Positions 1 through 64,000 of a stretch of 64,000 nucleotides of DNA are shown one piece after another. The stretch spans positions 62,001 through 126,000 of the forward strand of contig JAQVWN010000004.1 in the NCBI GenBank assembly GCA_028749475.1. The letters run 5' to 3'. The position numbers and the translations under genes are program-made. Numbering within the stretch: the stretch's first letter is position 1; each line of letters starts with the position of its first letter. The notes beneath the pieces were generated by a model. The model was not told the origin of the DNA, searched no databases, and worked only from the letters and a program-made list of their open reading frames with translations. Source of the stretch: Thomasclavelia sp. Lineage in GTDB: Bacteria > Bacillota_I > Bacilli_A > Erysipelotrichales > Coprobacillaceae.

Positions 1-1401
1 GCTACAAAACTTGTTGAAGGTGATCAGACAATGTTTGAAGAACTTCAACTCCATGATGAAGATAAACATATTATTGAAGAAATAGTAAGAGTCATGGAAG
101 AAGAACTTGGAACTGACCGAGAAGCAGCTTTAGCTGATATGCGCTATGATTATATTGAAGATTTAGTAAAACAATGTGTAAAGAAAGAACGTGATGAAAC
201 TATTCAACAACAACGTTCGGAAAGAATAGATAAACTCTTAACATCTAAGTATTTAGGAATTCCTATTTTCTTATGTATTATGTTACTGATATTCTTTTTA
301 ACATTTAATGTCATTGGTCCATTTTTCCAAGATTACTTAGAATTATTTATCAACAGTTTTACTTCTGGCTTACACCGAGTATTAGTAGTGGCTAAGATAT
401 CACCATGGGTTGTATCAATGATTATTAATGGGGTATGTGCTGGGGTAGGTAGTGTCTTATCTTTCCTACCGATAATAGTCTTACTATTTTTCTTCTTATC
501 TTTACTTGAAGATAGTGGATATATGGCTAGAGTGGCCTACATCATGGATAAGGCTTTAAGAAAGATAGGACTTTCTGGAAGAAGTTTTGTACCAATGTTA
601 ATTGGATTTGGTTGCTCAGTACCAGCTATTATGTCAACTAGAACCTTATCTAGTTCAAGGGATCGTAAAATGACAATTATTCTAACTCCTTTTATGAGTT
701 GTAGCGCAAAACTTCCAATTTATGGAATGATTACCGCCGCCTTCTTTCCTCATAATGGGGGACTAGTAATGTTTAGTATTTATTGTATTGGTATTTTAGT
801 AGCGATTCTTTCAGGCTTACTTCTTAAAAATACAATCTTTAAAGGTGATTCAATTCCTTTTGTCATGGAACTTCCGGCTTATCGTATTCCTGATGCTAAA
901 AGTGTAGTACTACATATGTGGGAAAAAGCCAAAGACTTTTTACAAAGAGCATTTACCATAATCTTTATTGCTAGTTTAGTAATTTGGTTCTTACAATCAT
1001 TTAACTGGTCATTAAACTTTGTATCTGATAGTTCAAATTCTATTTTGGCAAGTTTAGGTTCAGCGATATCTATAATATTTGCTCCTTTAGGGTTTAATGA
1101 TTGGCGGGCATCTACAGCTTTAGTAACTGGTATTACAGCTAAAGAATCAGTAGTATCAACATTAGAAGTACTTACTGGTGGTAAAAACTTATCAGTAGCT
1201 CTTCAAACAATGTTTACTCCTTTAAGCTCATTTACCTATTTAGTCTTTACGGTATTATATATGCCTTGTGTTGCTGCTTTTGCAGCAATTAAAAGAGAAA
1301 TGGGCTCATTTAAACAAGCCTTAATGACAGTTGGTTTCCAAACTGGAGTAGCTTATATTGTTGCTTTGGCCATCTATCAAGTTGGTTCATTGTTCTTTTA
1401 A
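1..1401 (+). CDS. feoB: Ferrous iron transporter FeoB, C-terminal part (5' end outside window)
   Basis: This is the C-terminal portion of the Fe(II) transporter FeoB. The frame is open from base 1, so the G-protein domain lies upstream of the window. Seen here are an acidic helical linker (about residues 1-80) and then a polytopic membrane domain. It contains the two FeoB gate segments, including a GFGCSVPAIMSTR stretch near residue 200 and TGITAKESVVSTLEVL near the end; the Cys and Ser of these segments are typical of the permeation path. The protein sits in the inner membrane and imports Fe(II), which suits an anaerobe. A strong terminator follows directly. The identification is secure; only the start is missing. 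Confidence 0.95.
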   Translation, partial: ATKLVEGDQTMFEELQLHDEDKHIIEEIVRVMEEELGTDREAALADMRYDYIEDLVKQCVKKERDETIQQQRSERIDKLLTSKYLGIPIFLCIMLLIFFLTFNVIGPFFQDYLELFINSFTSGLHRVLVVAKISPWVVSMIINGVCAGVGSVLSFLPIIVLLFFFLSLLEDSGYMARVAYIMDKALRKIGLSGRSFVPMLIGFGCSVPAIMSTRTLSSSRDRKMTIILTPFMSCSAKLPIYGMITAAFFPHNGGLVMFSIYCIGILVAILSGLLLKNTIFKGDSIPFVMELPAYRIPDAKSVVLHMWEKAKDFLQRAFTIIFIASLVIWFLQSFNWSLNFVSDSSNSILASLGSAISIIFAPLGFNDWRASTALVTGITAKESVVSTLEVLTGGKNLSVALQTMFTPLSSFTYLVFTVLYMPCVAAFAAIKREMGSFKQALMTVGFQTGVAYIVALAIYQVGSLFF

Positions 1402-1417
1402 TAATTAGAATTTGTCT

Positions 1418-1448
1418 AAAAGTGGTTCCCTTAGGGAACCACTTTTTA
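1418..1448 (+). terminator. Terminator of feoB
   Basis: A perfect 13-bp stem (AAAAGTGGTTCCC / GGGAACCACTTTT) with a TTA loop, running into T-rich sequence just after the feoB stop. Confidence 0.9.
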
Positions 1449-1540
1449 TTATTAATTAAAGAATAATTAAGTAATAGACTTACTTTGAATATATCTTTTT
1501 AAGTTTAGAATGTTATATAATTTATTTAAGGAGAATTCAA

Positions 1541-1894
1541 ATGAAAAATAATAACTTTATTGATAGTTTTAAATATGCTTTTCAAGGGATATATACTGCT
1601 ATCAAAAATGAAAGAAATATGAAAGTTCATGTTTTAGCTACAGTTATTGTAACTATCATGGGATTTATTTTTAATATTAGCGGTTATGAATGGATTATGT
1701 GTTTACTTTGTTTTGGATTAGTTATTTCCTTGGAAATGATTAATACCGCTATTGAAGCAATATCTAATGTTTGTGCTACTAGTTTTAATCCTCAAATTAA
1801 GGTTGCTAAGGATGTAGCAGCTGGGGCCGTTCTTGTTAGTGCAATAGTATCAGCCATTATTGGCTTTATTATTTTTCTTCCTAAGATTTTTTAG
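1541..1894 (+). CDS. dgkA: Diacylglycerol/undecaprenol kinase (DgkA family)
   Basis: A small integral-membrane lipid kinase of 117 residues, the usual DgkA length. In Gram-positive bacteria this family mostly phosphorylates undecaprenol, feeding the cell-wall lipid carrier pool. Visible are the family signature EMINTAIE around residues 65-72, three hydrophobic segments (about 29-46, 49-65 and 94-113) and a downstream KDVAAGAV stretch. AAGGAG sits 8 bases before the ATG, and a TATAAT at 1516-1521 is a likely -10. It appears to be transcribed alone, between the feoB terminator and the MATE promoter. Substrate choice (DAG or undecaprenol) cannot be read from the sequence. Confidence 0.9.
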   Translation: MKNNNFIDSFKYAFQGIYTAIKNERNMKVHVLATVIVTIMGFIFNISGYEWIMCLLCFGLVISLEMINTAIEAISNVCATSFNPQIKVAKDVAAGAVLVSAIVSAIIGFIIFLPKIF

Positions 1895-1906
1895 AAAATA
1901 TATATG

Positions 1907-1937
1907 TTGACTTAGAGTAAGGTCTAAGATGTATAGT
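1907..1937 (+). promoter_or_regulatory. MerR-type promoter with dyad operator in a 19-bp spacer
   Basis: TTGACT (1907-1912) and TATAGT (1932-1937) are separated by 19 bp, longer than the normal 17. The spacer region carries the dyad CTTAGA-GTAAGG-TCTAAG (1911-1928). An over-long spacer with a dyad between -35 and -10 is the hallmark of promoters activated by MerR-family regulators. It drives the MATE gene that starts at 1961. Confidence 0.7.
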
Positions 1938-1960
1938 GAAAATGAAATAAGGGAGACACA

Positions 1961-3328
1961 ATGAGTAAAACTTCAAATAAACAAATTGATATGTTGAATG
2001 GTCCATTAATTAAAAAGATTATTCTATTTGCTTTACCTGTTGCCGCTAGCAGTATTCTTCAACAATTGTTTAACTCAGCCGATGTAGCTGTAGTTGGTAG
2101 ATATGCTGGAAGCCATGCTTTAGCAGCGGTAGGAGGTAATACTTCTGTAACTACTCTTTTAATAAATTTATTTGTAGGGTTATCTATTGGGGCAAATGTT
2201 GTTATCGCTAATTATATTGGTCAACAAAACGCTCATCGAACACATGATGTTGTTCAAACAGTTATGTTACTTTCGGTGATTAGTGGAGTTATATTATTAG
2301 TAGTTGGTATAGCGATTGCTAATCCTATTTTGGAATTGATGAATACACCAACTAATGTTATTGATTTAGCTGCTATATATTTAAGAATATATTTTTTAGG
2401 AATGCCGTTTTTAATGGTATATAACTTTGGAGCAGCAATCCTTAGAAGTATTGGAGATACTAAAAGACCACTATATTGTTTGATTGTATCTGGAGTAATA
2501 AATGTCTTACTTAATTTATTATTTGTAATAGTCTTTAAGATGAGTGTTGCTGGGGTTGCCATTGCGACAGTTATTGCCGACTTTGTAAGTGGAGTATTAA
2601 TTGTGTATTTCTTAGTTAAGGAAAAGGGAATTATTCATTTAGATTTACATAATATGAGAATAAGAAAAGAGTATCTAATTAAAGTAATTAAAATTGGAGC
2701 ACCAGCTGGTATTCAAGGAATGGTCTTTTCTTTAAGTAATGTTGTTATTCAAACTTCTATTAATGGTTTTGGAGCAGCAGCTGTGGCTGGTTCAGCCGCC
2801 GCTGTTAATTTTGAATTTTTTACTTACTTTGTGACGAATGCTTTTTCACAAGCTTGTGTAACATTTACTTCCCAAAACTTTGGAGCTAAAAAGTATGATC
2901 GTTGTAAAAAAATATTTAATATATGTATTGTTGGAGGAATAGTTGGGACACTTTGTATGATTGGATCTTTTATTACCTTTAAAGAATTCTTCTTAACTAT
3001 TTATACTAATGATCCAAAAGTAATACCATATGGTTTAGATAGAATGATGCTTGTAGAAATGTTTGCATTTCTACCAGTATTATATGAAGTATCATCTTCC
3101 GCTCTAAGAGGAATTGGTTATTCAACAACGCCAGCTTTAATTACTATCTTTGGAACATGCTTAATGAGAATTGTTTATGTTTATACTATTTTCCAATTCA
3201 ATCCTACTTGGTCAACGCTATTACTTGTATATCCTGTAAGTTGGGTTATTACTACAGTTCTAGTAGGTGGTACTTATCTTTATATTCGAAAAAAAGTTTT
3301 TTCAAATTTGCAAGTAGAGACAATATAG
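1961..3328 (+). CDS. MATE-family multidrug/cation efflux protein
   Basis: A 455-residue protein with 12 predicted membrane helices in two homologous halves, matching MATE (MatE) transporters that export cationic drugs or metabolites using Na+ or H+ gradients. Diagnostic stretches are the start IIKKIILFALPVAASSILQQ with FNSADVAVVGRYAG, and the second-half repeat beginning IKIGAPAGIQGMVFSLSN. Start: AAGGGAG lies 8 bases upstream of the ATG. The promoter in front has MerR-type architecture, so expression is probably inducible by a drug or stress signal. No merR gene lies in the window. A terminator follows at once, so it is monocistronic. Confidence 0.9.
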   Translation: MSKTSNKQIDMLNGPLIKKIILFALPVAASSILQQLFNSADVAVVGRYAGSHALAAVGGNTSVTTLLINLFVGLSIGANVVIANYIGQQNAHRTHDVVQTVMLLSVISGVILLVVGIAIANPILELMNTPTNVIDLAAIYLRIYFLGMPFLMVYNFGAAILRSIGDTKRPLYCLIVSGVINVLLNLLFVIVFKMSVAGVAIATVIADFVSGVLIVYFLVKEKGIIHLDLHNMRIRKEYLIKVIKIGAPAGIQGMVFSLSNVVIQTSINGFGAAAVAGSAAAVNFEFFTYFVTNAFSQACVTFTSQNFGAKKYDRCKKIFNICIVGGIVGTLCMIGSFITFKEFFLTIYTNDPKVIPYGLDRMMLVEMFAFLPVLYEVSSSALRGIGYSTTPALITIFGTCLMRIVYVYTIFQFNPTWSTLLLVYPVSWVITTVLVGGTYLYIRKKVFSNLQVETI

Positions 3329-3346
3329 TTTAAATCAATATTATAG

Positions 3347-3370
3347 GGATCGTTTATACGATCCTTTTTT
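3347..3370 (+). terminator. Terminator of the MATE gene
   Basis: Stem GGATCGT / ACGATCC with a TTAT loop followed by six T. Confidence 0.9.
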
Positions 3371-3371
3371 A

Positions 3372-3389
3372 TGTTATAATCTTGGTATG
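3372..3389 (+). promoter_or_regulatory. Extended -10 promoter giving a probable leaderless ogt mRNA
   Basis: TGT-TATAAT (3372-3380) ends only 6 bases before the ATG at 3387, and there is no Shine-Dalgarno sequence between. Transcription would begin at or next to the A of the start codon. Confidence 0.65.
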
Positions 3390-3845
3390 AAAAATAGTGC
3401 AATATATAAAACAAAATATGGAAATTATAAAATAGTTGAAGAAGATAATTTATTAATTGAAGTAACTAATACTAATGATAAAGTTGATACTTCTAATAGT
3501 AGTGACTTTACTGATTGGGTTATAAATGAAATTAATGAATATTTTATGGGAAAGAGAAAGACTTTTGATATTCCTTATAAATTACAAGGAACATCGTTTC
3601 AAAGAAAGGTCTATGAGGATCTAGCTACTATCCCTTATGGTCAAACTAGAAGTTATAAAGATATTGCAAATTTGATTGGGTATCGTAAAGCTTATAGAGC
3701 TGTTGGTAATGCTAACAATCATAATCCAATTGCAATTATTATTCCTTGTCATCGGGTTATTGGTAGTAATGGTAAATTAGTTGGTTATGCAAGTGGTCTG
3801 GAACTTAAAGAGGCTCTACTTACTTTAGAAAGAGGTACTAAATGA
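3387..3845 (+). CDS. ogt: Methylated-DNA-protein cysteine S-methyltransferase
   Basis: A suicide DNA-repair enzyme that takes the alkyl group from O6-alkylguanine onto its active-site cysteine. It has 152 residues, normal for single-domain Ogt. The active-site motif IPCHRVIG places the acceptor at Cys121, preceded by the DNA-binding helix-turn-helix region QTRSYKDIANLIG and followed by GYASGLELKEALLTLE. There is no Shine-Dalgarno; the -10 box sits immediately upstream, so the transcript is probably leaderless. The stop overlaps the start of rlmI by 4 bases (ATGA), so the two are translationally coupled. Confidence 0.93.
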   Translation: MKNSAIYKTKYGNYKIVEEDNLLIEVTNTNDKVDTSNSSDFTDWVINEINEYFMGKRKTFDIPYKLQGTSFQRKVYEDLATIPYGQTRSYKDIANLIGYRKAYRAVGNANNHNPIAIIIPCHRVIGSNGKLVGYASGLELKEALLTLERGTK

Positions 3846-5047
3846 AACATGGAACAGTAATTATATCTAATCAAGGAGCTACTTTTTTAAACAAAGGGCA
3901 AATGTGGATGTATTCAAATAACTTAGTAAAATTAGATGAAGGTATTCCTAATGGTAGTGTGGTGGATATTATAAGTGAAGATGGGAACTATTTAGGTAGT
4001 GGCTATCTATCTAAGCACTCTCATATAACTGTTAGAATTTTATCTAAAAATAAAGATGAAGTTTTTGATAAAGATTTCTATAAAAAAAGAATTAGATTTG
4101 CTTATGATTTTAGAAAGACTTTAGAACAAGATAATATATCTAATGCTAGACTTGTGTTTGGAGAAGCTGATCATTTACCAGGTCTAACTGTAGATCGATA
4201 TAATGATATTTTAGTAACTCAAATTAGTTCTTATGGAATGGATAAAAATAAAGACATAATCTATGATGCTTTACTTGAAGTGTTGAAAGAAGATAATCAA
4301 GATATTAAAGGTATCTATGAAAGAAATGATATTAATGTTCGTACTAAAGAAGGATTGGATGTTTACAAAGGCTATTACCAAAATAAAGATTTTTCAACTT
4401 CCACAGTCATAAATGAAAATGGATTATTATTAAATGTTGATATTGAAAATGGTCAAAAAACAGGATACTTTTTAGATCAAAAATCTAATCGGGTATTACT
4501 TAGAAATATGGCTCATGGTAAAAGAGTTTTAGATTGTTTCTCTCATACTGGCGGTTTTGCCTTAAATGCTGCTTATGGTAATGCTAAACATGTAGTAGCT
4601 GTTGATGTTAGTCAAACAGCTCTAGATGAAGGAAAGAAAAACGCTATATTAAACCATTTAGAAGATAAAATGGAATTTGTTAAAGACGACGTGTTTGAGT
4701 ATTTAGATAAAATTGATAAAGGATCTTTTGATATTATAGTCTTAGATCCACCAGCTTTTACTAAAAGCCGTAAAACTGTAAATCATGCTTACAATGGTTA
4801 TAAAAGAATAAATAAAAGAGCTATGGAATTATTAGATAATGGAGGTTATCTAATTACCTGCTCATGTTCAAGATTTATGGAAGTTGATAATTTTGAAAAG
4901 ATGTTAAGAGAATCAGCTTTAGAAGCAAATGTTGTTTTAAAACAAGTTTCGATAACTCAACAAAACTCTGATCATCCAATTCTTTGGACAATGGAAGAAA
5001 CATCTTACTTAAAATTCTATATCTTTCAAATAGTTAAGGATATATGA
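3842..5047 (+). CDS. rlmI: 23S rRNA (cytosine-C5) methyltransferase, RlmI family
   Basis: An SAM-dependent rRNA methyltransferase of the RlmI/YwbD group (m5C1962 in E. coli 23S rRNA), 401 residues. An N-terminal PUA-like RNA-binding domain (about 1-75) precedes a Rossmann methyltransferase domain. Visible are ENGQKTGYFLDQKSNR (about 200-215), the SAM loop LDCFSHTGGFALNAA, the acidic VVAVDVS, the catalytic-loop motif LDPPAFTKS, and a late CSCSRFM with the family's catalytic-type cysteine. It is coupled to ogt by an ATGA overlap. The exact target cytosine is inferred from the family only. Confidence 0.88.
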   Translation: MKHGTVIISNQGATFLNKGQMWMYSNNLVKLDEGIPNGSVVDIISEDGNYLGSGYLSKHSHITVRILSKNKDEVFDKDFYKKRIRFAYDFRKTLEQDNISNARLVFGEADHLPGLTVDRYNDILVTQISSYGMDKNKDIIYDALLEVLKEDNQDIKGIYERNDINVRTKEGLDVYKGYYQNKDFSTSTVINENGLLLNVDIENGQKTGYFLDQKSNRVLLRNMAHGKRVLDCFSHTGGFALNAAYGNAKHVVAVDVSQTALDEGKKNAILNHLEDKMEFVKDDVFEYLDKIDKGSFDIIVLDPPAFTKSRKTVNHAYNGYKRINKRAMELLDNGGYLITCSCSRFMEVDNFEKMLRESALEANVVLKQVSITQQNSDHPILWTMEETSYLKFYIFQIVKDI

Positions 5048-5080
5048 TTAAAATAAAAAATAATAAAGGAGATTAATAAT

Positions 5081-5962
5081 ATGTATTTTGTAGCTGATAT
5101 TGGAGGTTCATCCACAAAAATTGCCATCATGAATCAAGAAGGTGAAATTAAACATCGGGATAGTTTAGACCGTCAAGATGACTTTGATGGTTTAGTAGAT
5201 GTGATGGTTGAATGCTTTAAAAAGTATGATAAAGAATATGATTTAGAAGGTATAGCTATTTCAGCTCCTGGATCTGTTGATTGTAAAACCGGGGTAATTG
5301 GTGGCATGAGCGCTTTACCTTATATTCATGGTCCTAACTTTAAGGAAATATTTAAAGAAAAATGTGGAGTGAATGTTGCTATTGAAAATGACGCTAACTG
5401 TGCTGGACTAGCTGAAGGTACATATGGTAAATATAAGGATAAAGAAACTTTAGCTTTATTAGTTATAGGTACTGGAGTTGGAGGTTGTGTTGTTTTTAAT
5501 CACCAAGTAGTTCATGGTGCTCATTTATTTGGTGGAGAATTTGGATTTAATGTTGTTGACTATGATGAAAATAGTAACAAATGTCTTCATTTATCTGATT
5601 CATCTGCTTTTGGCGGAATGTTAAGAAACGCTAAAGAACATGGAGTCCCAGCTAGTAATGGTAAAGAATTGTTTGAATGTGCCTCACATGATAAAAATGC
5701 TAAAAAGATAATTGATGATTTTTATCGTTATTTATGTATCAACATTTTTAATCTTCAAACTATTTTAGATCCTGATGTAATACTAATTTCGGGAGCTATT
5801 TCTCAAAGAAAAGGATTAATTGACGAACTTTCAAAAGCCTATCATGATTTATTTAAAGATGACAAATTTGCGATTCTTGAACCAACTATTGAAATATCTA
5901 CTTTTGTGCAAGACGCTAACCTAGTAGGAGCACTTGCTAATTATTTAGAAGAATACAAATAA
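5081..5962 (+). CDS. ROK-family sugar kinase
   Basis: An ATP-dependent sugar kinase of the ROK family, 293 residues. It has the phosphate-1 motif ADIGGSSTKIAI at the N-terminus, the sugar-binding segment IENDANCAGLAE (about 105-116) with the catalytic Asp, the adenosine-binding VIGTGVGGCVV, and HGAHLFGGEFG. The zinc-binding CxCGxxGC motif of classical ROK kinases is absent from the stretch after the HGA/GGEFG His-Glu region, so it belongs to the zinc-less subgroup and the substrate (glucose, N-acetylmannosamine or another hexose) is undetermined. AAGGAG lies 9 bases before the ATG. It shares a bidirectional terminator with the convergent amidase gene. Confidence 0.85.
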   Translation: MYFVADIGGSSTKIAIMNQEGEIKHRDSLDRQDDFDGLVDVMVECFKKYDKEYDLEGIAISAPGSVDCKTGVIGGMSALPYIHGPNFKEIFKEKCGVNVAIENDANCAGLAEGTYGKYKDKETLALLVIGTGVGGCVVFNHQVVHGAHLFGGEFGFNVVDYDENSNKCLHLSDSSAFGGMLRNAKEHGVPASNGKELFECASHDKNAKKIIDDFYRYLCINIFNLQTILDPDVILISGAISQRKGLIDELSKAYHDLFKDDKFAILEPTIEISTFVQDANLVGALANYLEEYK

Positions 5963-5994
5963 AAATGGTTGCCTTTATTAAAGGCAGCCATTTA
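5963..5994. terminator. Bidirectional terminator between the ROK kinase and amidase genes
   Basis: Stem AAATGG-TTGCCTTT / AAAGGCAGCCATTT with T/A-rich flanks on both sides. It can serve the plus-strand ROK gene and the minus-strand amidase gene. Confidence 0.85.
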
Positions 5995-7278
5995 TTATTT
6001 TAAGAATTCACCAATACCATTACTCATTCCAGTAGCTAGTTTATCTTGATAACTATCGCTACTTAGAAGTCGATCTTCATTTGGGTTTGATAGAAAACCA
6101 CATTCAATGATAGTTACTGGCACTTTAGACCAGTTCAAACCAGTCATTGTATCAGTTTTAGATACACCTCTATTTTTACTACCAGTTACTGCACAAGTAT
6201 TGTTTAACACACATTGAGCAAGGACTTGAGACCTAGCTGCAATATTAGCACAATATGGATTACTTGTTGTTGGGGCCATTGTCATTGTTCCAGTTGGAGC
6301 GGATGAATTAGATGAATCGCAATGAATTCTAATAAAGGCATTAGCGTTATTGTTATTAGCGATAGTAGCTCTTTCAGCATTAGAAATATTTACGTTTTGG
6401 GATTCACGGCACATTACAACAGTATATCCTTGAGCTACAAGTTTATTTTTTAACTTGATGGCAATGTTTAAATTTATAGATGATTCTGTATTGCCAGTAG
6501 CGACCCCACTAGCTCCAGTAGTTACTTTGGCTTTTTGAACACTACTTCCAGGGCCATTAGGTTCAAGAGCGCTATTCCCGCGGGCTTGGTGACCGGCATC
6601 AATACATACTATTTTTCCACCACCTTGGTAAACCTTGCCTTGAACATTACTTGTTGTAGTAGAAGTTTTAGGTTCTTCTTTCTTTTTAATTGTTACTTTA
6701 AAACCTTTAGTTGTGACATTTTCATAAGGATCTTTAGCTGATGCACTAGCATCATAATCTCCTTCTTTATTAAAGTCTACTTTAGATAAATCAAAAGTAA
6801 CTGTTAAACCTGAAAGATCACTAGCTTTTAAACCTTGAACAGTGTTAAAATCAAAATCTTTATTTCCTAATGTAACTGTAGTTGATGCATCTGATGTATC
6901 AAAGACAGGCGCAGTAGTATCTTTAACATAAACTAGTTTCGTAAATTTCTTATCTTCATTTGAGAAGGTTATTTTATATTTACCAACAGCGGGATATTCT
7001 TTGTCCTTTTCATTTTTGATATTAGAAGTAATTTTTACTTCTTTTTTTAATTCTTTTATTTCTTCTTTATTTAAAGATTTAGTTTTGACTAAATCTTTAA
7101 ATACTGGTTTATATGTATTACCGTATTCGATAGTAATATCTTTATTATCTTTAGCATAGAAGATGTCTTTACTTTTAGTGAGACTGTTTACTACTAGAAT
7201 TGAACCTATTATTAAACAAATTACTACAAGTAAAGAAACAATCTTTTGAACTTTGGTTAGATTTTTAAGTTTATTCAT
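5995..7278 (-). CDS. Membrane-anchored N-acetylmuramoyl-L-alanine amidase with Ig-like stalk
   Basis: A secreted peptidoglycan hydrolase that cuts the MurNAc-L-Ala bond, 427 residues. Order: a cytoplasmic basic start, one membrane helix (about 13-33) acting as uncleaved anchor, and two beta-rich Ig-like/DUF5011-type modules (about 45-205; the second starts with PVFDTSDASTTVTLGNKDFD). A Ser/Thr linker leads to an Amidase_3 catalytic domain (about 220-427). The zinc and catalytic residues are visible as IDAGH, NTESSIN (Glu), IRIHCD and IECGFLSN. The start has GGGAGG upstream, and a TGA-TATAAT extended -10 lies at 7303-7308 (complement). It probably acts in daughter-cell separation or wall turnover. 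Confidence 0.9.
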   Translation of the reverse strand: MNKLKNLTKVQKIVSLLVVICLIIGSILVVNSLTKSKDIFYAKDNKDITIEYGNTYKPVFKDLVKTKSLNKEEIKELKKEVKITSNIKNEKDKEYPAVGKYKITFSNEDKKFTKLVYVKDTTAPVFDTSDASTTVTLGNKDFDFNTVQGLKASDLSGLTVTFDLSKVDFNKEGDYDASASAKDPYENVTTKGFKVTIKKKEEPKTSTTTSNVQGKVYQGGGKIVCIDAGHQARGNSALEPNGPGSSVQKAKVTTGASGVATGNTESSINLNIAIKLKNKLVAQGYTVVMCRESQNVNISNAERATIANNNNANAFIRIHCDSSNSSAPTGTMTMAPTTSNPYCANIAARSQVLAQCVLNNTCAVTGSKNRGVSKTDTMTGLNWSKVPVTIIECGFLSNPNEDRLLSSDSYQDKLATGMSNGIGEFLK

Positions 7279-7323
7279 TTTTCCCTCCCATTAATCCATT
7301 TGATTATATCATATCAAGAAAAG

Positions 7324-7350
7324 TAAAAAAAATAGGAGTTGCCTCCTATT
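7324..7350 (-). terminator. Terminator of ldh
   Basis: Stem AATAGGAG / CTCCTATT (7331-7350) followed, reading on the minus strand, by seven T. Confidence 0.85.
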
Positions 7351-7357
7351 TATATTA

Positions 7358-8314
7358 TTACTTAAATATTTCTTTTAAGTTTTCTTTAGCTGTTTGTTCT
7401 AATGTATCGCAAGAATCATCAAATTTCTTTTGATCTTCTTCAGAGAATTCAAGTTTAATAATTTCTTTAACACCAGAAGCGTTAACGATAGCAGGAACAC
7501 CAATATAGATATCCTTATCAGTATAACTTCCTTCTTGGTGACAAGATACAGTTAAGATTACATTTTCATCATTAATGATTGCTTGGACTAATCTATTTAA
7601 TGCACAACCAATACCATAATATGTTGCTTTCTTTCTTTCGATAATTTCATAAGCAGCATCTCTAACTTCTTGATATACTTCTGATAAGTCTTCTTTACGA
7701 ATTCCTTTTTTATCACAGTAGTCAAATAAACTTACACTTCCAACATAAGCATTATCCCATGGGACAAATGAACTGTCTCCATGTTCACCTAAAACATAAG
7801 CATGCATGTTGCTTGAATTAATTGTAAGGAAATCTGATAATTTATGACGAAGTCTTGCAGTATCTAGAATAGTTCCTGATCCAATAACTCTACTAGCAGG
7901 TAATCCTGAAGTCTTATATGCAACATAAGACATTAAGTCAACTGGGTTACTAGCTACAACGATTATTCCGTTGAAACCAGAAGCCATTATTTCTTCAGTA
8001 CAACTCTTTGTGATTTTAGCATTGATACCAGCTAATTCTAATCTTGATTGACCAGGCTTTTGAGCGGCTCCAGCAGTAATAACACAGATATCGGCATTAC
8101 TACAATCTTCATAAGTACCAGCATATATTCTCATATGTGATCCACAATAAGGTAAACCATCACTAATATCTAAAGCTTCACCAATAGCTTTATCTTGGTT
8201 TACATCAACTAAAACAAGTTCTGATACCCCTCCTGTATTCATTAATGAGTAGGCCATAGACATACCAACAAATCCAGTTCCTACTAAAACAACTTTTCTT
8301 CCATCTATTTTCAT
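7358..8314 (-). CDS. ldh: L-lactate dehydrogenase
   Basis: An NAD-dependent, cytosolic enzyme reducing pyruvate to L-lactate as a fermentative electron sink. It has 318 residues, the normal LDH size. Visible are the dinucleotide motif VLVGTGFVGMS, the specificity-loop Gln in GAAQKPGQSRLEL (Gln marks lactate rather than malate dehydrogenase, with the Arg that follows), the NAD-ribose motif VASNPVD, and the proton-relay GEHGDSSF. AGGAGG precedes the ATG, and a TATACT (complement of 8334-8339) lies just upstream of it, so the leader would be very short. It has its own terminator and is monocistronic. Confidence 0.95.
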   Translation of the reverse strand: MKIDGRKVVLVGTGFVGMSMAYSLMNTGGVSELVLVDVNQDKAIGEALDISDGLPYCGSHMRIYAGTYEDCSNADICVITAGAAQKPGQSRLELAGINAKITKSCTEEIMASGFNGIIVVASNPVDLMSYVAYKTSGLPASRVIGSGTILDTARLRHKLSDFLTINSSNMHAYVLGEHGDSSFVPWDNAYVGSVSLFDYCDKKGIRKEDLSEVYQEVRDAAYEIIERKKATYYGIGCALNRLVQAIINDENVILTVSCHQEGSYTDKDIYIGVPAIVNASGVKEIIKLEFSEEDQKKFDDSCDTLEQTAKENLKEIFK

Positions 8315-8401
8315 ATGAAATACCTCCTAGGTCAGTATATAACTTTTTTATTCTGAATGCATTGAAAATATTGAATTTTTTTCATATTTTGAAAATAACT
8401 A

Positions 8402-8429
8402 AAAAAGTGTTGGTATTTCAACACTTTTA
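8402..8429 (-). terminator. Terminator of the permease-SRAP operon
   Basis: Stem AAAGTGTTG / CAACACTTT overlapping the SRAP stop codon, followed on the minus strand by a run of six T. Confidence 0.85.
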
Positions 8430-8930
8430 GACTACATTTACATCTAAAAAAACATCTTTTTCTTTAAGAACAACATTAAAATCATCAGATAACCATAACT
8501 TAATATCATCACCTTCTAATATTAAAGGCATTCTAGAATGAATACTATTATATTTACTACAGTTAGTAGTTATTATACAAAACCGATTATCCTTATAAAT
8601 ACCTGCTAAATAAAAAGGTTTATCTTTACTGAAAGAATACTTCGTTTTATCTTTTGAAAACTCGTAATATCCAGATACTGGAACTAAACATCTAGTAAAA
8701 TAAATACTAATAAAGAAGTCTTTATCTAATACAGTTTCACTTCGTGCATTATAGATTAGTTTATCCCGCATTTTATATCCCCAAGTCATTATTCGAGCCT
8801 GGTAACCATTATCAGTTTTAATAACTACTGGGGCTTTGTTTCCGGGGAAAATATCGCCATCAATATTATTTTTATTTAATTTGTGTAATTCAAGATGCTT
8901 TTTGACATCAAGATAGTAAGTTCCACACAT
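8427..8930 (-). CDS. SRAP domain protein (abasic-site DNA-protein crosslinker, YedK/HMCES family)
   Basis: A SOS-response-associated peptidase fold that covalently traps abasic sites in single-stranded DNA through the alpha-amine of Cys2 after Met removal. The start chosen is the internal ATG giving Met-Cys-Gly-Thr, because Cys2 is essential and AGGGAGAA sits about 9 bases before it; a longer frame would bury the cysteine at residue 15. With this start the other active-site residues fall at Asn61 (YNARSET), Glu90 (GYYEF) and His131 (HSRMP). It has 167 residues, slightly shorter than YedK. Its ribosome-binding site overlaps the end of the upstream permease, so the two are co-transcribed. Confidence 0.9.
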   Translation of the reverse strand: MCGTYYLDVKKHLELHKLNKNNIDGDIFPGNKAPVVIKTDNGYQARIMTWGYKMRDKLIYNARSETVLDKDFFISIYFTRCLVPVSGYYEFSKDKTKYSFSKDKPFYLAGIYKDNRFCIITTNCSKYNSIHSRMPLILEGDDIKLWLSDDFNVVLKEKDVFLDVNVV

Positions 8931-8943
8931 ATATACGTTCTCC

Positions 8944-9756
8944 CTAAAAGATAGTAAAGATATATCCAAGAACTAAAGCTACTAAATAAGATAAAGCTAG
9001 AATTCTTAAAGAATCTTTCTTATCTTTATTATATGTTATTAAAGCTAATGTTCCAACTCCTGCACTAGTTGTTAGTCCACATAGAAGTGCCCCAAGAGAA
9101 AGTCCACCATTTACATATAATTGAGTTAAGATGACAGATCCAGCACAGTTAGGAATAAATCCTACTAGGCCAGCGACTATTGGTTGAAGATATTTATTAG
9201 CGTCTAAGAAATTACTAAGATTAGTTTCTCCAATTGTATTAATAATAAAAGTTAGAATTAGATTAGTTAAAAGAATAAAGACAAATATTTTAATAGTATG
9301 TTTAAGACCTTCAACTAAGAAATTTCCTTCTTCCAAATCTTCATGAGACATTTGATAGAAGTTATAATCATCATCTTGATGATGATTATAACTATCGACT
9401 AGTAAGCCAGATACTAATCCCGCTACAATCTTGACCCCAATTAAAAGGAGTAATGTTTGATATAACTCAGGATGAATAGCTAAAATAGAAAAGGCTTCAT
9501 CACTAGTAGCTACAAAGACTGAAAGTAAAGTTCCAGTAGTGATAACTCCTACAGAATATAGTCTAGCGGCAATAACTGAAAATCCACATTGAGGAATACA
9601 ACCAACGACACTTCCAATTACTGGTCCTAATTTACCTTGTTTCATTACAGTATTAATTATGTTTTTATGAGATATGTATTCAATTAAGACGCAGGCAATA
9701 AATAGAAAAGGTAGAGTCTTAAGTGAATCCATAATCGGTTCGATATACGTTTCCAT
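8944..9756 (-). CDS. Putative polytopic metal/metalloid exporter (ArsP_2/DUF2899-like)
   Basis: A 270-residue membrane protein of about 8-10 helices in two internally similar halves, each with the signature GxIPxC: GCIPQCGFSVIAARLYSVGVI (about 51) and GFIPNCAGSVILTQLYVNGG (about 197). A hydrophilic His/Asp-rich loop (NHHQDDDYNF, about 123-132) separates them. I relate this to the putative 10TM permeases annotated as arsenic or manganese exporters; substrate is not established. Translation has no Shine-Dalgarno: the extended -10 TGC-TAAAAT ends 8 bases before the ATG, so the mRNA is leaderless or nearly so. SRAP follows with overlapping signals. Confidence 0.7.
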   Translation of the reverse strand: METYIEPIMDSLKTLPFLFIACVLIEYISHKNIINTVMKQGKLGPVIGSVVGCIPQCGFSVIAARLYSVGVITTGTLLSVFVATSDEAFSILAIHPELYQTLLLLIGVKIVAGLVSGLLVDSYNHHQDDDYNFYQMSHEDLEEGNFLVEGLKHTIKIFVFILLTNLILTFIINTIGETNLSNFLDANKYLQPIVAGLVGFIPNCAGSVILTQLYVNGGLSLGALLCGLTTSAGVGTLALITYNKDKKDSLRILALSYLVALVLGYIFTIF

Positions 9757-9773
9757 GTGGCATTATTTTAGCA
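9757..9773 (-). promoter_or_regulatory. Extended -10 promoter next to the permease start
   Basis: On the minus strand TGC-TAAAAT (9773 down to 9765) precedes the ATG at 9756 by 8 bases, leaving room for at most a couple of leader nucleotides and no ribosome-binding site. Confidence 0.55.
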
Positions 9774-9774
9774 C

Positions 9775-9807
9775 AATAAAAAAAGAACTCAATTAATATG
9801 AGTTCTT
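9775..9807 (-). terminator. Terminator of the zinc-ribbon operon
   Basis: Stem AAGAACTCA / TGAGTTCTT with a 7-base loop; minus-strand reading continues into seven T. It overlaps the stop codon of the zinc-ribbon gene. Confidence 0.85.
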
Positions 9808-10447
9808 AGTTCATAATCTTAACGAACATATATATTAGGGAAATAATTCCAAGGATGATTCCAGCAATAGCTAAACCATTTCCTTTTTCATTAGACAATT
9901 TTACAGCATTCATTCCAAGAATAGAAAGGATTAAACCAACTAATCCAAGGATTGGAAAAATAAAAATTGAAACTAGTGATAAAACAAATCCAGCAATGCA
10001 ATAACCATTATATGGTCTTGGCCCTTGATTATAAGGATTAAATCCTGGTTGTTGATTCATATTGTTATATGGATCATAACTTTGATTTTGCTGAGGTTGG
10101 TTATAAGGACTATTCATATTATTACCATATTGATTATAACTAGAACTTGTTTGATTAGGGTATCCATTATCAAAACTATTTGGTTGGTTGTTACCTTGGT
10201 TAGGTTGCCCATAATCAAAATTATTTGGTTGACCATTATTTTGATTAGGTTGACCATAATCAAAACTATTTGATTGACCATTACCTTGACTAGGTTGATT
10301 ATTATCAACATTGGTAGGTTGAGCGTTATTTTGATTCATTTGATTAATATTTACATCGTTATTTACTTCTCTGCTTACAGGTTGACCGCACTTAGGACAA
10401 AATTCAGCGTTATCTGAAATTTGAGCTCCACAATTTTTACAAAACAT
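9806..10447 (-). CDS. Zinc-ribbon protein with Asn/Gln-rich repeat linker and two membrane helices
   Basis: A 213-residue protein. An N-terminal zinc ribbon (CKNCG near residue 3 and CPKCG near 17) is followed by a low-complexity Asn/Gln/Pro/Gly linker (about 30-145). The C-terminal DUF4190-like region has two hydrophobic helices (about 150-180 and 190-212) linked by LSNEKGNGLAIAG. The linker contains three 15-residue tandem repeats (residues 57-101). It likely sits in the membrane with the ribbon in the cytoplasm. CGGAGG precedes the ATG. It is second in an operon with another zinc-ribbon protein, 18 bases apart. Function unknown. Confidence 0.75.
   Translation of the reverse strand: MFCKNCGAQISDNAEFCPKCGQPVSREVNNDVNINQMNQNNAQPTNVDNNQPSQGNGQSNSFDYGQPNQNNGQPNNFDYGQPNQGNNQPNSFDNGYPNQTSSSYNQYGNNMNSPYNQPQQNQSYDPYNNMNQQPGFNPYNQGPRPYNGYCIAGFVLSLVSIFIFPILGLVGLILSILGMNAVKLSNEKGNGLAIAGIILGIISLIYMFVKIMN
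10145..10279 (-). repeat. 45-bp tandem repeat, three copies, inside the zinc-ribbon gene
   Basis: Three consecutive 45-bp units encode GQSNSFDYGQPNQNN, GQPNNFDYGQPNQGN and NQPNSFDNGYPNQTS. The repeat is in frame, so copy-number change would lengthen or shorten the linker without breaking the protein. Confidence 0.85.
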
Positions 10448-10465
10448 ACATTTTCCTCCGTTAAT

Positions 10466-10741
10466 TTATAAATTGAATAAAATAAAGATTAAAACTACAG
10501 CTAATACTACCATAATTATACCAATATTGGTATTTCTAGTAGAATGGTCGTTAGGACCTTCTTTAAACTGAGCGTGGGAACTATATCGATTCATATTATT
10601 GACATCATCATTAATATTTACGTTATAAGAACCATTATCTCGATCTAAATAAGCTTGTTTTTCACTTACTAAGCGATATCCGCATTTATCACAGTATTTA
10701 GCATCATCTTCTAAATGATTTCCACACTTTGGACAATTCAT
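10466..10741 (-). CDS. Small zinc-ribbon protein with C-terminal membrane anchor
   Basis: A 91-residue protein with a zinc ribbon at the very start (CPKCG and CDKCG), a polar linker, and one hydrophobic helix at the C-terminus (about 72-91), so it is tail-anchored. The start chosen is the ATG at 10741: the sequence ATGGAGGAAAAAGTGATG places GGAGG at ideal distance from this second ATG, while an ATG at 10756 overlaps the Shine-Dalgarno itself and has no site of its own. It is first gene of the operon with the Asn/Gln-rich zinc-ribbon protein. Function unknown. Confidence 0.75.
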   Translation of the reverse strand: MNCPKCGNHLEDDAKYCDKCGYRLVSEKQAYLDRDNGSYNVNINDDVNNMNRYSSHAQFKEGPNDHSTRNTNIGIIMVVLAVVLIFILFNL

Positions 10742-10878
10742 CACTTTTTCCTCCATTTATAGGTATATATTACCATATAATTGAATAAAAAAAGTATTGA
10801 AATAGTAAATTATTAATGATATTATACATTAGCACTTACTTTGTAGTGAAAAAACTATAAGGCGGAAGGAGAAAACAT

Positions 10879-11082
10879 ATGAAAAAAGATATACATCCAA
10901 ATTATCATAAATGTAAAGTTATCTGTACATCATGTGGAGCAGAATTTGAAAGTGGTTCAGTATTAGACGAAATCCGTGTTGATACATGTTCAAATTGCCA
11001 CCCATTCTACACTGGTAAACAAAGATTTGCGAGCGCAGATGGTCGTATAGAAAAATTCAATAAGAAATACGGAATTAAATAA
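10879..11082 (+). CDS. rpmE: 50S ribosomal protein L31, zinc-binding (C+) type
   Basis: A ribosomal large-subunit protein of 67 residues. The start [11 protein letters not shown] and the four cysteines (Cys12, Cys16/Cys19 in CTSC, and Cys37/Cys40 in CSNC) identify the zinc-containing form rather than the Cys-less paralogue used under zinc limitation. GCGGAAGGAG is the ribosome-binding site. The gene is monocistronic, with a strong terminator right after. Confidence 0.96.
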
Positions 11083-11090
11083 TTCATTGA

Positions 11091-11120
11091 AAGATATCAC
11101 AGTTGTGATATCTTTTTTTT
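11091..11120 (+). terminator. Terminator of rpmE
   Basis: Perfect stem AAGATATCACA / TGTGATATCTT with a GT loop and eight T. Confidence 0.92.
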
Positions 11121-11125
11121 ACTTG

Positions 11126-11134
11126 TGCTATAAT
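11126..11134 (+). promoter_or_regulatory. Promoter (extended -10) of the walJ-rlmH operon
   Basis: TGC-TATAAT immediately after the rpmE terminator. AAGGAG at 11145-11150 then leads to the ATG at 11157. Confidence 0.7.
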
Positions 11135-11156
11135 ATTTTTATCTAAGGAGAATACA

Positions 11157-11897
11157 ATGGAGTATCATGTTTTAGCTAGTGGTTCAAAAGGAAATAGTGT
11201 CTTTATCTATGATAAAGATGAAGGTGTATTAATTGATTGTGGGATTTCTCGCAAACAACTTTTATATAAATTAAGTACATTAGGATTTAAAGAAAGTGAT
11301 ATCGATTATGTCTTTTTAACACATGATCATTATGATCATAATAAATCGATAAGTATCTTTGATGAAGACATTGTCTTTGGTGGCGAAAAGAATGCTAAAG
11401 GAAAGAACGTTTTACTTCCTTATAATAATTATAAATTTGGTCATTTAGACATTACCCCGTTATCTATTAGTCATGATGCTCATACCCCGTTAGCGTTTGT
11501 TATTGAAGGCTATGACGAAACATTATTATATATGACAGATACAGGTTATGTATCCCAAAAGAATCAAGCTTATATTCAAAACTTGGAATATTATATTATT
11601 GAAAGTAATCATGATATTCAAATGTTGATGGATACCAATCGACCAATATTTCTAAAAAATAGAATACTTGGTGATAGTGGCCATTTGGACAATAATTATT
11701 CAGCAGAATTAATGGCTAAAGTAATTGGTGATAAAACCAAAGAAATATGTTTAGCTCATTTGTCGCAACAAGCTAATACAAAAGAAAAAGCCTTAGAGGC
11801 ATATAATAAAGTGTTTAATAAAGAAAATATAAAATTTAATAATATCAAAGTGGCTGATCAAGTTGATATTGTATCTGGAGGAAAACATGAAGATTAA
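11157..11897 (+). CDS. walJ: Metallo-beta-lactamase-fold hydrolase, WalJ/YycJ family
   Basis: A 246-residue MBL-fold protein of the YycJ (WalJ) type, which in Bacillus and relatives accompanies the WalRK cell-wall regulon and has been linked to DNA repair and coordination of division with replication. Signature start LASGSKGNSVFI, metal motif LTHDHYDHN (about 58-66), YMTDTGY (about 126-132) and late Asp/His ligands (GDSGHLDN; CLAHLS). It overlaps rlmH by 11 bases; the walJ...rlmH neighbourhood is conserved in Bacillota, although WalRK and HtrA are not here. Shine-Dalgarno AAGGAG. Confidence 0.88.
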   Translation: MEYHVLASGSKGNSVFIYDKDEGVLIDCGISRKQLLYKLSTLGFKESDIDYVFLTHDHYDHNKSISIFDEDIVFGGEKNAKGKNVLLPYNNYKFGHLDITPLSISHDAHTPLAFVIEGYDETLLYMTDTGYVSQKNQAYIQNLEYYIIESNHDIQMLMDTNRPIFLKNRILGDSGHLDNNYSAELMAKVIGDKTKEICLAHLSQQANTKEKALEAYNKVFNKENIKFNNIKVADQVDIVSGGKHED

Positions 11898-12366
11898 AGT
11901 AGTTGGTGTTGGTAAGATTAAAGAAAGTTATTTAGTTGCTGGTATTGAAGAATATGCTAAAAGATTAAAGAAGTATACTAAATTAGAAATAGTAGAAGTA
12001 CCTGATGAAAGTATTCCTGATAATTGTTCTTTAGCAACAGAAACGATTATTAAATCTAAAGAAGGTAGAAAAGTACTAGATAAAATTAAACAAGATGAAT
12101 ATGTTATTTTATTAGATCTTGAAGGAGAAGAAATTGGTTCTGTTCAATTAGCTGAAAAAATAGCTAAATGTATGATTGATGGTAAAAGTAATATTACATT
12201 TGTGATTGGTGGTTCACTTGGACATGGTTCGGAAGTTATTGATCGAGCTAATTATCGTTTATCTTTTTCTAAGATGACTTTTCCACATCAATTAATGAGA
12301 CTTATTTTAATGGAACAAATTTACCGAGCATTTAAAATAATGAAAAATGAGAAATATCATAAGTAA
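11887..12366 (+). CDS. rlmH: 23S rRNA pseudouridine-1915 N3-methyltransferase RlmH
   Basis: A SPOUT-class methyltransferase that modifies pseudouridine 1915 in helix 69 of 23S rRNA on the assembled ribosome. It has 159 residues, the canonical length. The knot motifs FVIGGSLGHG and FSKMTFPHQLMRLILMEQIYRAFKI (shown in part) with the C-terminal YHK are diagnostic. The start at 11887 is preferred because it has GGAGG 7 bases upstream and begins MKIKVVGVGKIK as in homologues; an ATG at 11863 would add eight atypical residues and lacks a site. It overlaps walJ. Confidence 0.95.
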   Translation: MKIKVVGVGKIKESYLVAGIEEYAKRLKKYTKLEIVEVPDESIPDNCSLATETIIKSKEGRKVLDKIKQDEYVILLDLEGEEIGSVQLAEKIAKCMIDGKSNITFVIGGSLGHGSEVIDRANYRLSFSKMTFPHQLMRLILMEQIYRAFKIMKNEKYHK

Positions 12367-12380
12367 GGGGGAATTATATT

Positions 12381-12677
12381 ATGGAAGTAGCTTTAATAAT
12401 TGCACTATTTATTTCAACAGGATTAGCATTAAATAGTTTAGTGTCTGGAAAGACTAAATGGGCAGGAGCTTTTAATATTATTGATTTATGTTTAATTGTG
12501 GCTGTTGCTTATCAATTTGATCAAATTAAAAATATTATGTGGGTTGTCCTTGCTTGTGCTTTAATAGTCGTTGCTATTTTCTTAATTAGATTTTATATCC
12601 AATCTAAAAAGAAAAAAGATCCTAAAGTAATAGATGGGAAATTAATAGAAAGAGGAAATGATGATGAAAAAAATTAA
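12381..12677 (+). CDS. Small membrane protein of unknown function
   Basis: A 98-residue protein with three hydrophobic segments (about 2-20, 30-47 and 53-71) and a basic, then acidic, hydrophilic tail (about 74-98). I do not recognise a family. AAGGGGGA precedes the ATG. It lies 14 bases after rlmH and overlaps the cyclophilin gene, so it is part of the walJ-rlmH operon and translation is probably coupled to the next gene. Confidence 0.65.
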   Translation: MEVALIIALFISTGLALNSLVSGKTKWAGAFNIIDLCLIVAVAYQFDQIKNIMWVVLACALIVVAIFLIRFYIQSKKKKDPKVIDGKLIERGNDDEKN

Positions 12678-13146
12678 TATTGAAATAGAAATGGAAAATG
12701 GAGATGTAATGAAAGGGGAACTATATCCTGAAGTTGCTCCTATAACTGTTGAAAATTTCTTAAAACTAATTGATGAAGATTTTTATCATGGTTTAGTTTT
12801 CCATAGAATTATCCCTGGATTTATGATTCAAGGTGGAGGACTTGATCGCAGTTATAAAGAACATCCAACAAGTCCTATTAAAGGAGAATTTGCTAGTAAT
12901 GGAGTTGATAATGATTTAAAACATACTAAAGGTGTTTTATCAATGGCTAGAACAATGGTTAAAGATTCAGCTAGTAGTCAATTCTTTATAATGCACGATA
13001 ACGCTCCTCATCTTGATGGAGAATATGCAGCATTTGGTAAAATAGTTGAAGGGCTAGATATTGTAGATAAGATTGCGTATTTAGATACTGATTATAATGA
13101 TTGCCCTCTTCAACCAGTTGTTATTAAAACTATTAGGAGGGTATAA
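12664..13146 (+). CDS. Peptidyl-prolyl cis-trans isomerase, cyclophilin type
   Basis: A cytosolic cyclophilin (no signal peptide), 160 residues, catalysing proline isomerisation during folding. The catalytic core FHRIIPGFMIQGGG, the LSMAR segment and SQFFIMHDNAPHLDGEYAAFGKIVEG are plainly visible. Three ATG codons are in tandem (12658, 12661, 12664); the third is chosen because AGAGGA at 12651-12656 lies 7 bases before it. The start overlaps the end of the upstream membrane-protein gene, so the two are coupled. Which ATG is used changes only one or two residues. Confidence 0.92.
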   Translation: MKKINIEIEMENGDVMKGELYPEVAPITVENFLKLIDEDFYHGLVFHRIIPGFMIQGGGLDRSYKEHPTSPIKGEFASNGVDNDLKHTKGVLSMARTMVKDSASSQFFIMHDNAPHLDGEYAAFGKIVEGLDIVDKIAYLDTDYNDCPLQPVVIKTIRRV

Positions 13147-13148
13147 CT

Positions 13149-13406
13149 ATGTTAAAAATGTTTATTCTAGAAAATTGTCCACATTGTAAATTAGCTAGAA
13201 AATGTTTAAAAGAACTTCAAGAAGAAGATAAGTATAAAGATATAAAGATTGAGATGATTGATGAAGGATTAAATCCTGAAGTTGCTAATCAATATGATTA
13301 CTACTATGTCCCTACATTCTTTAACGATGATAAGAAACTATTTGAAGGGCACATGGAAAAAGAAGATGTAAAGAAAGTGCTAGATGAATATCTAGCAGGT
13401 AAGTAA
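13149..13406 (+). CDS. Thioredoxin/glutaredoxin-like protein
   Basis: An 85-residue minimal thioredoxin-fold protein with a CPHC redox centre (Cys10, Cys13) and the cis-Pro segment VPTFF (about 55-59). It resembles the small glutaredoxin-like proteins of anaerobes, acting in the cytosol as a thiol-disulfide exchanger. It lies 2 bases after the cyclophilin stop and 1 base before the phosphodiesterase start, so it is tightly operonic. Its reductase partner is not visible here. Confidence 0.85.
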   Translation: MLKMFILENCPHCKLARKCLKELQEEDKYKDIKIEMIDEGLNPEVANQYDYYYVPTFFNDDKKLFEGHMEKEDVKKVLDEYLAGK

Positions 13407-13407
13407 A

Positions 13408-13947
13408 ATGAAGTTAATGTTTATATCTGATGTTCATGGTTCATATAAATGGGCTAAACTAGCTATTGATAAATATCATGAAGAAAAACCTGATAAATTA
13501 ATTATACTAGGTGATATCTTATATCATGGCCCTCGTAATGATTTACCAGAAGACTATAATCCTAAAAAGGTTATAGCTCTTTTAAACCCTTTAAAGAAAG
13601 ATATTATTGCAGTTAGAGGTAATTGTGATGCTGAAGTAGATCAAATGGTCTTAGAATTCATGATTACTAGTGATTATTGTACTATGGATGTTGATAACCA
13701 TCATTTTTTTATAACCCATGGTCATTTATTTAATAAGGATAAAATGCCTTTTCTAAATAAAGGTGATATCTTTGTTCATGGACACTTTCATAAACCGATG
13801 ATTGAAAACCAAGATGGAATTATAATTATAAACCCATCATCCATTTCTTTACCCAAAGAAGGAACTAATAGTTATGGTATTTATGAAAACGATACTTTTA
13901 TCATAAAAGACTTTCAAAATAATACGATAAACAGCATTAATTTTTAA
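13408..13947 (+). CDS. yfcE: YfcE-type metallophosphodiesterase
   Basis: A calcineurin-like phosphoesterase of 179 residues, the YfcE/MJ0936 size. Metal motifs in order are ISDVHGS (Asp7, His9), LGDILYHG, RGNCD, THGH and HGHFHKP. These enzymes hydrolyse phosphodiesters with two metal ions; the physiological substrate is unknown for most. It is the last gene of the operon starting at walJ. No clear terminator follows before the GntR promoter. Confidence 0.9.
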   Translation: MKLMFISDVHGSYKWAKLAIDKYHEEKPDKLIILGDILYHGPRNDLPEDYNPKKVIALLNPLKKDIIAVRGNCDAEVDQMVLEFMITSDYCTMDVDNHHFFITHGHLFNKDKMPFLNKGDIFVHGHFHKPMIENQDGIIIINPSSISLPKEGTNSYGIYENDTFIIKDFQNNTINSINF

Positions 13948-13966
13948 ATAATGGTGCAAATATTTT

Positions 13967-13988
13967 AAAAGTATGGTATTTTTATAAT
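13967..13988 (+). promoter_or_regulatory. GntR operator and -10 of the gntR gene
   Basis: AAAAGTATGGTATTTTT (13967-13983) abuts TATAAT (13983-13988). Its sequence equals the reverse complement of the site at 14817-14833 at 16 of 17 positions, which supports autoregulation by the GntR encoded just downstream. Confidence 0.7.
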
Positions 13989-14001
13989 AGGGGTGAGGTA
14001 A

Positions 14002-14715
14002 ATGGTTAAGTATATCGATATAGCTGATGACATACGTTCAAAGATTTATAACAAAAAGTATACTTACGGTCAAAAACTACCTTATGAAACAGCCCTATGT
14101 TTACAATATAAATGTAATAAAGAAACAATGAAGAAGTCTTTAGAGATTTTGGTAAAAGAAGGTTTAATAATTAGAAGGAGAGGAGCCGGTACTTTTGTAA
14201 AGGACTATGATCCTTTAAATGAAGGTATCAAGAGCAATACAAATGCTGCTCTTGGACTTACTAAAAGATTTGAAGGCATTAGTAAAGTAGAAAGTGAAGT
14301 AATAACTTTTGAAGTTATTCCAACTGATGAATTAATAGGTAAAAAGTTGCAAGTGGAAATTGGAAGCTTTGTCTATCATATAATAAGGAGAAGACTGGTT
14401 GATAAGAAACCATATTCAATTGAGATTATATATATGCCTATTTCCTTAGTGACAAACCTTACTTTAGATGATATTCAAAACTCTTTATATGAATATATCG
14501 AAAAGAATCTTAATTTAAAGATTCAAAGTGCTCATCAGACAATTACTAGCGCTATTTCAACTCAACTAGAACAAGACTATTTAAATCTTAAAAAGACTGA
14601 GCCATATATTCAAGTTGAACAAGTAGCTTATCTTTCAAATGGGTCAATCTTTGAATATTCGATTAATCGTTTTGACTTTAAAACTTTTGAGTTTTCAACT
14701 GTAACAGTTAAGTAG
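14002..14715 (+). CDS. GntR-family (HutC subfamily, UTRA) transcriptional regulator
   Basis: A 237-residue one-component regulator. An N-terminal winged helix-turn-helix (about 1-70, with GQKLPYETALCLQYKCNKET and the wing RRRGAGTFV) is followed by a UTRA effector domain (about 85-235), which in this subfamily binds a phosphorylated sugar or similar metabolite. Near-identical 17-bp palindromes lie upstream of this gene and of the PTS permease that follows, so it very likely controls both. GGGGTGAGG precedes the ATG, and a terminator overlaps the stop codon. The effector is probably the 6-phosphate of the sugar carried by the neighbouring EIIC (inference). Confidence 0.88.
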   Translation: MVKYIDIADDIRSKIYNKKYTYGQKLPYETALCLQYKCNKETMKKSLEILVKEGLIIRRRGAGTFVKDYDPLNEGIKSNTNAALGLTKRFEGISKVESEVITFEVIPTDELIGKKLQVEIGSFVYHIIRRRLVDKKPYSIEIIYMPISLVTNLTLDDIQNSLYEYIEKNLNLKIQSAHQTITSAISTQLEQDYLNLKKTEPYIQVEQVAYLSNGSIFEYSINRFDFKTFEFSTVTVK

Positions 14716-14737
14716 ATAAAATTATCTACTTTTTTTT
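14711..14737 (+). terminator. Terminator of gntR
   Basis: Stem AGTAGATAA / TTATCTACT with an AA loop, followed by a T run. It overlaps the stop codon. Confidence 0.9.
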
Positions 14738-14816
14738 ATTTTTTATTTATGAAAGGGTTTTCTTTTAAACTCTATATATATCAAGACTTTTAAAGAAAAA
14801 ACTAACCTTGGAATTT

Positions 14817-14833
14817 AAAAGTACCATACTTTT
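14817..14833 (+). promoter_or_regulatory. GntR operator upstream of the PTS EIIC gene
   Basis: Perfect 17-bp palindrome AAAAGTACCATACTTTT, centred about 58 bases upstream of the predicted transcription start. It matches the site in front of gntR. Confidence 0.75.
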
Positions 14834-14847
14834 AGAACCATAAAGCA

Positions 14848-14876
14848 TTGACTTTTAAACCAATCTTATCTATACT
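14848..14876 (+). promoter_or_regulatory. Sigma-A-type promoter of the PTS EIIC gene
   Basis: TTGACT (14848-14853), 17-bp spacer, TATACT (14871-14876). The operator lies upstream of the -35 rather than over it, compatible with activation or looping. Confidence 0.8.
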
Positions 14877-14914
14877 AATAGTGTCAAGAAATATTTTACT
14901 AGGGAGGAAAAAAT

Positions 14915-16270
14915 ATGGACAAAATGGCGGATGTCCTTGGCCGTGCTGGTGCATGGTGTGGACAAAACAAGTATTTATCTGCTGTTAAAAATGCGTTCCA
15001 AAACTTCATGCCTTTCACAATCGCAGGGGCTGTCGGAGTATTATGGTGTAACGTATTAGTAAACAGTAGCACTGGATTAGGTCTATTCTTCAAACCAATC
15101 ATGGCTTTAGAAGTACTTAACCCAGCATTCTCAGCAGTAAACTTTGCCACAATTAGTTGTATTACAGTTGGGGTAACATTTGGTGTTGGTGAAGAAATTG
15201 GAATTTGGAATTTAGGTCAAGATCAAGCAGGATACATTCCTGGTGTTGTTGCATTAAGTTCTTTATTCGCTGTAACTCAAAGTTCTTTCTCTGATTATGC
15301 ATTAATCACAGGAGCTGGAAAATCTGCAAAAATCGTACTTAGTGATGGAGCAACTACTGCTTTCACTGGATTTAGCGGACAATCATTAGGAGCTACAGGT
15401 TTATTCACTGGTATGATTATTGGTATCTTATCTGTTGAATTATTCTGTGCTTTTAGCAAAATGGATGCATTAAAAATTAAAATGCCTGAAACAGTACCAC
15501 CTGGTGTTGCTCGTGCATTCGAAGTTTTAATTCCTGCAGTTTTCTCAATTACTATTTGTTCTTTAATTGGTTTAGCTTGTTATAATCTTACAGGTTTATA
15601 TTTAAACGATGTAATTAAATCAAGTATTCAAGAACCATTACAAGGTGTTGGATCTTCAATTCCTGGTGTTATGATTATCTATATCGTAATCATGTTATTC
15701 TGGTTAGTTGGTATTCATGGTAACAACATGTTATCAGCTGTTAAAGAATCATTATTCACACCTTTAGCAATTGAAAACCAAGAAAACTATTTAGCTGGTA
15801 AAGAACCTACTAATGTTATTAACATGTGGTTCTTACAAATGACTGGTGAATTTGGTGGATCTGGGGTTACTATTGGTTTAGTAATCGCTATCTTAATCTT
15901 CGGTAAACGTGCTGACAACCGTGCTGTTGCTGGTATCTCTATCGTTCCAGGTATTTTCAACATCAACGAAACAGTTACATTTGGTATCCCAATGGTATTA
16001 AACCCAATCTTAGGTATTCCATTCGTATTCGTACCATGTATTACTATCATCGTTGGTTACATTTTAACTATCATTGGATTCTGTCCAATTGTTAGAATTA
16101 TGGCTCCATGGACTTGTCCACCAATCCTATTCGGATTGATTGCGACTGCTAGCCCAATGGGTGCAATTACTCAAGCTATCTTAATCGTAATTTCTACAGT
16201 TTGTTACTTACCATTCTTAATTGCATATGAAAGATATCAAAATAAGAGTGCTGCTGAAGCTGCAGAATAA
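14915..16270 (+). CDS. PTS sugar transporter EIIC, lactose/cellobiose type
   Basis: A membrane permease subunit of the phosphotransferase system, 451 residues and about 10 helices. It moves a sugar inward while the EIIB partner phosphorylates it. Family marks: MPETVPPGVARAFEVLIPA (about 190-208), the sugar-site GIHGNNML (about 268-275), and NINETVTFGIPMVLNP (about 349-364). No EIIA or EIIB lies next to it, so it must borrow these from elsewhere in the genome. The start has AGGGAGG. It is regulated by the adjacent GntR through a shared operator. The exact sugar is unknown; the family covers beta-glucosides, chitobiose and lactose. Confidence 0.9.
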   Translation: MDKMADVLGRAGAWCGQNKYLSAVKNAFQNFMPFTIAGAVGVLWCNVLVNSSTGLGLFFKPIMALEVLNPAFSAVNFATISCITVGVTFGVGEEIGIWNLGQDQAGYIPGVVALSSLFAVTQSSFSDYALITGAGKSAKIVLSDGATTAFTGFSGQSLGATGLFTGMIIGILSVELFCAFSKMDALKIKMPETVPPGVARAFEVLIPAVFSITICSLIGLACYNLTGLYLNDVIKSSIQEPLQGVGSSIPGVMIIYIVIMLFWLVGIHGNNMLSAVKESLFTPLAIENQENYLAGKEPTNVINMWFLQMTGEFGGSGVTIGLVIAILIFGKRADNRAVAGISIVPGIFNINETVTFGIPMVLNPILGIPFVFVPCITIIVGYILTIIGFCPIVRIMAPWTCPPILFGLIATASPMGAITQAILIVISTVCYLPFLIAYERYQNKSAAEAAE

Positions 16271-16292
16271 TAATTAGCTTAAACTTAATAAT

Positions 16293-16325
16293 AAAGGAGG
16301 CGGCATAGCCGTTTCCTTTTATTTT
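16293..16325 (+). terminator. Terminator of the PTS EIIC gene
   Basis: Stem AAAGGA..CGGC / GCCG..TCCTTT with an ATA loop and a T-rich tail. Confidence 0.85.
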
Positions 16326-16330
16326 AATAG

Positions 16331-16387
16331 TATATGACTACTTTATAATTAATTAATGTTTGTCATATATTATTAAGATGTTATAAT
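16331..16387 (+). promoter_or_regulatory. Inverted repeat and extended -10 upstream of the PH-like membrane protein
   Basis: TATATGAC / GTCATATA (16331-16338 and 16362-16369) form an 8-bp inverted repeat just upstream of TGT-TATAAT (16379-16387). It may be a regulator site; the binder is unknown. Confidence 0.4.
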
Positions 16388-16410
16388 AATTAAGATTTTG
16401 GAGGATATAT

Positions 16411-16917
16411 ATGGAAGCAGAAGTAAAGGAATTTAAAAAACAATTAAGTGTACCAGGTGCTACATTTACTGTTGGATACATCATCTATTTTATTTGGCGT
16501 ATTATGTTAAATAAATGGGATGAAGTAATTGCAATTGGTATTATGGGAGTATTATTTATTGGATATTTGTATTTAATTCGTCCATATAAATATAAAATTT
16601 CTCAAAAGACGTTCACTATTTGTCGTCGTCTTTTAAAAGACAAGGAATATAATTTAATGGATGTTGAAACTATATGTGATCCATTACCTAAAATGACTAA
16701 AATTATCACTAATGCTCATAGTTATGAAATGTATATTACTGGTGGTAAAAGACTTGTTGTTGCACCAAAAGATCAAATGGGATTTGTTGATGCAGTAATT
16801 CATGCTAATAAACGTGTTCATTGTCAAGTTAAGGCTTATAATGAAAAATATCGTAAAGTTGAAAAGAAAAGAAGAAGAGAAAATCGTCGAGAAGAAAAGC
16901 TTGATGAAGCTAAATAA
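16411..16917 (+). CDS. Membrane protein with two helices and a PH-like cytoplasmic domain
   Basis: A 168-residue protein. Two hydrophobic helices (about 15-33 and 38-55) are followed by a beta-rich region (about 56-130) that looks like the bacterial PH-like domains found after paired helices (YKISQKTFTICRRLLKDKEY, GGKRLVVAPKDQMGFVDAV). The tail is very basic and acidic (about 140-168) and probably helical. Function unknown; the PH-like assignment is by shape only. GGAGG precedes the ATG. It stands alone between two terminators. Confidence 0.6.
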   Translation: MEAEVKEFKKQLSVPGATFTVGYIIYFIWRIMLNKWDEVIAIGIMGVLFIGYLYLIRPYKYKISQKTFTICRRLLKDKEYNLMDVETICDPLPKMTKIITNAHSYEMYITGGKRLVVAPKDQMGFVDAVIHANKRVHCQVKAYNEKYRKVEKKRRRENRREEKLDEAK

Positions 16918-16918
16918 G

Positions 16919-16944
16919 CAGGTTGTTTTTTAACCTGTTTTTTT
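16919..16944 (+). terminator. Terminator
   Basis: Stem CAGGTT / AACCTG with a 7-base loop and seven T. Confidence 0.85.
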
Positions 16945-16976
16945 GTAGTTAAATAGTTGTAAATAAAAAAGTATTA

Positions 16977-17031
16977 AAATGATAAAAAATTATCATTTTA
17001 TAATTGACATGATAATAATCAATGATATAAT
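16977..17031 (+). promoter_or_regulatory. glnN promoter with AT-rich dyads
   Basis: TTGACA (17004-17009), 16-bp spacer, TATAAT (17026-17031). Directly upstream is a perfect palindrome AAAATGATAA-AAAA-TTATCATTTT (16977-17000). The spacer contains TGATAATAATCA, which repeats the ATGATAA half-site, so a nitrogen-responsive repressor is plausible. The half-sites do not match the TGTNA of Bacillus GlnR/TnrA. Confidence 0.65.
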
Positions 17032-17065
17032 AACGACATAGATAATAAATTAGGGGGATAACCAA

Positions 17066-19144
17066 ATGGAATTAGATACAATACTATCTACATACGGATG
17101 TAAATCATTTACTGATGATGTAATGCGTGAACGCATTCCAAAGTCAATCTACAAGGCATTTCACGAATCTTTAGATAAAGGTGAAGAATTATCTAAAGAA
17201 TGTGCAACAGCAATCGCTAATGCAATGAAAATTTGGGCAGTTGAAAACGGAGCTACACATTTTACTCACTGGTTTACACCAATGACTGGATTAACAGCTG
17301 AAAAACATGATGCTTTTCTTGAACCAGAAGGTCAAAAAGCAATTCTTGAATTCAGTGGTAAAACACTTAGAAAAGGTGAACCTGATGCATCATCATTCCC
17401 ATCAGGTGGACTAAGAGCTACATTTGAAGCTCGTGGATATACTGCATGGGATACTACTTCTCCTGCATTTGTAAAAGATGGATCTTTATATATTCCAACA
17501 TTATTCTGTTCTTATACTGGAGAAGCATTAGATAAGAAAACTCCATTACTTCGTTCAAGTGCTGCATTAAATAAATCTGCAACTGCACTTTTAAACAAGT
17601 TAGGGTATAAAGATGTAACTAAAGTATCAGCTTCAGTAGGAGCTGAACAAGAATATTTCTTAGTACTTGATGAATTCTACCAACAACGTATGGACTTAAA
17701 ACTTACAGGACGTACTTTATATGGAGCAATGGCTCCTAAAGGACAAGAACTAGAAGATCATTATTTTGGTTCTATTAAAAGAAAAGTTGCTGCTTTTATG
17801 AAAGACTTAGATGAAGAACTATGGAAATATGGTATTCCTTCTAAAACTAAACATAACGAAGTAGCACCTGCTCAACATGAAGTTGCTTGCGTGTATTCTA
17901 AAGTAAATATCACAACTGATAATAATGCTTTAGCAATGCAAATAATGCAAGACATCGCTAAAAAACATGGTTTAAGATGTTTATTACATGAAAAACCATT
18001 TGATGGTGTTAATGGATCAGGAAAACATAATAACTGGTCAGTTATTACTAATACAGGTATCAATTTATTTGCCCCTGGAAGTAACCCAGAATCAAACAAA
18101 GCTTTCCTTGCTGGACTTGCTTGTACAATTAAAGCTGTTGATGAACATGCTGATTTACTAAGAATGAGTATTGCTTCTGCTGGTAATGATCATCGTTTAG
18201 GTGCTAATGAAGCACCACCAGCAATTATCTCTATGTTCTTAGGTGAAGATTTAGATATTTTAGTTAATGATATCCTTGATGGAAATCATAAATCAAAAGG
18301 TAAAAAAGATCGTTTTAATACTGGTATTTCAGTAGTACCTACATTCTCTAAAGATAATACTGATAGAAATAGAACATCTCCATTTGCTTTTACTGGAAAC
18401 AAGTTTGAATTTAGAGCTGTTGGTTCAGCACAATCAATCGCTGGAGCTAATACAATCTTAAATGCCATCTTATCTGAAGCAATGGATGATATGTTAGTAG
18501 AACTTAATGCTGGTAAGAAATTTGATGATATTCTTAAAAAATACTTTAAAGATCATAAAAAAGTTATCTTTAATGGTGATGGATATTCTAAAGAATGGGA
18601 AAAAGAAGCTGCAAAGCGTAAACTTCCTAATGCTAAAAATACAGTTGATGCCTTAAAATGCTTAACTGTTAAAAAGAATATCGAAATGTTAGATAAAACT
18701 GGTGTCTATACACCAACTGAACTAGCATCTAGATATGAAATATTATTAGATAACTATTCTAAGACAATTATGGTTGAAGCTTTAACTGCTTTAAAAATGG
18801 CTAAAAACCAATTATATCCTGCTGGATGTGATTACTTTGGTCATTTAACTGAAGAAATTATGGCTGCTAAAGAAGCTGGAATTCCAGCTGCATTCCTAAC
18901 AAAAGATGCTAAGAAATTATCAAAATTATTAGCTGATTGTTCTAAAGAGATTGAAACATTAGAAAAAGATATTGATAAAGCTAAAGCTTCTACAAAATCT
19001 ATTACTGAAGTTGCTGAATTCTGGCATGATACAGTATTAAATGATATGGAAGTTCTAAGAGTTGCAATGGACTCAGTTGAAGAAGTAGTTGATGATTCAT
19101 ACTGGCCTGTACCAACTTATGTAGATTTATTATTTGGAATCTAA
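17066..19144 (+). CDS. glnN: Glutamine synthetase type III
   Basis: An ATP-dependent ligase making glutamine from glutamate and ammonia. Its 692 residues and architecture are those of the GlnN class (type I is about 450). Visible: the N-terminal helical block, FPSGGLRATFEARGYTAWD (about 112-130), the metal-binding GAEQEYFLV, HNEVAPAQHEVACVY (about 263-277), GSGKHNNWS for the glutamate/ATP site, and FRAVGSAQS. The C-terminal part (about 560-692) is specific to this class. It is cytosolic and probably the main ammonia-assimilation enzyme. A strong promoter with dyads suggests nitrogen control. Monocistronic. Confidence 0.95.
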   Translation: MELDTILSTYGCKSFTDDVMRERIPKSIYKAFHESLDKGEELSKECATAIANAMKIWAVENGATHFTHWFTPMTGLTAEKHDAFLEPEGQKAILEFSGKTLRKGEPDASSFPSGGLRATFEARGYTAWDTTSPAFVKDGSLYIPTLFCSYTGEALDKKTPLLRSSAALNKSATALLNKLGYKDVTKVSASVGAEQEYFLVLDEFYQQRMDLKLTGRTLYGAMAPKGQELEDHYFGSIKRKVAAFMKDLDEELWKYGIPSKTKHNEVAPAQHEVACVYSKVNITTDNNALAMQIMQDIAKKHGLRCLLHEKPFDGVNGSGKHNNWSVITNTGINLFAPGSNPESNKAFLAGLACTIKAVDEHADLLRMSIASAGNDHRLGANEAPPAIISMFLGEDLDILVNDILDGNHKSKGKKDRFNTGISVVPTFSKDNTDRNRTSPFAFTGNKFEFRAVGSAQSIAGANTILNAILSEAMDDMLVELNAGKKFDDILKKYFKDHKKVIFNGDGYSKEWEKEAAKRKLPNAKNTVDALKCLTVKKNIEMLDKTGVYTPTELASRYEILLDNYSKTIMVEALTALKMAKNQLYPAGCDYFGHLTEEIMAAKEAGIPAAFLTKDAKKLSKLLADCSKEIETLEKDIDKAKASTKSITEVAEFWHDTVLNDMEVLRVAMDSVEEVVDDSYWPVPTYVDLLFGI

Positions 19145-19147
19145 TAT

Positions 19148-19178
19148 AAAAGGAGATGATTACTCATCTCCTTTTTTT
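19148..19178. terminator. Bidirectional terminator between glnN and the ECF gene
   Basis: Stem AAAAGGAGATGA / TCATCTCCTTTT with a TTAC loop; T run on the plus strand. It can also serve the convergent gene. Confidence 0.88.
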
Positions 19179-19181
19179 ATT

Positions 19182-19787
19182 TTATTTAATAACTCTTTGT
19201 CCAGCTTTACATAATGGAATATTAATACAAACTGCCAGTAAGGCTTCTGCAATTCCATTGGTTGCAATAACTCCCATAATAAAACTAATTATTGTGTTAT
19301 ATGGAACACTTAAGGCATTAGCGTATGCATGACCAAAGAAGATAAATATAAGTCCCATTACTAGGATTGTATTAACAATTGATCCAACAAAAGCACTAAT
19401 TCCAATATAGATTGCTTTATTTTCTTTGGCTGCTAGTTTTTCATAAATCAAACCGGCTAGAAAACCAATTAATACTCTTGGTACTATCGCAATAATTAAA
19501 GATTGATAGCTTCCACTTATTCCACCAATAGTAATAAATGGTGAAAAGATAAAAGATGTAATGGTTGGTTGAATAGTATTTTTAACTACACTTGTGATTC
19601 CAAATACTAAACCAACAATTCCTCCTTCTTTTTTACCAAGTAAGATTCCAGCTGCAATTACTGGGATATGCAAGGTGGTTGCATTAATAACTCCAATAGG
19701 TACATAACCTAAAAATGGTACTACGGCTAACAATATTTCAATTGCAATAAATAATGCTAGCATGGTAATTCTGTTTGTCTTTTTCAT
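19182..19787 (-). CDS. ECF transporter S component, pantothenate-like
   Basis: The substrate-binding membrane subunit of an energy-coupling-factor vitamin importer; it needs the shared EcfAA'T module encoded elsewhere. 201 residues with six hydrophobic segments. The early segment PFLGYVPIGVINATTLHIPVI followed by ILLGKKEGGIVG and FIFSPFI resembles PanT/FolT-type S components more than RibU or ThiT. I favour pantothenate, but folate or a related vitamin is possible. AGGGAGG precedes the ATG. A structured leader of about 100 nt starting at an extended -10 promoter suggests RNA-level control. Confidence 0.75.
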   Translation of the reverse strand: MKKTNRITMLALFIAIEILLAVVPFLGYVPIGVINATTLHIPVIAAGILLGKKEGGIVGLVFGITSVVKNTIQPTITSFIFSPFITIGGISGSYQSLIIAIVPRVLIGFLAGLIYEKLAAKENKAIYIGISAFVGSIVNTILVMGLIFIFFGHAYANALSVPYNTIISFIMGVIATNGIAEALLAVCINIPLCKAGQRVIK

Positions 19788-19890
19788 TGTTCCTCCCTGT
19801 CGCTTCTTTAAGAATGCGACGTTTAGACATAAATTTTTTGAGAACTAATATGTGAGGTATATTTCTTACGATAATATCCTGATTAGTTTC
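19788..19890 (-). promoter_or_regulatory. Structured 5' leader of the ECF gene (riboswitch-like)
   Basis: On the minus strand, transcription from TGT-TATAAT (-10 complement of 19897-19902) would begin near 19890. Within 5 nt the RNA can fold CTAAT...ATTAG (19882-19886 with 19845-19849), enclosing AGG.ATATT / AATAT.CCT with a 9-base loop (19864-19872). A second hairpin GTCGC.TTCTT / AAGAAGCGAC (19799-19820) lies directly before the AGGGAGG ribosome-binding site. I could not match it to the TPP, FMN, THF or preQ1 classes. Confidence 0.5.
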
Positions 19891-19965
19891 CAAACAATTA
19901 TAACAAAAATAATAATAAAAAGAAGGTTATTATTTAATTTAAAGTAAAAATATCTTGGTGTTAAG

Positions 19966-19974
19966 TGTTATACT
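19966..19974 (+). promoter_or_regulatory. Extended -10 of the hydrogenase gene
   Basis: TGT-TATACT, 19 bases before the ATG at 19994, with GAGGTGAT as ribosome-binding site between. Confidence 0.6.
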
Positions 19975-19993
19975 TTATATTGAGGTGATATTA

Positions 19994-21514
19994 ATGCGCG
20001 GAATATATAAAACACTAACTAGTATTAGAAGAAAGGTCTTTGTCGAAGTAGCTAAACTAGCTTACGAAGACAATGATTACTCTAGGATAGAATCTTTACC
20101 CTATAAGATTATTCCTGGAGAAGTTGCGACTTATCGAGATAGTATCTTTCTAGAAAGAGCAATTGTAGGGGAAAGAATTAGACTTGCAATGGGACTTTCT
20201 CTTAGACCAATTGATAAACCAGAACCAATCTCTAAAGACATTGAAGATAGTATTAAAGCTGAAAAATACTACGAACCACCACTTATTAATATCATTAAGT
20301 TTGCCTGCAATGCTTGTAAAGAAAAAGGATATGAAGTAAGTAATGGTTGTCGAGGTTGTCTTGCTCATCCATGTCGAGAAATATGTCCTAAACAAGCAAT
20401 ATCCTTTGTGAATGGAAAAGCTTATATTGATCAAGACAAATGTATTAAATGTGGAATGTGTAAAAATGTTTGTCCTTATGATGCAATCTTAAAACATGAA
20501 AGACCATGTGCTGCTGCTTGTGGTATGGATGCAATTAAATCAGATGAACATGGTTTTGCTCAAATAGATCATGATAAATGCGTATCTTGTGGTATGTGTC
20601 TTGTGTCATGTCCATTTGGAGCAATAGCTGATAAGAGTCAAATTTTTCAATTAATTCAAGCAATTAAAGAAAAAGATGAAGTTATCGCTGTAGTTGCTCC
20701 AGCATTTATTGGACAATTTGGACCTAACGTTACACCATCTAAACTAAAAGCTGGTTTTAAAGAACTAGGAATTAGTGATTCAGTTGAAGTAGCTATTGGA
20801 GCTGACTTATGTACAATTCAAGAGGCTGAAGACTTTGTGGATAATGTTCCAAGTAAAATACCTTGGATGGCAACATCATGTTGTCCAGCATGGTCTATGA
20901 TGGCTAAGAAATTATATCCAGATCATAAAGATAATATTTCAATGGCTTTAACTCCGATGGTTCTAACTGCTAGACTTGTTAAAAGAGCCCATCCAAATGC
21001 AAAGATAGTCTTTATTGGACCTTGTGCTGCTAAAAAACTAGAAGCATCACGTAAATCAATTAGAAGTGAAGTTGACTTTGTTTTAACATTTGAAGAAACA
21101 TTAGCTATGTTTGAAGCAAAAGAAATCGACTTTGATAAATTAGAAGTTGAAGAAGAAGCTAGTCATGCTAGTGAAGATGGAAATGGATTTGCAGTAAGTG
21201 GGGGAGTAGCTAATGCAGTTGTAAACTGCATTCATGCAAGTAACCCTGAACAAGAAGTAAAAGTTCAATCAGCTCAAGGATTAAAAGAATGTCGAAAACT
21301 TTTAAATGATGCAACTAAAGGTAAGTATGATGGATATTTACTTGAAGGAATGGCCTGTCCTGGAGGGTGCGTTGCTGGAGCAGGAACACTTCAACCAATT
21401 CCTAAGGCTACAGCTAGTGTTAATAAATTTAAAAGGAATACGCCTTTAAAAAGATCTAACGAAAGTAACTATAAAGATAACTTAGATTTACTTACCAAAG
21501 ATTATAATAAGTAA
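19994..21514 (+). CDS. Monomeric [FeFe] hydrogenase, group B type
   Basis: A cytosolic ferredoxin-linked hydrogenase, 506 residues, probably releasing H2 during fermentation. Cys-rich N-terminal part (about 105-215): CNACKEKG..., CRGCLAHPCREICPKQAI, then two [4Fe-4S] ferredoxin motifs CIKCGMCKNVCP and CVSCGMCLVSCP. The H-cluster domain follows with TSCCPAW, IGPCAAKK and EGMACPGGCVAGAG. These variants and the missing N-terminal [2Fe-2S] domain match the group B (B1-like) subfamily. The start at 19994 is chosen for GAGGTGAT; a TTG at 19955 would precede the promoter's -10. HydEFG maturases are not in the window. Confidence 0.88.
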   Translation: MRGIYKTLTSIRRKVFVEVAKLAYEDNDYSRIESLPYKIIPGEVATYRDSIFLERAIVGERIRLAMGLSLRPIDKPEPISKDIEDSIKAEKYYEPPLINIIKFACNACKEKGYEVSNGCRGCLAHPCREICPKQAISFVNGKAYIDQDKCIKCGMCKNVCPYDAILKHERPCAAACGMDAIKSDEHGFAQIDHDKCVSCGMCLVSCPFGAIADKSQIFQLIQAIKEKDEVIAVVAPAFIGQFGPNVTPSKLKAGFKELGISDSVEVAIGADLCTIQEAEDFVDNVPSKIPWMATSCCPAWSMMAKKLYPDHKDNISMALTPMVLTARLVKRAHPNAKIVFIGPCAAKKLEASRKSIRSEVDFVLTFEETLAMFEAKEIDFDKLEVEEEASHASEDGNGFAVSGGVANAVVNCIHASNPEQEVKVQSAQGLKECRKLLNDATKGKYDGYLLEGMACPGGCVAGAGTLQPIPKATASVNKFKRNTPLKRSNESNYKDNLDLLTKDYNK

Positions 21515-21520
21515 TTATTC

Positions 21521-21548
21521 AAAAAGCACGTAATAACGTGCTTTTTTT
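21521..21548 (+). terminator. Terminator of the hydrogenase gene
   Basis: Stem AAAAGCACG / CGTGCTTTT with a TAATAA loop and T run. Confidence 0.9.
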
Positions 21549-21606
21549 GCTTTAATTGGGAACCATTAGTACATTTAAACGTCTCAATAATAAGTGAGGT
21601 AATAAA

Positions 21607-22779
21607 ATGGAACAAGATAGTAACAATGCAGTAAACAACAAATTAGATACAGAAAATGATAATCAATATATTTATCATTATACTTCAGCAGAAGCTTTTA
21701 AACAGATGATGGAGGATAAAAAATGTACTTTTAGAATGACAAGATCTGAGTTTATGAATGATCCGGCAGACTCAACCGTTTTTTTAGATTTAATAGAAGA
21801 ATACTTAGAGACAAATTATAAAATCATAAATAAAAAAATAGAAGAGAATACATGTAACTGTGATAGTGTGGAAGAACTAAAAGAAATGTACGAAAGATAT
21901 CAATTTATTGATTATCTTAAATACTCATTAAAAAATCTCCATCTATATATTATTTCTTTTACTAAAAGTGAAGATAAAATAGAATTTTGGAAGGACTATG
22001 GTAAGGGGGGCTTTCAATATAAAATAAATAAGGAACAGTTTAGAAGACAGTTTGATAGTTATATTAATAATGCTGATAAGGGAAAAACTGATATAGTATA
22101 CTGTTTTGATACAGTAATATATATTAATTCAAAAAACAAGAGTTTAGAAGATATTGATAAATTAATAAATAAGAAAAATACTAAGAATTCTATCTTTTCA
22201 TTCTTTAAACATAAAAAAGGTTATAATCAAGAAGAAAAAGATAAAGAAGGTACAAATAATATTATAATTAATTACTTATTAGATTTGGTAGAAGACTATT
22301 TGTTTAGTTTAAACTTTATGAAAGTGAATAAAATAGCAGATATGAAGAATGGAGAATTGGAAGATGTGTTTCCTAAATTGTTGAAAAACCAAACAGAAAA
22401 TGAAAGGTTAAGTTATAAATATAGTGTGTTTAAAAAATTTCTTGTTCTATCGGCTATGATAAAAGATGAATCATTTAAATATGAGAACGAGTTTAGACTG
22501 GTATATGTGAAAACAAAGCAAGATGCAAAAGATGAGAAATATGATTTTAAAACAATCATGAATCAATCTTGCCTAAGGCCTTATATTTCTATAAAGAAAA
22601 AAGATGAAAATGATTCTTTTGATTGGAAGAAGTCCTTAAAAGGAATAACGATTTCTCCAACCTCTTCAAATGTACCAATCGATAATGAACTATATAAAAA
22701 AGTAATTGAAAACTTCTTAAAAGCAAAAGGAGTAGAAGAAGTAAAAGTTGAATGCTCAAAGATTAGATATCGCTGGTAA
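21607..22779 (+). CDS. DUF2971-family protein
   Basis: A 390-residue soluble protein recognised by the DUF2971 pattern: an N-terminal YIYHYTSAEAFKQMM (about 21-35), the FMNDPADS motif (about 53-60), SFTKSEDKIEFWKDYGKGGFQYKI (shown in part, about 115-138), and a late KYENEFRLVYVK. The middle (about 165-270) is Lys/Asn-rich and poorly conserved. The function of the family is unsettled; members are frequent in accessory and anti-phage neighbourhoods. It stands alone, has notably Lys/Ile/Asn-rich codon choice, and is bounded by terminators, which suggests a transferred cargo gene. Confidence 0.7.
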   Translation: MEQDSNNAVNNKLDTENDNQYIYHYTSAEAFKQMMEDKKCTFRMTRSEFMNDPADSTVFLDLIEEYLETNYKIINKKIEENTCNCDSVEELKEMYERYQFIDYLKYSLKNLHLYIISFTKSEDKIEFWKDYGKGGFQYKINKEQFRRQFDSYINNADKGKTDIVYCFDTVIYINSKNKSLEDIDKLINKKNTKNSIFSFFKHKKGYNQEEKDKEGTNNIIINYLLDLVEDYLFSLNFMKVNKIADMKNGELEDVFPKLLKNQTENERLSYKYSVFKKFLVLSAMIKDESFKYENEFRLVYVKTKQDAKDEKYDFKTIMNQSCLRPYISIKKKDENDSFDWKKSLKGITISPTSSNVPIDNELYKKVIENFLKAKGVEEVKVECSKIRYRW

Positions 22780-22828
22780 ACAATGAAATACCAACAAATA
22801 TAAAATAAAGAAAAAACAATAAACGAAA

Positions 22829-22870
22829 AGAACCTCATCATTTGAAATCTAAATAAATGAGGTTCTGTTT
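22829..22870 (+). terminator. Hairpin after the DUF2971 gene
   Basis: Perfect 10-bp stem AGAACCTCAT / ATGAGGTTCT with an 18-base loop. The tail is only moderately T-rich, so termination is likely but not certain. Confidence 0.55.
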
Positions 22871-22933
22871 ATCGTTAAAAGACTAACTATAAGTTATAAT
22901 ACTGAAATATTCGTTATTTTGCATCTAAATCAA

Positions 22934-24853
22934 TTAACAAAGTTTCTTTTCATCGTTTAATAAAAGATTTAAAAATTTAGTGTAGGAAGGATTAGTAATT
23001 AATTCTTTGTATTCATCTTCTTTGCTTACCATTTTATTCAGTAATTGAAGTAAAGTGTTATAGATATTATGGCTACTATCAACAGCAGAAAATAATATTA
23101 ATATTTGAACATGGTAATTATCAAAAGTAATTGGATTTTTATATATTTGAATGATAAAAGTATTATTTGAATTAATTGTCTTATCTAGTTTTATTATTCC
23201 AATCTTATCATTAATTGGTTTTAAGGTGTATTGAGAAGATGATAGTTTATGAATTAGAGAATCCCGATTATCTTTATATACTCTAGCAAAACAATTATTA
23301 AAACTATTAAATATCTCATCTCGAGTTGTCTTAGTAATATTATCATCATAGAATTTAGGATGAAAATAACTTAAGAAATGTTTATAGTTAACAGAATAGT
23401 TTAGGTAATTACGGACTGTATTCAAATCATCATTTGATATCATTGGAGAGATACTAATGTTGGGAATAGGCAAATTTCGATGAATATGACTAGTAGAAAT
23501 AATCAAATCATATTTACTTAAGTCTTCATCAGTAATTTTGTAATAAGGAGTACTTTTAACTATTTCTAATTGGGAATTAAAATTCTCTTTTAGTTTAAAC
23601 AAACATAAATCAGAAGTTACATTTGCAAGTGAACATACTAATAAGACCTTTTTTCTAGTTTCATTGTTTGATTGAATCATTGTATTGTACATTAAGGTAA
23701 AAGCAGATAATTCACTTCGATTAAAATGCTTGTTCGTATATTTATAAATTACTTTATCAGTAATACGAGCGAGTTCATAAGCAATGGGATTATTAGTTGG
23801 TGCTTCTTCATATAAAGGAGTTCGTAGTTTTTCATTATAAAATAAACGTAATATAGCAATATAAATATACTTATTTAATATTAATGCAGTAGTATTGTTT
23901 ATTCTAATTAGTGTTTTATCGTATATTTCATCTTTAACTTCATTAAAGATTTTAATTATCTGATGATCGTTAGATAAATCTAAGCCACTAGTTGAACGCT
24001 TAGTTACTAAAAGAATAGTGATATTTTGAAGTTCATACTCAGATAGAGAAACACCTTTTTCTTTTAAATAAGCTACTATTTGTAAGGCGGCTTGGTATTC
24101 ACTTCTTGTTTTAAACTGTTCAAATTTAGGAAATGGTTCTTCTATTTCAAACCCTGATGAATAACGATATATAGATGTAGATAAAGATATTAAAAAATCA
24201 CATAAGGAAATATCATTTATTTCAATATGATTATTTTTAATAATGGTAATGATACTATTTTCTAAAGTGTTTTCTTTAATTAAAAAGTTATCTAAGTAGT
24301 CATATAACATATTCGATTTATTAAGATTAGCGAAATTATTATCAATTAATGGTTCCCTTAAATCCTTTTCTTTTCCAATAATTCTTATTCCATAATTTGG
24401 ACGTTGTTTTAGAACTAAATTATATTTCTTAATCATATATTTTCTAACACTTGTTAAATCATTTGAAATTGTTGATCTAGATACTAGTAATTCTTCAGCT
24501 AAATCATCTAGTTTTATATAATCATTAGTTTCAATTAATCTTTGAATAATGTAGTTTTGTCTTTCCTCTGGGAGAGTTGGGAAGAGGGTGTCTCTTTCTT
24601 TTTCGGAATCATTAAGAGCTTTAGTGAGACTACTCAATGCTTGAGCTGATTTATTTACTATTAAATAACCTTTAGAGGCTTTAGAAGCTAATTCACAATT
24701 ATAAGTTTTTAAGATTTTTTTGATGTCATTAATCTTTTCGCGAACTAATCGACGATTAATTTTTGTGGCAACAGCAATATCATAAGAAGAAATATAATCA
24801 GCACTTCCTAATAGTAGTTTTATTATTTGAATTTCGTTTTTTTCAAATACCAT
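22934..24853 (-). CDS. PRD-containing transcriptional regulator (BglG/MtlR/LicR type)
   Basis: A 639-residue PTS-responsive regulator. Order: a helix-turn-helix (about 5-60), a second Mga/HTH_11-type domain (about 95-165, LAEELLVSRSTISNDL), two PRD-like domains (about 185-290 and 300-400), an EIIB-like domain beginning KKVLLVCSLANVTSDL (about 405-485), and an EIIA-like C-terminal domain. The PRD positions usually holding phosphorylatable His read Ser and Tyr (SLSTSIYRYSSG; NKYIYIAILRLF). The start at 24853 is chosen for GAGGTGG 5 bases before it; an ATG 24 bases upstream has none. It lies divergent from a PTS permease it probably activates. Confidence 0.82.
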   Translation of the reverse strand: MVFEKNEIQIIKLLLGSADYISSYDIAVATKINRRLVREKINDIKKILKTYNCELASKASKGYLIVNKSAQALSSLTKALNDSEKERDTLFPTLPEERQNYIIQRLIETNDYIKLDDLAEELLVSRSTISNDLTSVRKYMIKKYNLVLKQRPNYGIRIIGKEKDLREPLIDNNFANLNKSNMLYDYLDNFLIKENTLENSIITIIKNNHIEINDISLCDFLISLSTSIYRYSSGFEIEEPFPKFEQFKTRSEYQAALQIVAYLKEKGVSLSEYELQNITILLVTKRSTSGLDLSNDHQIIKIFNEVKDEIYDKTLIRINNTTALILNKYIYIAILRLFYNEKLRTPLYEEAPTNNPIAYELARITDKVIYKYTNKHFNRSELSAFTLMYNTMIQSNNETRKKVLLVCSLANVTSDLCLFKLKENFNSQLEIVKSTPYYKITDEDLSKYDLIISTSHIHRNLPIPNISISPMISNDDLNTVRNYLNYSVNYKHFLSYFHPKFYDDNITKTTRDEIFNSFNNCFARVYKDNRDSLIHKLSSSQYTLKPINDKIGIIKLDKTINSNNTFIIQIYKNPITFDNYHVQILILFSAVDSSHNIYNTLLQLLNKMVSKEDEYKELITNPSYTKFLNLLLNDEKKLC

Positions 24854-24875
24854 TTTGACCACCTCGACTACTAAC

Positions 24876-24911
24876 ATTATAACAAAATCTTATATTTGCG
24901 TAAACGTTTAC
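24876..24911 (-). promoter_or_regulatory. Promoter and LacI/CcpA-type operator of the PRD regulator gene
   Basis: Minus-strand TGT-TATAAT (-10, complement of 24876-24881). A perfect palindrome GTAAACGTTTAC (24900-24911) overlaps the -35 position, as expected for repression by CcpA or the local LacI protein. Confidence 0.65.
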
Positions 24912-24943
24912 ATTTCTTTTAATTTATTTTTTGATTGAAAATG

Positions 24944-24990
24944 TAAGTGTTTACACTTATTATCAAAGTAATGGCATTTGTTGTGACAAC
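24944..24990. promoter_or_regulatory. Two further dyads in the regulator-EIIC intergenic region
   Basis: TAAGTGTTTACACTTA (24944-24959) and the perfect 11-mer GTTGTGACAAC (24980-24990) lie between the two divergent promoters. Either could be the site of the PRD activator. Confidence 0.4.
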
Positions 24991-25020
24991 TTCTTCTATA
25001 GAGAAAATTGATAATAATTA

Positions 25021-25053
25021 TATAATAAATCTAGAGGTGAGAAAACGTTTACC
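25021..25053 (+). promoter_or_regulatory. -10 and roadblock operator of the PTS EIIC gene
   Basis: TATAAT (25021-25026) is followed about 15 bases on by GAAAACGTTTACC (25041-25053). The latter matches the site in front of the epimerase gene (30977-30989) at 12 of 13 positions. It lies just downstream of the expected transcription start. Confidence 0.6.
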
Positions 25054-25095
25054 TAAACGTTAATAACCCAAAAAAATTATAGGGAGGAATTTGAA

Positions 25096-26442
25096 ATGTC
25101 TACTGAAAAGAAGTCTTTCATGGACACAGTATTGGAAAAAGTTGATGTTATATCAGGTCCAATGACGAAGTTTGGTCAAATACCATTCGTTCGTGGTATC
25201 GTTAATGGTATGGTAAGTGCCTTACCAGTAACAATGGTCGGATCTATTTTCTTGGTAGTATACCTATTCTGTTCAGATGGTGGAATTACTACTACAGCTT
25301 TACTTCCATTCTTAAAACCATGGGCTGGTGACTTGGCATTAGTTAACAGCTTATCAATGGGTATCATGGCAGTTTATATCGTAATTGCTTTTGGTGCTGA
25401 ATATGCCGATATCAAAGGGATTAACAAAACTACAGGTGCTGTTGGTTCGTTCTTTGCATTCATGTTATTAAACTACAATGCAGTAGGACAACTAGTAGTA
25501 ACTGCAAAAGACGGTACTTTAAGTGCTGGAGCTAGTGCTTTTGAATCTACTTATTGGGGAGGATCTGGTTTAATTACAGCTATGATTGCTGGGGCTGTAG
25601 CTATTAATGTTATTAACCAATGTTATAAACATAATATTACAATTAAATTACCAGACACAGTTCCACCAGCTATCGCTGATAGTTTTTCTGCAATTATTCC
25701 ATACTTCTTCATCACAATTATTTGTTGGGGTGTAAGAACTATCGCTGGTGTTAATATTCCAGATTTAATCGGGAAAATGTTATTACCAGTATTAGGAGCA
25801 GCTGATAATATCTTCGTTTATTCATTACAACAATTCTTATCAGCTTTATTATGGATTTGCGGTTTACATGGTGATAATATTACTGGTGCAGTAACAAATG
25901 TATTTGTTAACCAATGGTTAGCTGATAATAACACTGCATATATGGCAGGTACTGCTGTTAAAGATTTACCATATGTTTGGACTCCAAACTTATGCAGGTT
26001 ATCGCAATGGGTATCTTCTTGTTGGCCAATCTTAGTTTATATGTTTATGTCTAGTAAGAAATTACCACATTTAAAACCTTTAGGTATTGTTTGTTTACCA
26101 CCTGCAGTGTTCTGTATAATTGAACCAATTATGTTCGGTTTACCAGTAGTTATGAATGGTTTCTTATTGATTCCATTTATCTTAGCTCATACCTTGACCG
26201 GTGCCTTAACTTATTGGTTAACGAGCATTGGATTTGTTGGTAAGATGTATATGTCATTACCTTGGGCAACACCTTCACCAATACTTGGTTACCTTGGAGC
26301 TGGTGGATCTATTGGTGGAGCAATAATTGTATTTGTTAACTTTGCAATTGGTTTGGTTATCTTCTATCCATTCTGGAAAGCTTATGAAAAATCTGAAATT
26401 GCTAAGTTAAACGATGAAACACCAGAAGCAGAAGCTGCTTAA
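25096..26442 (+). CDS. PTS sugar transporter EIIC, lactose/cellobiose type
   Basis: A 448-residue PTS permease subunit with about 10 helices. Recognised by LPDTVPPAIADSFSAIIPYF (about 194-213), the GLHGDNIT sugar-site motif (about 256-263) and EPIMFGLPVVMN. It deviates from the family consensus: NINEP is CIIEP and the following NP is NG, both in the substrate-binding region, so its sugar may be unusual. AGGGAGG precedes the ATG. No EIIA/EIIB are encoded nearby. A hairpin terminator follows, with zinc-ribbon genes, manA and a GH1 phosphoglycosidase downstream that probably use its product. Confidence 0.88.
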   Translation: MSTEKKSFMDTVLEKVDVISGPMTKFGQIPFVRGIVNGMVSALPVTMVGSIFLVVYLFCSDGGITTTALLPFLKPWAGDLALVNSLSMGIMAVYIVIAFGAEYADIKGINKTTGAVGSFFAFMLLNYNAVGQLVVTAKDGTLSAGASAFESTYWGGSGLITAMIAGAVAINVINQCYKHNITIKLPDTVPPAIADSFSAIIPYFFITIICWGVRTIAGVNIPDLIGKMLLPVLGAADNIFVYSLQQFLSALLWICGLHGDNITGAVTNVFVNQWLADNNTAYMAGTAVKDLPYVWTPNLCRLSQWVSSCWPILVYMFMSSKKLPHLKPLGIVCLPPAVFCIIEPIMFGLPVVMNGFLLIPFILAHTLTGALTYWLTSIGFVGKMYMSLPWATPSPILGYLGAGGSIGGAIIVFVNFAIGLVIFYPFWKAYEKSEIAKLNDETPEAEAA

Positions 26443-26476
26443 TTAGTTATTTATAATTAATTAAATTGAACAACTG

Positions 26477-26506
26477 AAGAAGGCTTAGTCCCTAAGCCTT
26501 CTTTTA
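26477..26506 (+). terminator. Terminator after the PTS EIIC gene
   Basis: Stem AAGAAGGCTTAG / CTAAGCCTTCTT with a TCC loop and short T run. Confidence 0.85.
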
Positions 26507-26523
26507 AAAAAAGGAGAATAATT

Positions 26524-26949
26524 ATGAAAGAATGTCCATATTGCCATAAAGATATACCCAATGATTCTCAGTTTTGCTATCATTGTGGAAAGGAACTAAA
26601 TGGTAAAAAAGAAGAAGAAAAATCAAAAGAAAAGAAATTGAAAAAGAATCCTCATCAAAATAGTTGGGGAAAGCTAGGGTTAATGTTATTCTTTATCGGT
26701 TTATTAGTTTTTGATTTTGTTATTTCAACTGTTGTTGGTGCCCTTGGTGGAAATACCAAGATTCCTTTCATAATTAGTCTATTTATTTATATTGGATCTA
26801 TTGTTTGTGGAATATTATCATTACGTGTTGATAAACAAGATAGAAATAAAGGGTATGAACCTAATGGAAATAAGAATTATGCTTATATCTCAATATTCTT
26901 GAGTATCTTTATTGCTTTAGTTAATTTATCTCAAGTCATTTTAAAATAG
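26524..26949 (+). CDS. Zinc-ribbon membrane protein
   Basis: A 141-residue protein with an N-terminal zinc ribbon (CPYCHKDI and CYHCGKEL), a Lys/Glu-rich charged linker (about 27-50), and three hydrophobic helices (about 51-70, 80-100 and 118-140). Similar in plan to the pair at 9.8-10.7 kb. AAAGGAG precedes the ATG. It lies 12 bases before a second zinc-ribbon membrane protein. Function unknown; placement within a sugar island may be incidental. Confidence 0.7.
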   Translation: MKECPYCHKDIPNDSQFCYHCGKELNGKKEEEKSKEKKLKKNPHQNSWGKLGLMLFFIGLLVFDFVISTVVGALGGNTKIPFIISLFIYIGSIVCGILSLRVDKQDRNKGYEPNGNKNYAYISIFLSIFIALVNLSQVILK

Positions 26950-26961
26950 GAGGGAAACAAG

Positions 26962-27432
26962 ATGTATTGTCGCAAATGTGGTGCAAAAATTAGTGATTCA
27001 GCCGTTTTTTGTGAAAGTTGTGGAACAGAAGTAATCAAAGTTAAACAGAAAAATTACGATGAAAAATATAAAGAAAATAAGAAAAAGGCTAAAAAAGATG
27101 CAGAAGATACATTAGCTGCTCGTAGAGCTAAAGGTAAGGATGAAAAGAATCCTTATATTAATGCAGCTATTTTTGCTACTCTAATTGCTTTTGTTTTATC
27201 TGTTTTCCCTTGGAATTATATCGGTACTGGAATAGGAACTAGCTTACCAATGAGAATTATCGTTGTAGCTTTTGCCTTATTAGCAGATTACCATTGTACT
27301 AAAGCAAAACAAGTAAATAACTTAATCTATAGCAAATATGGATTTAGAATAAATGGAAATGTCCTAACAATAACAAATGCTCTTGCAATATTTGTTACTA
27401 TGATTGGATTATTTGCATTACTTACAATGTAA
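26962..27432 (+). CDS. Zinc-ribbon membrane protein
   Basis: A 156-residue protein with zinc ribbon CRKCGAKI and CESCGTEV, a strongly basic/acidic helical linker (about 28-62, probably coiled), and hydrophobic segments (about 68-86, 92-110 and 132-155). AGGAGG precedes the ATG. It is paired with the preceding zinc-ribbon gene and followed by a terminator. Function unknown. Confidence 0.7.
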   Translation: MYCRKCGAKISDSAVFCESCGTEVIKVKQKNYDEKYKENKKKAKKDAEDTLAARRAKGKDEKNPYINAAIFATLIAFVLSVFPWNYIGTGIGTSLPMRIIVVAFALLADYHCTKAKQVNNLIYSKYGFRINGNVLTITNALAIFVTMIGLFALLTM

Positions 27433-27435
27433 GGT

Positions 27436-27462
27436 AGGCATAAAGTATTTTATGCCTTTTTT
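27436..27462 (+). terminator. Terminator of the zinc-ribbon pair
   Basis: Stem AGGCATAAA / TTTATGCCT around a 4-base loop, followed by a T run. Confidence 0.8.
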
Positions 27463-27481
27463 CATTCAAGGAGGAATTTAA

Positions 27482-28408
27482 ATGAGTGTATTATTTTTTA
27501 AACCAATTCCCCGACCAGCTATATGGGGAAAAACATTAGTTAGAGATTATTTTGGTTATAATGATTTTCCTGTAGGGATTGGACAATCTTGGTCTTTTAG
27601 TGCTCAAAAGGATGCTTCAACAATTTGTGCTACTGCACCATATGAAGGACAAACTTTATATGATTTGTGGAACAATCATCAAGAATTATTTGGCCATCCG
27701 GGTGAAGACTTCCCAGTTATTATTTCTTTAGTAGGACCTGAAGATGATTTGAGTATTCAGGTTCATCCTGATGCTAAATATGCTAAACAATTAGGCTTAC
27801 CTTCTGGGAAAAACGAAGCTTGGTATTTTATAGATTCTAAACCGGGCGCTAATATTGTTTATGGTCATAAGGCAATTAGTAAAGAAGATTTATATAATTA
27901 TATCAACAATAATAAGTGGGATGATTTAATTAAACATCTTGAAGTTCATACTGGAGATTTTGTTTATTTACCTGCCGGTTTATTACACGCTTTAAGAAAA
28001 GGAAGCATTGTTTATGAAATACAACAAGCAGTAGATATTACTTATCGATTTTATGATTATCATCGCAAGGATAATAATGGAAATGAAAGAGAACTTCATC
28101 TTCAACAAGCAATAGATTGTTTATCATACAATCAAAAAGATATGGTTAATAACATTCATCCAGTAGTAACGAATCTAAATTGTGGCAAGCAAACTGTTTA
28201 TATTTCTAATGAGTCGTTCACAGTAACAAAATTAGAAATAGATGGAGAAAATGAATATTTTACTGATAATTATCAGTTAGCGACAGTTGTTAAAGGTAAG
28301 GGAAAAGTTGATGGTGAAAATATAAAATTGGGTGATAGTTTTTTAATCCCCCAAAATACTAAAATTAAATTAAGTGGTCATATGACTATAATGATGACAA
28401 CTAAATGA
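27482..28408 (+). CDS. manA: Mannose-6-phosphate isomerase, class I (short bacterial form)
   Basis: A zinc-dependent cupin isomerase interconverting mannose-6-P and fructose-6-P, 308 residues, the short Bacillus-type length. Metal and active-site motifs: LSIQVHPDAKYA (Gln/His), GKNEAWYF (Glu), YLPAGLLHAL (His), and EIQQAVDITYRFYDYHR with the catalytic Arg. The C-terminal cupin half (about 225-308) is degenerate as usual. AGGAGG lies 7 bases before the ATG. It is 9 bases ahead of the GH1 gene and co-transcribed with it. The exact hexose-6-P could differ, since neighbouring genes suggest unusual sugars. Confidence 0.9.
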   Translation: MSVLFFKPIPRPAIWGKTLVRDYFGYNDFPVGIGQSWSFSAQKDASTICATAPYEGQTLYDLWNNHQELFGHPGEDFPVIISLVGPEDDLSIQVHPDAKYAKQLGLPSGKNEAWYFIDSKPGANIVYGHKAISKEDLYNYINNNKWDDLIKHLEVHTGDFVYLPAGLLHALRKGSIVYEIQQAVDITYRFYDYHRKDNNGNERELHLQQAIDCLSYNQKDMVNNIHPVVTNLNCGKQTVYISNESFTVTKLEIDGENEYFTDNYQLATVVKGKGKVDGENIKLGDSFLIPQNTKIKLSGHMTIMMTTK

Positions 28409-29833
<1,425 letters not shown>

Positions 29834-29836
<3 letters not shown>

Positions 29837-29866
29837 AAGCACTGAATTTAATCAGTGCTTTTTTTA
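29834..29866. terminator. Bidirectional terminator between the GH1 and lacI-type genes
   Basis: Stem AAAAGCACTGA / TCAGTGCTTTT followed by a T run on the plus strand. The stop codon of the convergent LacI gene lies in the hairpin. Confidence 0.88.
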
Positions 29867-30882
29867 GTTGATTCGCGAGGAATAAAGGTTACAGGTAAAA
29901 TCGTATGTCGTTTGTCATCGCTAATTTCTATTCCATTCATTAAATCAAGCAAAAGACCACAAGCTTTTTGACTTAACCCAGGAATATCTTGCTTAATTGT
30001 TGAAATGGAAGGATTGGACATTTTGGAAATAAAGATGTCATCAAATCCGACAACTTTGACTTGCTCTGGTACTTTAATGTTTAATGAAAATAAACCTTGG
30101 ATAACCCCATAAGCACGCCAGTCATTAGTTGCAAATACACCATCGAATTTTTTCCCTGATTTTACTAATTTTTTAATTGCATCTTTAGCCCCTTCAGTAT
30201 TACTACCTTCATCTTCATTAATAAATATTTCTAACTCAGGATCAATTTTTAGATGATGATCAAGTAAGGCTTGACGATATCCTTCGCATCTTTGACGATT
30301 AACTGAAAGAGTCCTTTTTCTGGAGATAATTGCGATATCTTTGCATCCTTGTTTAATCAATTCTTCTGTGGCCATATAACCACCACTATAGTGGTTAGAT
30401 TCAACATAGTAAGCATCAATATGATCTATAGGTTTTCTATCGATACAGACAATAGGAATGTCTCGAGTTACAACATTGGTAGGTATTTTTTCAATTCCTG
30501 AAATACAAATAATACCATCAACTAATTTAGAATCTAAGGAACGAAAGTATTCAATTTCTTTTTTATCGTCCCTAGATGTATTACAAATAAAAACAGAATA
30601 TTTATGGTCAAAAAAATACTTTTCTATCTCTAGGGCTAATAAAGAAAACCATTCATTATCAATGTTGGGTAGAATTAAACCTACTGTTTTAGATTTAGAA
30701 GATCTTAATGAACGGGCAGCCATATTAGTTGTATAGTTATGTTCTTTGATAACTTTTTCTACTCGCTCTTTGGTTTCTTGAGAAAATCTTCCATTATCAT
30801 TGATTACTCGAGAGACTGTCGCTACTGAGACATTTGAAAGTTTTGCGATTTCTTTTATTGAGATGCTCTTTTGTTTTTTCAT
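29848..30882 (-). CDS. LacI-family transcriptional regulator
   Basis: A 344-residue repressor. N-terminal HTH and hinge helix: SIKEIAKLSNVSVATVSRVIND and NMAARSLRSSKSKTVGLILP (shown in part). A periplasmic-binding-type effector domain follows (about 65-340), with FATNDWRAYGVIQGL and the usual VVGFDDIFISKMSNPSISTI. Its probable operators G-N-AAACGTTTACC lie before the epimerase gene (divergent), before the EIIC gene at 25.1 kb and, in shorter form, before the PRD gene. It has a TATAAT at 30901-30906 (complement) and AAGGGG before its ATG. Effector unknown; CcpA could share the sites. Confidence 0.87.
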   Translation of the reverse strand: MKKQKSISIKEIAKLSNVSVATVSRVINDNGRFSQETKERVEKVIKEHNYTTNMAARSLRSSKSKTVGLILPNIDNEWFSLLALEIEKYFFDHKYSVFICNTSRDDKKEIEYFRSLDSKLVDGIICISGIEKIPTNVVTRDIPIVCIDRKPIDHIDAYYVESNHYSGGYMATEELIKQGCKDIAIISRKRTLSVNRQRCEGYRQALLDHHLKIDPELEIFINEDEGSNTEGAKDAIKKLVKSGKKFDGVFATNDWRAYGVIQGLFSLNIKVPEQVKVVGFDDIFISKMSNPSISTIKQDIPGLSQKACGLLLDLMNGIEISDDKRHTILPVTFIPRESTKKSTD

Positions 30883-30976
30883 AAGTTACCCCTTAGTTCA
30901 ATTATACATTAATTGATTATTTTTTAAAGTTTACGTCCATCCTGATGTTGTCACATAGTGTGCCATTATTATGTGT

Positions 30977-30989
30977 GGAAACGTTTACC
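30977..30989 (+). promoter_or_regulatory. LacI-type operator before the epimerase gene
   Basis: GGAAACGTTTACC, a near-perfect dyad in the divergent region between lacI and the epimerase gene, about 40 bases before the epimerase ATG. Confidence 0.7.
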
Positions 30990-31028
30990 CAATGATACTA
31001 TTATTGAGTTGTAAAGAAGGAGTTTTAT

Positions 31029-31682
31029 ATGGAAAAATTATTATGCCCATCAATGATGTGCGCTAATTATGGCAATTTAGAAAAGGAAGTTCAAGAATTA
31101 GAGGAAGCGGGAATCGACTTTTTTCATATTGATTTGATGGATGGAAGTTATGTTCCTAACTTTGGAATGGGATTGCAAGATATTGAGTACCTTACTACTC
31201 ATTCTTCTAAACCTTGCGATATTCATCTAATGGTGGTTAATCCAAGTGCTTATGTTGAAAAATTTGCAAAAATGGGAATTAAAATTATATATATTCATCC
31301 GGAAACTGATGTCCATGCTTGCCGAACATTACAACTGATTAAAGATGCTGGAGTTCATCCGGGAATTGCAGTTAATCCAGGTACATCCTTTGAAACAGTT
31401 AAAGATTTATTATATTTATGTGATTATGTTATGTTGATGAGTGTTAATCCAGGATTTGCAGGACAAAAGTATTTGGATTTTGTTACTCCTAAGTTTGAAG
31501 AGTTTGTAAATGAAGCCAAGAACTATGGTGGATATGATGTTATGATTGATGGTGCTTGCTCACCAGAAAAGATTCAAATGTTATCAAAAGTAGGTGTTAA
31601 AGGATTTATCCTTGGTACAAGTGCTTTATTTGGAAAAGATAAAACATATAAAGAAATAATTCCAGAATTAAGAAAACTATAA
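31029..31682 (+). CDS. Ketose-phosphate 3-epimerase (Rpe/AlsE family)
   Basis: A 217-residue TIM-barrel epimerase inverting C3 of a ketose phosphate. Motifs: LCPSMMCANYGNLEKEV, the metal/catalytic FHIDLMDGSYVPNF, DIHLMVVNP, the phosphate-handling MLMSVNPGFAGQKY, VMIDGACSPEKI and FILGTSALF. The family contains ribulose-5-P epimerase and allulose-6-P epimerase. With PTS genes around it, and rpiB directly after it, an AlsE-like role on allulose-6-P is attractive, but sequence alone does not decide. GAAGGAG precedes the ATG. Expression is probably repressed by LacI. Confidence 0.85.
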   Translation: MEKLLCPSMMCANYGNLEKEVQELEEAGIDFFHIDLMDGSYVPNFGMGLQDIEYLTTHSSKPCDIHLMVVNPSAYVEKFAKMGIKIIYIHPETDVHACRTLQLIKDAGVHPGIAVNPGTSFETVKDLLYLCDYVMLMSVNPGFAGQKYLDFVTPKFEEFVNEAKNYGGYDVMIDGACSPEKIQMLSKVGVKGFILGTSALFGKDKTYKEIIPELRKL

Positions 31683-31706
31683 ACGAATAAGAAAGAAGGA
31701 AAGTAT

Positions 31707-32156
31707 ATGAAAATTGGAATTGGTAATGATCACGTAGCAGTCGAATATAAAAATGAAATTAAAAAGTATATTGAAGATAAGTATCAATATGAAGTAGTAA
31801 ACTTCGGTACTGATAGTACCGAAAGATTTAATTATCCAGTATCAGGTGAAGCAGTAGCTAATGCTGTTGTTTCCGGTGAAGTTGATAAAGGAATAGTTAT
31901 TTGTGGAACAGGTGTCGGAATTTCTTTAGCGGCAAATAAAGTCAATGGAATTAGATGTGTTACTTGTTCAGAGCCTTATTCAGCTTTACTATCACGTCAA
32001 CACAATAATACTAACATGCTAGCGTTTGGAGCTAGGGTTGTTGGTATAGAATTAGCAAAAATGATTGTTGATGCGTGGTTAAGTGGTGAATATGAAGGTG
32101 GTCGTCACCAGGTTCGTATTGATATGTTGACGGATATTGAAAACCGTCAAAAATAG
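31707..32156 (+). CDS. rpiB: Ribose-5-phosphate isomerase B / allose-6-phosphate isomerase family
   Basis: A 149-residue RpiB/LacA/LacB-family aldose-ketose isomerase. Visible are GIGNDHVAVEYK (where most family members have a Ser or Cys before Asp-His), the active-site Cys66 in VICGTGVGISLAANKV, and LSRQHNNTNMLAFGARV with the phosphate-binding region. RpiB of E. coli also isomerises allose-6-P to allulose-6-P, which would feed the epimerase immediately upstream (24-base gap, GAAAGAAGGA before the ATG). Confidence 0.88.
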   Translation: MKIGIGNDHVAVEYKNEIKKYIEDKYQYEVVNFGTDSTERFNYPVSGEAVANAVVSGEVDKGIVICGTGVGISLAANKVNGIRCVTCSEPYSALLSRQHNNTNMLAFGARVVGIELAKMIVDAWLSGEYEGGRHQVRIDMLTDIENRQK

Positions 32157-32371
32157 AAAAAGAGGTTATATTTTAATCAAGTTGCTATCCAAAATTGTTC
32201 TCCCATGTTTTATAAAGTCCGTAAACTTGATTAGAGTATAGTCTTTTTTATATGTTAAGGAATAATCTATACCAATGGTATAAAGAATCATTAAATAAAT
32301 GATTAATTAAAGGAATTATTAATATCTAATAAATATGGTTAAATAAATTGGATAAGAAAGGATAAAAAATA
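32157..32371 (+). other. Intergenic stretch with several inverted repeats
   Basis: These 215 bases carry no credible gene. They contain a 10-bp inverted repeat TAATCAAGTT / AACTTGATTA (32174-32183 and 32224-32233), a perfect TATACC-AAT-GGTATA dyad (32268-32282) and AATCATT-AAATA-AATGATT (32286-32304). Candidate regulator sites or RNA structure upstream of the glyoxalase-fold gene; none matches a motif I know. Confidence 0.5.
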
Positions 32372-32878
32372 ATGAAATTTACAGAAGTAATGCATTTATC
32401 ATTTTATACAGATAATATGGCAGCAATGCGCGATTTCTATGAAAATAAACTTGGATTAAAAGCAAAAATAATTATGAGATATGAAGCCTATAAAGGACAA
32501 ACTAATCGTGGAGCATGGGCTGACAGGGCTGAAACTAACCCAAAGGATATTGCGTATATCTTTATCGAATTGGCTCCTGGGCAATATTTAGAATTATTTC
32601 CTAAAGCAGACCATCAAAATGAACATGATATTCCTGATAGTCATTTAGGATATTCTCATTTTGCATTAATGGTTGAAGATATTCAAGAAGCTCATAATGA
32701 ATTAGTAAGAGCTGGAGTTTCAATTGATATTTAACCAAATAAAGGTCAATCGGAGACATGGCAAATGTGGACACATGATCCCGATGGTAACAAATTTGAG
32801 ATAATGCAATATACTCCAAAATCTTTACAATTCAAAGGAAACATCAAAGAAGATAAAGCAAGATATGAAAAGAGATAA
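32372..32878 (+). pseudogene. Glyoxalase/VOC-fold protein interrupted by an in-frame TAA
   Basis: The frame opens with MKFTEVMHLSFYTDNM and reads through a vicinal-oxygen-chelate domain. At codon 121 (32732-32734) a TAA stops it after VSIDI. The same frame then continues for 47 codons to a TAA at 32876-32878, encoding ETWQMWTHDPDGNKFEIMQY, the conserved end of the VOC fold with its last metal ligand (Glu). The break is one codon with no frameshift, so it is a recent nonsense change or a sequence error. The truncated 120-residue product lacks the final strand and ligand. Shine-Dalgarno AAGAAAGGA. Confidence 0.85.
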
Positions 32879-32898
32879 ACTAATGTTTATCTCTTTTT
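32867..32898. terminator. Bidirectional terminator between the VOC pseudogene and rpiR
   Basis: Perfect stem AAAAGAGATAAAC / GTTTATCTCTTTT with a TAAT loop. It overlaps the 3' ends of both convergent genes. Confidence 0.88.
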
Positions 32899-33656
32899 AA
32901 ACATATTGAGGTATATAAAATATCAATAATATAGTGAATAGATAATCCGTACAACATAATACCAAATGGTAAATGATGAGGTAAAGAATCTAAATATAAA
33001 CTCTCATTGCAAACTAACTCTAATGAAGGATCCATCTTCCCAGTTAATGCAATTACTCTAATTTGTTTTTTTCTTAGGTAGTAAGCCGAATCAACCATTG
33101 TTTGATTATTACCTGAATGACTAACTACAAATGCTAATGTTTCGGAAGGATTACAATTTTCAAGATAGGCTGTGTTTAAAGTGTTAAAAGCTTGGGCTCT
33201 AATACCAATAGTATTAAATTTTAAACAAGCTGATTGAACTTCTGCATAATTATTATCATTTGCGTAAAAATCGATTTGTTTTGCTTGCAACATATAATTG
33301 ATTGTTCTCACAAATGAGTCTGTTTTAGTGAGTTTTTTTGTTTCCATAAAAACATGATAATAAACATCAGGTAAGACATCAATGATGTCATTTAAAGAAC
33401 TATCTTTATCAAGTTGGAGATCTCTTGTTTGATTGAACATTATATTTTCTTGGGTATAAGCTAATTGAAACTCTAAGTAACCTTTAAACCCTAATTTCTG
33501 TACAAATCTAATAATAGTAGGAGAAGAAACATATGTTAGTTGTGCGAGCTCTTTAGCGTTATTAGTTGTAATACACTCTGGGTGCTCTTGAATATAAGAA
33601 ACAATTGCCTCTTCTTGAGCAGTAAGTTTTCGGTTTTGAATTAATTCGCTTATCAT
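32880..33656 (-). CDS. RpiR-family transcriptional regulator
   Basis: A 258-residue regulator. An N-terminal HTH_6 domain (about 1-75; LAQLTYVSSPTIIRFVQKLGFKGYLEF, shown in part) is followed by a SIS sugar-phosphate-binding domain (about 105-240; ETLAFVVSHSGNNQTMVDSAYYLRKK). The family senses phosphosugars; the founding member controls rpiB and allose genes in E. coli. The palindrome ATGAAATTCAATTTCAT lies over its own -35 region and upstream of the divergent six-gene operon it probably controls. The ribosome-binding region is TTGGAGAT. Confidence 0.85.
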   Translation of the reverse strand: MISELIQNRKLTAQEEAIVSYIQEHPECITTNNAKELAQLTYVSSPTIIRFVQKLGFKGYLEFQLAYTQENIMFNQTRDLQLDKDSSLNDIIDVLPDVYYHVFMETKKLTKTDSFVRTINYMLQAKQIDFYANDNNYAEVQSACLKFNTIGIRAQAFNTLNTAYLENCNPSETLAFVVSHSGNNQTMVDSAYYLRKKQIRVIALTGKMDPSLELVCNESLYLDSLPHHLPFGIMLYGLSIHYIIDILYTSICLKRDKH

Positions 33657-33677
33657 TTTTTATCTCCAATTACATAC

Positions 33678-33717
33678 ATTTTATCATAATTCTATAGTTT
33701 ATGAAATTCAATTTCAT
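33678..33717. promoter_or_regulatory. rpiR promoter and RpiR-type operator
   Basis: Minus-strand extended -10 TGA-TAAAAT (complement of 33678-33683). The perfect palindrome ATGAAAT-TCA-ATTTCAT (33701-33717) covers the -35 position and faces the divergent operon starting at 33812. Confidence 0.6.
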
Positions 33718-33811
33718 GAATCTTAAATAATAATGAAATCTAAATAAATAATCGTTTTAACAAATGATTTATTTAGTGTACTTACCTATTATTAAGGTAG
33801 GAGGAATAAGA

Positions 33812-34756
33812 ATGGAACTAAATCAAAATATTACTAGATTAATTACGGCAAAACCAAGTCAAATAGCGACATATAATGGCCGTCAATTAAAAGAAGCAAT
33901 TTACAAATCTGAAGGAAGAGTATCTATGGGGCAAACTTATTTAAATAATCCTATTACGATGCCAACATGCACTAATACCGAGATACAATTTCATTTTGGA
34001 GCAGATATGGTGATGTTAAATGGTTTTGATTTTCTAAACCCAACTACACCCCAGGGAATGCAAGGGTTCACTTATCAAGAATTAAAAAAATTAGCTAATG
34101 GAAGACCAGTAGGAATATACATGGGGTGTCCAGGTGCTGATTTTAATATGGATGATCCCAATGTTAACCAAGCATTAAAAGGAATGATTTATAGTAAAGA
34201 CAATGTTAAAAAAGCAGTAGAATGGGGAGTCTCTTTTGTCGTATTAGGTGGTAATCCAAATAGTGGAACATCCATTAAAGATGTTATTCGTGCCACTAAA
34301 GAATGTCGTGAAGTATGTGGAGAAGACATGTTGATTTTTGCCGGTAAATGGGAAGATGGAATCACTGAAAAAGTTTTAGGAGATCCGTTAGCAACCTATG
34401 ATGCTAAAGAAGCAATCAAAGAGTTGATTGATGCTGGGGCTGATGTTATTGATTTTCCAGCACCAGGATCACGTCATGGAATTACTGTTGAAATGATTCG
34501 CGAACTGATTGAATTCACTCATCGTTATAAAGAAGGAACCCTAGCTATGTCATTTTTAAATAGTAATGTCGAAGCTGCAGATCGTGAAACCATTAGACAA
34601 ATTGCTTTAATGATGAAACAAACTGGTGCAGATGTTCATGCAATTGGTGATGGCGGTATCGGCGGAGGAACATGGCCAGAAAACATTTATCAATTAGCAA
34701 TTACTTTAAAAGGTAAATACTACACTTGGCAACAAATGTGTACATCTAATCGTTAA
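33812..34756 (+). CDS. TIM-barrel protein of unknown function from PTS operons (DUF7916-like)
   Basis: A 314-residue cytosolic protein. Secondary-structure pattern and motifs suggest a TIM barrel: FGADMVMLNGFDF (about 60-72), VGIYMGCPGADFN, SFVVLGGNPNSGT, AGADVIDFPAPGSRHG and ADVHAIGDGGIGGGTWPEN (phosphate-binding-like Gly cluster). I associate it, with limited certainty, with a domain of unknown function frequent in PTS sugar operons. The start at 33812 is set by AGGAGG; an ATG at 33764 has none. It is first gene of the RpiR-flanked operon. A lyase or isomerase acting on a phosphosugar is possible, not shown. Confidence 0.6.
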   Translation: MELNQNITRLITAKPSQIATYNGRQLKEAIYKSEGRVSMGQTYLNNPITMPTCTNTEIQFHFGADMVMLNGFDFLNPTTPQGMQGFTYQELKKLANGRPVGIYMGCPGADFNMDDPNVNQALKGMIYSKDNVKKAVEWGVSFVVLGGNPNSGTSIKDVIRATKECREVCGEDMLIFAGKWEDGITEKVLGDPLATYDAKEAIKELIDAGADVIDFPAPGSRHGITVEMIRELIEFTHRYKEGTLAMSFLNSNVEAADRETIRQIALMMKQTGADVHAIGDGGIGGGTWPENIYQLAITLKGKYYTWQQMCTSNR

Positions 34757-34779
34757 TAATCAAAGAGAGAAGGAATAGT

Positions 34780-35799
34780 ATGTTGGTTGTTGCTTATATA
34801 GGGTTTGGTAATAGTTGTTGTCGCTATCACTTACCATATGTTCAAAAAAGAAAAGATACTGTAAAAGTAAAATATATATATCGTTTACCTGAAGAAATAG
34901 ATCCGGAAAAAGAGAGTTGGTATCCGGGAATAATTTTTACAAGTAATATTAACGATATTATGGATGATTCCGAAGTTAATCTCGTTAGTATTAACTGTCC
35001 AGATGAGTTCCATGAAAAATACTCAATTCAAGCAATTGAACGTAATAAAAATGTTCTATGTGAAAAACCTTTTGCATTAACATCAGAAGGTGCTAAGAAG
35101 ATTTTTGATTATGCAAAAGAAAAAGGTGTAGTTATTATGCCTAATCAAAATCGTAGGTTTGATGCTGATATGCGGACTATACGGAAAGTTATTAAATCGG
35201 GTGTTTTAGGAGAAATTCTAGAGGTTGAATCTCACTATGATTACTATCGTCCTCAAATAGCTAATCATGTTGGCATGGGAATGTTATATGGATTAGGAGT
35301 ACATCCAATTGACCAGATGATTGGGGAATTTGGACTTCCAAATAAAGTTGTTTATGATTGTCGTAGTTTTGATAATCCAGGGAAATCAGATGATTATTAT
35401 GATATAGATTTATTTTATGGCAATATGAAAGCAATTGTAAAAACAAGTTTTTATGTAAAAATTGATTATCCAAGATTTATCATTCATGGTCGTAAAGGAA
35501 GTTTTATTATGCCGCAACTAGGACATCAAAGTTCTCAAGGAAAAACCTCAGGCCCAGTTCAAATAAGTTTTAATCCTTTACCCGAAGATAAGTGGGGAAT
35601 ATTAAGCTATTTTGATGACAATGGACAAGATATTACTAAGAAAGTTCCGACAGAGATTCAGGATTATGGAATTATTTATGACATTTTATATGATGTTATA
35701 TTTAACCATGGAACTAAAGTAATTAAAGATGAGGAAGTAATCGAAGTGTTAAAGATTATTGAAGAAGCAACTAAAGTTGCTAGGGAGGCCAAGCAATGA
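34780..35799 (+). CDS. Gfo/Idh/MocA-family oxidoreductase
   Basis: A 339-residue NAD(P)-dependent sugar dehydrogenase. An N-terminal Rossmann domain starts VAYIGFGNSCC. The catalytic-Lys motif NVLCEKPFALT is near residue 91-101. The C-terminal domain has NQNRRFDADM and GLGVHPIDQM, carrying the Asp/His pair. Members oxidise or reduce ring hydroxyls of sugars and cyclitols, often at C3. Its place between the TIM-barrel protein and two GH1 enzymes suggests it modifies the sugar or glycoside 6-phosphate. The stop overlaps the HAD gene (ATGA). Shine-Dalgarno GAGAAGGA. Confidence 0.85.
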   Translation: MLVVAYIGFGNSCCRYHLPYVQKRKDTVKVKYIYRLPEEIDPEKESWYPGIIFTSNINDIMDDSEVNLVSINCPDEFHEKYSIQAIERNKNVLCEKPFALTSEGAKKIFDYAKEKGVVIMPNQNRRFDADMRTIRKVIKSGVLGEILEVESHYDYYRPQIANHVGMGMLYGLGVHPIDQMIGEFGLPNKVVYDCRSFDNPGKSDDYYDIDLFYGNMKAIVKTSFYVKIDYPRFIIHGRKGSFIMPQLGHQSSQGKTSGPVQISFNPLPEDKWGILSYFDDNGQDITKKVPTEIQDYGIIYDILYDVIFNHGTKVIKDEEVIEVLKIIEEATKVAREAKQ

Positions 35800-36551
35800 A
35801 AGCACTAGCTTCGGATTTTGATAATACTTTTTATTTCAAAGATGTTCAAGAAAAATACCATCAAAGTGATATTGATGCCATAAAACAATTTCAAAAAAAA
35901 GGTAATTTATTTGGCTTATGTACAGGAAGGCCGCTAGCATTACTTACAAAACCACTAAAAGGATTATTAGAACCAGATTTTTATATTATTAGTACTGGTT
36001 CCTTAATTTTAGATAAAAACTATCAGGTGCTATACAAAGAGGAACTTGACAAACAAACAGCTTCCAAAATATATAACACTTATCGTAATGAGATAGAATG
36101 TATCGCTTGTACTTTATCAAAGGATAAATTCTATTTCAGCACTAACGAAAGAGAAGATAAAGATTTAATATGTTTTAATAAAATCGAAGATGTTCAAGAA
36201 AAAATATTTAGTATTTCCTTAGTTGAATCCACAAGAAAAAGAGCTCTAGAAATAGCAGAGGAAATATTACAGAAATATGACAATGTTGATGCTTATGTAA
36301 ATATTGATTCTGTTGATATTGTACCTAAAGGATGTTCTAAAGGTGATGGAGTGAACAGATTAAGGTCGATATTAAATATTAGCAGTATTATGGGAATCGG
36401 AGATTCTTATAATGATTTACCAATGTTAGAAGAAGCCAACACAGCTTTTACTTTTGATTATTCACCGAAAGAAATTCAGAAAAAAGCTGATTATGTTGTT
36501 TCGAGTATAAATGAAGCAATTCAAAAAATAGAAAGTGAGGATTTAAAATGA
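35796..36551 (+). CDS. HAD-superfamily sugar phosphatase (Cof type)
   Basis: A 251-residue HAD hydrolase of the Cof/IIB subfamily. Motif I SDFDNTFYF (Asp7 nucleophile, Asp9), motif II CTGRPLA, a cap domain (about 85-180), the late Lys in VPKGCSKGDG and motif IV IMGIGDSYNDLPM. It dephosphorylates small sugar phosphates, so it may relieve phosphosugar stress or release a free sugar in this pathway. It overlaps both neighbours by 4 bases (ATGA junctions at each end), showing tight translational coupling. Substrate unknown. Confidence 0.85.
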   Translation: MKALASDFDNTFYFKDVQEKYHQSDIDAIKQFQKKGNLFGLCTGRPLALLTKPLKGLLEPDFYIISTGSLILDKNYQVLYKEELDKQTASKIYNTYRNEIECIACTLSKDKFYFSTNEREDKDLICFNKIEDVQEKIFSISLVESTRKRALEIAEEILQKYDNVDAYVNIDSVDIVPKGCSKGDGVNRLRSILNISSIMGIGDSYNDLPMLEEANTAFTFDYSPKEIQKKADYVVSSINEAIQKIESEDLK

Positions 36552-38014
36552 GTTTTCCAAAAGGATTTTTATGGGGTGGTAGTATTTCTGCAGCCCAAAT
36601 TGAAGGTGGATGGAATGAAGGAGGAAAATCTCCAGTATCAGTAGACTATTGTACTGCAGGATCCACTAAAGGCAGAAGAGAAATATGGTATCTTGATGCA
36701 AATGGGAATAAAGCCCATCAACAATGGGAACCTGTTGATGAATTACCAGAAGGAGCCAAATATCAATTATTTGATGATCTACATTATACAAATCATATAG
36801 CTTCAGATTTCTATCATCATTATGAAGAAGATTTAGGATTAATGCATGAAATGGGGTATACAACATTTAATACTTCTATTTCTTGGGCTAGAATTATGCC
36901 CCATGGAATTAAAGGTGGTATTAACCAAGAAGGTGTCGAATTTTATCGTAATGTCTTTAAACTAGCTCGTGAATATGGAATGGATCCTGTTATTACTTTA
37001 TATAAGTATGATGAACCAGTATCGTTAAATGAACAGCATGGTAGTTGGACTAATAGGAAGATGATTGATGAATTTGTTGAATTTGCAAAAGTCTGTTTTA
37101 GTGAATATAAAGATTTAGTAAATAAATGGATGACTTTTAATGAAATTAATATCATTATGCCACTATCTGATTGTGATCAACAAAAAGCAAAAAGAAACAT
37201 AGTTTATTTACATAATCAATTAGTAGCAGCTGCTAGAGCAACAATAGCAGCCCATGAAATTGATCCAAATTTAAAAGTTGGAGCAATGATTTGCGGTAAT
37301 ATGAATTACCCTTTAACACCAGATCCTTTAGATGCTTTAGCTACTTATACTAGATTCCAAGATTTCTTTGGATATAGTGCTGATACTCAAGTACGTGGAT
37401 ATTATCCACCATACGCTAAAAGAATTTGGAATAGTATTGGATATAAACCAGAAATAACAAAACAAGACGAAGAAGATTTGTTGAAGGGGAAATCTGATTT
37501 CTTAGGATTTTCATATTATGCTTCTGGAGTAATAACTACTCATGAAGTCAAAGAAGAAAATGTTACTGGAGGGAATGTATTAGGAACCATAAAAAATCCA
37601 TACCTTCAAGCCAATGAATGGGGTTGGCAAATAGATGCAGTTGGATTCAAACATTTCTTACATATAATGAACGATCGCTATAACGTACCATTATTTGATG
37701 TTGAAAATGGAATTGGATTAGTTGAAAAAGAAGATTCAGACGGAATATGTCATGATCCTGCAAGAATTGCTTATCATAAAGCTCATATTCAATGTATGAA
37801 AGAAGCAGTTGAAGAAGGAGTTGATTTATTTGGCTATACAACTTGGGGATGTATTGATTTAGTTTCCGCAGGGACTGGTCAAATGGATAAAAAATATGGA
37901 TTTGTTTATGTTGATATGGATGATCAAGGTAATGGAGATTTACATCGTTCTAAAAAAGATTCATTTTATTGGTATAAAAAAGTCATCGCTACAAATGGCG
38001 AAGACTTAGATTAG
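36548..38014 (+). CDS. GH1 phospho-glycosidase with His-to-Lys change in the sugar subsite
   Basis: A 488-residue GH1 enzyme closest in pattern to E. coli BglA. Gln in SAAQIEGGW, acid/base Glu199 (TFNEIN), nucleophile Glu386 (DVENGIG), and the phosphate pattern SAGTGQMDKKYGFVYVD are all kept, so it should be an active 6-phosphoglycosidase. But BglA SHFEMP reads YKYDEP here: Lys153 replaces the family's His that contacts the 3-OH of the -1 sugar. About 20 extra residues (WYLDANGNKAHQQWEPVDEL region, about 43-62) precede FYHHY. Start overlaps the HAD gene by 4 bases; a near paralogue follows 9 bases later. Confidence 0.88.
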   Translation: MSFPKGFLWGGSISAAQIEGGWNEGGKSPVSVDYCTAGSTKGRREIWYLDANGNKAHQQWEPVDELPEGAKYQLFDDLHYTNHIASDFYHHYEEDLGLMHEMGYTTFNTSISWARIMPHGIKGGINQEGVEFYRNVFKLAREYGMDPVITLYKYDEPVSLNEQHGSWTNRKMIDEFVEFAKVCFSEYKDLVNKWMTFNEINIIMPLSDCDQQKAKRNIVYLHNQLVAAARATIAAHEIDPNLKVGAMICGNMNYPLTPDPLDALATYTRFQDFFGYSADTQVRGYYPPYAKRIWNSIGYKPEITKQDEEDLLKGKSDFLGFSYYASGVITTHEVKEENVTGGNVLGTIKNPYLQANEWGWQIDAVGFKHFLHIMNDRYNVPLFDVENGIGLVEKEDSDGICHDPARIAYHKAHIQCMKEAVEEGVDLFGYTTWGCIDLVSAGTGQMDKKYGFVYVDMDDQGNGDLHRSKKDSFYWYKKVIATNGEDLD

Positions 38015-38023
38015 GAGGTTATT

Positions 38024-39475
38024 ATGAGTTTTCCAGATAAATTTTTATGGGGTGGTAGTATTTCTGCTGCTCAATGTGAAGGAGCGTGGGATGAAGATGG
38101 CAAAAGTCCCGTTCAAGTAGATTTTGGAGATCCAGGGACTACTACAGATAATCGCTATATCCATTATTTGAATGCTGATGGTACTAGAGGTAAAATGAGA
38201 CAATTTGATCATTTACCTAAAGGAGCTAAATATCATATTTTTGATGATGTTCGATACACTAACCATGTTGGAATTGATTTCTATCATCACTATAAAGAGG
38301 ATATTGCTATGTTAGCACAAATGGGATTTACAACTTTTAATACAACTATTTCATGGGCTAGAATTTTTCCTCATGGAGTTGAAGGAGGAGTAAATCTAAA
38401 AGGTGTTGAATTCTATCGAGATATGTTTAAGGAATGCCGTAAGCATGGGATGGATCCAGTTATTACATTATATAAGTATGATGAACCAGTTTATTTAGAA
38501 GAAACATACGGAGATTGGACTAATCGTGAAATGATTAACCAATTTGTTGAATTCGCAAAAGTATGTTTTAGTGAATATAAAGACTTAGTAAATAAATGGT
38601 TAACATTTAATGAAATTAATATTCTTTTACACTTTGATGTTAAAGAAGGAAAACAAGTTGCTTTTGAAGAATTACATAATCAAATGGTTGCTTCAGCTAG
38701 AGCTACAATTGCTGCTCATGAAATAGACTCTGATATTAAAGTAGGATGTATGATTGCGGGGTTCTGTGTATATCCATATACTTGTGATCCTCAAGATGTT
38801 TTACTTGCATATAAAACTTTTCAAGAAAAATTTGGCTATTGTGCAGATACAATGGTTAGAGGTTATTATCCAAATTACGCTTCTAGAATTTGGAAGGATA
38901 ATAATGTAAGGCTGAATATTAGTGAAGAGGATAAAAAAGATTTAATGGATGGAAAATCTGATTTTCTTGCTTATTCATATTATATGTCAAGTGTTACAAC
39001 TACTCATAATGATGGTGAAATGCTTGATGGTGCTGGTATGCCATCTAGTTTGAAGAATCCATATATTGATGCTTCTGATTGGGGTTGGCAAATAGATCCT
39101 ACAGGTTATGAGTATTTCTTACACTTCTTATATGATCGTTATCAAATTCCATTATTTGATGTTGAAAATGGATTAGGGGCTCATGATAAGGTTGAAGCTG
39201 ATGGAGCGATTCATGATAGTTATCGAATTGATTATTTAAGAGGACATATTAAATCATTAATGAAAGCCCGTGAAGAAGGAGTTAATATCTTTGGATATAC
39301 TACTTGGGCACCAATTGATTTAGTATCTTTTACTACTGGTCAAATGGATAAACGTTATGGTTTTATCTATGTTGATATGAATGATAAAGGACAAGGTGAT
39401 CTTCACCGTAGTAAAAAGGATTCTTTCTATTGGTATAAAAAAGTGATTGAAAGTGATGGAAAGGATTTAGATTAA
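38024..39475 (+). CDS. GH1 phospho-glycosidase, tandem paralogue with the same His-to-Lys change
   Basis: A 483-residue GH1 enzyme, clearly a tandem duplicate of the preceding gene: the same FLWGGSISAAQ start, the same insertion (YLNADGTRGKMRQFDHLPKG, about 43-62), and the same LYKYDEP with Lys151 for the conserved His. Acid/base TFNEIN, nucleophile DVENGLG and the 6-phosphate pattern SFTTGQMDKRYGFIYVD are intact. The copies differ around the loops bordering the aglycone site (HFDVKEGKQ against PLSDCDQQK), so they may split substrates by aglycone. AGGAGG precedes the ATG. The stop overlaps the next ATG by 1 base. Confidence 0.88.
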   Translation: MSFPDKFLWGGSISAAQCEGAWDEDGKSPVQVDFGDPGTTTDNRYIHYLNADGTRGKMRQFDHLPKGAKYHIFDDVRYTNHVGIDFYHHYKEDIAMLAQMGFTTFNTTISWARIFPHGVEGGVNLKGVEFYRDMFKECRKHGMDPVITLYKYDEPVYLEETYGDWTNREMINQFVEFAKVCFSEYKDLVNKWLTFNEINILLHFDVKEGKQVAFEELHNQMVASARATIAAHEIDSDIKVGCMIAGFCVYPYTCDPQDVLLAYKTFQEKFGYCADTMVRGYYPNYASRIWKDNNVRLNISEEDKKDLMDGKSDFLAYSYYMSSVTTTHNDGEMLDGAGMPSSLKNPYIDASDWGWQIDPTGYEYFLHFLYDRYQIPLFDVENGLGAHDKVEADGAIHDSYRIDYLRGHIKSLMKAREEGVNIFGYTTWAPIDLVSFTTGQMDKRYGFIYVDMNDKGQGDLHRSKKDSFYWYKKVIESDGKDLD

Positions 39476-40116
39476 TGAGTAATTTTGATGAAATTAGAAA
39501 ACTAAATCCTCAATATGAAATAAAAAGTATTAACGATACTTCGTTTAAAGAATATGGAATATTAGTTGATAAAGATTGTAGCGAAGGAATTGACTTCGCT
39601 ACAAATTATCAATTATCGTCAGGTTATGATTCTAGCATTATTGAACTTGAGCAACTCCCTTCAATTAGGAATATTTCTAATACTGTCTATGGTTATTTGG
39701 ATGTTCAAGTTGGAATAGTAAGTGGTCATAATAATGTATTAAATGGCCTTGAATATCATCAATGTTCAGAAACTATTATTGCGGTTACTGATTATATTCT
39801 TGTTGTTGGACATCGTTGGGATATAAATAACAACGAATATGATTCAACTAAATGTGTAGCTTTTTATATTCCTCAAGGAAGCATCGTTGAATGGTATGCA
39901 ACAACTTTACATTACACACCTATTGCGATAAATAAAAACGGGTTTAAAACAATTTGTTTCTTATTAAAAGAGACCGGTAATGATTGCCAAAGAATAGGAA
40001 TATTAAAAAAGAAAAACAAATGGTTTATTGCTCATAAAGATAATATTGATAAAATAAAAATAGGTGATTTTCCTGGCCTAAAAGGTAAGATGATTGAAAT
40101 AAATCAAATTATATAA
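39475..40116 (+). CDS. DUF4867-family cupin-like protein
   Basis: A 213-residue cytosolic protein that I match to DUF4867: LNGLEYHQCSETIIAVTDYILVVG (shown in part), YDSTKCVAFYIPQGSIVEWYATTLHYTPI and the late LLKETGNDC. The ordered His/Glu residues (EYHQCSE, TTLHY) resemble a metal-binding cupin such as a sugar isomerase or epimerase. Members sit next to PTS and phosphosugar genes. Last gene of the six-gene operon, joined to GH1 by TAATG. Activity unknown. Confidence 0.7.
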   Translation: MSNFDEIRKLNPQYEIKSINDTSFKEYGILVDKDCSEGIDFATNYQLSSGYDSSIIELEQLPSIRNISNTVYGYLDVQVGIVSGHNNVLNGLEYHQCSETIIAVTDYILVVGHRWDINNNEYDSTKCVAFYIPQGSIVEWYATTLHYTPIAINKNGFKTICFLLKETGNDCQRIGILKKKNKWFIAHKDNIDKIKIGDFPGLKGKMIEINQII

Positions 40117-40136
40117 TAAAACTGAAAGAAGAAAAT

Positions 40137-40178
40137 AGACACATTTAAGTTTAAGAACTAAAATTGTGTCTGTTTTTT
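40137..40178 (+). terminator. Terminator of the GH1-DUF4867 operon
   Basis: Stem AGACACA / TGTGTCT extended by TTT/AAA around an A-rich loop, followed by GTTTTTT. Confidence 0.85.
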
Positions 40179-40236
40179 GTTTTTATACTCTAAATTTAAT
40201 TATTTTCTTTTTTATTTTCTGGGAAATAAAAGTAGT

Positions 40237-40265
40237 TTGACAAGTGTCTTTGGTTTAGTTATTAT
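40237..40265 (+). promoter_or_regulatory. Promoter of lysS
   Basis: TTGACA (40237-40242), 17-bp spacer, TATTAT (40260-40265). Transcription should begin near 40272. Confidence 0.75.
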
Positions 40266-40271
40266 TATTGA

Positions 40272-42023
<1,752 letters not shown>

Positions 42024-42026
42024 AAT

Positions 42027-42057
42027 AAAACCTTTAGAATTATTTCTAAAGGTTTTT
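42027..42057. terminator. Bidirectional terminator between lysS and the surface-protein gene
   Basis: Stem AAAACCTTTAGAA / TTCTAAAGGTTTT with T-rich sequence on both strands' exits. Confidence 0.87.
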
Positions 42058-42070
42058 AATTTATTCTAAA

Positions 42071-43879
42071 TTATTTAGCTTTTCTTTTTTTAGTTAAACT
42101 TCTTAAAATCATAAGGGCACTTCCACCAAATAAGAAGAATAGTTCCCAATGATTATTATCACCAGTAGAAACAGAATTGTTTTTAACAACTGGAGTAATT
42201 ATCTTAGAAACTGGTTCACCAGTAATATCTTCTCCATTTATTGAAGTAACTTGAACAGAGGCGTTGTAACTTGAATTATTTTTAGCGTCTTGTGGAACTT
42301 CAAAAATAGGTTTAAATAATTGTGACTTTCCAGCATCTAAAGGATTGTATTTATAGATAATTGTTTTTCTATCTGGAGATAATTTACCGCCATCTAAATC
42401 AACTACCGTTAATCCCTTAGGAATGGTAAAGGTTACTTCACCATCATAGGAATTTCCATAACCATTATTTGTGACATTAATAGTATATGTGAGTTTATCA
42501 CCTGGATTAACAGTTGTTTTATCCGCGGAAACACTTGTAATAATATTAGGCTCTTTATAATGAGCAACTAAAGTGATGTTATCTCTAACAGGTGTAGAAA
42601 AATCATATTTTGTATCACCTAAATACCATCCATCAAATGTTGCTGGACCATATTTAGCTTTTTTAGTTGGTATCGTTTCAGGTTTTGAAACTTGCATACC
42701 GCCTTTAACAGTTACATCTGGATAAGTACCAGTTCCACCATTAGGATCAAATTTAACATTATATTTTCCATTCATTTGAAGCGGTAATGAACAGGTAGTT
42801 GTAGCTTCATCTTCTGTATACATATTTGTTTTGTCATAAACCGAAGCCCCAGAAGAAAACAAATTCTTTTGATACAAATTAACTAAAACATCGTTAGTAT
42901 TAAATTTAGTGGGCTCATTAGTAGTTGGCGCTTTAACTCGATAGGTGCATGTGATAGTTTCTCCGACCGGTAAATTACTAAAAGAAATTATTGGTGTCCC
43001 CGACGAGTCATCTGTTGTAACTGCTAAGCCATTAGAACTAGTTGCACTTAAACTGCCATCAACATATGTCATTCCATCTGGAATATTTCCTGTAACTTCG
43101 ATATCGCTACTAGCAGTAATACCAGTTGGCCTAGTAAGTGTTAACTTAATCTCGGCTTCTTGCTCGTTATCAAGATATGTTGTAACGTTAGGATCACTAT
43201 TATAAACAATTGCAGATCCGTCTGATGGAACTGCCCCAACTTCTTCTTTTATTTCAACATTCTTTTTATCAATAATATGATGCGAGCTTGTTTCAGATGA
43301 ACCAAGTATTTGTTCTCCATCTTTCAGTACCTTAGTTTCATAATTGATGCAACCATAGTTGGCCTCAACATTGTCTGGCAGCTTATTAAAACTCCAAACT
43401 GGACTTAATGCCATAATAGGTGTTTTACTTTGTGCAGAATCCTTAGTCCAGTCTACTTCCTCATCCGAAAAAGTATATCGAAAAGAAAATTTAGTTTTGG
43501 TATATTCAATAATTTTAAGATTGTTGGCCAAATTTGTTGGCAAACTATTAAGATCATGTACCTGAAATGATCTTGAATTCCAAAAATTATTTGGTGTTGC
43601 TATATACTTAGTATTAAATACAATTTCCGAATTTGGAGCAACCTCATATTCACCTTCATACACATATGAATTTCCATCTAGGTAAGATTCCCCTCTAAAT
43701 CCAGGAGTTCTATAGTAAGCTCCTCCCTCTTTAGAATAAACAGTTAGTGCATCTAGTGTGAATGGTGTTCCACTAATTACTCTTGTTGGTGCATAAGTTG
43801 CATCAACATTTTTAGTTAGTCCTAAAAATGGAATTATCATTGTTAGGACAACAAAAAAAGATAGTATTTTTTTTCTCAT
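42071..43879 (-). CDS. Secreted, wall- or membrane-anchored surface protein with DUF11 and InlB-type repeats
   Basis: A 602-residue exported protein. Signal peptide about 1-27 (MRKKILSFFVVLTMIIPFLG). A unique beta-rich N-terminal part (about 28-240) precedes a DUF11-like adhesive repeat (about 240-330), one Listeria/Bacteroides-type InlB repeat (FDPNGGTGTYPDV...FDGWYLGDTKYDF, about 374-442) and a second DUF11-like repeat (about 443-555). The C-terminus is STGDNN near residue 571, a hydrophobic helix and RSLTKKRKAK. There is no LPXTG; the TGD motif resembles that of the 2375-residue protein at 47.2 kb. Probably an adhesin. GGGGAAA precedes the ATG. Confidence 0.78.
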   Translation of the reverse strand: MRKKILSFFVVLTMIIPFLGLTKNVDATYAPTRVISGTPFTLDALTVYSKEGGAYYRTPGFRGESYLDGNSYVYEGEYEVAPNSEIVFNTKYIATPNNFWNSRSFQVHDLNSLPTNLANNLKIIEYTKTKFSFRYTFSDEEVDWTKDSAQSKTPIMALSPVWSFNKLPDNVEANYGCINYETKVLKDGEQILGSSETSSHHIIDKKNVEIKEEVGAVPSDGSAIVYNSDPNVTTYLDNEQEAEIKLTLTRPTGITASSDIEVTGNIPDGMTYVDGSLSATSSNGLAVTTDDSSGTPIISFSNLPVGETITCTYRVKAPTTNEPTKFNTNDVLVNLYQKNLFSSGASVYDKTNMYTEDEATTTCSLPLQMNGKYNVKFDPNGGTGTYPDVTVKGGMQVSKPETIPTKKAKYGPATFDGWYLGDTKYDFSTPVRDNITLVAHYKEPNIITSVSADKTTVNPGDKLTYTINVTNNGYGNSYDGEVTFTIPKGLTVVDLDGGKLSPDRKTIIYKYNPLDAGKSQLFKPIFEVPQDAKNNSSYNASVQVTSINGEDITGEPVSKIITPVVKNNSVSTGDNNHWELFFLFGGSALMILRSLTKKRKAK

Positions 43880-43913
43880 ATTAATTTCCCCTTAATATAA
43901 TTATATATTTGAA

Positions 43914-43930
43914 TGAAATTAGTTTCAATT
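43914..43930. promoter_or_regulatory. TGAAA-N4-TTTCA dyad upstream of the surface-protein gene
   Basis: TGAAATTAGTTTCA resembles the RpiR-type palindrome at 33701 but differs in the centre. Possible operator; the binder is unknown. Confidence 0.3.
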
Positions 43931-43949
43931 AAATGGAAATTATTCTAGT

Positions 43950-44031
43950 AGTGTTAATAAACACTTTTATTTCCCATTATTGGAAATGACTAGGTTGATG
44001 ATAACTTCTTAAAATATAATACTTTAAGAAG
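43950..44031 (+). promoter_or_regulatory. Dyads and -10 upstream of the MFS gene
   Basis: AGTGTT-AATA-AACACT (43950-43965) and the perfect CTTCTTAAA / TTTAAGAAG (44005-44031). The second flanks TATAAT (44015-44020) and covers part of the AAGGAG ribosome-binding site. It could be an operator or an RNA hairpin hiding the site. Confidence 0.45.
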
Positions 44032-44042
44032 GAGATAGAAAA

Positions 44043-45263
44043 ATGGAAAATAAAACAATCAAACATTGGCTTGTAGTAATTATTCTTTCTGGAATGGCAG
44101 CTAGTTCAATCGGAATTTGTAATAATGCAGTGGGAGTATTTTACACACCAGTATCTTTAAGCCTACATGTTTTAAAAGGTACATTTGCATTTCATGCAAC
44201 ATTATCTTTACTAGCTACGGCAGTAACTTCTTTATTTATGGTAAAGATAATGCATACCTATAAATATAAAAGTGTTTTATTTATAGGCGTCTTAATGGCT
44301 ACTTTATCTACTATAGGGATGGCTTATAGTAAAAGTATGATTCTCTTTTATATCTTTGGAATTATCAGAGGAATAGGAGCAGGTATGTATGCAATGGTTC
44401 CTATTACTTTTATTATTACTAACTGGTTTGATGAAAAACACGGATTAGCTACCAGTATTGCTTTATGTTTTAGTGGCTTATCTGGAGCCATATGCTCACC
44501 TATCTTAAGTAATTGTATTTCTTTGTATGGATGGCAAAATAGTTATTTAATTATGGCTGGTTTTATTCTTTTATTTGCACTGCCTGCCCTTATTTATCCA
44601 TTTACTATCTATCCTAAACAAAGTAACTTGCTTCCTTATGGATATGTTCAAAAAGAAGAAAAAATAGAAGTAAAGAAAACTAAATTTAATTACTTAACTA
44701 TCGCATTTATTTGTATGGCTGTATTTACAGTCTTACATACTTCTATTACAGGTATTACTCAACATCTATCTAGTTATGCTGTAAGTTTAAGTTTAACTAC
44801 TCAAATTGGAGCCACTATGATGTCTTTTACAATGGTTGGTAATATTGTTAGTAAATTGATTATTGGGTTTATTAGTGACTATTTAAAGCCTCTAAAGGCT
44901 TGTATTATTATGATGTTAGTTAATGTGTTTTCATTAATCTTATTTATTAAAGGTGGTCAAACAAGTAATGTAAACATGTTACTTATTGCTTCTTTTCTAT
45001 TTGGATCAGTTTATTCAGTAGGGGCAGTTGGAATCCCATTACTAACAAAATACTTTTTTGGAGTCGATAACTTTGCGGCAGTTTACTCTAAAATTGGATT
45101 TTTAACAAGTGTTGGTAGTTCTTTGTCACTTACAATTATTGGATATATCTATGATTTTACCGGTGGATACTTAATGGCCTTTGTTGGAGTGATAATATTT
45201 CATATCATAAATCTATGTTTATTATTTATTATTAATAAACATAGGGTAGTAAGTAATACTTGA
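44043..45263 (+). CDS. MFS transporter, oxalate/formate-antiporter-like
   Basis: A 406-residue major-facilitator carrier with 12 hydrophobic helices. The pattern GIIRGIGAGMYAMVPITFIITNWF with GLATSIALCFSGLSGAI (shown in part) is typical of the OFA/MctC-like monocarboxylate group, and FISDYLKPLKA is the A-like loop of the second half. Substrate is probably an organic anion. AAGGAG precedes the ATG. The -35 of the TetR-controlled promoter overlaps its stop codon and there is no terminator, so read-through into the radical SAM gene is expected. Confidence 0.8.
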   Translation: MENKTIKHWLVVIILSGMAASSIGICNNAVGVFYTPVSLSLHVLKGTFAFHATLSLLATAVTSLFMVKIMHTYKYKSVLFIGVLMATLSTIGMAYSKSMILFYIFGIIRGIGAGMYAMVPITFIITNWFDEKHGLATSIALCFSGLSGAICSPILSNCISLYGWQNSYLIMAGFILLFALPALIYPFTIYPKQSNLLPYGYVQKEEKIEVKKTKFNYLTIAFICMAVFTVLHTSITGITQHLSSYAVSLSLTTQIGATMMSFTMVGNIVSKLIIGFISDYLKPLKACIIMMLVNVFSLILFIKGGQTSNVNMLLIASFLFGSVYSVGAVGIPLLTKYFFGVDNFAAVYSKIGFLTSVGSSLSLTIIGYIYDFTGGYLMAFVGVIIFHIINLCLLFIINKHRVVSNT

Positions 45264-45288
45264 CGGCTAGTAAACACTAGCCTATAAT
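45260..45288 (+). promoter_or_regulatory. TetR-operator promoter of the radical SAM-tetR operon
   Basis: TTGACG (45260-45265), 17-bp spacer, TATAAT (45283-45288). The spacer is filled by the perfect dyad GGCTAG-TAAACA-CTAGCC (45265-45282). The same promoter-operator arrangement recurs at 54897-54925. Confidence 0.88.
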
Positions 45289-45326
45289 ATTTATAGTTAG
45301 TAATAAACATTATGGGAGGACCACCT

Positions 45327-46439
45327 ATGAATGATTTTGACTTTGAAAAATACTTAGCTTCAGGTGTAGAAAATATTGTAAAAGATATTTATAAGGCAAC
45401 GCTTCTTAATCCTAAGGCTACTCTATTTATGAAGAAATACTTAACAGTCTGTAAAAAATCTAATAAAAAGAGAATGGAACTTCAAAAACAAGGAAAACAT
45501 ATTCCTCCTTTTCTAATTGCTAGTGTTACTACTGATTGTAATCTTCATTGTAGAGGCTGCTACGCTAGAGCTAATCATAATTGTTTCGATAAAAATGAAG
45601 ATAATACTAACCCGATGCTAAGTTCAAATAGATGGAATTCCATCTTTGATGAAGCCCAAGATTTAGGAATTAACTTTATTATTATGGTTGGGGGAGAACC
45701 AATGTTAAGACAAAGTGTTTTAAAATCAGCTGGTGCTCACCAAAAGATATTATTCCCAGTTTTCACAAATGGAACTTTATTACAGGATGAATCAATATTA
45801 TTATTTAATACTTATCCTAATCTATTTCCAGTACTAAGTATTGAAGGTAACCAAGAAACTACTGATAAGCGGAGGGGAAAAGGTACCTATCAAACTTTAC
45901 AAAATGGAATGAAGAAACTTTCTAAAAAAGCAATACCATTTGGTTGCTCCATAACTGTTACAAAAGATAATTTAGATGATGTTATGAGTGAGAGTTATAT
46001 TGATGAATTAAAAGATAATGGATGTAAAGCAATTGTCTATGTTGAATATGTCCCTGTAAAAAAAGAAACTATTGATTTAGCGCCTGACGATCAAACAAGA
46101 GAAATAATGATGGAGCGTTTAAAGATATTACGCAATAAATATTCAAAACTTTTATTTATCTCCTTTCCAGGTGATGAAAAAGCATCTGAAGGTTGTCTTG
46201 CTGCAGGAAGAGGTTTTTTCCATATAAATGCTTTTGGGAATGTTGAACCTTGTCCTTTCTCTGCTCATAGTGATACTAATTTACAAGATCATAGTATATT
46301 AGAAGCTCTAGAGTCACCTTTATTTTTAAAAATTAAAGATAGTGGAGCAATGAGTAATGAACATATTGGTGGTTGTGTGTTGTTTGAACAAGACGAATTA
46401 GTATCTAAACTAAGTGAGGAGAATATAAATGACAACTAA
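45327..46439 (+). CDS. Radical SAM protein with C-terminal Cys-containing (SPASM-like) region
   Basis: A 370-residue radical SAM enzyme. The cluster motif CNLHCRGC (Cys71, Cys75, Cys78) is preceded by ASVTTD; then VGGEPMLR (SAM-binding GGE), TNGTLL and LSIEGNQETTDKRRG. A C-terminal region has Cys in SEGCLAAG, VEPCPFS and GGCVLF, so an extra Fe-S cluster is likely. The start at 45327 is chosen: GGGAGG is 7 bases before it, while the ATG at 45312 overlaps that site. It overlaps tetR by 11 bases and is repressed with it. Substrate unknown; a small-molecule or peptide modification role is possible. Confidence 0.8.
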   Translation: MNDFDFEKYLASGVENIVKDIYKATLLNPKATLFMKKYLTVCKKSNKKRMELQKQGKHIPPFLIASVTTDCNLHCRGCYARANHNCFDKNEDNTNPMLSSNRWNSIFDEAQDLGINFIIMVGGEPMLRQSVLKSAGAHQKILFPVFTNGTLLQDESILLFNTYPNLFPVLSIEGNQETTDKRRGKGTYQTLQNGMKKLSKKAIPFGCSITVTKDNLDDVMSESYIDELKDNGCKAIVYVEYVPVKKETIDLAPDDQTREIMMERLKILRNKYSKLLFISFPGDEKASEGCLAAGRGFFHINAFGNVEPCPFSAHSDTNLQDHSILEALESPLFLKIKDSGAMSNEHIGGCVLFEQDELVSKLSEENINDN

Positions 46440-47052
46440 GGAAAAAATAATCGATGTTTCTTTAACTTTATTTTCTAAAAAAGGTTTTAAAGGAACAAGT
46501 GTTAAAGATATTGCGGCAGGAGTAGGAATAAAAGATGCTTCTTTATACAAACACTTTAAAAGTAAAAAAGAAATCCTAGATACGATTGTTTTAAATATTT
46601 ATCAACAAATAGATCATATGTCTATTAAAATGGGATTACCAGCCGGTGATGGTTATGAGGAAGCAATAAAGCTTTATAGTAATATCGATGAAGATGGTTT
46701 AGTAGAATTATCTAAAAGAGTATTTCTATTTTATTTAAATGATTCTTTATTATCTCGTTTTTGGAAAATGGGAACCATTGAACAATATCAAAATATTGAA
46801 GTATCTAAACTATTCAGTAAGTTATTTTATGAAGATAGTATTACTTATCAAACTGGATTATTTAATGAAATGATAAACAACAATATTCTTATTAAAGGTG
46901 ATCCAAGAGTAATGGCTATGGCATTTTATACACCTATTTTCTTTTTACTTAGTAAGTATATGAATAACCAAACTCAACAAGAAGAAGCCTTAGATATTTT
47001 AGAGAATCAAGTTAGAGAATTCTATCGAATATATTCCAAGAATAACAGTTAA
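46429..47052 (+). CDS. TetR-family transcriptional repressor
   Basis: A 207-residue repressor. The N-terminal helix-turn-helix is canonical (TKEKIIDVSLTLFSKKGFKG, VKDIAAGVGIKDASLYKHFKSK, about 2-46), with an all-helical ligand domain after it (about 50-205). It is co-transcribed with the radical SAM gene behind a promoter whose spacer is a perfect GGCTAG-N6-CTAGCC dyad, and two more copies precede the operon at 54977, so it most likely represses both. GAGGAG precedes the ATG. Ligand unknown. Confidence 0.9.
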   Translation: MTTKEKIIDVSLTLFSKKGFKGTSVKDIAAGVGIKDASLYKHFKSKKEILDTIVLNIYQQIDHMSIKMGLPAGDGYEEAIKLYSNIDEDGLVELSKRVFLFYLNDSLLSRFWKMGTIEQYQNIEVSKLFSKLFYEDSITYQTGLFNEMINNNILIKGDPRVMAMAFYTPIFFLLSKYMNNQTQQEEALDILENQVREFYRIYSKNNS

Positions 47053-47068
47053 ACTGTTATTCTTTTTG
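47041..47068 (+). terminator. Terminator of the radical SAM-tetR operon
   Basis: Stem AATAACAGT / ACTGTTATT with a TAA-containing loop overlapping the tetR stop, then CTTTTT. Confidence 0.85.
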
Positions 47069-47090
47069 ATTGTATTTCAAGAAAATAGCC

Positions 47091-47119
47091 TTGGAATGTA
47101 AGCGGTAACATTGTATAAT
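47091..47119 (+). promoter_or_regulatory. Promoter of the giant surface protein gene
   Basis: TTGGAA (47091-47096), 17-bp spacer, TATAAT (47114-47119). A leader of about 28 bases carries GGGGAAG before the ATG. Confidence 0.7.
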
Positions 47120-47154
47120 AATTGTAGATTGGTATTATAAAGGGGAAGTATACT

Positions 47155-50100
47155 ATGAGGAGAATGAAAAAGATTTTTTTAACATGCGTAACTATATTTT
47201 TATGTTGCGCTCTTTGTGTTTGTCTTTTTTCTTCATTTAAAGATACTCGTGCGCAAAATACCCACTTTACAACTTTAGAGATTAGAGAAGGAGGAGTAGA
47301 CGGTAACGTTGTGGCGGATCTTTTAAATGGTGATGGTAATTATGCATTACAACCAGGAAAAGACTATTATTTATGTGTTCAATTGAACAATCCAGCTGCC
47401 AGTGGTGAAACTGGCTATGTATCAGTTGACTTTGGAACTGATGGAAAGAGTAATGGATTAACTTTCTTTAATCCACCAGGTGGAGGTAATTTAAAACCAG
47501 GAGCAATTACTCATGATAACTTAGCTAGTATTTATTCTTATAATGATATTCCAAATAAAACCTATGGAAAAGATCAAACAAATTACCCAATGACTGATGG
47601 TAAGATTGTTTATACAATAAAAGACGCAATAGCGTTAAATGGAACAGTCACTTTTGCGACTGGTTTAGTTGTGGATAATTACTACTACGCTTGCGAAAGT
47701 GAAATTAAAAATGCAATTGAAGTTGAATGCGGTATTATCGATAATGATATTTTAGTCCCAGCTAGTAATCTTAATTTAGATGTTAATGTCTCTGGAGATA
47801 AAGCTTTTAAACTAGCATCTAATCCTTATACCTACAATACAAGCCTAGGATCAAGTGCGACTTTTGTTACAATAATCTCAGCTGATAATAATAAACCTGG
47901 GGGAATACTCTTTAAGAAGGCTGAGATGGATATTAATGTTCCTGAAGGTGGAGAAATATTAGATTACGGAGTAATTAATGGCTCATTCGAAAAATCATCA
48001 GTATATCATGAAAGTTTTAGTATGAGTGATGGAGTTACTAAAGATGGTATGACTACCTACCATCTAACATTTAATAATGGTATTAAATTGGATAGTAATG
48101 AAATACAAGCTTATGTAAAAGTGAATTTCCCTAAAGATAAATTCAATGAGGGTACTTACACTGTTACATTAACTAATGGAACAATTACACCAATGAATGA
48201 AAACTCAGATACAATTACAGTTAATGGCAGCGTAAATCTTAAAACAAATTTATTAGATCCTGAATCTGATAAAACAACAATGGAAGATAAAAATCGGGCT
48301 TCAGTATATAACTGGACAATTGATGACCCAGAAGCAAAATATAACACTCAATTAGGATGTACAGTAATTACTAATCCTCAAACTGCTGATACTCCTTATG
48401 AAAAAACTTTTGAAGCAAAATATAATGTTACTAATACAGCAGCTAAAATTACTATTATTACTCTTCCTAAAGGAACTAATAGTAATCCTACAATTACTTA
48501 CACTGGTAAAGATGCAAACGGAGTGGAACAAGCTGGAAGCATCCCAGTAAGTTTAAATAAAGGTGCGGCTTCTCAAAGCTGGTATGTCTTTAGAGCCATG
48601 GACTTAGGAATAGATGAATTTAAATCAATTAAATATGAAATGGGAAAACTTCCAGGAAGTACAAGGAGTCCATGGAGTGCGTGCTATGATTATACTAATA
48701 ACCGAGCAGGTTCTTGGGGTTACTTCACTAATGATGAAATTGGTTTACAAGTGAAGAATGAATATAAACTATATAATACTGATGTTACTAAAAGAGATGA
48801 ACAAAATGGTAATTTAAGTTCAAGCTCAGCTGTTACTTCTTCAACAACTCCAATTGCTGGATTAAATTGTTATCTTGATTACAACAATGTTTATGCTAGT
48901 GATAGAAAGACTAAAACAAATTCAGTAACAGCAGGGGATAGTATTTATATAAAAGATGCAAGCCTTACAACTACACAAATGACCGAAGCAGTAAGACTTC
49001 GTGATGTTGTAGGACAACCATACGCTAATACGTCTACTGTGTATAACCCGGTAATGTATTTAACTTTACCGAAAGGGATGACATATTCAGATTTAAGTTT
49101 CAAAATGAAGACTGTTAATATGGATTCATCCAATAAATCAACAACTTCCTTATCGTATAATATTGAGAATGTAAGTTACTTAAATACCACTGGAGATGGA
49201 ACAAGTATTTATAAAGTTACATTCCCAGATAAAACTCAAATTGGTTTTTACGATGATGAAGGATATTACAAAGTAATTTACTATAGTATTCAATTAAATA
49301 CAGCCAAATATCTTTCAACTCAACGATATGAATTTAATAATTTATTTCATTTAACAACAGATAGTAATCTATATGCTGGTAAATATGGAACGACAACTGC
49401 CGGTGATAAAAAGATTGCCGATGCAACTAAAGATATTTATGGACTTAATGATGGGAATGATATTGGGGGAGCAGCTCGTAAAGAAACTCCCGAATATGGA
49501 TTTGGAGTTCAACAATTAAGTGAAATAGTTGTTACCAATTCTATTACAGTTAGTACTATCAATAATACTCCAATAAGTAATCCTAAATGGTATAACTATG
49601 ATGCAACGGATCCTAATAGTGTTGCTTTGTTAGGATTAAAGAGTACTGGAACTTATCGAATAAACATTCATAATCCATCAAGTGCAACAAGTGTCGATAT
49701 GAAAATGTTTATTCCTATTCCTAAAAAAGATGTTGATCTTGGTAAAGCCTTTATGGATGAACAAAGTAAGTTTGATATGAACTTATCTTTTGATGAAGAA
49801 GACTTAGCTAGTAAAGGATTTACAGCTAAGTATGTAAAGATAAGTGGCCAATATGATAGTGTCTTAAAAGATAATGTAGTATATGAAGATAGTAGTGCTA
49901 GTGAAGCTAATGCTATACTTCTAACTTATAACGGCTCTTTTGGTGATCAGTATAGTACTAACCTTGATTTTGATTTCATTACTGATGGTACTGTTGATGA
50001 CTTGAATAAACAAAACATCTTTAGAGATGCTTTCTATTATGAAAGTGCTGGTGATAGTAATGGTAAGTCCTTATACGGAACTCATGTTGCTACAGAAACG

Positions 50101-53100
50101 GCTGGTGGACAAATTAAAGGTAAAGTCTTTGATGATACTAACGCTAATGGATTGATGGATACAAGTGAGAAGCCTTTATCTAATATTACCGTTACTTTAA
50201 AAGACTCTAGAAATAAAATATATTCTACTACAACTGATGATAATGGTGATTATAAATTCGATGCTGTTAGAGAAGATACAATCATCCTAACAATGAGTGT
50301 CAAAGGAGATAATAATAAACGATTTAATGTACCGAGTATTGATCCAATTGCAGGATACGTAACTAACGATGTAACACCTAATGCTGATGGCTTAAGTGCC
50401 TGTAAAACAGTCGAGGTATCGAGTGCTGGTAACACAATAAATGGAGCTTTAGGTAGTTATTATATTCTTTCCTATAATGGTAATAATGCAACTAGTGGAA
50501 ATGTTCCTGTTGATAAAGATTATGCCTATGATGCCAATGTTGTTGTCAAAGTAAAACCAGACAATTTAGTAAGAACTGGATATGTCTTCAAATCATGGAA
50601 CTCTAAAGCTGATGGAACTGGCGATAGTTATCAACCAGGCTCAACTTTAATTATGAAAGAAGATAAAACTCTATACGCTACTTGGACGCTTGGTACATTC
50701 ACAATTATTTTTAACTACAATAAAGCAGATGGAAATATTGGTATCGGTAGTAAAGAAGTCACTCATCTTCAAACATATGGTGAACTTCCTAGTGCTCCAA
50801 CTAGAAAGGGTTATACATTTAAAGGATGGAGTACAAAACTTACTTCTTATGCAGGAGTTAATAGTCAAACCGTATTTAAAACTGGGGTAGACACGACTTT
50901 ATATGCATACTGGACACCTAAAACTGGTTATGAAGTATCTTATGATACTAAAGGCGGTAGCAGTGTTGATAGTCTTACAGGATTGAATTGGGAAAGTAAT
51001 ATTTATACTACTTCTAAGCCAACAAAAGATGGCTACACTTTTGATTATTGGAAATGCCAAGGAGAAAAAGTAACTAGTAGTAGTAAATACAATGAATTTG
51101 CTAGTGATGATAGTACTGATAATCCACTAGTAGTAGAAGCTGTTTATAAAGAACTAGATGATTTTAGTGTTAAATATGATAGCGATGGTGGAACATCCAT
51201 TGATGATTTAAATGATGTTTCATGGACTCAAAGTAACTTATTACCATCAACTAATCCAACAAAAGAAGGATATGTTTTTGGTGGTTGGACACTTGGTGAA
51301 GAAGAACTAACAAATAGTACTAAGTATAAAGATTTAGTAAGTGATGACAGCGTAAAATCAGTAACTATTAAAGCAACATGGATTGAATCTAAAAATAATA
51401 CTGTTGTGTATGATAGTGATGGAGGTACTGCTATAAATCCATTAACTGATGTAAAGAATAGTGATACTAATCTATTACCTAATTCAACACCTAAAAAAGC
51501 GGGTTATACTTTTGATGGTTGGTATCTAGATAATACTAAGATTACAGATACAGATGTTTACTCTAATTTAACTTCTGAAACCACATTAACTTTGAAAGCT
51601 AAATGGATTAGTAAAGAATATAAAGTAAATTATAATTTAAATAATGATTCTACTATGGATTCTTTAGAAGGACTAAATTATCAATCAAATAATTTAGTGC
51701 CAACTACAACTATTACCAAATCAGGTTATAGTTTAGATGGTTTCTATTATGATAATAAAAAAGTAACTAATTCAAATACCTATGCTAGTTTAGTAAATGA
51801 TGATAGTGTAAGTGAAATAACTTTAGTAGCTAAATGGAGTGTAAATTCCAATTATGTTGTTCAATATAACTCTAACGGGGGAACAAGCGTAGATCCTATT
51901 TCTGGAGTTAAATGGACTGATGATGGATTTACTAAAGAAAGTACTACCACTAAATTGGGTTATAATTTTGATCATTGGTCTTATAACTCTAAACAAGTTA
52001 CTGATAGTAATAAGTATAGTGACTTAGTTAATAATGATGACACTATTTCTTCTATTACTTTAGATGCAAATTGGATAGCTAAAAGTGGATATACTATTAA
52101 ATATAATACGGATGGTGGTAACATCATTGAAGATAAAACAGGTATTAGTTGGGAAGATGGGAATCTTCTACCAACCAATCCAGTTAAACCTGGTTATGTA
52201 TTTGATCATTGGATTTGTGGTCGTAACACAGTAACCACTAATATGAGTTATGGCGATTTAGCTGATAGTGATAAGAGTGGAAGTTATATTACTCTAACTG
52301 CTAGTTATAAAATGAGTAATTCTTACACAGTTAAATATATTACTAATAATGGTACGACCATTAATGATAAAACAAATGTTGGTTGGTTAAGTAAAGATTT
52401 ATTACCAACTACATCATTAGTAAAGAAAGGTTATCATTTTACCGGTTGGACTTATGGTAGTGATAAAAAAGTAATTACTAATGAATCTTATTATAATAAT
52501 ATTGTTGGTGGAGAAGAAATTAGTGAAATTGTCTTAGAAGCTAATTGGGAAGAAAATAACAATTATCGGGTAATTTATAATACTCATGGTGGAACTAGTG
52601 TTGATACCAAAGAGAATGTAAAATGGAGTGATACTAATCTAACTGCAGCTACTACTTTAGAACATTGTAAGTTTATTGGTTGGTCATATAACGGAAAAAT
52701 GATATCTGATAGTGATAGTTATGCTGATATTACAAACGATGATACTATTACAAGCATTTCATTAGATGCTAATTGGGAAGTTACTAACTTTGAACTTACA
52801 GTTGAAAATGGTAATGGACCTGTTTACCCATTAAAAGGTTCTATCGTTACTATTACTGCCAATGCTCCTGAAGAAGAAAAAGAATTTTCTCATTGGGAAG
52901 TACTTGATGGAAATATTACTTTAGACAATGATAAAAGTAGTACAACTACTTTTACAATGCCAGGTGAAAATGTAAGTGTTAAAGCTATATATACTACCAA
53001 AGAATATAGTTTAAATGTTGTTTCTGGAACAATTTCAGCAGGTAGTTACTCTGGTAAAACAAACGGTAGTTTCCCTAAAGACACTAACGTAAGTATTACT

Positions 53101-54282
53101 GCTAAAACTCCTGCAACTAATTATCATTTTGACCATTGGAATATCGATGGAGATGGTCAAATAGCTAATGTAAATAATGCAAGTACTACTATCAAAATGA
53201 GTAACGCTAATGCAACAGTTACTGCCATCTATGTAATAAATAGTCATGATGTAACTATCAATGATGGTTCAAGTGATAAAAACACTTATGATGTCGGTCA
53301 AACTGTTAGTATTGAAGCTGATAGAAAAGTTGGTAAAGCATTTAAAGAATGGAAAGTTGTTAGTGGAAGTGTTACTTTGACTAATTCTGATTCATCATCT
53401 ACTACCTTTATTATGCCAGACAGTGATGTTGAAATAACTGCTGTTTACACTGATTTAGTTAATTCAAGTGTTAGTGTGGTAAAAGGAAGTGGTAGTGGTA
53501 ATTACTATGAAAATGACGAAGTAAATATTACTGCTCAACCACCAGTTGAAAATTATAAGTTCAAGAGTTGGAAAGTAGTTAAAGGAAATATTCAACTTAA
53601 AGATTCTAACTTGGCTACAACATCATTTATAATGGGTAACCAAACTGTTGAAGTAGAAGCAGAATATGAAGAAATAATTGATAATATTAATGTCAGTGTT
53701 AATAATGGTACAGGTAGTGGAACTTATCATACTAATGATTTAGTTTCTATTGCCCCTAATGAAATAGTGGGTAAAGAATTTGATCATTGGGTTATCAATA
53801 GTGGAACTATTGATAACATTGACTTAACTAAAAAAGAATTAAGTTTTAAAGTATCTCATGAAGATATTGAAATAACTGCTGTCTATGTCGATAAGCCTAC
53901 TTTCAATGTAGAGGTAAAAGATGCTAATGGATCTGGTACTTATATTGAAGGAGCCCTTGTTAATATCAGTGCTCCTAAAGTAGATGGCAAAGAATTTAGC
54001 CATTGGGAAGTTGTTGCTGGTGACATCTTAATTAATGACATAAATAAAAATGATACAACCTTTATATTAGGAGATAAAAATGTTGTAATTAAAGCTATAT
54101 ATAAAGATGTAGTAATAATCGTTGATGATAAACCTATCAACAATAACCAGACAAACCCACAAACTACAACTAAAACTACAGCTGCAATGACTGGTGATAG
54201 TTCTAATATTGAACAAATGATATTACTTCTAATTATTTCTAGTTTCATTCTTTTAAAAAAGAAATTTAAAATTAATAATTAG
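47155..54282 (+). CDS. Giant repeat surface protein (2375 aa) with SdrD-like and InlB-type repeats
   Basis: An exported adhesin-like protein. Signal peptide about 1-34; a large N-terminal region of beta-sandwich/DUF11-like modules to about 980; one SdrD B-type domain beginning GGQIKGKVFDDTNANGLMD (about 983-1100). Then ten Listeria/Bacteroides (Flg_new/InlB) repeats of about 70-80 residues, each with GYxFxGW and LxAxW marks (about 1102-1880), and six divergent InlB repeats ending in F-x-x-W (about 1880-2318). A Pro/Thr linker, TGDSSN (2347), a hydrophobic helix and KKKFK end the chain. The repeats differ from one another, so this is old duplication. Own promoter and terminator. Confidence 0.88.
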   Translation: MRRMKKIFLTCVTIFLCCALCVCLFSSFKDTRAQNTHFTTLEIREGGVDGNVVADLLNGDGNYALQPGKDYYLCVQLNNPAASGETGYVSVDFGTDGKSNGLTFFNPPGGGNLKPGAITHDNLASIYSYNDIPNKTYGKDQTNYPMTDGKIVYTIKDAIALNGTVTFATGLVVDNYYYACESEIKNAIEVECGIIDNDILVPASNLNLDVNVSGDKAFKLASNPYTYNTSLGSSATFVTIISADNNKPGGILFKKAEMDINVPEGGEILDYGVINGSFEKSSVYHESFSMSDGVTKDGMTTYHLTFNNGIKLDSNEIQAYVKVNFPKDKFNEGTYTVTLTNGTITPMNENSDTITVNGSVNLKTNLLDPESDKTTMEDKNRASVYNWTIDDPEAKYNTQLGCTVITNPQTADTPYEKTFEAKYNVTNTAAKITIITLPKGTNSNPTITYTGKDANGVEQAGSIPVSLNKGAASQSWYVFRAMDLGIDEFKSIKYEMGKLPGSTRSPWSACYDYTNNRAGSWGYFTNDEIGLQVKNEYKLYNTDVTKRDEQNGNLSSSSAVTSSTTPIAGLNCYLDYNNVYASDRKTKTNSVTAGDSIYIKDASLTTTQMTEAVRLRDVVGQPYANTSTVYNPVMYLTLPKGMTYSDLSFKMKTVNMDSSNKSTTSLSYNIENVSYLNTTGDGTSIYKVTFPDKTQIGFYDDEGYYKVIYYSIQLNTAKYLSTQRYEFNNLFHLTTDSNLYAGKYGTTTAGDKKIADATKDIYGLNDGNDIGGAARKETPEYGFGVQQLSEIVVTNSITVSTINNTPISNPKWYNYDATDPNSVALLGLKSTGTYRINIHNPSSATSVDMKMFIPIPKKDVDLGKAFMDEQSKFDMNLSFDEEDLASKGFTAKYVKISGQYDSVLKDNVVYEDSSASEANAILLTYNGSFGDQYSTNLDFDFITDGTVDDLNKQNIFRDAFYYESAGDSNGKSLYGTHVATETAGGQIKGKVFDDTNANGLMDTSEKPLSNITVTLKDSRNKIYSTTTDDNGDYKFDAVREDTIILTMSVKGDNNKRFNVPSIDPIAGYVTNDVTPNADGLSACKTVEVSSAGNTINGALGSYYILSYNGNNATSGNVPVDKDYAYDANVVVKVKPDNLVRTGYVFKSWNSKADGTGDSYQPGSTLIMKEDKTLYATWTLGTFTIIFNYNKADGNIGIGSKEVTHLQTYGELPSAPTRKGYTFKGWSTKLTSYAGVNSQTVFKTGVDTTLYAYWTPKTGYEVSYDTKGGSSVDSLTGLNWESNIYTTSKPTKDGYTFDYWKCQGEKVTSSSKYNEFASDDSTDNPLVVEAVYKELDDFSVKYDSDGGTSIDDLNDVSWTQSNLLPSTNPTKEGYVFGGWTLGEEELTNSTKYKDLVSDDSVKSVTIKATWIESKNNTVVYDSDGGTAINPLTDVKNSDTNLLPNSTPKKAGYTFDGWYLDNTKITDTDVYSNLTSETTLTLKAKWISKEYKVNYNLNNDSTMDSLEGLNYQSNNLVPTTTITKSGYSLDGFYYDNKKVTNSNTYASLVNDDSVSEITLVAKWSVNSNYVVQYNSNGGTSVDPISGVKWTDDGFTKESTTTKLGYNFDHWSYNSKQVTDSNKYSDLVNNDDTISSITLDANWIAKSGYTIKYNTDGGNIIEDKTGISWEDGNLLPTNPVKPGYVFDHWICGRNTVTTNMSYGDLADSDKSGSYITLTASYKMSNSYTVKYITNNGTTINDKTNVGWLSKDLLPTTSLVKKGYHFTGWTYGSDKKVITNESYYNNIVGGEEISEIVLEANWEENNNYRVIYNTHGGTSVDTKENVKWSDTNLTAATTLEHCKFIGWSYNGKMISDSDSYADITNDDTITSISLDANWEVTNFELTVENGNGPVYPLKGSIVTITANAPEEEKEFSHWEVLDGNITLDNDKSSTTTFTMPGENVSVKAIYTTKEYSLNVVSGTISAGSYSGKTNGSFPKDTNVSITAKTPATNYHFDHWNIDGDGQIANVNNASTTIKMSNANATVTAIYVINSHDVTINDGSSDKNTYDVGQTVSIEADRKVGKAFKEWKVVSGSVTLTNSDSSSTTFIMPDSDVEITAVYTDLVNSSVSVVKGSGSGNYYENDEVNITAQPPVENYKFKSWKVVKGNIQLKDSNLATTSFIMGNQTVEVEAEYEEIIDNINVSVNNGTGSGTYHTNDLVSIAPNEIVGKEFDHWVINSGTIDNIDLTKKELSFKVSHEDIEITAVYVDKPTFNVEVKDANGSGTYIEGALVNISAPKVDGKEFSHWEVVAGDILINDINKNDTTFILGDKNVVIKAIYKDVVIIVDDKPINNNQTNPQTTTKTTAAMTGDSSNIEQMILLLIISSFILLKKKFKINN
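50458..52789 (+). repeat. Ten InlB/Listeria-Bacteroides-type protein repeats
   Basis: Coding repeats of about 210-240 bp, clear at protein level (Y-N/D-x-x-GG...GYxFxxW...LxAxW) but diverged at DNA level. From the third copy on they share the order [VY..GG..V/I..L/K]-[LLP]-[GY.F..W]-[T.S..Y..L..DD]-[L.A.W], a variant with a conserved SxxYxDL-NDD insert. Confidence 0.8.
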
Positions 54283-54290
54283 AATAAATT

Positions 54291-54345
54291 AAAATCCTAC
54301 TGATAGATTGAGAAATCTTTCTATCGAGTAGGATTTTATTTTTAC
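54291..54345 (+). terminator. Terminator of the giant surface protein gene
   Basis: Stem AAAATCCTACT / AGTAGGATTTT with an inner GATAGA / TCTATC extension, then ATTTTT. Confidence 0.88.
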
Positions 54346-54380
54346 CTAAGTTATGGACTATTAATCATTATGATAAATAC

Positions 54381-54389
54381 TGCTATAAT
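54381..54389 (+). promoter_or_regulatory. Extended -10 of the C_GCAxxG_C_C gene
   Basis: TGC-TATAAT, with AAGGAG at 54406-54411 and the ATG at 54419. Confidence 0.65.
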
Positions 54390-54418
54390 ATATAAAATAG
54401 ACAAGAAGGAGAATGATT

Positions 54419-54859
54419 ATGCATTTATATGAATTAGCTGTTGATAACTACAAAAACACAAAAATGAATTGTGCGGAAAGTGTTTTAGATGCTTGTAATA
54501 GATATTATAATCTAAATCTAACCGATCGTGAGAAGGCATTAATAAGTCCTTTAGGTGAAGGTATGCAAACATTTGAGTCATGTTGTGGAGCCATTAGTGC
54601 AAGTGTTTCTATTATTGGTTTAATAACTTTGAAAGATCAAGAACTTAATTTTCAAAATAAAGAAGGTGAGGAATATATTCAAGAGTTAATAGGAGCGTTT
54701 TTGAATTCTTTTTCTACCCTTCAATGTCGTTCGTTACAACAACTTCAACTAATTGATAAAGAAGAACATGAAGTAGAAGACAATTGCCCAGTGTTTGTTG
54801 AAGTAGTAACCAGGAAATTAGAAGAAATAATTAATCAAATAAGACAAGCACAAAATTAG
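54419..54859 (+). CDS. C_GCAxxG_C_C-family redox protein
   Basis: A 146-residue cysteine-patterned protein matching the C_GCAxxG_C_C family: NCAESVLDAC (Cys18, Cys26), FESCCGAISASVSIIGLI (Cys55, Cys56), then LQCRSL and NCPVFVE. The family is thought to be redox-active and is common in anaerobes, often near metal or sulfur reduction genes. The start at 54419 is set by AAGGAG 7 bases upstream; an ATG at 54413 is only 1 base from that site. It stands just before the TetR-controlled operon but has its own promoter. Confidence 0.82.
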   Translation: MHLYELAVDNYKNTKMNCAESVLDACNRYYNLNLTDREKALISPLGEGMQTFESCCGAISASVSIIGLITLKDQELNFQNKEGEEYIQELIGAFLNSFSTLQCRSLQQLQLIDKEEHEVEDNCPVFVEVVTRKLEEIINQIRQAQN

Positions 54860-54896
54860 AATGAATTCACCATTTTTAATAATTTCTAAAAATATG

Positions 54897-54957
54897 TTGA
54901 CGGCTAGTGATTGCTAGCCTATAATAAGTGTGTAGATAAGGCTAGTGAACGCTAGCC
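54897..54957 (+). promoter_or_regulatory. TetR-regulated promoter with two operators
   Basis: TTGACG (54897-54902), 17-bp spacer, TATAAT (54920-54925). The spacer holds GGCTAG-TGATTG-CTAGCC (54902-54919), and a second perfect copy GGCTAG-TGAACG-CTAGCC lies downstream of the start (54940-54957). Both match the dyad at 45265-45282, which points to the TetR encoded at 46429-47052. Confidence 0.9.
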
Positions 54958-54976
54958 AAAGAAAGAAGGAAATTAT

Positions 54977-55390
54977 ATGAAAATGTATTTCGAAAATTTT
55001 GTTACTAGTGCTACATCAGTAATGTTGATAGGAATGATTGGATTTATTATATACACAATAGTTAATAGAAATAATATTGATTACTGGGGAAGAAGAGTTT
55101 TATTTGTAGCTGCATTTGGACTTCTTATTTGTTGCTTTGGAGCTGCTAGAGATGGTTTAGATAAAACAATTCAGTTTTCTATTGATGGTAGTTGTAATCC
55201 TGGAATCTTTTCTTTAACAAGTATTCCGATTATTATTGCTAGTATCGCTGGTGGTGTCATATTTGTCACTGGAATAGCTACATTATTTTTAAAAACTCAG
55301 GATGTTAGACAAATTCTATTTTATATTATGTCTAGTGCCATACTTATTAAAATAGTAGTAATAGAAATTGGTAGAATTATTGGGTTATAA
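54977..55390 (+). CDS. Four-helix membrane protein of unknown function, TetR regulon
   Basis: A 137-residue protein with four hydrophobic helices (about 12-28, 41-56, 76-103 and 112-136) and a short polar loop containing CCFGAARDGLDKT and DGSCNPG. I do not recognise a family. It is first in the operon directly behind two TetR operators, 21 bases before a flavodoxin-like gene, so it may be a membrane partner of that redox protein. GAAAGAAGGA precedes the ATG. Confidence 0.65.
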   Translation: MKMYFENFVTSATSVMLIGMIGFIIYTIVNRNNIDYWGRRVLFVAAFGLLICCFGAARDGLDKTIQFSIDGSCNPGIFSLTSIPIIIASIAGGVIFVTGIATLFLKTQDVRQILFYIMSSAILIKIVVIEIGRIIGL

Positions 55391-55411
55391 TGATATTAGG
55401 AGGTGTGAATA

Positions 55412-55912
55412 ATGAAAGCAATTCTATATACATCAAATACTGGAACTACTAAAGAATATGCTACGATGTTGGGTAATATTTTAGATTTACCAGTGTATGA
55501 TATTAAGGAAGTAAAAAACTTAGAAAATGGTGATGATATCATTTATCTAGGTTGGATTATGGCTAGTAGTGTTAAAGGTTATAAAAAAATTAAATCTAAA
55601 TTTAATGTAAAAGCATTAGTTGGTGTTGGTATGGGCGGTAATGGTTCCCAACTTAAAGAAATAAGAGAAAAGAACAAGGTGGATGAAAGCATACCCGTAT
55701 TTAGTCTTCAAGGTGGATTTGATATTAATAAACTACATGGAGTTTACAAGTTTATGATGAATACAATGGTTAAAACAGCTGGTAAAGCTTTAGCTAATAA
55801 AACTGATCGAACTAAAGATGAAGAGGATATGTATCAAATGATGCTTCATGGTGGTTCAAAGGTGTCTAAAGAAAACCTAACAGATATTATTAACTGGTAT
55901 CATAGTTTATAA
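55412..55912 (+). CDS. Flavodoxin-domain protein, TetR regulon
   Basis: A 166-residue cytosolic flavodoxin-like protein. FMN phosphate loop TSNTGTT (residues 7-13), then DIIYLGWIMASSVKGYKK and VGVGMGGNGS for the isoalloxazine-facing loops. The C-terminal third (about 118-166) is not typical of short electron-carrier flavodoxins and resembles HemG-like flavodoxin-domain proteins. AGGAGG precedes the ATG. It shares the TetR-controlled promoter with the membrane protein upstream. A partner role with the radical SAM enzyme of the same regulon (electron donor) is inference. Confidence 0.78.
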   Translation: MKAILYTSNTGTTKEYATMLGNILDLPVYDIKEVKNLENGDDIIYLGWIMASSVKGYKKIKSKFNVKALVGVGMGGNGSQLKEIREKNKVDESIPVFSLQGGFDINKLHGVYKFMMNTMVKTAGKALANKTDRTKDEEDMYQMMLHGGSKVSKENLTDIINWYHSL

Positions 55913-55969
55913 ATTTAAGTTTTTACATAAGATCAATAATGATTAGTATTAAAATAAGGGAGATCGACT

Positions 55970-56299
55970 ATGAATAAAATGATTGGATATTGTGGACTAA
56001 ATTGTAGGGAATGTGAAGCCTACAAAGCTACAATTAATAATGATGAAAAAATGAAAGAAAAAGTGGCCAAAGAATGGGCAAAACTTAATAATGCTCCTAT
56101 AACCTCAGATATGATTAACTGTTTAGGATGTAAGGGGGATGGTCCTAAAACACCTTTTTGCGAGAGTATTTGTGAGATTCGTAGGTGTGCAGTAAGTAAA
56201 GAATATGATAGTTGCGGTCAATGTAATCGCAAGGATACCTGCGAAAAACTTAAACCAATTATTAACTCTCAACCAAAAGTATTAGATAATCTAAAATAA
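55970..56299 (+). CDS. DUF3795-family cysteine-rich protein
   Basis: A 109-residue protein with at least ten cysteines: MIGYCGLNCRECEAYK at the start, NCLGCKGDG, CESICEIRRCAV and CGQCNRKDTCEKL. This spacing is that of DUF3795, a probable zinc- or Fe-S-binding small protein common in anaerobes; function unknown. GGGAG precedes the ATG. It may be the third gene of the TetR-controlled operon or use a weak promoter in the 57-base gap. A tight GAAA-loop terminator overlaps its stop. Confidence 0.82.
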   Translation: MNKMIGYCGLNCRECEAYKATINNDEKMKEKVAKEWAKLNNAPITSDMINCLGCKGDGPKTPFCESICEIRRCAVSKEYDSCGQCNRKDTCEKLKPIINSQPKVLDNLK

Positions 56300-56327
56300 T
56301 AACTATCGAAAGATAGTTATTTTTATT
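56298..56327 (+). terminator. Terminator after the DUF3795 gene
   Basis: Stem AATAACTATC / GATAGTTATT with a GAAA tetraloop and T-rich tail. Confidence 0.9.
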
Positions 56328-56344
56328 GCAAAAGATTTAAACAG

Positions 56345-56388
56345 TGTTATACTTTATTTAGATAGTTAGACAATTATCTAATTATCTA
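56345..56388 (+). promoter_or_regulatory. Promoter and ArsR-type operator of the arsR-sdpI operon
   Basis: Extended -10 TGT-TATACT (56345-56353), then the imperfect dyad AGATAGTTAG-N8-CTAATTATCT (56360-56387) covering the start point. This placement fits autorepression by the ArsR-like protein encoded next. Confidence 0.65.
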
Positions 56389-56400
56389 AGGAGGTAATAT

Positions 56401-56664
56401 ATGGGTGATGTATTTAAAGCATTAAGTGATCCGACTAGAAGAAAAATTCTAGAATTATTAAAAGAGAGACCAATGAATGCAGGTGAAATAGCTGATTGTT
56501 TTAAAATGACCAAACCATCAATATCTAATCATCTAATGATTCTTAAATCTTGTGATTTAGTTGTAACTGAAAGACAAGGTCAAAATATTATCTATCATTT
56601 AAATAGTACAGTCTTACAAGATATGATTCAGTGGTTATATAAATTTAAAAGAGGAGAAGAGTAA
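56401..56664 (+). CDS. ArsR-family autorepressor (SdpR-like)
   Basis: An 87-residue winged-helix repressor: VFKALSDPTRRKILELL at the start, recognition region MTKPSISNHLMILKSC, wing TERQGQNIIYHLN. It lacks the Cys metal pair of metal-sensing ArsR proteins (only Cys in ADCF and KSCDL) and is directly coupled to an SdpI-like protein, as in the B. subtilis sdpRI pair. AAGGAGG precedes the ATG. A dyad over the promoter suggests autoregulation. Confidence 0.88.
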   Translation: MGDVFKALSDPTRRKILELLKERPMNAGEIADCFKMTKPSISNHLMILKSCDLVVTERQGQNIIYHLNSTVLQDMIQWLYKFKRGEE

Positions 56665-56665
56665 A

Positions 56666-57301
56666 ATGAAAAATAAAATTTATCAAGTTTGTTTATGGAT
56701 TAGTACAATTATTCTAATTTTGGTTTTATTGTCTTTAATGCCTAGCAAGGTTCCTGTTCATTGGGATACAAATGGAAATACGCAAATGGGAAGTAAATAC
56801 TTTATGATTATTATTTATTTACTACCACTTTTAATCTATTACGGAATGGAATTTACTAAAAAAATAGATCCGAAAAGAAAAAAACTAGAAATGAATAAAA
56901 AGAATTATGAAATGCTTAAAATAATAGTATCTGGTTTCTTTGTAGTAATTGAAGTCTTTGTAACATACATGATATTTAATCCTCATTTAAAGATTCAAAG
57001 TGCCATTTTATTAATTGTTGGATTGTTACTTGTATTACTAGGTAATTATATTCCTCGTGTACCTCAAAACTACATGTTAGGAATTAAAACGCCATGGGGA
57101 TATGATAATGAAGTAGTATGGAATAAAACTCAAAGAGTAGGAGGATATTCTTTTGTTGTTATTGGAATCTTATTAATGTTTTCAATCTTTTTACCTGAAA
57201 CTATGGCCATGATATTATTAATAGCTTTACTAGTTATTGATATAATTGGAGTAACAATCTATTCATATCTGGTTTATAAAAAAGAAACATCTGTCAAATA
57301 A
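56666..57301 (+). CDS. SdpI-family immunity/signal membrane protein (DUF1648 + SdpI)
   Basis: A 211-residue membrane protein with about six helices. The N-terminal DUF1648 motif LMPSKVPVHWDTNGNTQMGSK (shown in part, about 25-45) and a C-terminal SdpI domain (LLLVLLGNYIPRVPQNYMLGIKTPW, shown in part, about 122-150). In B. subtilis SdpI protects against the SDP cannibalism peptide and sequesters SdpR at the membrane. It begins 1 base after the repressor stop. No sdpABC toxin genes are present, so it may act as stand-alone immunity against foreign peptides. Confidence 0.86.
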   Translation: MKNKIYQVCLWISTIILILVLLSLMPSKVPVHWDTNGNTQMGSKYFMIIIYLLPLLIYYGMEFTKKIDPKRKKLEMNKKNYEMLKIIVSGFFVVIEVFVTYMIFNPHLKIQSAILLIVGLLLVLLGNYIPRVPQNYMLGIKTPWGYDNEVVWNKTQRVGGYSFVVIGILLMFSIFLPETMAMILLIALLVIDIIGVTIYSYLVYKKETSVK

Positions 57302-57317
57302 TGATAGATGTTTTTAA
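57286..57317 (+). terminator. Terminator of the arsR-sdpI operon
   Basis: Stem AACATCTGTCA / TGATAGATGTT with one G-T pair, AATAA loop and T-rich tail. It overlaps the stop codon. Confidence 0.82.
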
Positions 57318-57378
57318 TATTAAAATTGCAACTATCTTAATAATATAGGTTATAATATAAAAGAAAGAAGGTATGAAT

Positions 57379-57996
57379 ATGAAAGTATTAATTATTAATG
57401 GTAGTCCTCATCCTAAAGGAAATACTCAAATTGCTCTTGATGAAATGAAAAAGGTCTTTGATCAAGAAGGAATTGAAACAATAGAAATGAATATTGGTTC
57501 AAAAGCTATTAGAGGTTGTATTGCTTGTAGAACATGCGCTAAAACAGGTAAATGTGTTTTTGATGATGAAGTAAATGAAGCTGCCAAAGCCTTTGAAGAA
57601 TGTGAAGGTTTAGTAGTTGGTACACCAGTATACTATGGATCAGCTAACTCAACATTAGTATCTTTTTTAACTAGACTATTCTTTAGTTCAAACTTTGATA
57701 AGACAATGAAAGTTGGAGCTAGTGCAGTGGTTGCTAGAAGAGGTGGTATTTCAGCTACTTATGATGAACTAAATAAATTCTTTGCGATTTCAGGAATGCC
57801 AATAGCTTCTAGTCAATATTGGAACGCTATTCATGGTCGAGAAATAGGTGAAGTCATGAAAGATGAAGAAGGATTACAATGTATGAGAGTCCTTGCAAGA
57901 AACATGTCATTTCTTATGAAGAGCATTCATGATGGTAAAGAAAAATATGGTTTACCAGATAAGGAAGAACCCGTTAGAACTAATTTTATTAGATGA
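57379..57996 (+). CDS. NADPH-dependent FMN reductase-like flavoprotein with compact Cys motif
   Basis: A 205-residue flavodoxin-fold protein: FMN loop NGSPHPKGNTQIAL (8-21), then CIACRTCAKTGKC (Cys47, 50, 53, 59: CX2CX2CX5C) and GTPVYYGSANSTLVSFLTR. The Cys pattern resembles that of iron-sulfur flavoproteins, so a [4Fe-4S] cluster is possible, although many relatives are simple reductases. The start at 57379 is set by AGAAGG 7 bases before it; an ATG at 57373 is too close to that site. Followed by small genes for an ABM-type and a FakA-like protein. Confidence 0.85.
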   Translation: MKVLIINGSPHPKGNTQIALDEMKKVFDQEGIETIEMNIGSKAIRGCIACRTCAKTGKCVFDDEVNEAAKAFEECEGLVVGTPVYYGSANSTLVSFLTRLFFSSNFDKTMKVGASAVVARRGGISATYDELNKFFAISGMPIASSQYWNAIHGREIGEVMKDEEGLQCMRVLARNMSFLMKSIHDGKEKYGLPDKEEPVRTNFIR

Positions 57997-58036
57997 TGAT
58001 TATTGAATCTAATTAGATTTATATGGAGGTATTATA

Positions 58037-58366
58037 ATGAGCATCGTAGTAAATATTTATTATACAGGAAAAAATGGTAGTGCTAGAAAATTTGTTGATG
58101 AAATGGTTTCTAGTCAAACAGTCCAAAAGATAAGAGCAGAAGAAGGTAATGAAAGATATGAATATTTTATGCCTTTAGGTAATCAAGAAACAGTATTATT
58201 AATTGATGCTTGGAAAGACCAAGAATCAATCGATAAACATCATGCTTCTAGCATGATGGATACTATTACAAAACTAAGAAATAAATATGATTTACATATG
58301 AAAGTAGAAAGATATATTTCTGATGAAGAAATGCCAAATACTGATAAAGAATTTATAAGAACTTAA
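58037..58366 (+). CDS. Antibiotic biosynthesis monooxygenase (ABM)-domain protein
   Basis: A 109-residue dimeric ferredoxin-like-fold protein. IVVNIYYTGKNGSARKFVDEM, RYEYFMPLGNQETVLLIDAWKDQESIDKHHAS and MDTITKLRNKYDL (each shown in part) follow the ABM pattern (strand, helix, EYF strand, W-x-x-x-x-x-HH). Such proteins are heme-degrading or quinone-handling oxygenases in some species and unassigned in most. GGAGG precedes the ATG. Co-transcribed with the next gene (10-base gap). Confidence 0.8.
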   Translation: MSIVVNIYYTGKNGSARKFVDEMVSSQTVQKIRAEEGNERYEYFMPLGNQETVLLIDAWKDQESIDKHHASSMMDTITKLRNKYDLHMKVERYISDEEMPNTDKEFIRT

Positions 58367-58376
58367 GGAGAGAAGA

Positions 58377-58628
58377 ATGTTAGAATTCAAATATGATACT
58401 CAATTATTAATTGAAGGAAAAGACTTAGATGAAGATAAAATAAATGAATATTTTACTTCCAACTTTAAAGGAGATTGTTTACTAGCAGTTGGCGATGATG
58501 AACTAATAAAAATTCATTTTCATACCAATGAACCATGGCAAGTGCTAGAATATTGTTCAACATTAGGAGAGATTTACGATATCGTAATAGAAGATATGGA
58601 TCGTCAATCTAGAGGCTTAAAAGGATAA
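58377..58628 (+). CDS. Stand-alone FakA/YloV-type central-domain protein
   Basis: An 83-residue protein resembling the middle domain of the fatty-acid kinase FakA (YloV): FKYDTQLLIEGKDLDEDKI, GDCLLAVGDDELIKIHFHTNEP, VLEYCSTLGEIYDIVIEDM (FakA has GDSLVVVGDDDLVKVHVHTNNP and IKIENM). There is no kinase (Dak2) domain next to it. A small detached domain of this type is known in clostridial genomes, annotated as DAK-kinase-like; role unknown. AAGGAG precedes the ATG. It ends in a strong terminator. Confidence 0.75.
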   Translation: MLEFKYDTQLLIEGKDLDEDKINEYFTSNFKGDCLLAVGDDELIKIHFHTNEPWQVLEYCSTLGEIYDIVIEDMDRQSRGLKG

Positions 58629-58657
58629 ATGGAAGAATAAATTTCTTCCATTTTTTA
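58627..58657 (+). terminator. Terminator after the FakA-like gene
   Basis: Stem AAATGGAAGAA / TTCTTCCATTT with a TAAAT loop and T run. Confidence 0.9.
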
Positions 58658-58664
58658 TTATTAA

Positions 58665-58687
58665 ACTAACTTTTTATAAAAGTTAGT
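58665..58687 (+). promoter_or_regulatory. Palindrome upstream of the GNAT gene
   Basis: ACTAACTTT-TTATA-AAAGTTAGT, a near-perfect dyad about 33 bases before the GNAT ATG. Operator or hairpin; the binder is unknown. Confidence 0.35.
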
Positions 58688-58719
58688 GATAAAATAATCA
58701 GTAATATAGAGGTAATAAT

Positions 58720-59241
58720 ATGAAACTAATAAAGGCTAAACAAACAATGTATCAGGATATCATCAATCTTTATGAAGATATTATTGTAAATACTCCAACC
58801 ATGAATGAATATGGAAGATGGAAAAAAGATCTTTATCCGACAAAAGAAATTATTAAAGAATACTTAGATAATGATTCTTTATATGTAGTATTAGATAATA
58901 ATAAAATAATTGCTGGTGTAGGATTAACGATGTTTCAAACTGAAGAATATCATAATATTAAATGGGATAAAGAGTTAAAAGATAATGAAGTATTAGTGGT
59001 TCATATTTTAGGTATATCTCCTAAGCATCAAAACCAAGGACTAGCTTCTACTATTATTGATGACATTAAACTAGTCGCAAAAGAAAACAAAATGAAAGCT
59101 ATTCGTTTAGATGCTTTAGAATCTAATAAACCAGCTCATCATGTATATTTAAACAATGGCTTTAAGTATCATGGCCTACAAAACTTATATGCTTGTAATG
59201 TTGGCGATACTAATTTTTATTATTTTGAATATCTATTATAA
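58720..59241 (+). CDS. GNAT-family N-acetyltransferase
   Basis: A 173-residue acetyltransferase. The acetyl-CoA loop region VLVVHILGISPKHQNQGLASTIIDDI (shown in part, about 89-114; the Q-N-Q-G-L-A segment is motif A) and the late LDALESNKPAHHVYLNNGFKYHG match the GNAT fold. Substrate unknown. GAGGT precedes the ATG. Transcribed alone upstream of the bce-type regulator gene. Confidence 0.85.
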   Translation: MKLIKAKQTMYQDIINLYEDIIVNTPTMNEYGRWKKDLYPTKEIIKEYLDNDSLYVVLDNNKIIAGVGLTMFQTEEYHNIKWDKELKDNEVLVVHILGISPKHQNQGLASTIIDDIKLVAKENKMKAIRLDALESNKPAHHVYLNNGFKYHGLQNLYACNVGDTNFYYFEYLL

Positions 59242-59262
59242 ATAATTATATTTATCAATATA

Positions 59263-59280
59263 TGATATACTTATAACATG
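59263..59280 (+). promoter_or_regulatory. Extended -10 promoter giving a probable leaderless response-regulator mRNA
   Basis: TGA-TATACT (59263-59271) ends 6 bases before the ATG at 59278, and there is no Shine-Dalgarno sequence. The expected start point coincides with the A of ATG. Confidence 0.6.
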
Positions 59281-59940
59281 GATAAGATATTAATAATTGA
59301 AGATGAAAAGAAACTAAGAGATGAACTTAAAATCTATTTAGAAAATAGTAATTATGAAGTAATTACTATTGAATCATTTGATAATGTTTTAAATCAAATG
59401 ATAAGTATAGAATGTGATTTAATTCTTTTAGATTTATCATTACCTAATGTTTCAGGAGAACAATTATGTTTAGACTATCGTCATCAAAAAGATACTCCGA
59501 TAATTATTCTTACAAGTAAGAATGATGAAATGGTAGAACTATTAACTATTAAATATGGAGCTGATGATTTTATTGCTAAACCTTATAATCCTTTAATTTT
59601 AGTTGCTAGAATTGAAAATCTTTTAAAGAGAGTTAATAAAAACACAACCACTATTAACTATCAAGAAATGACAGTTAATGTCTCTAGAAGTGTCATTACT
59701 AAAGATAATAAAGATATTGAACTATCCAAAAATGAAATGAGAATTCTCTATTATTTACTTACTAATAAAGGAAAGATAGTTTCTAGAAATAAAATCATGG
59801 ACTACCTATGGGATAGTGATATGTTTGTCGATGATAATACACTAACAGTTAATATCAATCGTTTAAGAAACAAACTAGCTGATTTAGGCTACCCGGATAT
59901 TATTATTACTAAAAGATCGCAAGGATATATAATAGAATGA
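59278..59940 (+). CDS. OmpR-family response regulator, BceR-like
   Basis: A 220-residue two-component regulator. Receiver domain about 1-115 with the phospho-acceptor Asp52 (LLDLSLP), Thr in ILTSK and Lys in FIAKPYNP; winged-helix DNA-binding domain about 125-220 (LSKNEMRILYYLL, RNKIMDYLWDSD, LTVNINRLRNKL, TKRSQGYII). Pairing with a short intramembrane-sensing kinase and a Bce-type ABC transporter places it in the BceR group. No ribosome-binding site; the mRNA is probably leaderless. It overlaps the kinase gene by 4 bases. Confidence 0.9.
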   Translation: MDKILIIEDEKKLRDELKIYLENSNYEVITIESFDNVLNQMISIECDLILLDLSLPNVSGEQLCLDYRHQKDTPIIILTSKNDEMVELLTIKYGADDFIAKPYNPLILVARIENLLKRVNKNTTTINYQEMTVNVSRSVITKDNKDIELSKNEMRILYYLLTNKGKIVSRNKIMDYLWDSDMFVDDNTLTVNINRLRNKLADLGYPDIIITKRSQGYIIE

Positions 59941-60941
59941 AACTAAAAGATTATTTAAAATATAATATATTTATTCTTATAGTTTTTATTTTAGGGCTTA
60001 GTTTCTGTGATGTTTTTTTAAGTGTTTATATGGTTGATTCTTTATTACTTATTTATCTTAATCTAATAGTTATTGGAATCGCAATAGCTATTATTTTATA
60101 TGATTATTATCGTCGTAAAAACTATTATAAGAAAGTTCAAGAAAATCTAGATGATTTAGAAATCAAGTATTTACTAGGTAACCTAGTAACTAAACCAGAG
60201 TTTATAGATGGCTTAATTATGTATAATATTTTAAAAACGATTACTAAAGATACTAATAGTTATATATCTAGTATCTCTTATAATCAAAAAGAATTCATTG
60301 AATATTTAGAAGCTTGGGTGCACGAAATAAAGACTCCACTGGCTAGTGCTAATTTAGTTATTAGTAATAATCATAGTGAAGTAGTTGATAGTATTGAAGA
60401 AGAGTTAATTAAGATTGATAACTTTGTTGAACAAATTCTATATTATGTTCGTAGTGGTTCAGTTGAAAAAGATTATTTAATTAAAAGTATTAACTTAAAA
60501 GAAGTAATCTCAACTTCTTTAAAACTAAATAAGAAAGAATTATTAAGTAAACATTTTAGAATTGAATTATTTGAAGAAGATGTCTTTGTAAGAAGTGATA
60601 GTAAATGGTTGCTATTTATTATTAATCAAATTATAAGTAATTCTTTAAAATATACTAAGGATAATCCAGTCTTATCTTTTAAAACAATACATAATAAAAA
60701 TCAAATTATCTTAGAAATAACCGATAATGGAGTAGGAATAAAAGAAGAAGATTTACCAAGAGTATTTGATAAAGGATTTACTGGTAATAATGGGCGAGTT
60801 AAAACAAAGGCTACCGGAATTGGTCTTTATATTTGTAAGGAGTTAGTAAAGAAATTAAATCATGAAATAATAGTTGAATCTAAAGAAGGAGAGTATACAA
60901 CAGTTAAACTTATCTTCCCACTAATAAATAGAAATCTTTAA
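59937..60941 (+). CDS. Intramembrane-sensing histidine kinase, BceS-like
   Basis: A 334-residue sensor kinase. Two membrane helices (about 8-29 and 36-55) joined by only a few residues, so it has no real sensor domain, which is typical of BceS kinases that sense through their ABC partner. The phospho-acceptor His129 is in WVHEIKTPLA. The ATPase domain has N-box NQIISNSLKYT, G1 ITDNGVGI and G2 KATGIGLYI. Translationally coupled to the regulator by ATGA. It should sense flux through the BceAB-like transporter downstream. Confidence 0.9.
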   Translation: MKLKDYLKYNIFILIVFILGLSFCDVFLSVYMVDSLLLIYLNLIVIGIAIAIILYDYYRRKNYYKKVQENLDDLEIKYLLGNLVTKPEFIDGLIMYNILKTITKDTNSYISSISYNQKEFIEYLEAWVHEIKTPLASANLVISNNHSEVVDSIEEELIKIDNFVEQILYYVRSGSVEKDYLIKSINLKEVISTSLKLNKKELLSKHFRIELFEEDVFVRSDSKWLLFIINQIISNSLKYTKDNPVLSFKTIHNKNQIILEITDNGVGIKEEDLPRVFDKGFTGNNGRVKTKATGIGLYICKELVKKLNHEIIVESKEGEYTTVKLIFPLINRNL

Positions 60942-60943
60942 TT

Positions 60944-60975
60944 ACAATAACCTTACAAAACTGTAAGGTTATTGT
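60944..60975. promoter_or_regulatory. 14-bp perfect inverted repeat between bceS- and bceA-like genes
   Basis: ACAATAACCTTACA-AAAC-TGTAAGGTTATTGT. It lacks a T run, so it is either a weak terminator for the kinase gene or the response-regulator binding site for the transporter promoter about 60 bases upstream of the ABC gene. Confidence 0.5.
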
Positions 60976-61032
60976 TAGTTAAAGAAATGGTTGAAATAAT
61001 AAATAAAAATATAATGATGTTGAGGTGAAAAT

Positions 61033-61800
61033 ATGAAAACAATTTTAGATGTTCAACAAGTAGAGAAGTACTATGGTAAGAAGGGAGCTCTTACTAAAGC
61101 TTTAGACAACCTTTCATTTAGTGTCCAAGAAGGAGAGTTTGTAGCTATGATGGGAGCTAGTGGTAGTGGGAAAACCACATTACTTAACTGTGTCTCTTCT
61201 ATTGATAGTGTCACTAAAGGAAGAATTCTAGTTAATAATCTTGATATCACAACTTTAAGAGGAAAGAAACTAACTAAGTATCGTTCAGAAGAATTAGGTT
61301 TTGTCTTCCAAGATTTTAATTTATTAGATACATTAACTAACTTTGAAAACATTGCTTTAGCACTAACTATTCAAAGAGTTAAACCAAAACTAATAGATGA
61401 TCGAGTTAATAAAATCGCCAAAGACTTAGATATTTTAGATATCTTAAGTAAATATCCATATGAATGTTCAGGTGGGCAAAAACAAAGAGTAGCTTGTGCA
61501 AGAGCACTTGTTACTAATCCAACTCTTGTTTTAGCTGACGAACCAACTGGAGCCCTTGATAGTAAGAATGCCAGAATGTTGATGGAAAGTTTAGAAGACT
61601 TAAATCAAAAACTTAAAGCTACTATCTTAATGGTTACTCATGATCCATTTAGTGCAAGTTATGCTAATCGTATTATTTTCTTAAAAGATGGAAAAATCTT
61701 TAATGAAATTAATCGTGGTACTAAAACCAACAAACAATTATTAGATGAAATATTAAGTGTTCAATCTTTACTTGGTGGTGATTTAGATGAACATATTTAA
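61033..61800 (+). CDS. ABC transporter ATP-binding protein, BceA-like
   Basis: A 255-residue MacB/BceA-type ATPase. Walker A GASGSGKTTL (about 41-50), Q-loop FVFQDFNLLDT, signature CSGGQKQRVAC, Walker B LVLADEPTGALD, H-loop VTHDPF. It powers the large FtsX-type permease encoded next; such transporters remove bacitracin, lantibiotics or other peptides from lipid II or undecaprenyl targets. GAGGTGA precedes the ATG. It overlaps the permease gene by 14 bases. Confidence 0.94.
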   Translation: MKTILDVQQVEKYYGKKGALTKALDNLSFSVQEGEFVAMMGASGSGKTTLLNCVSSIDSVTKGRILVNNLDITTLRGKKLTKYRSEELGFVFQDFNLLDTLTNFENIALALTIQRVKPKLIDDRVNKIAKDLDILDILSKYPYECSGGQKQRVACARALVTNPTLVLADEPTGALDSKNARMLMESLEDLNQKLKATILMVTHDPFSASYANRIIFLKDGKIFNEINRGTKTNKQLLDEILSVQSLLGGDLDEHI

Positions 61801-63751
61801 ATTAGCTTTTAGAAATATTAAGAAATCAATTAAAGATTATTCAATTTATTTCTTAACTTTATTGATTGCCGTTTGTATCTTCTATATTTTTAATTCATTA
61901 GATTCTCAAACGGCAATGTTAAACATTTCTAAATCCAATAAAGAGACTGTTCAGCTACTAGTTAAGTTACTTGGAGGACTGAGTGTCTTTGTAGCGATAG
62001 TAATCGGATTTTTAATTGTTTATGCCAATAACTATATTGTTAAAAGAAGAAGTAAAGAAATAGGATTATACATGATGCTTGGAATGCCTAAGTATCGGAT
62101 ATCTTTAATTCTTTTAGTAGAAACATTAATGGTTGGTGTCCTATCATTATTTATTGGGATTCAATTATCACAGTTAATATCGGTATTAGTAGCTAAATTA
62201 TTTGCTGCTAATATGAGTAGTTTTACTTTTGTCTTTTCTTTTAATGCCTTTATGATGACGATTAAAATCTTTTCTATAATTTTCTTACTTGTAATGGTAT
62301 TAAATGTTATATCTTTATCTAAAGTAAAAGTTATTAATATTTTAAATAGAGAAAAGAAAAATCAATCAATTAAAGTTAAAAATAAATATTTAAATGCTTT
62401 AATATTTGTAGTATCACTTGTTTTAATAGGCTATGCCTATTATCTAGTATTTGATAAAGTTTTAATTACTAGCATAACTAAATCAATGATTATGTTAGTA
62501 TGTGGTGCTGTTGGAACATTACTGTTCTTCTATTCAGTATCTGGTTTTATTTTAAAAGTAGTTCAAAAATGTAAAAGAATTTATTATAAAGATTTAAATA
62601 TGTTCATTTTAAGACAAATGAACAATAAGATTAATACGCATGTTCTATCAATGACTGTAATATCATTATTATTACTTCTTTCTATGGGAATACTATCAAC
62701 TTCATTATCATTAGCTGATGCAGCTAATAGTAGTATTTTAGAGAGTAATCCAACAGATAGTGTAATTACTGAAACATATGGTGGAAGTGGAATCAAAGAT
62801 TATAAAAATACTGATTTCTATAAAGATAGTTTAAAAGAAGAGTGTGAATATTTAACTTATAATAGTGATAAGATCACTACAACATCTTTACTTTTAAAGA
62901 AAGATATCAAAGAAATAAATAATGGGGATATGACTTATGTTTCTGATGCCAAGATGGATATCATGCTTGAATCAGATTACAACAAAGTAGCTAAACTATT
63001 AGGTGATAAAACTATCAATCTTCAAAAAGATAAATATAAATTTGTCGGTAACTGGGAATATTCTAATAAGTATTATGGTCGTTTCCTAAAAGAAGATGGA
63101 AAAATTACTATTGGTGATAAAACTCTTAATTATCAAGGTGGTAAAATATTAGATACTAATGTAAATGGTACGGGATATGTTTATGGGGTAGTTGTTGTAC
63201 CAGATAGTTATAAAGATGTTATGACACCTTCAACAACTTATTTACTTACTAATACTAATCATGATTTAACGGAAAAAGAATATACTAAAGCAGAGAAATT
63301 CTTATCACGTTATGATACAGTACAACTTCCTACTTTCCAAACTGAAGTACTAGATGCTTCAATTGGAGTATCAGCAATATTTATCTTTATTGGATTATAC
63401 TTAGGATTCATCTTTGCAATAAGCTCATGTACAATTCTAGCAATTGAACAATTGTCAGAATCTACTGATAATATTCATCGATATGATACCTTAAGAAGAG
63501 TTGGAGCCAGTGAAGGCTTATTAAAGAAAGCATTATTTATTCAAACAATGTTAGCCTTTATTCTTCCTCTAATTGTAGGAGTAATCCATACTATCGTTGG
63601 AGTTACAGCGATAAATGATATTTTATCCTTAATATTTAATGGCTTATCATTAAATGGAGTAGGATATACTATTGCCTTTATGATTATAGTATATGGTGGA
63701 TATTGTTTTGTAACATATCTAGCTTCATCAAGAATTCTAAAAAAACATTAA
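61787..63751 (+). CDS. ABC transporter permease, BceB-like
   Basis: A 654-residue permease with ten predicted helices and a large extracytoplasmic domain between helices 7 and 8 (about 312-520), the BceB layout. FtsX-type segments flank it (NYIVKRRSKEIGLYMMLGMPKYRI and RYDTLRRVGASEGLLKKALFIQ, shown in part). The extracellular domain is the peptide-recognition and signalling part that controls the BceS-like kinase. It is coupled to the ATPase gene by overlap, and a strong terminator follows. The target antibiotic cannot be read from the sequence. Confidence 0.93.
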   Translation: MNIFKLAFRNIKKSIKDYSIYFLTLLIAVCIFYIFNSLDSQTAMLNISKSNKETVQLLVKLLGGLSVFVAIVIGFLIVYANNYIVKRRSKEIGLYMMLGMPKYRISLILLVETLMVGVLSLFIGIQLSQLISVLVAKLFAANMSSFTFVFSFNAFMMTIKIFSIIFLLVMVLNVISLSKVKVINILNREKKNQSIKVKNKYLNALIFVVSLVLIGYAYYLVFDKVLITSITKSMIMLVCGAVGTLLFFYSVSGFILKVVQKCKRIYYKDLNMFILRQMNNKINTHVLSMTVISLLLLLSMGILSTSLSLADAANSSILESNPTDSVITETYGGSGIKDYKNTDFYKDSLKEECEYLTYNSDKITTTSLLLKKDIKEINNGDMTYVSDAKMDIMLESDYNKVAKLLGDKTINLQKDKYKFVGNWEYSNKYYGRFLKEDGKITIGDKTLNYQGGKILDTNVNGTGYVYGVVVVPDSYKDVMTPSTTYLLTNTNHDLTEKEYTKAEKFLSRYDTVQLPTFQTEVLDASIGVSAIFIFIGLYLGFIFAISSCTILAIEQLSESTDNIHRYDTLRRVGASEGLLKKALFIQTMLAFILPLIVGVIHTIVGVTAINDILSLIFNGLSLNGVGYTIAFMIIVYGGYCFVTYLASSRILKKH

Positions 63752-63755
63752 TAGT

Positions 63756-63797
63756 AAAGACATGAACACATTTGTAGTTAAGTTCATGTCTTTTTTA
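63756..63797 (+). terminator. Terminator of the BceAB-like operon
   Basis: Stem AAAGACATGAAC / GTTCATGTCTTT with a 14-base loop and T run. Confidence 0.92.
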
Positions 63798-63825
63798 TAT
63801 AATAAAGATAAGGAAGGTGAAAGTT

Positions 63826-64000
63826 ATGAGCGAAGTAGTAAACTTTAATATGATTGTTGATATTAATAAGTTATTAAAAGATAATGATATTCCTTATCGG
63901 GTTCATGCAGTTGGTGGATGTAGCTGCTCCGGGTTAGAACTTATTCAAGAAGGAAAAGCTGTAAATGTAAATATTATTTTAGATATCATCAATAGTTATC
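63826..64000 (+). CDS. Small protein of unknown function, 3' end outside window
   Basis: The frame opens at ATG 63826 after AAGGAAGGTG and stays open to the window edge (58 codons). It begins MSEVVNFNMIVDINKLLKDN and contains a Cys pair in VGGCSCSGLELI before a hydrophobic, helical stretch (VNVNIILDIINSY). It looks like a small alpha/beta protein of the kind called RDAC-type in clostridia, but I am not sure. It has its own terminator-separated start. Confidence 0.6.
   Translation, partial: MSEVVNFNMIVDINKLLKDNDIPYRVHAVGGCSCSGLELIQEGKAVNVNIILDIINSY

Follow-up and report, generated by a model that had tools for sequence, protein, structure and literature searches.

The window studied here is a 64,000-nucleotide stretch of the Thomasclavelia sp. 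contig JAQVWN010000004.1. It carries two adjacent GH1 genes, named GH1a and GH1b, in the neighbourhood of genes for an AlsE-type epimerase and an RpiB/AlsI-type isomerase. The features of the locus are as follows.

24900..24911, no strand assigned: operator-like palindrome GTAAACGTTTAC upstream of the PTS EIIC gene, with a second copy at 25041-25052
25096..26442, + strand: lactose/cellobiose-family PTS EIIC, conserved beside Lys-GH1 cassettes and a candidate for the transporter of the same regulon
28418..29836, + strand: His/Arg-type GH1 of the ordinary 6-phospho-β-glycosidase type, adjoining the cassette and conserved
29848..30882, - strand: LacI-family regulator, probable allose-operon repressor (nearest named model RbsR, below cut-off)
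30977..30988, no strand assigned: LacI-type operator-like site GGAAACGTTTAC, between the LacI and AlsE genes
31029..31682, + strand: AlsE-type epimerase, putative D-allulose-6-phosphate 3-epimerase
31707..32156, + strand: RpiB/AlsI-type isomerase, putative allose-6-phosphate isomerase
32372..32734, + strand: glyoxalase-fold protein, recurrent in Coprobacillaceae clusters
32880..33656, - strand: RpiR/SIS regulator, not an AlsR equivalog
33764..34756, + strand: DUF7916 protein, predicted TIM barrel, recurrent with AlsE/RpiB cassettes
34780..35799, + strand: Gfo/Idh oxidoreductase, YhhX-like, accessory in Coprobacillaceae clusters
35796..36551, + strand: Cof-type HAD phosphatase, accessory
36548..38014, + strand: GH1a, Lys/Asn-type GH1 of 488 aa (Lys153, Asn108, Glu199, Glu386), candidate 6-phospho-β-allosidase
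36869..36871, + strand: GH1a Asn108 codon, at the near-invariant Arg position of GH1
37004..37006, + strand: GH1a Lys153 codon, at the His position of 6-phospho-β-glucosidases
38024..39475, + strand: GH1b, Lys/Asn-type GH1 of 483 aa (Lys151, Asn106, Glu197, Glu381)
38339..38341, + strand: GH1b Asn106 codon
38474..38476, + strand: GH1b Lys151 codon
39475..40116, + strand: DUF4867 cupin, accessory, with a possible role in a ring-opening or anomer step

The span 33812-40116 corresponds to the DUF7916, Gfo/Idh, HAD, GH1a, GH1b and DUF4867 genes. The AlsE and RpiB genes of the window are in a different operon from GH1a and GH1b.

GH1a and GH1b match Pfam Glyco_hydro_1 and have the (β/α)8 fold. They are about 40-44% identical to the 6-phospho-β-glucosidases BglA of E. 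coli (2XHY), SmBgl of S. mutans (3PN8/4F79) and LpPbg1 of L. plantarum, whose fold they share (Foldseek E-values down to 7e-59). As stated in the preliminary description, the catalytic Glu pair (in TFNEIN and DVENG) and the subsite Gln are retained in both proteins. Of the Ser/Lys/Tyr pattern that it proposed for binding of the 6-phosphate, Lys and Tyr are kept and Ser is not: at its position in the phosphate loop GH1a shares a Gly with SmBgl, and GH1b shares a Thr with E. coli BglA. Phosphate-loop residues Lys443 and Tyr445 are invariant in the alignment, as in 6-phospho-β-glucosidases. An insert of about 20 residues common to GH1a and GH1b, also described previously, is visible in the alignments near residues 38-75; this N-terminal insert and the operon partners distinguish Lys/Asn GH1 from 6-phospho-β-glucosidases.

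Two further differences concern the active site. Alignment with solved 6-phospho-β-glucosidases places Lys153 of GH1a and Lys151 of GH1b at the position of the His of TLSHFE(L/M)P, as had been proposed. The role attributed to this His agrees with complex structures, in which His130 of SmBgl, together with Gln, holds O3 (PMC3605045). Thus, the complete -1 subsite of 6-phospho-β-glucosidases (Gln, His, Asn, Glu, Glu, Trp) is not found, His being replaced by Lys. The second change was absent from the preliminary description: the near-invariant GH1 Arg, which in 6-phospho-β-glucosidases is bound to the nucleophile, is replaced by Asn108 in GH1a and Asn106 in GH1b. This Arg (Arg75 of BglM-G1) forms a salt bridge with the nucleophile and was “previously considered invariant” (PMC6192996). 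BglM-G1 has also naturally lost it, but with His in place of Asn, and its substrate specificity is reported to be comparable with and without Arg (PMC6192996). The third GH1 of the window (28418-29836) retains the His, as previously noted, and the Arg as well. GH1a and GH1b score 476.9 and 510.6 bits against 623 for the best NCBIfam 6-phospho-β-glucosidase model, strict cut-offs that the His-type GH1 of the window does not reach either.

Lys and Asn occur together in all Lys-type GH1 sequences (90/90), and the acid/base and nucleophile Glu are present in the same 90. The coupling is perfect; among the other GH1 in the same comparison, 36 are of His/Arg and 3 of Ala/Arg type. In the tree, the Lys/Asn proteins form one clade with a single origin. 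Because Lys is invariant across the 71 rows of this clade, its presence at the His position is far beyond chance. The hosts of this distinct, widely exchanged branch are Coprobacillaceae, Coriobacteriia, Clostridia, Enterobacteriaceae, Enterococcus, Streptococcus and, on plasmids, Listeria seeligeri; one plasmid protein row was left out of the GH1 alignment used for structure prediction. Scanning 395 Lactobacillales for [YF]KYDEP gave two true Lys-GH1, in Enterococcus and S. gallolyticus, the remaining matches being unrelated genes. E. coli genomes gave only weak bglB matches and no near copy of the Lys-GH1 from Citrobacter.

A search for further Lys-type GH1 and their neighbours showed that the clade is linked to AlsE-type epimerases and AlsI-type RpiB across phyla. 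In 25 genomes, 26 out of 40 Lys-GH1 have RpiB as well as an RPE-family epimerase no more than 10 kb away, versus 2 out of 150 other GH1, these two being members of the same clusters. Since an initial inspection of gene maps guided the choice of the 25 genomes, and since related genomes are not independent samples, the Fisher p-value overstates the significance; gene order in relatives was read from genome regions rather than whole genomes. The minimal enterobacterial operon consists of an AlsR-like regulator, a PTS, RpiB, AlsE and a Lys-GH1. Its regulator (38% identity) has AlsR as best model, with 364 bits against a cut-off of 400. L. seeligeri plasmid loci carry LacI, rpe, rpiB, DUF4867 and a Lys-GH1 (80% identical), and an allose kinase scoring above the curated cut-off is found near one Lys-GH1. 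In some Coriobacteriia, a Lys-GH1 accompanies a PTS gene without RpiB or AlsE nearby. GH1b is sister to the GH1 enzymes of the enterobacterial operons. These share 83-84% identity with GH1b, whereas for AlsE the figure is just 41-43%; judging from the sequences, therefore, Lys-GH1 and AlsE seem to have become associated on at least two occasions.

The epimerases of the cassettes cluster with E. coli AlsE (95/95), itself a long branch in the tree, and away from housekeeping Rpe. Met10, Cys11, Ala144 and Thr197 are common to the cassette epimerases and AlsE. The cassette RpiB likewise cluster with E. coli RpiB/AlsI (100/100), away from nearly all housekeeping RpiB. The window epimerase scores below the NCBIfam equivalog cut-offs of AlsE (168.7 bits vs 271) and of Rpe (205.4 vs 212.6). 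Linkage and phylogeny bear out the RpiB and AlsE part of the neighbourhood described earlier; the RpiR protein as AlsR does not stand, scoring 73.7 bits where the cut-off is 400. The LacI gene adjoining AlsE is a likelier allose regulator, and common operator-like sites link LacI/AlsE to the PTS gene.

A known system resembles the locus. Listeria lmo0734-0738 are needed for or aid growth on D-allose and are induced by it, lmo0739 being dispensable on the free sugar (PMC5893763, PMC11323731). The Listeria lmo0734-lmo0739 operon and the window have in common LacI, RPE (alsE), RpiB (alsI), a TIM-fold protein corresponding by position to DUF7916, a PTS and a GH1. The set of LacI, RPE, RpiB, DUF7916 and PTS is complete at 25-35 kb in the window, and cassettes without GH1 match lmo0734-0738. 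In contrast to the Listeria operon, the window has separately controlled parts and additional genes, and its PTS is a lactose/cellobiose EIIC instead of the β-glucoside IIABC of Listeria-type cassettes. One genome reproduces the Listeria operon order exactly, and there the GH1 is of Ala/Arg rather than Lys/Asn type, a type read from that cassette and not from lmo0739 itself. An enzyme that acts on glycosides alone would be dispensable on free D-allose, as lmo0739 is, though this is not positive evidence. The E. coli als operon (alsRBACEK, rpiB) shares AlsE- and RpiB/AlsI-type enzymes and, in enterobacterial relatives, an AlsR-like regulator. Its ABC transporter and AlsK kinase are absent from the window cluster, where a PTS and a glycosidase replace them.

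We infer that GH1a and GH1b are probably retaining GH1 6-phospho-β-glycosidases with a -1 subsite suited to D-allose, a rare sugar that is inverted at C3 and otherwise like glucose. A β-D-alloside would be imported and phosphorylated on O6 by the PTS, or perhaps phosphorylated by a ROK kinase in some relatives. The Lys/Asn GH1 would split the 6-phospho-β-D-alloside into aglycone and allose-6-P, which RpiB/AlsI would convert to allulose-6-P, and the AlsE-type epimerase would then yield fructose-6-P. The O3 of allose is axial and directed toward the α face, where the GH1 nucleophile and its Arg partner sit. Replacement of Arg by Asn may free space for the axial O3, and Lys in place of His may bind O3, retain a positive charge near the nucleophile, or both.

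The perfect coupling of the two changes also fits a swap of positive charge, in which Lys would take over the salt bridge to the nucleophile from the missing Arg. The sugar would be unchanged, the proteins being 6-phospho-β-glucosidases with unusual stability or pH behaviour, and RpiB and AlsE would handle free allose of other origin. The retained phosphate-loop residues are compatible with this, as is BglM-G1, a natural Arg to His variant that remains a β-glucosidase. However, it is an unlikely reading: it explains neither the loss of the His at O3 nor why AlsE and RpiB are linked to Lys-GH1 and not to other GH1, including in the minimal Enterobacteriaceae operons. An RpiB and AlsE pair would be superfluous for glucose-6-P. 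Allose could instead be the aglycone or second sugar, GH1 releasing glucose-6-P and free allose or allulose, subsequently phosphorylated for RpiB and AlsE. ROK kinases accompany Lys-GH1 at six loci, mostly alongside RpiB and AlsE, and this possibility also agrees with the single allose kinase and with the several GH1 types in the clusters. It is less probable still, since the residue changes sit in the glycone subsite and no allose kinase lies beside GH1, RpiB and AlsE in minimal enterobacterial, Enterococcus and Breznakia operons; moreover, the one ROK scored of the six is nearest to the β-glucoside kinase BglK, not AlsK, and well under the cut-off.

The preliminary description had proposed a substrate differing at C3, either an alloside or a 3-keto intermediate, with the Gfo/Idh dehydrogenase as partner. 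Linkage, phylogeny, AlsR-like regulators, the allose kinase and the Listeria match lend good support to the allose half. The 3-keto half, in which Gfo/Idh would oxidise C3 and Lys-GH1 would cleave or bind a 3-keto-6-phospho-glycoside, appears very improbable. Gfo/Idh families can act at C3, the protein weakly matches disaccharide and glycoside 3-dehydrogenases, and its gene neighbours GH1 in several Coprobacillaceae. Yet relatives above 70% identity occur in Coprobacillaceae clusters only, minimal operons do not contain the gene, so that a core role is unsupported, and the best model, PRK10206, which we take to be YhhX, is not a 3-dehydrogenase. The hydrolytic Glu pair is also intact. Pentosides were dismissed by reasoning, the 5-phosphate of ribose-5-P being impossible on a pyranoside. 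A sulfoquinovose link via DUF4867, an idea from the literature, is disfavoured by the distribution of DUF4867 itself, which is missing from most Lys-GH1 genomes. Comparison of DUF7916 with the PDB gave only generic TIM-barrel matches (TM-score about 0.5), from which no function can be read; DUF7916 and DUF4867 would have accessory roles.

GH1a and GH1b thus most likely cut allose-bearing plant compounds; known plant allosides include the allosyl-glucoside flavones of Stachys and Sideritis. Neither the term “allosidase” nor an enzyme with the predicted specificity was found in the literature searched. We tentatively propose, with somewhat less than even confidence, that Lys/Asn GH1 could be a 6-phospho-β-D-allosidase family, the first one dedicated to this activity, and that horizontal transfer could have carried it among gut, rumen and other bacteria for the use of plant allosides. 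In the same proposal, DUF7916 and DUF4867 would be new enzymes of allose-6-P/allulose-6-P, and GH1 with His replaced by Ala in the same cassettes would represent an independent solution for the same substrate. The Lys/Asn GH1 clade is sharply bounded and carries two coupled changes in the active site, one of them at an “invariant” residue, which predict a sugar specificity. This may also give a reason for the GH1 gene in D-allose operons, left unexplained by the Listeria authors. DUF7916 and DUF4867 would gain a common chemical context, and plant allosides are suggested as microbial food.

The two adjacent glycoside hydrolases GH1a and GH1b were aligned with solved 6-phospho-β-glucosidases. 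Lys153 of GH1a and Lys151 of GH1b fall on the His of the TLSHFE(L/M)P motif, in agreement with the preliminary description, which had proposed that Lys replaces the O3-contacting His. In the S. mutans enzyme, the glycone O3 is held by His130 and a Gln (PMC3605045). A second change had been overlooked: Asn is found in place of the Arg of the (F/Y)R(T/F)SI.W motif. This Arg is salt-bridged to the catalytic nucleophile in GH1 enzymes and has been described as invariant (PMC6192996). In an alignment of 130 GH1 proteins, the residue pair at these two positions is Lys/Asn in 90, His/Arg in 36 and Ala/Arg in 3, plus one misread frame. The Lys/Asn proteins, hereafter Lys-GH1, form one clade of single origin (quick tree, local support 99). 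AlphaFold2 predicts a confident GH1 fold for Lys-GH1 (mean pLDDT 91.7), and the solved structures nearest to the model are 6-phospho-β-glucosidases.

The host genome (1.84 Mb) belongs to a family that also includes Sharpea, Eggerthia, Longibaculum and Stoquefichus. The genes surrounding GH1a and GH1b and the palindromic sites are as follows.

Genes and LacI-type palindromes around GH1a and GH1b
22934-24877, -, BglG-type regulator
24900-24911 and 25041-25052, AAACGTTTAC palindromes, upstream of the EIIC gene
start 25096, PTS EIIC
between PTS EIIC and ManA, two zinc-ribbon-like proteins
start 27482, ManA
start 28418, His-type GH1
29848-30882, -, LacI
30977-30988, AAACGTTTAC palindrome, between LacI and the AlsE gene
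start 31029, RPE-family epimerase (AlsE type)
start 31707, RpiB
start 32372, glyoxalase fold
32880-33656, -, RpiR
33764-34756, DUF7916
start 34780, Gfo/Idh
start 35796, HAD
start 36548, GH1a
start 38024, GH1b
39475-40116, DUF4867
after DUF4867, gene reading as lysS

The palindrome core occurs three times in 64 kb (0.16 expected). Because it is present at both places, the PTS EIIC and AlsE/RpiB operons look, from their sequence, like a single LacI regulon. The operon running from DUF7916 to DUF4867 is divergent from RpiR, and scanning the 64-kb window found no such site upstream of it. Elsewhere in the window, 47155-54282 encodes a predicted repeat-rich surface protein of 2375 residues with many similar units.

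When about 85,000 species genomes were scanned for TLYKYDEP, about 78 GH1 genes carrying the motif turned up in 74 stretches. They belong to Erysipelotrichaceae sensu lato, Coriobacteriia, a few Clostridia, Citrobacter, Buttiauxella, Silvania, Enterococcus and Streptococcus gallolyticus; a TLYKYDMP variant also exists among relatives. In the tree, GH1b neighbors the enterobacterial copies (83-84% identity), which indicates horizontal transfer. Listeria seeligeri carries a copy 80% identical to GH1b on two plasmids. On these plasmids, pLIS5 and pLIS4, an allose/alloside-type cassette lies amid IS3-family transposase genes, which points to mobility.

In 66 examined stretches with Lys-GH1, RpiB was found in 31 and an RPE-family gene in 29. 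Both lie within 10 kb of 26 of 40 Lys-GH1 genes versus 2 of 150 other GH1, the best-scoring among those listed (25 genomes); the Fisher p of about 1e-19 is overstated, since relatives are not independent and the genomes were picked after a first look. The within-genome contrast nevertheless stays large, and the two exceptional non-Lys GH1 share clusters with Lys-GH1. The preliminary observation is borne out and extended. The simplest operons comprise an RpiR-family regulator, PTS EIICB, RpiB, RPE and Lys-GH1 in Citrobacter, Buttiauxella and Silvania, and EIIC, RPE, RpiB, Lys-GH1 and LacI in Enterococcus. A ROK kinase adjoins Lys-GH1 in six loci, most of which also have RpiB and RPE. The one kinase scored comes closest to β-glucoside kinase BglK but lies far under that model's cut-off.

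The cassette RPEs and E. coli AlsE, the latter a long branch, make up one clade (95/95) separate from the housekeeping Rpe of the same genomes; Met10, Cys11, Ala144 and Thr197 are common to AlsE and the cassette proteins. Cassette RpiBs cluster with E. coli RpiB/AlsI (100/100) and, one long-branch exception aside, separately from the housekeeping copies. The enterobacterial regulators share 38% identity with E. coli AlsR; for the one scored against NCBIfam, AlsR is the top model, with a score just under the cut-off. In Coprousia avicola, a gene near Lys-GH1 encodes an allose kinase that scores above the curated cut-off. Enterobacteriaceae and Firmicutes AlsE fall in different subclades while their Lys-GH1s are near neighbors, so the association appears to have arisen two or more times.

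Cassettes lacking GH1 contain, in this order, LacI, PTS, RPE, DUF7916, EIIA and RpiB, with DUF4867 in one genome. Those of Lactobacillales (LacI, RPE, RpiB, DUF7916, PTS; GH1 added once) have the gene order of Listeria lmo0734-0739. Others showed that this operon is induced by D-allose and confers growth on it: lmo0734-0736 are essential and lmo0737-0738 helpful, whereas free allose can be used without the GH1, lmo0739 (PMC5893763; PMC11323731). By position, lmo0737, described as a TIM phosphate-binding superfamily member, should be DUF7916, which is a TIM barrel in structure prediction. The GH1 of the Listeria-order cassette is of the Ala/Arg type: the O3-His is gone and the Arg retained. Five lineages have this second variant (TLYAYD[LM]P) next to Lys-GH1 or an allose cassette (loci L197:1414-2829, L126:5097-6539, L096:6878-8290, L122:5055-6422 and L265); its neighbor is Lys-GH1 in L. 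seeligeri, Enterococcus, Longibaculum and an Atopobiaceae genome. Its pattern has five matches in 395 Lactobacillales genomes, and two of them adjoin an AlsE-type cassette.

RpiB works at C1/C2 and AlsE at C3 of hexulose 6-phosphates, and glucose-6-P requires neither; a glycosidase feeding them must therefore release a 6-phosphorylated hexose convertible to allulose-6-P. This hexose would be allose-6-P or, less likely, altrose-6-P. The axial O3 of allose faces the α side, which in other GH1 is where the Arg contacts the nucleophile; on chemical grounds, Arg loss and His exchange would therefore both lie where the sugars are distinguished. The Lys may serve to bind O3, to put back a charge next to the nucleophile, or to do both. 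A 3-keto intermediate, also proposed initially in view of the neighboring Gfo/Idh gene, is unlikely because that gene belongs to Coprobacillaceae clusters as an accessory. DUF7916 and DUF4867 recur as partners. A second, highly conserved DUF7916 copy lies elsewhere in most Coprobacillaceae genomes searched (G000:C3:69373-70251). DUF4867, also present in allose-type cassettes L197, L210 and L257, is known from sulfoquinovose clusters, which hints at a feature common to the substrates, for instance a C6-anionic ketohexose; the action on ketose ring forms proposed for it by others would fit allulose-6-P.

Allose is the likely reading of the Lys-GH1 clusters, the enzyme activity being predicted. 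What is new is the GH1 6-phospho-glycosidase variant; the type of allose pathway in which it stands is already known. α-L-rhamnosidases and esterases also occur near Lys-GH1 in L107, L119, L121 and other Coriobacteriia/Solobacterium loci, which would fit consumption of acylated plant phenolic glycosides.
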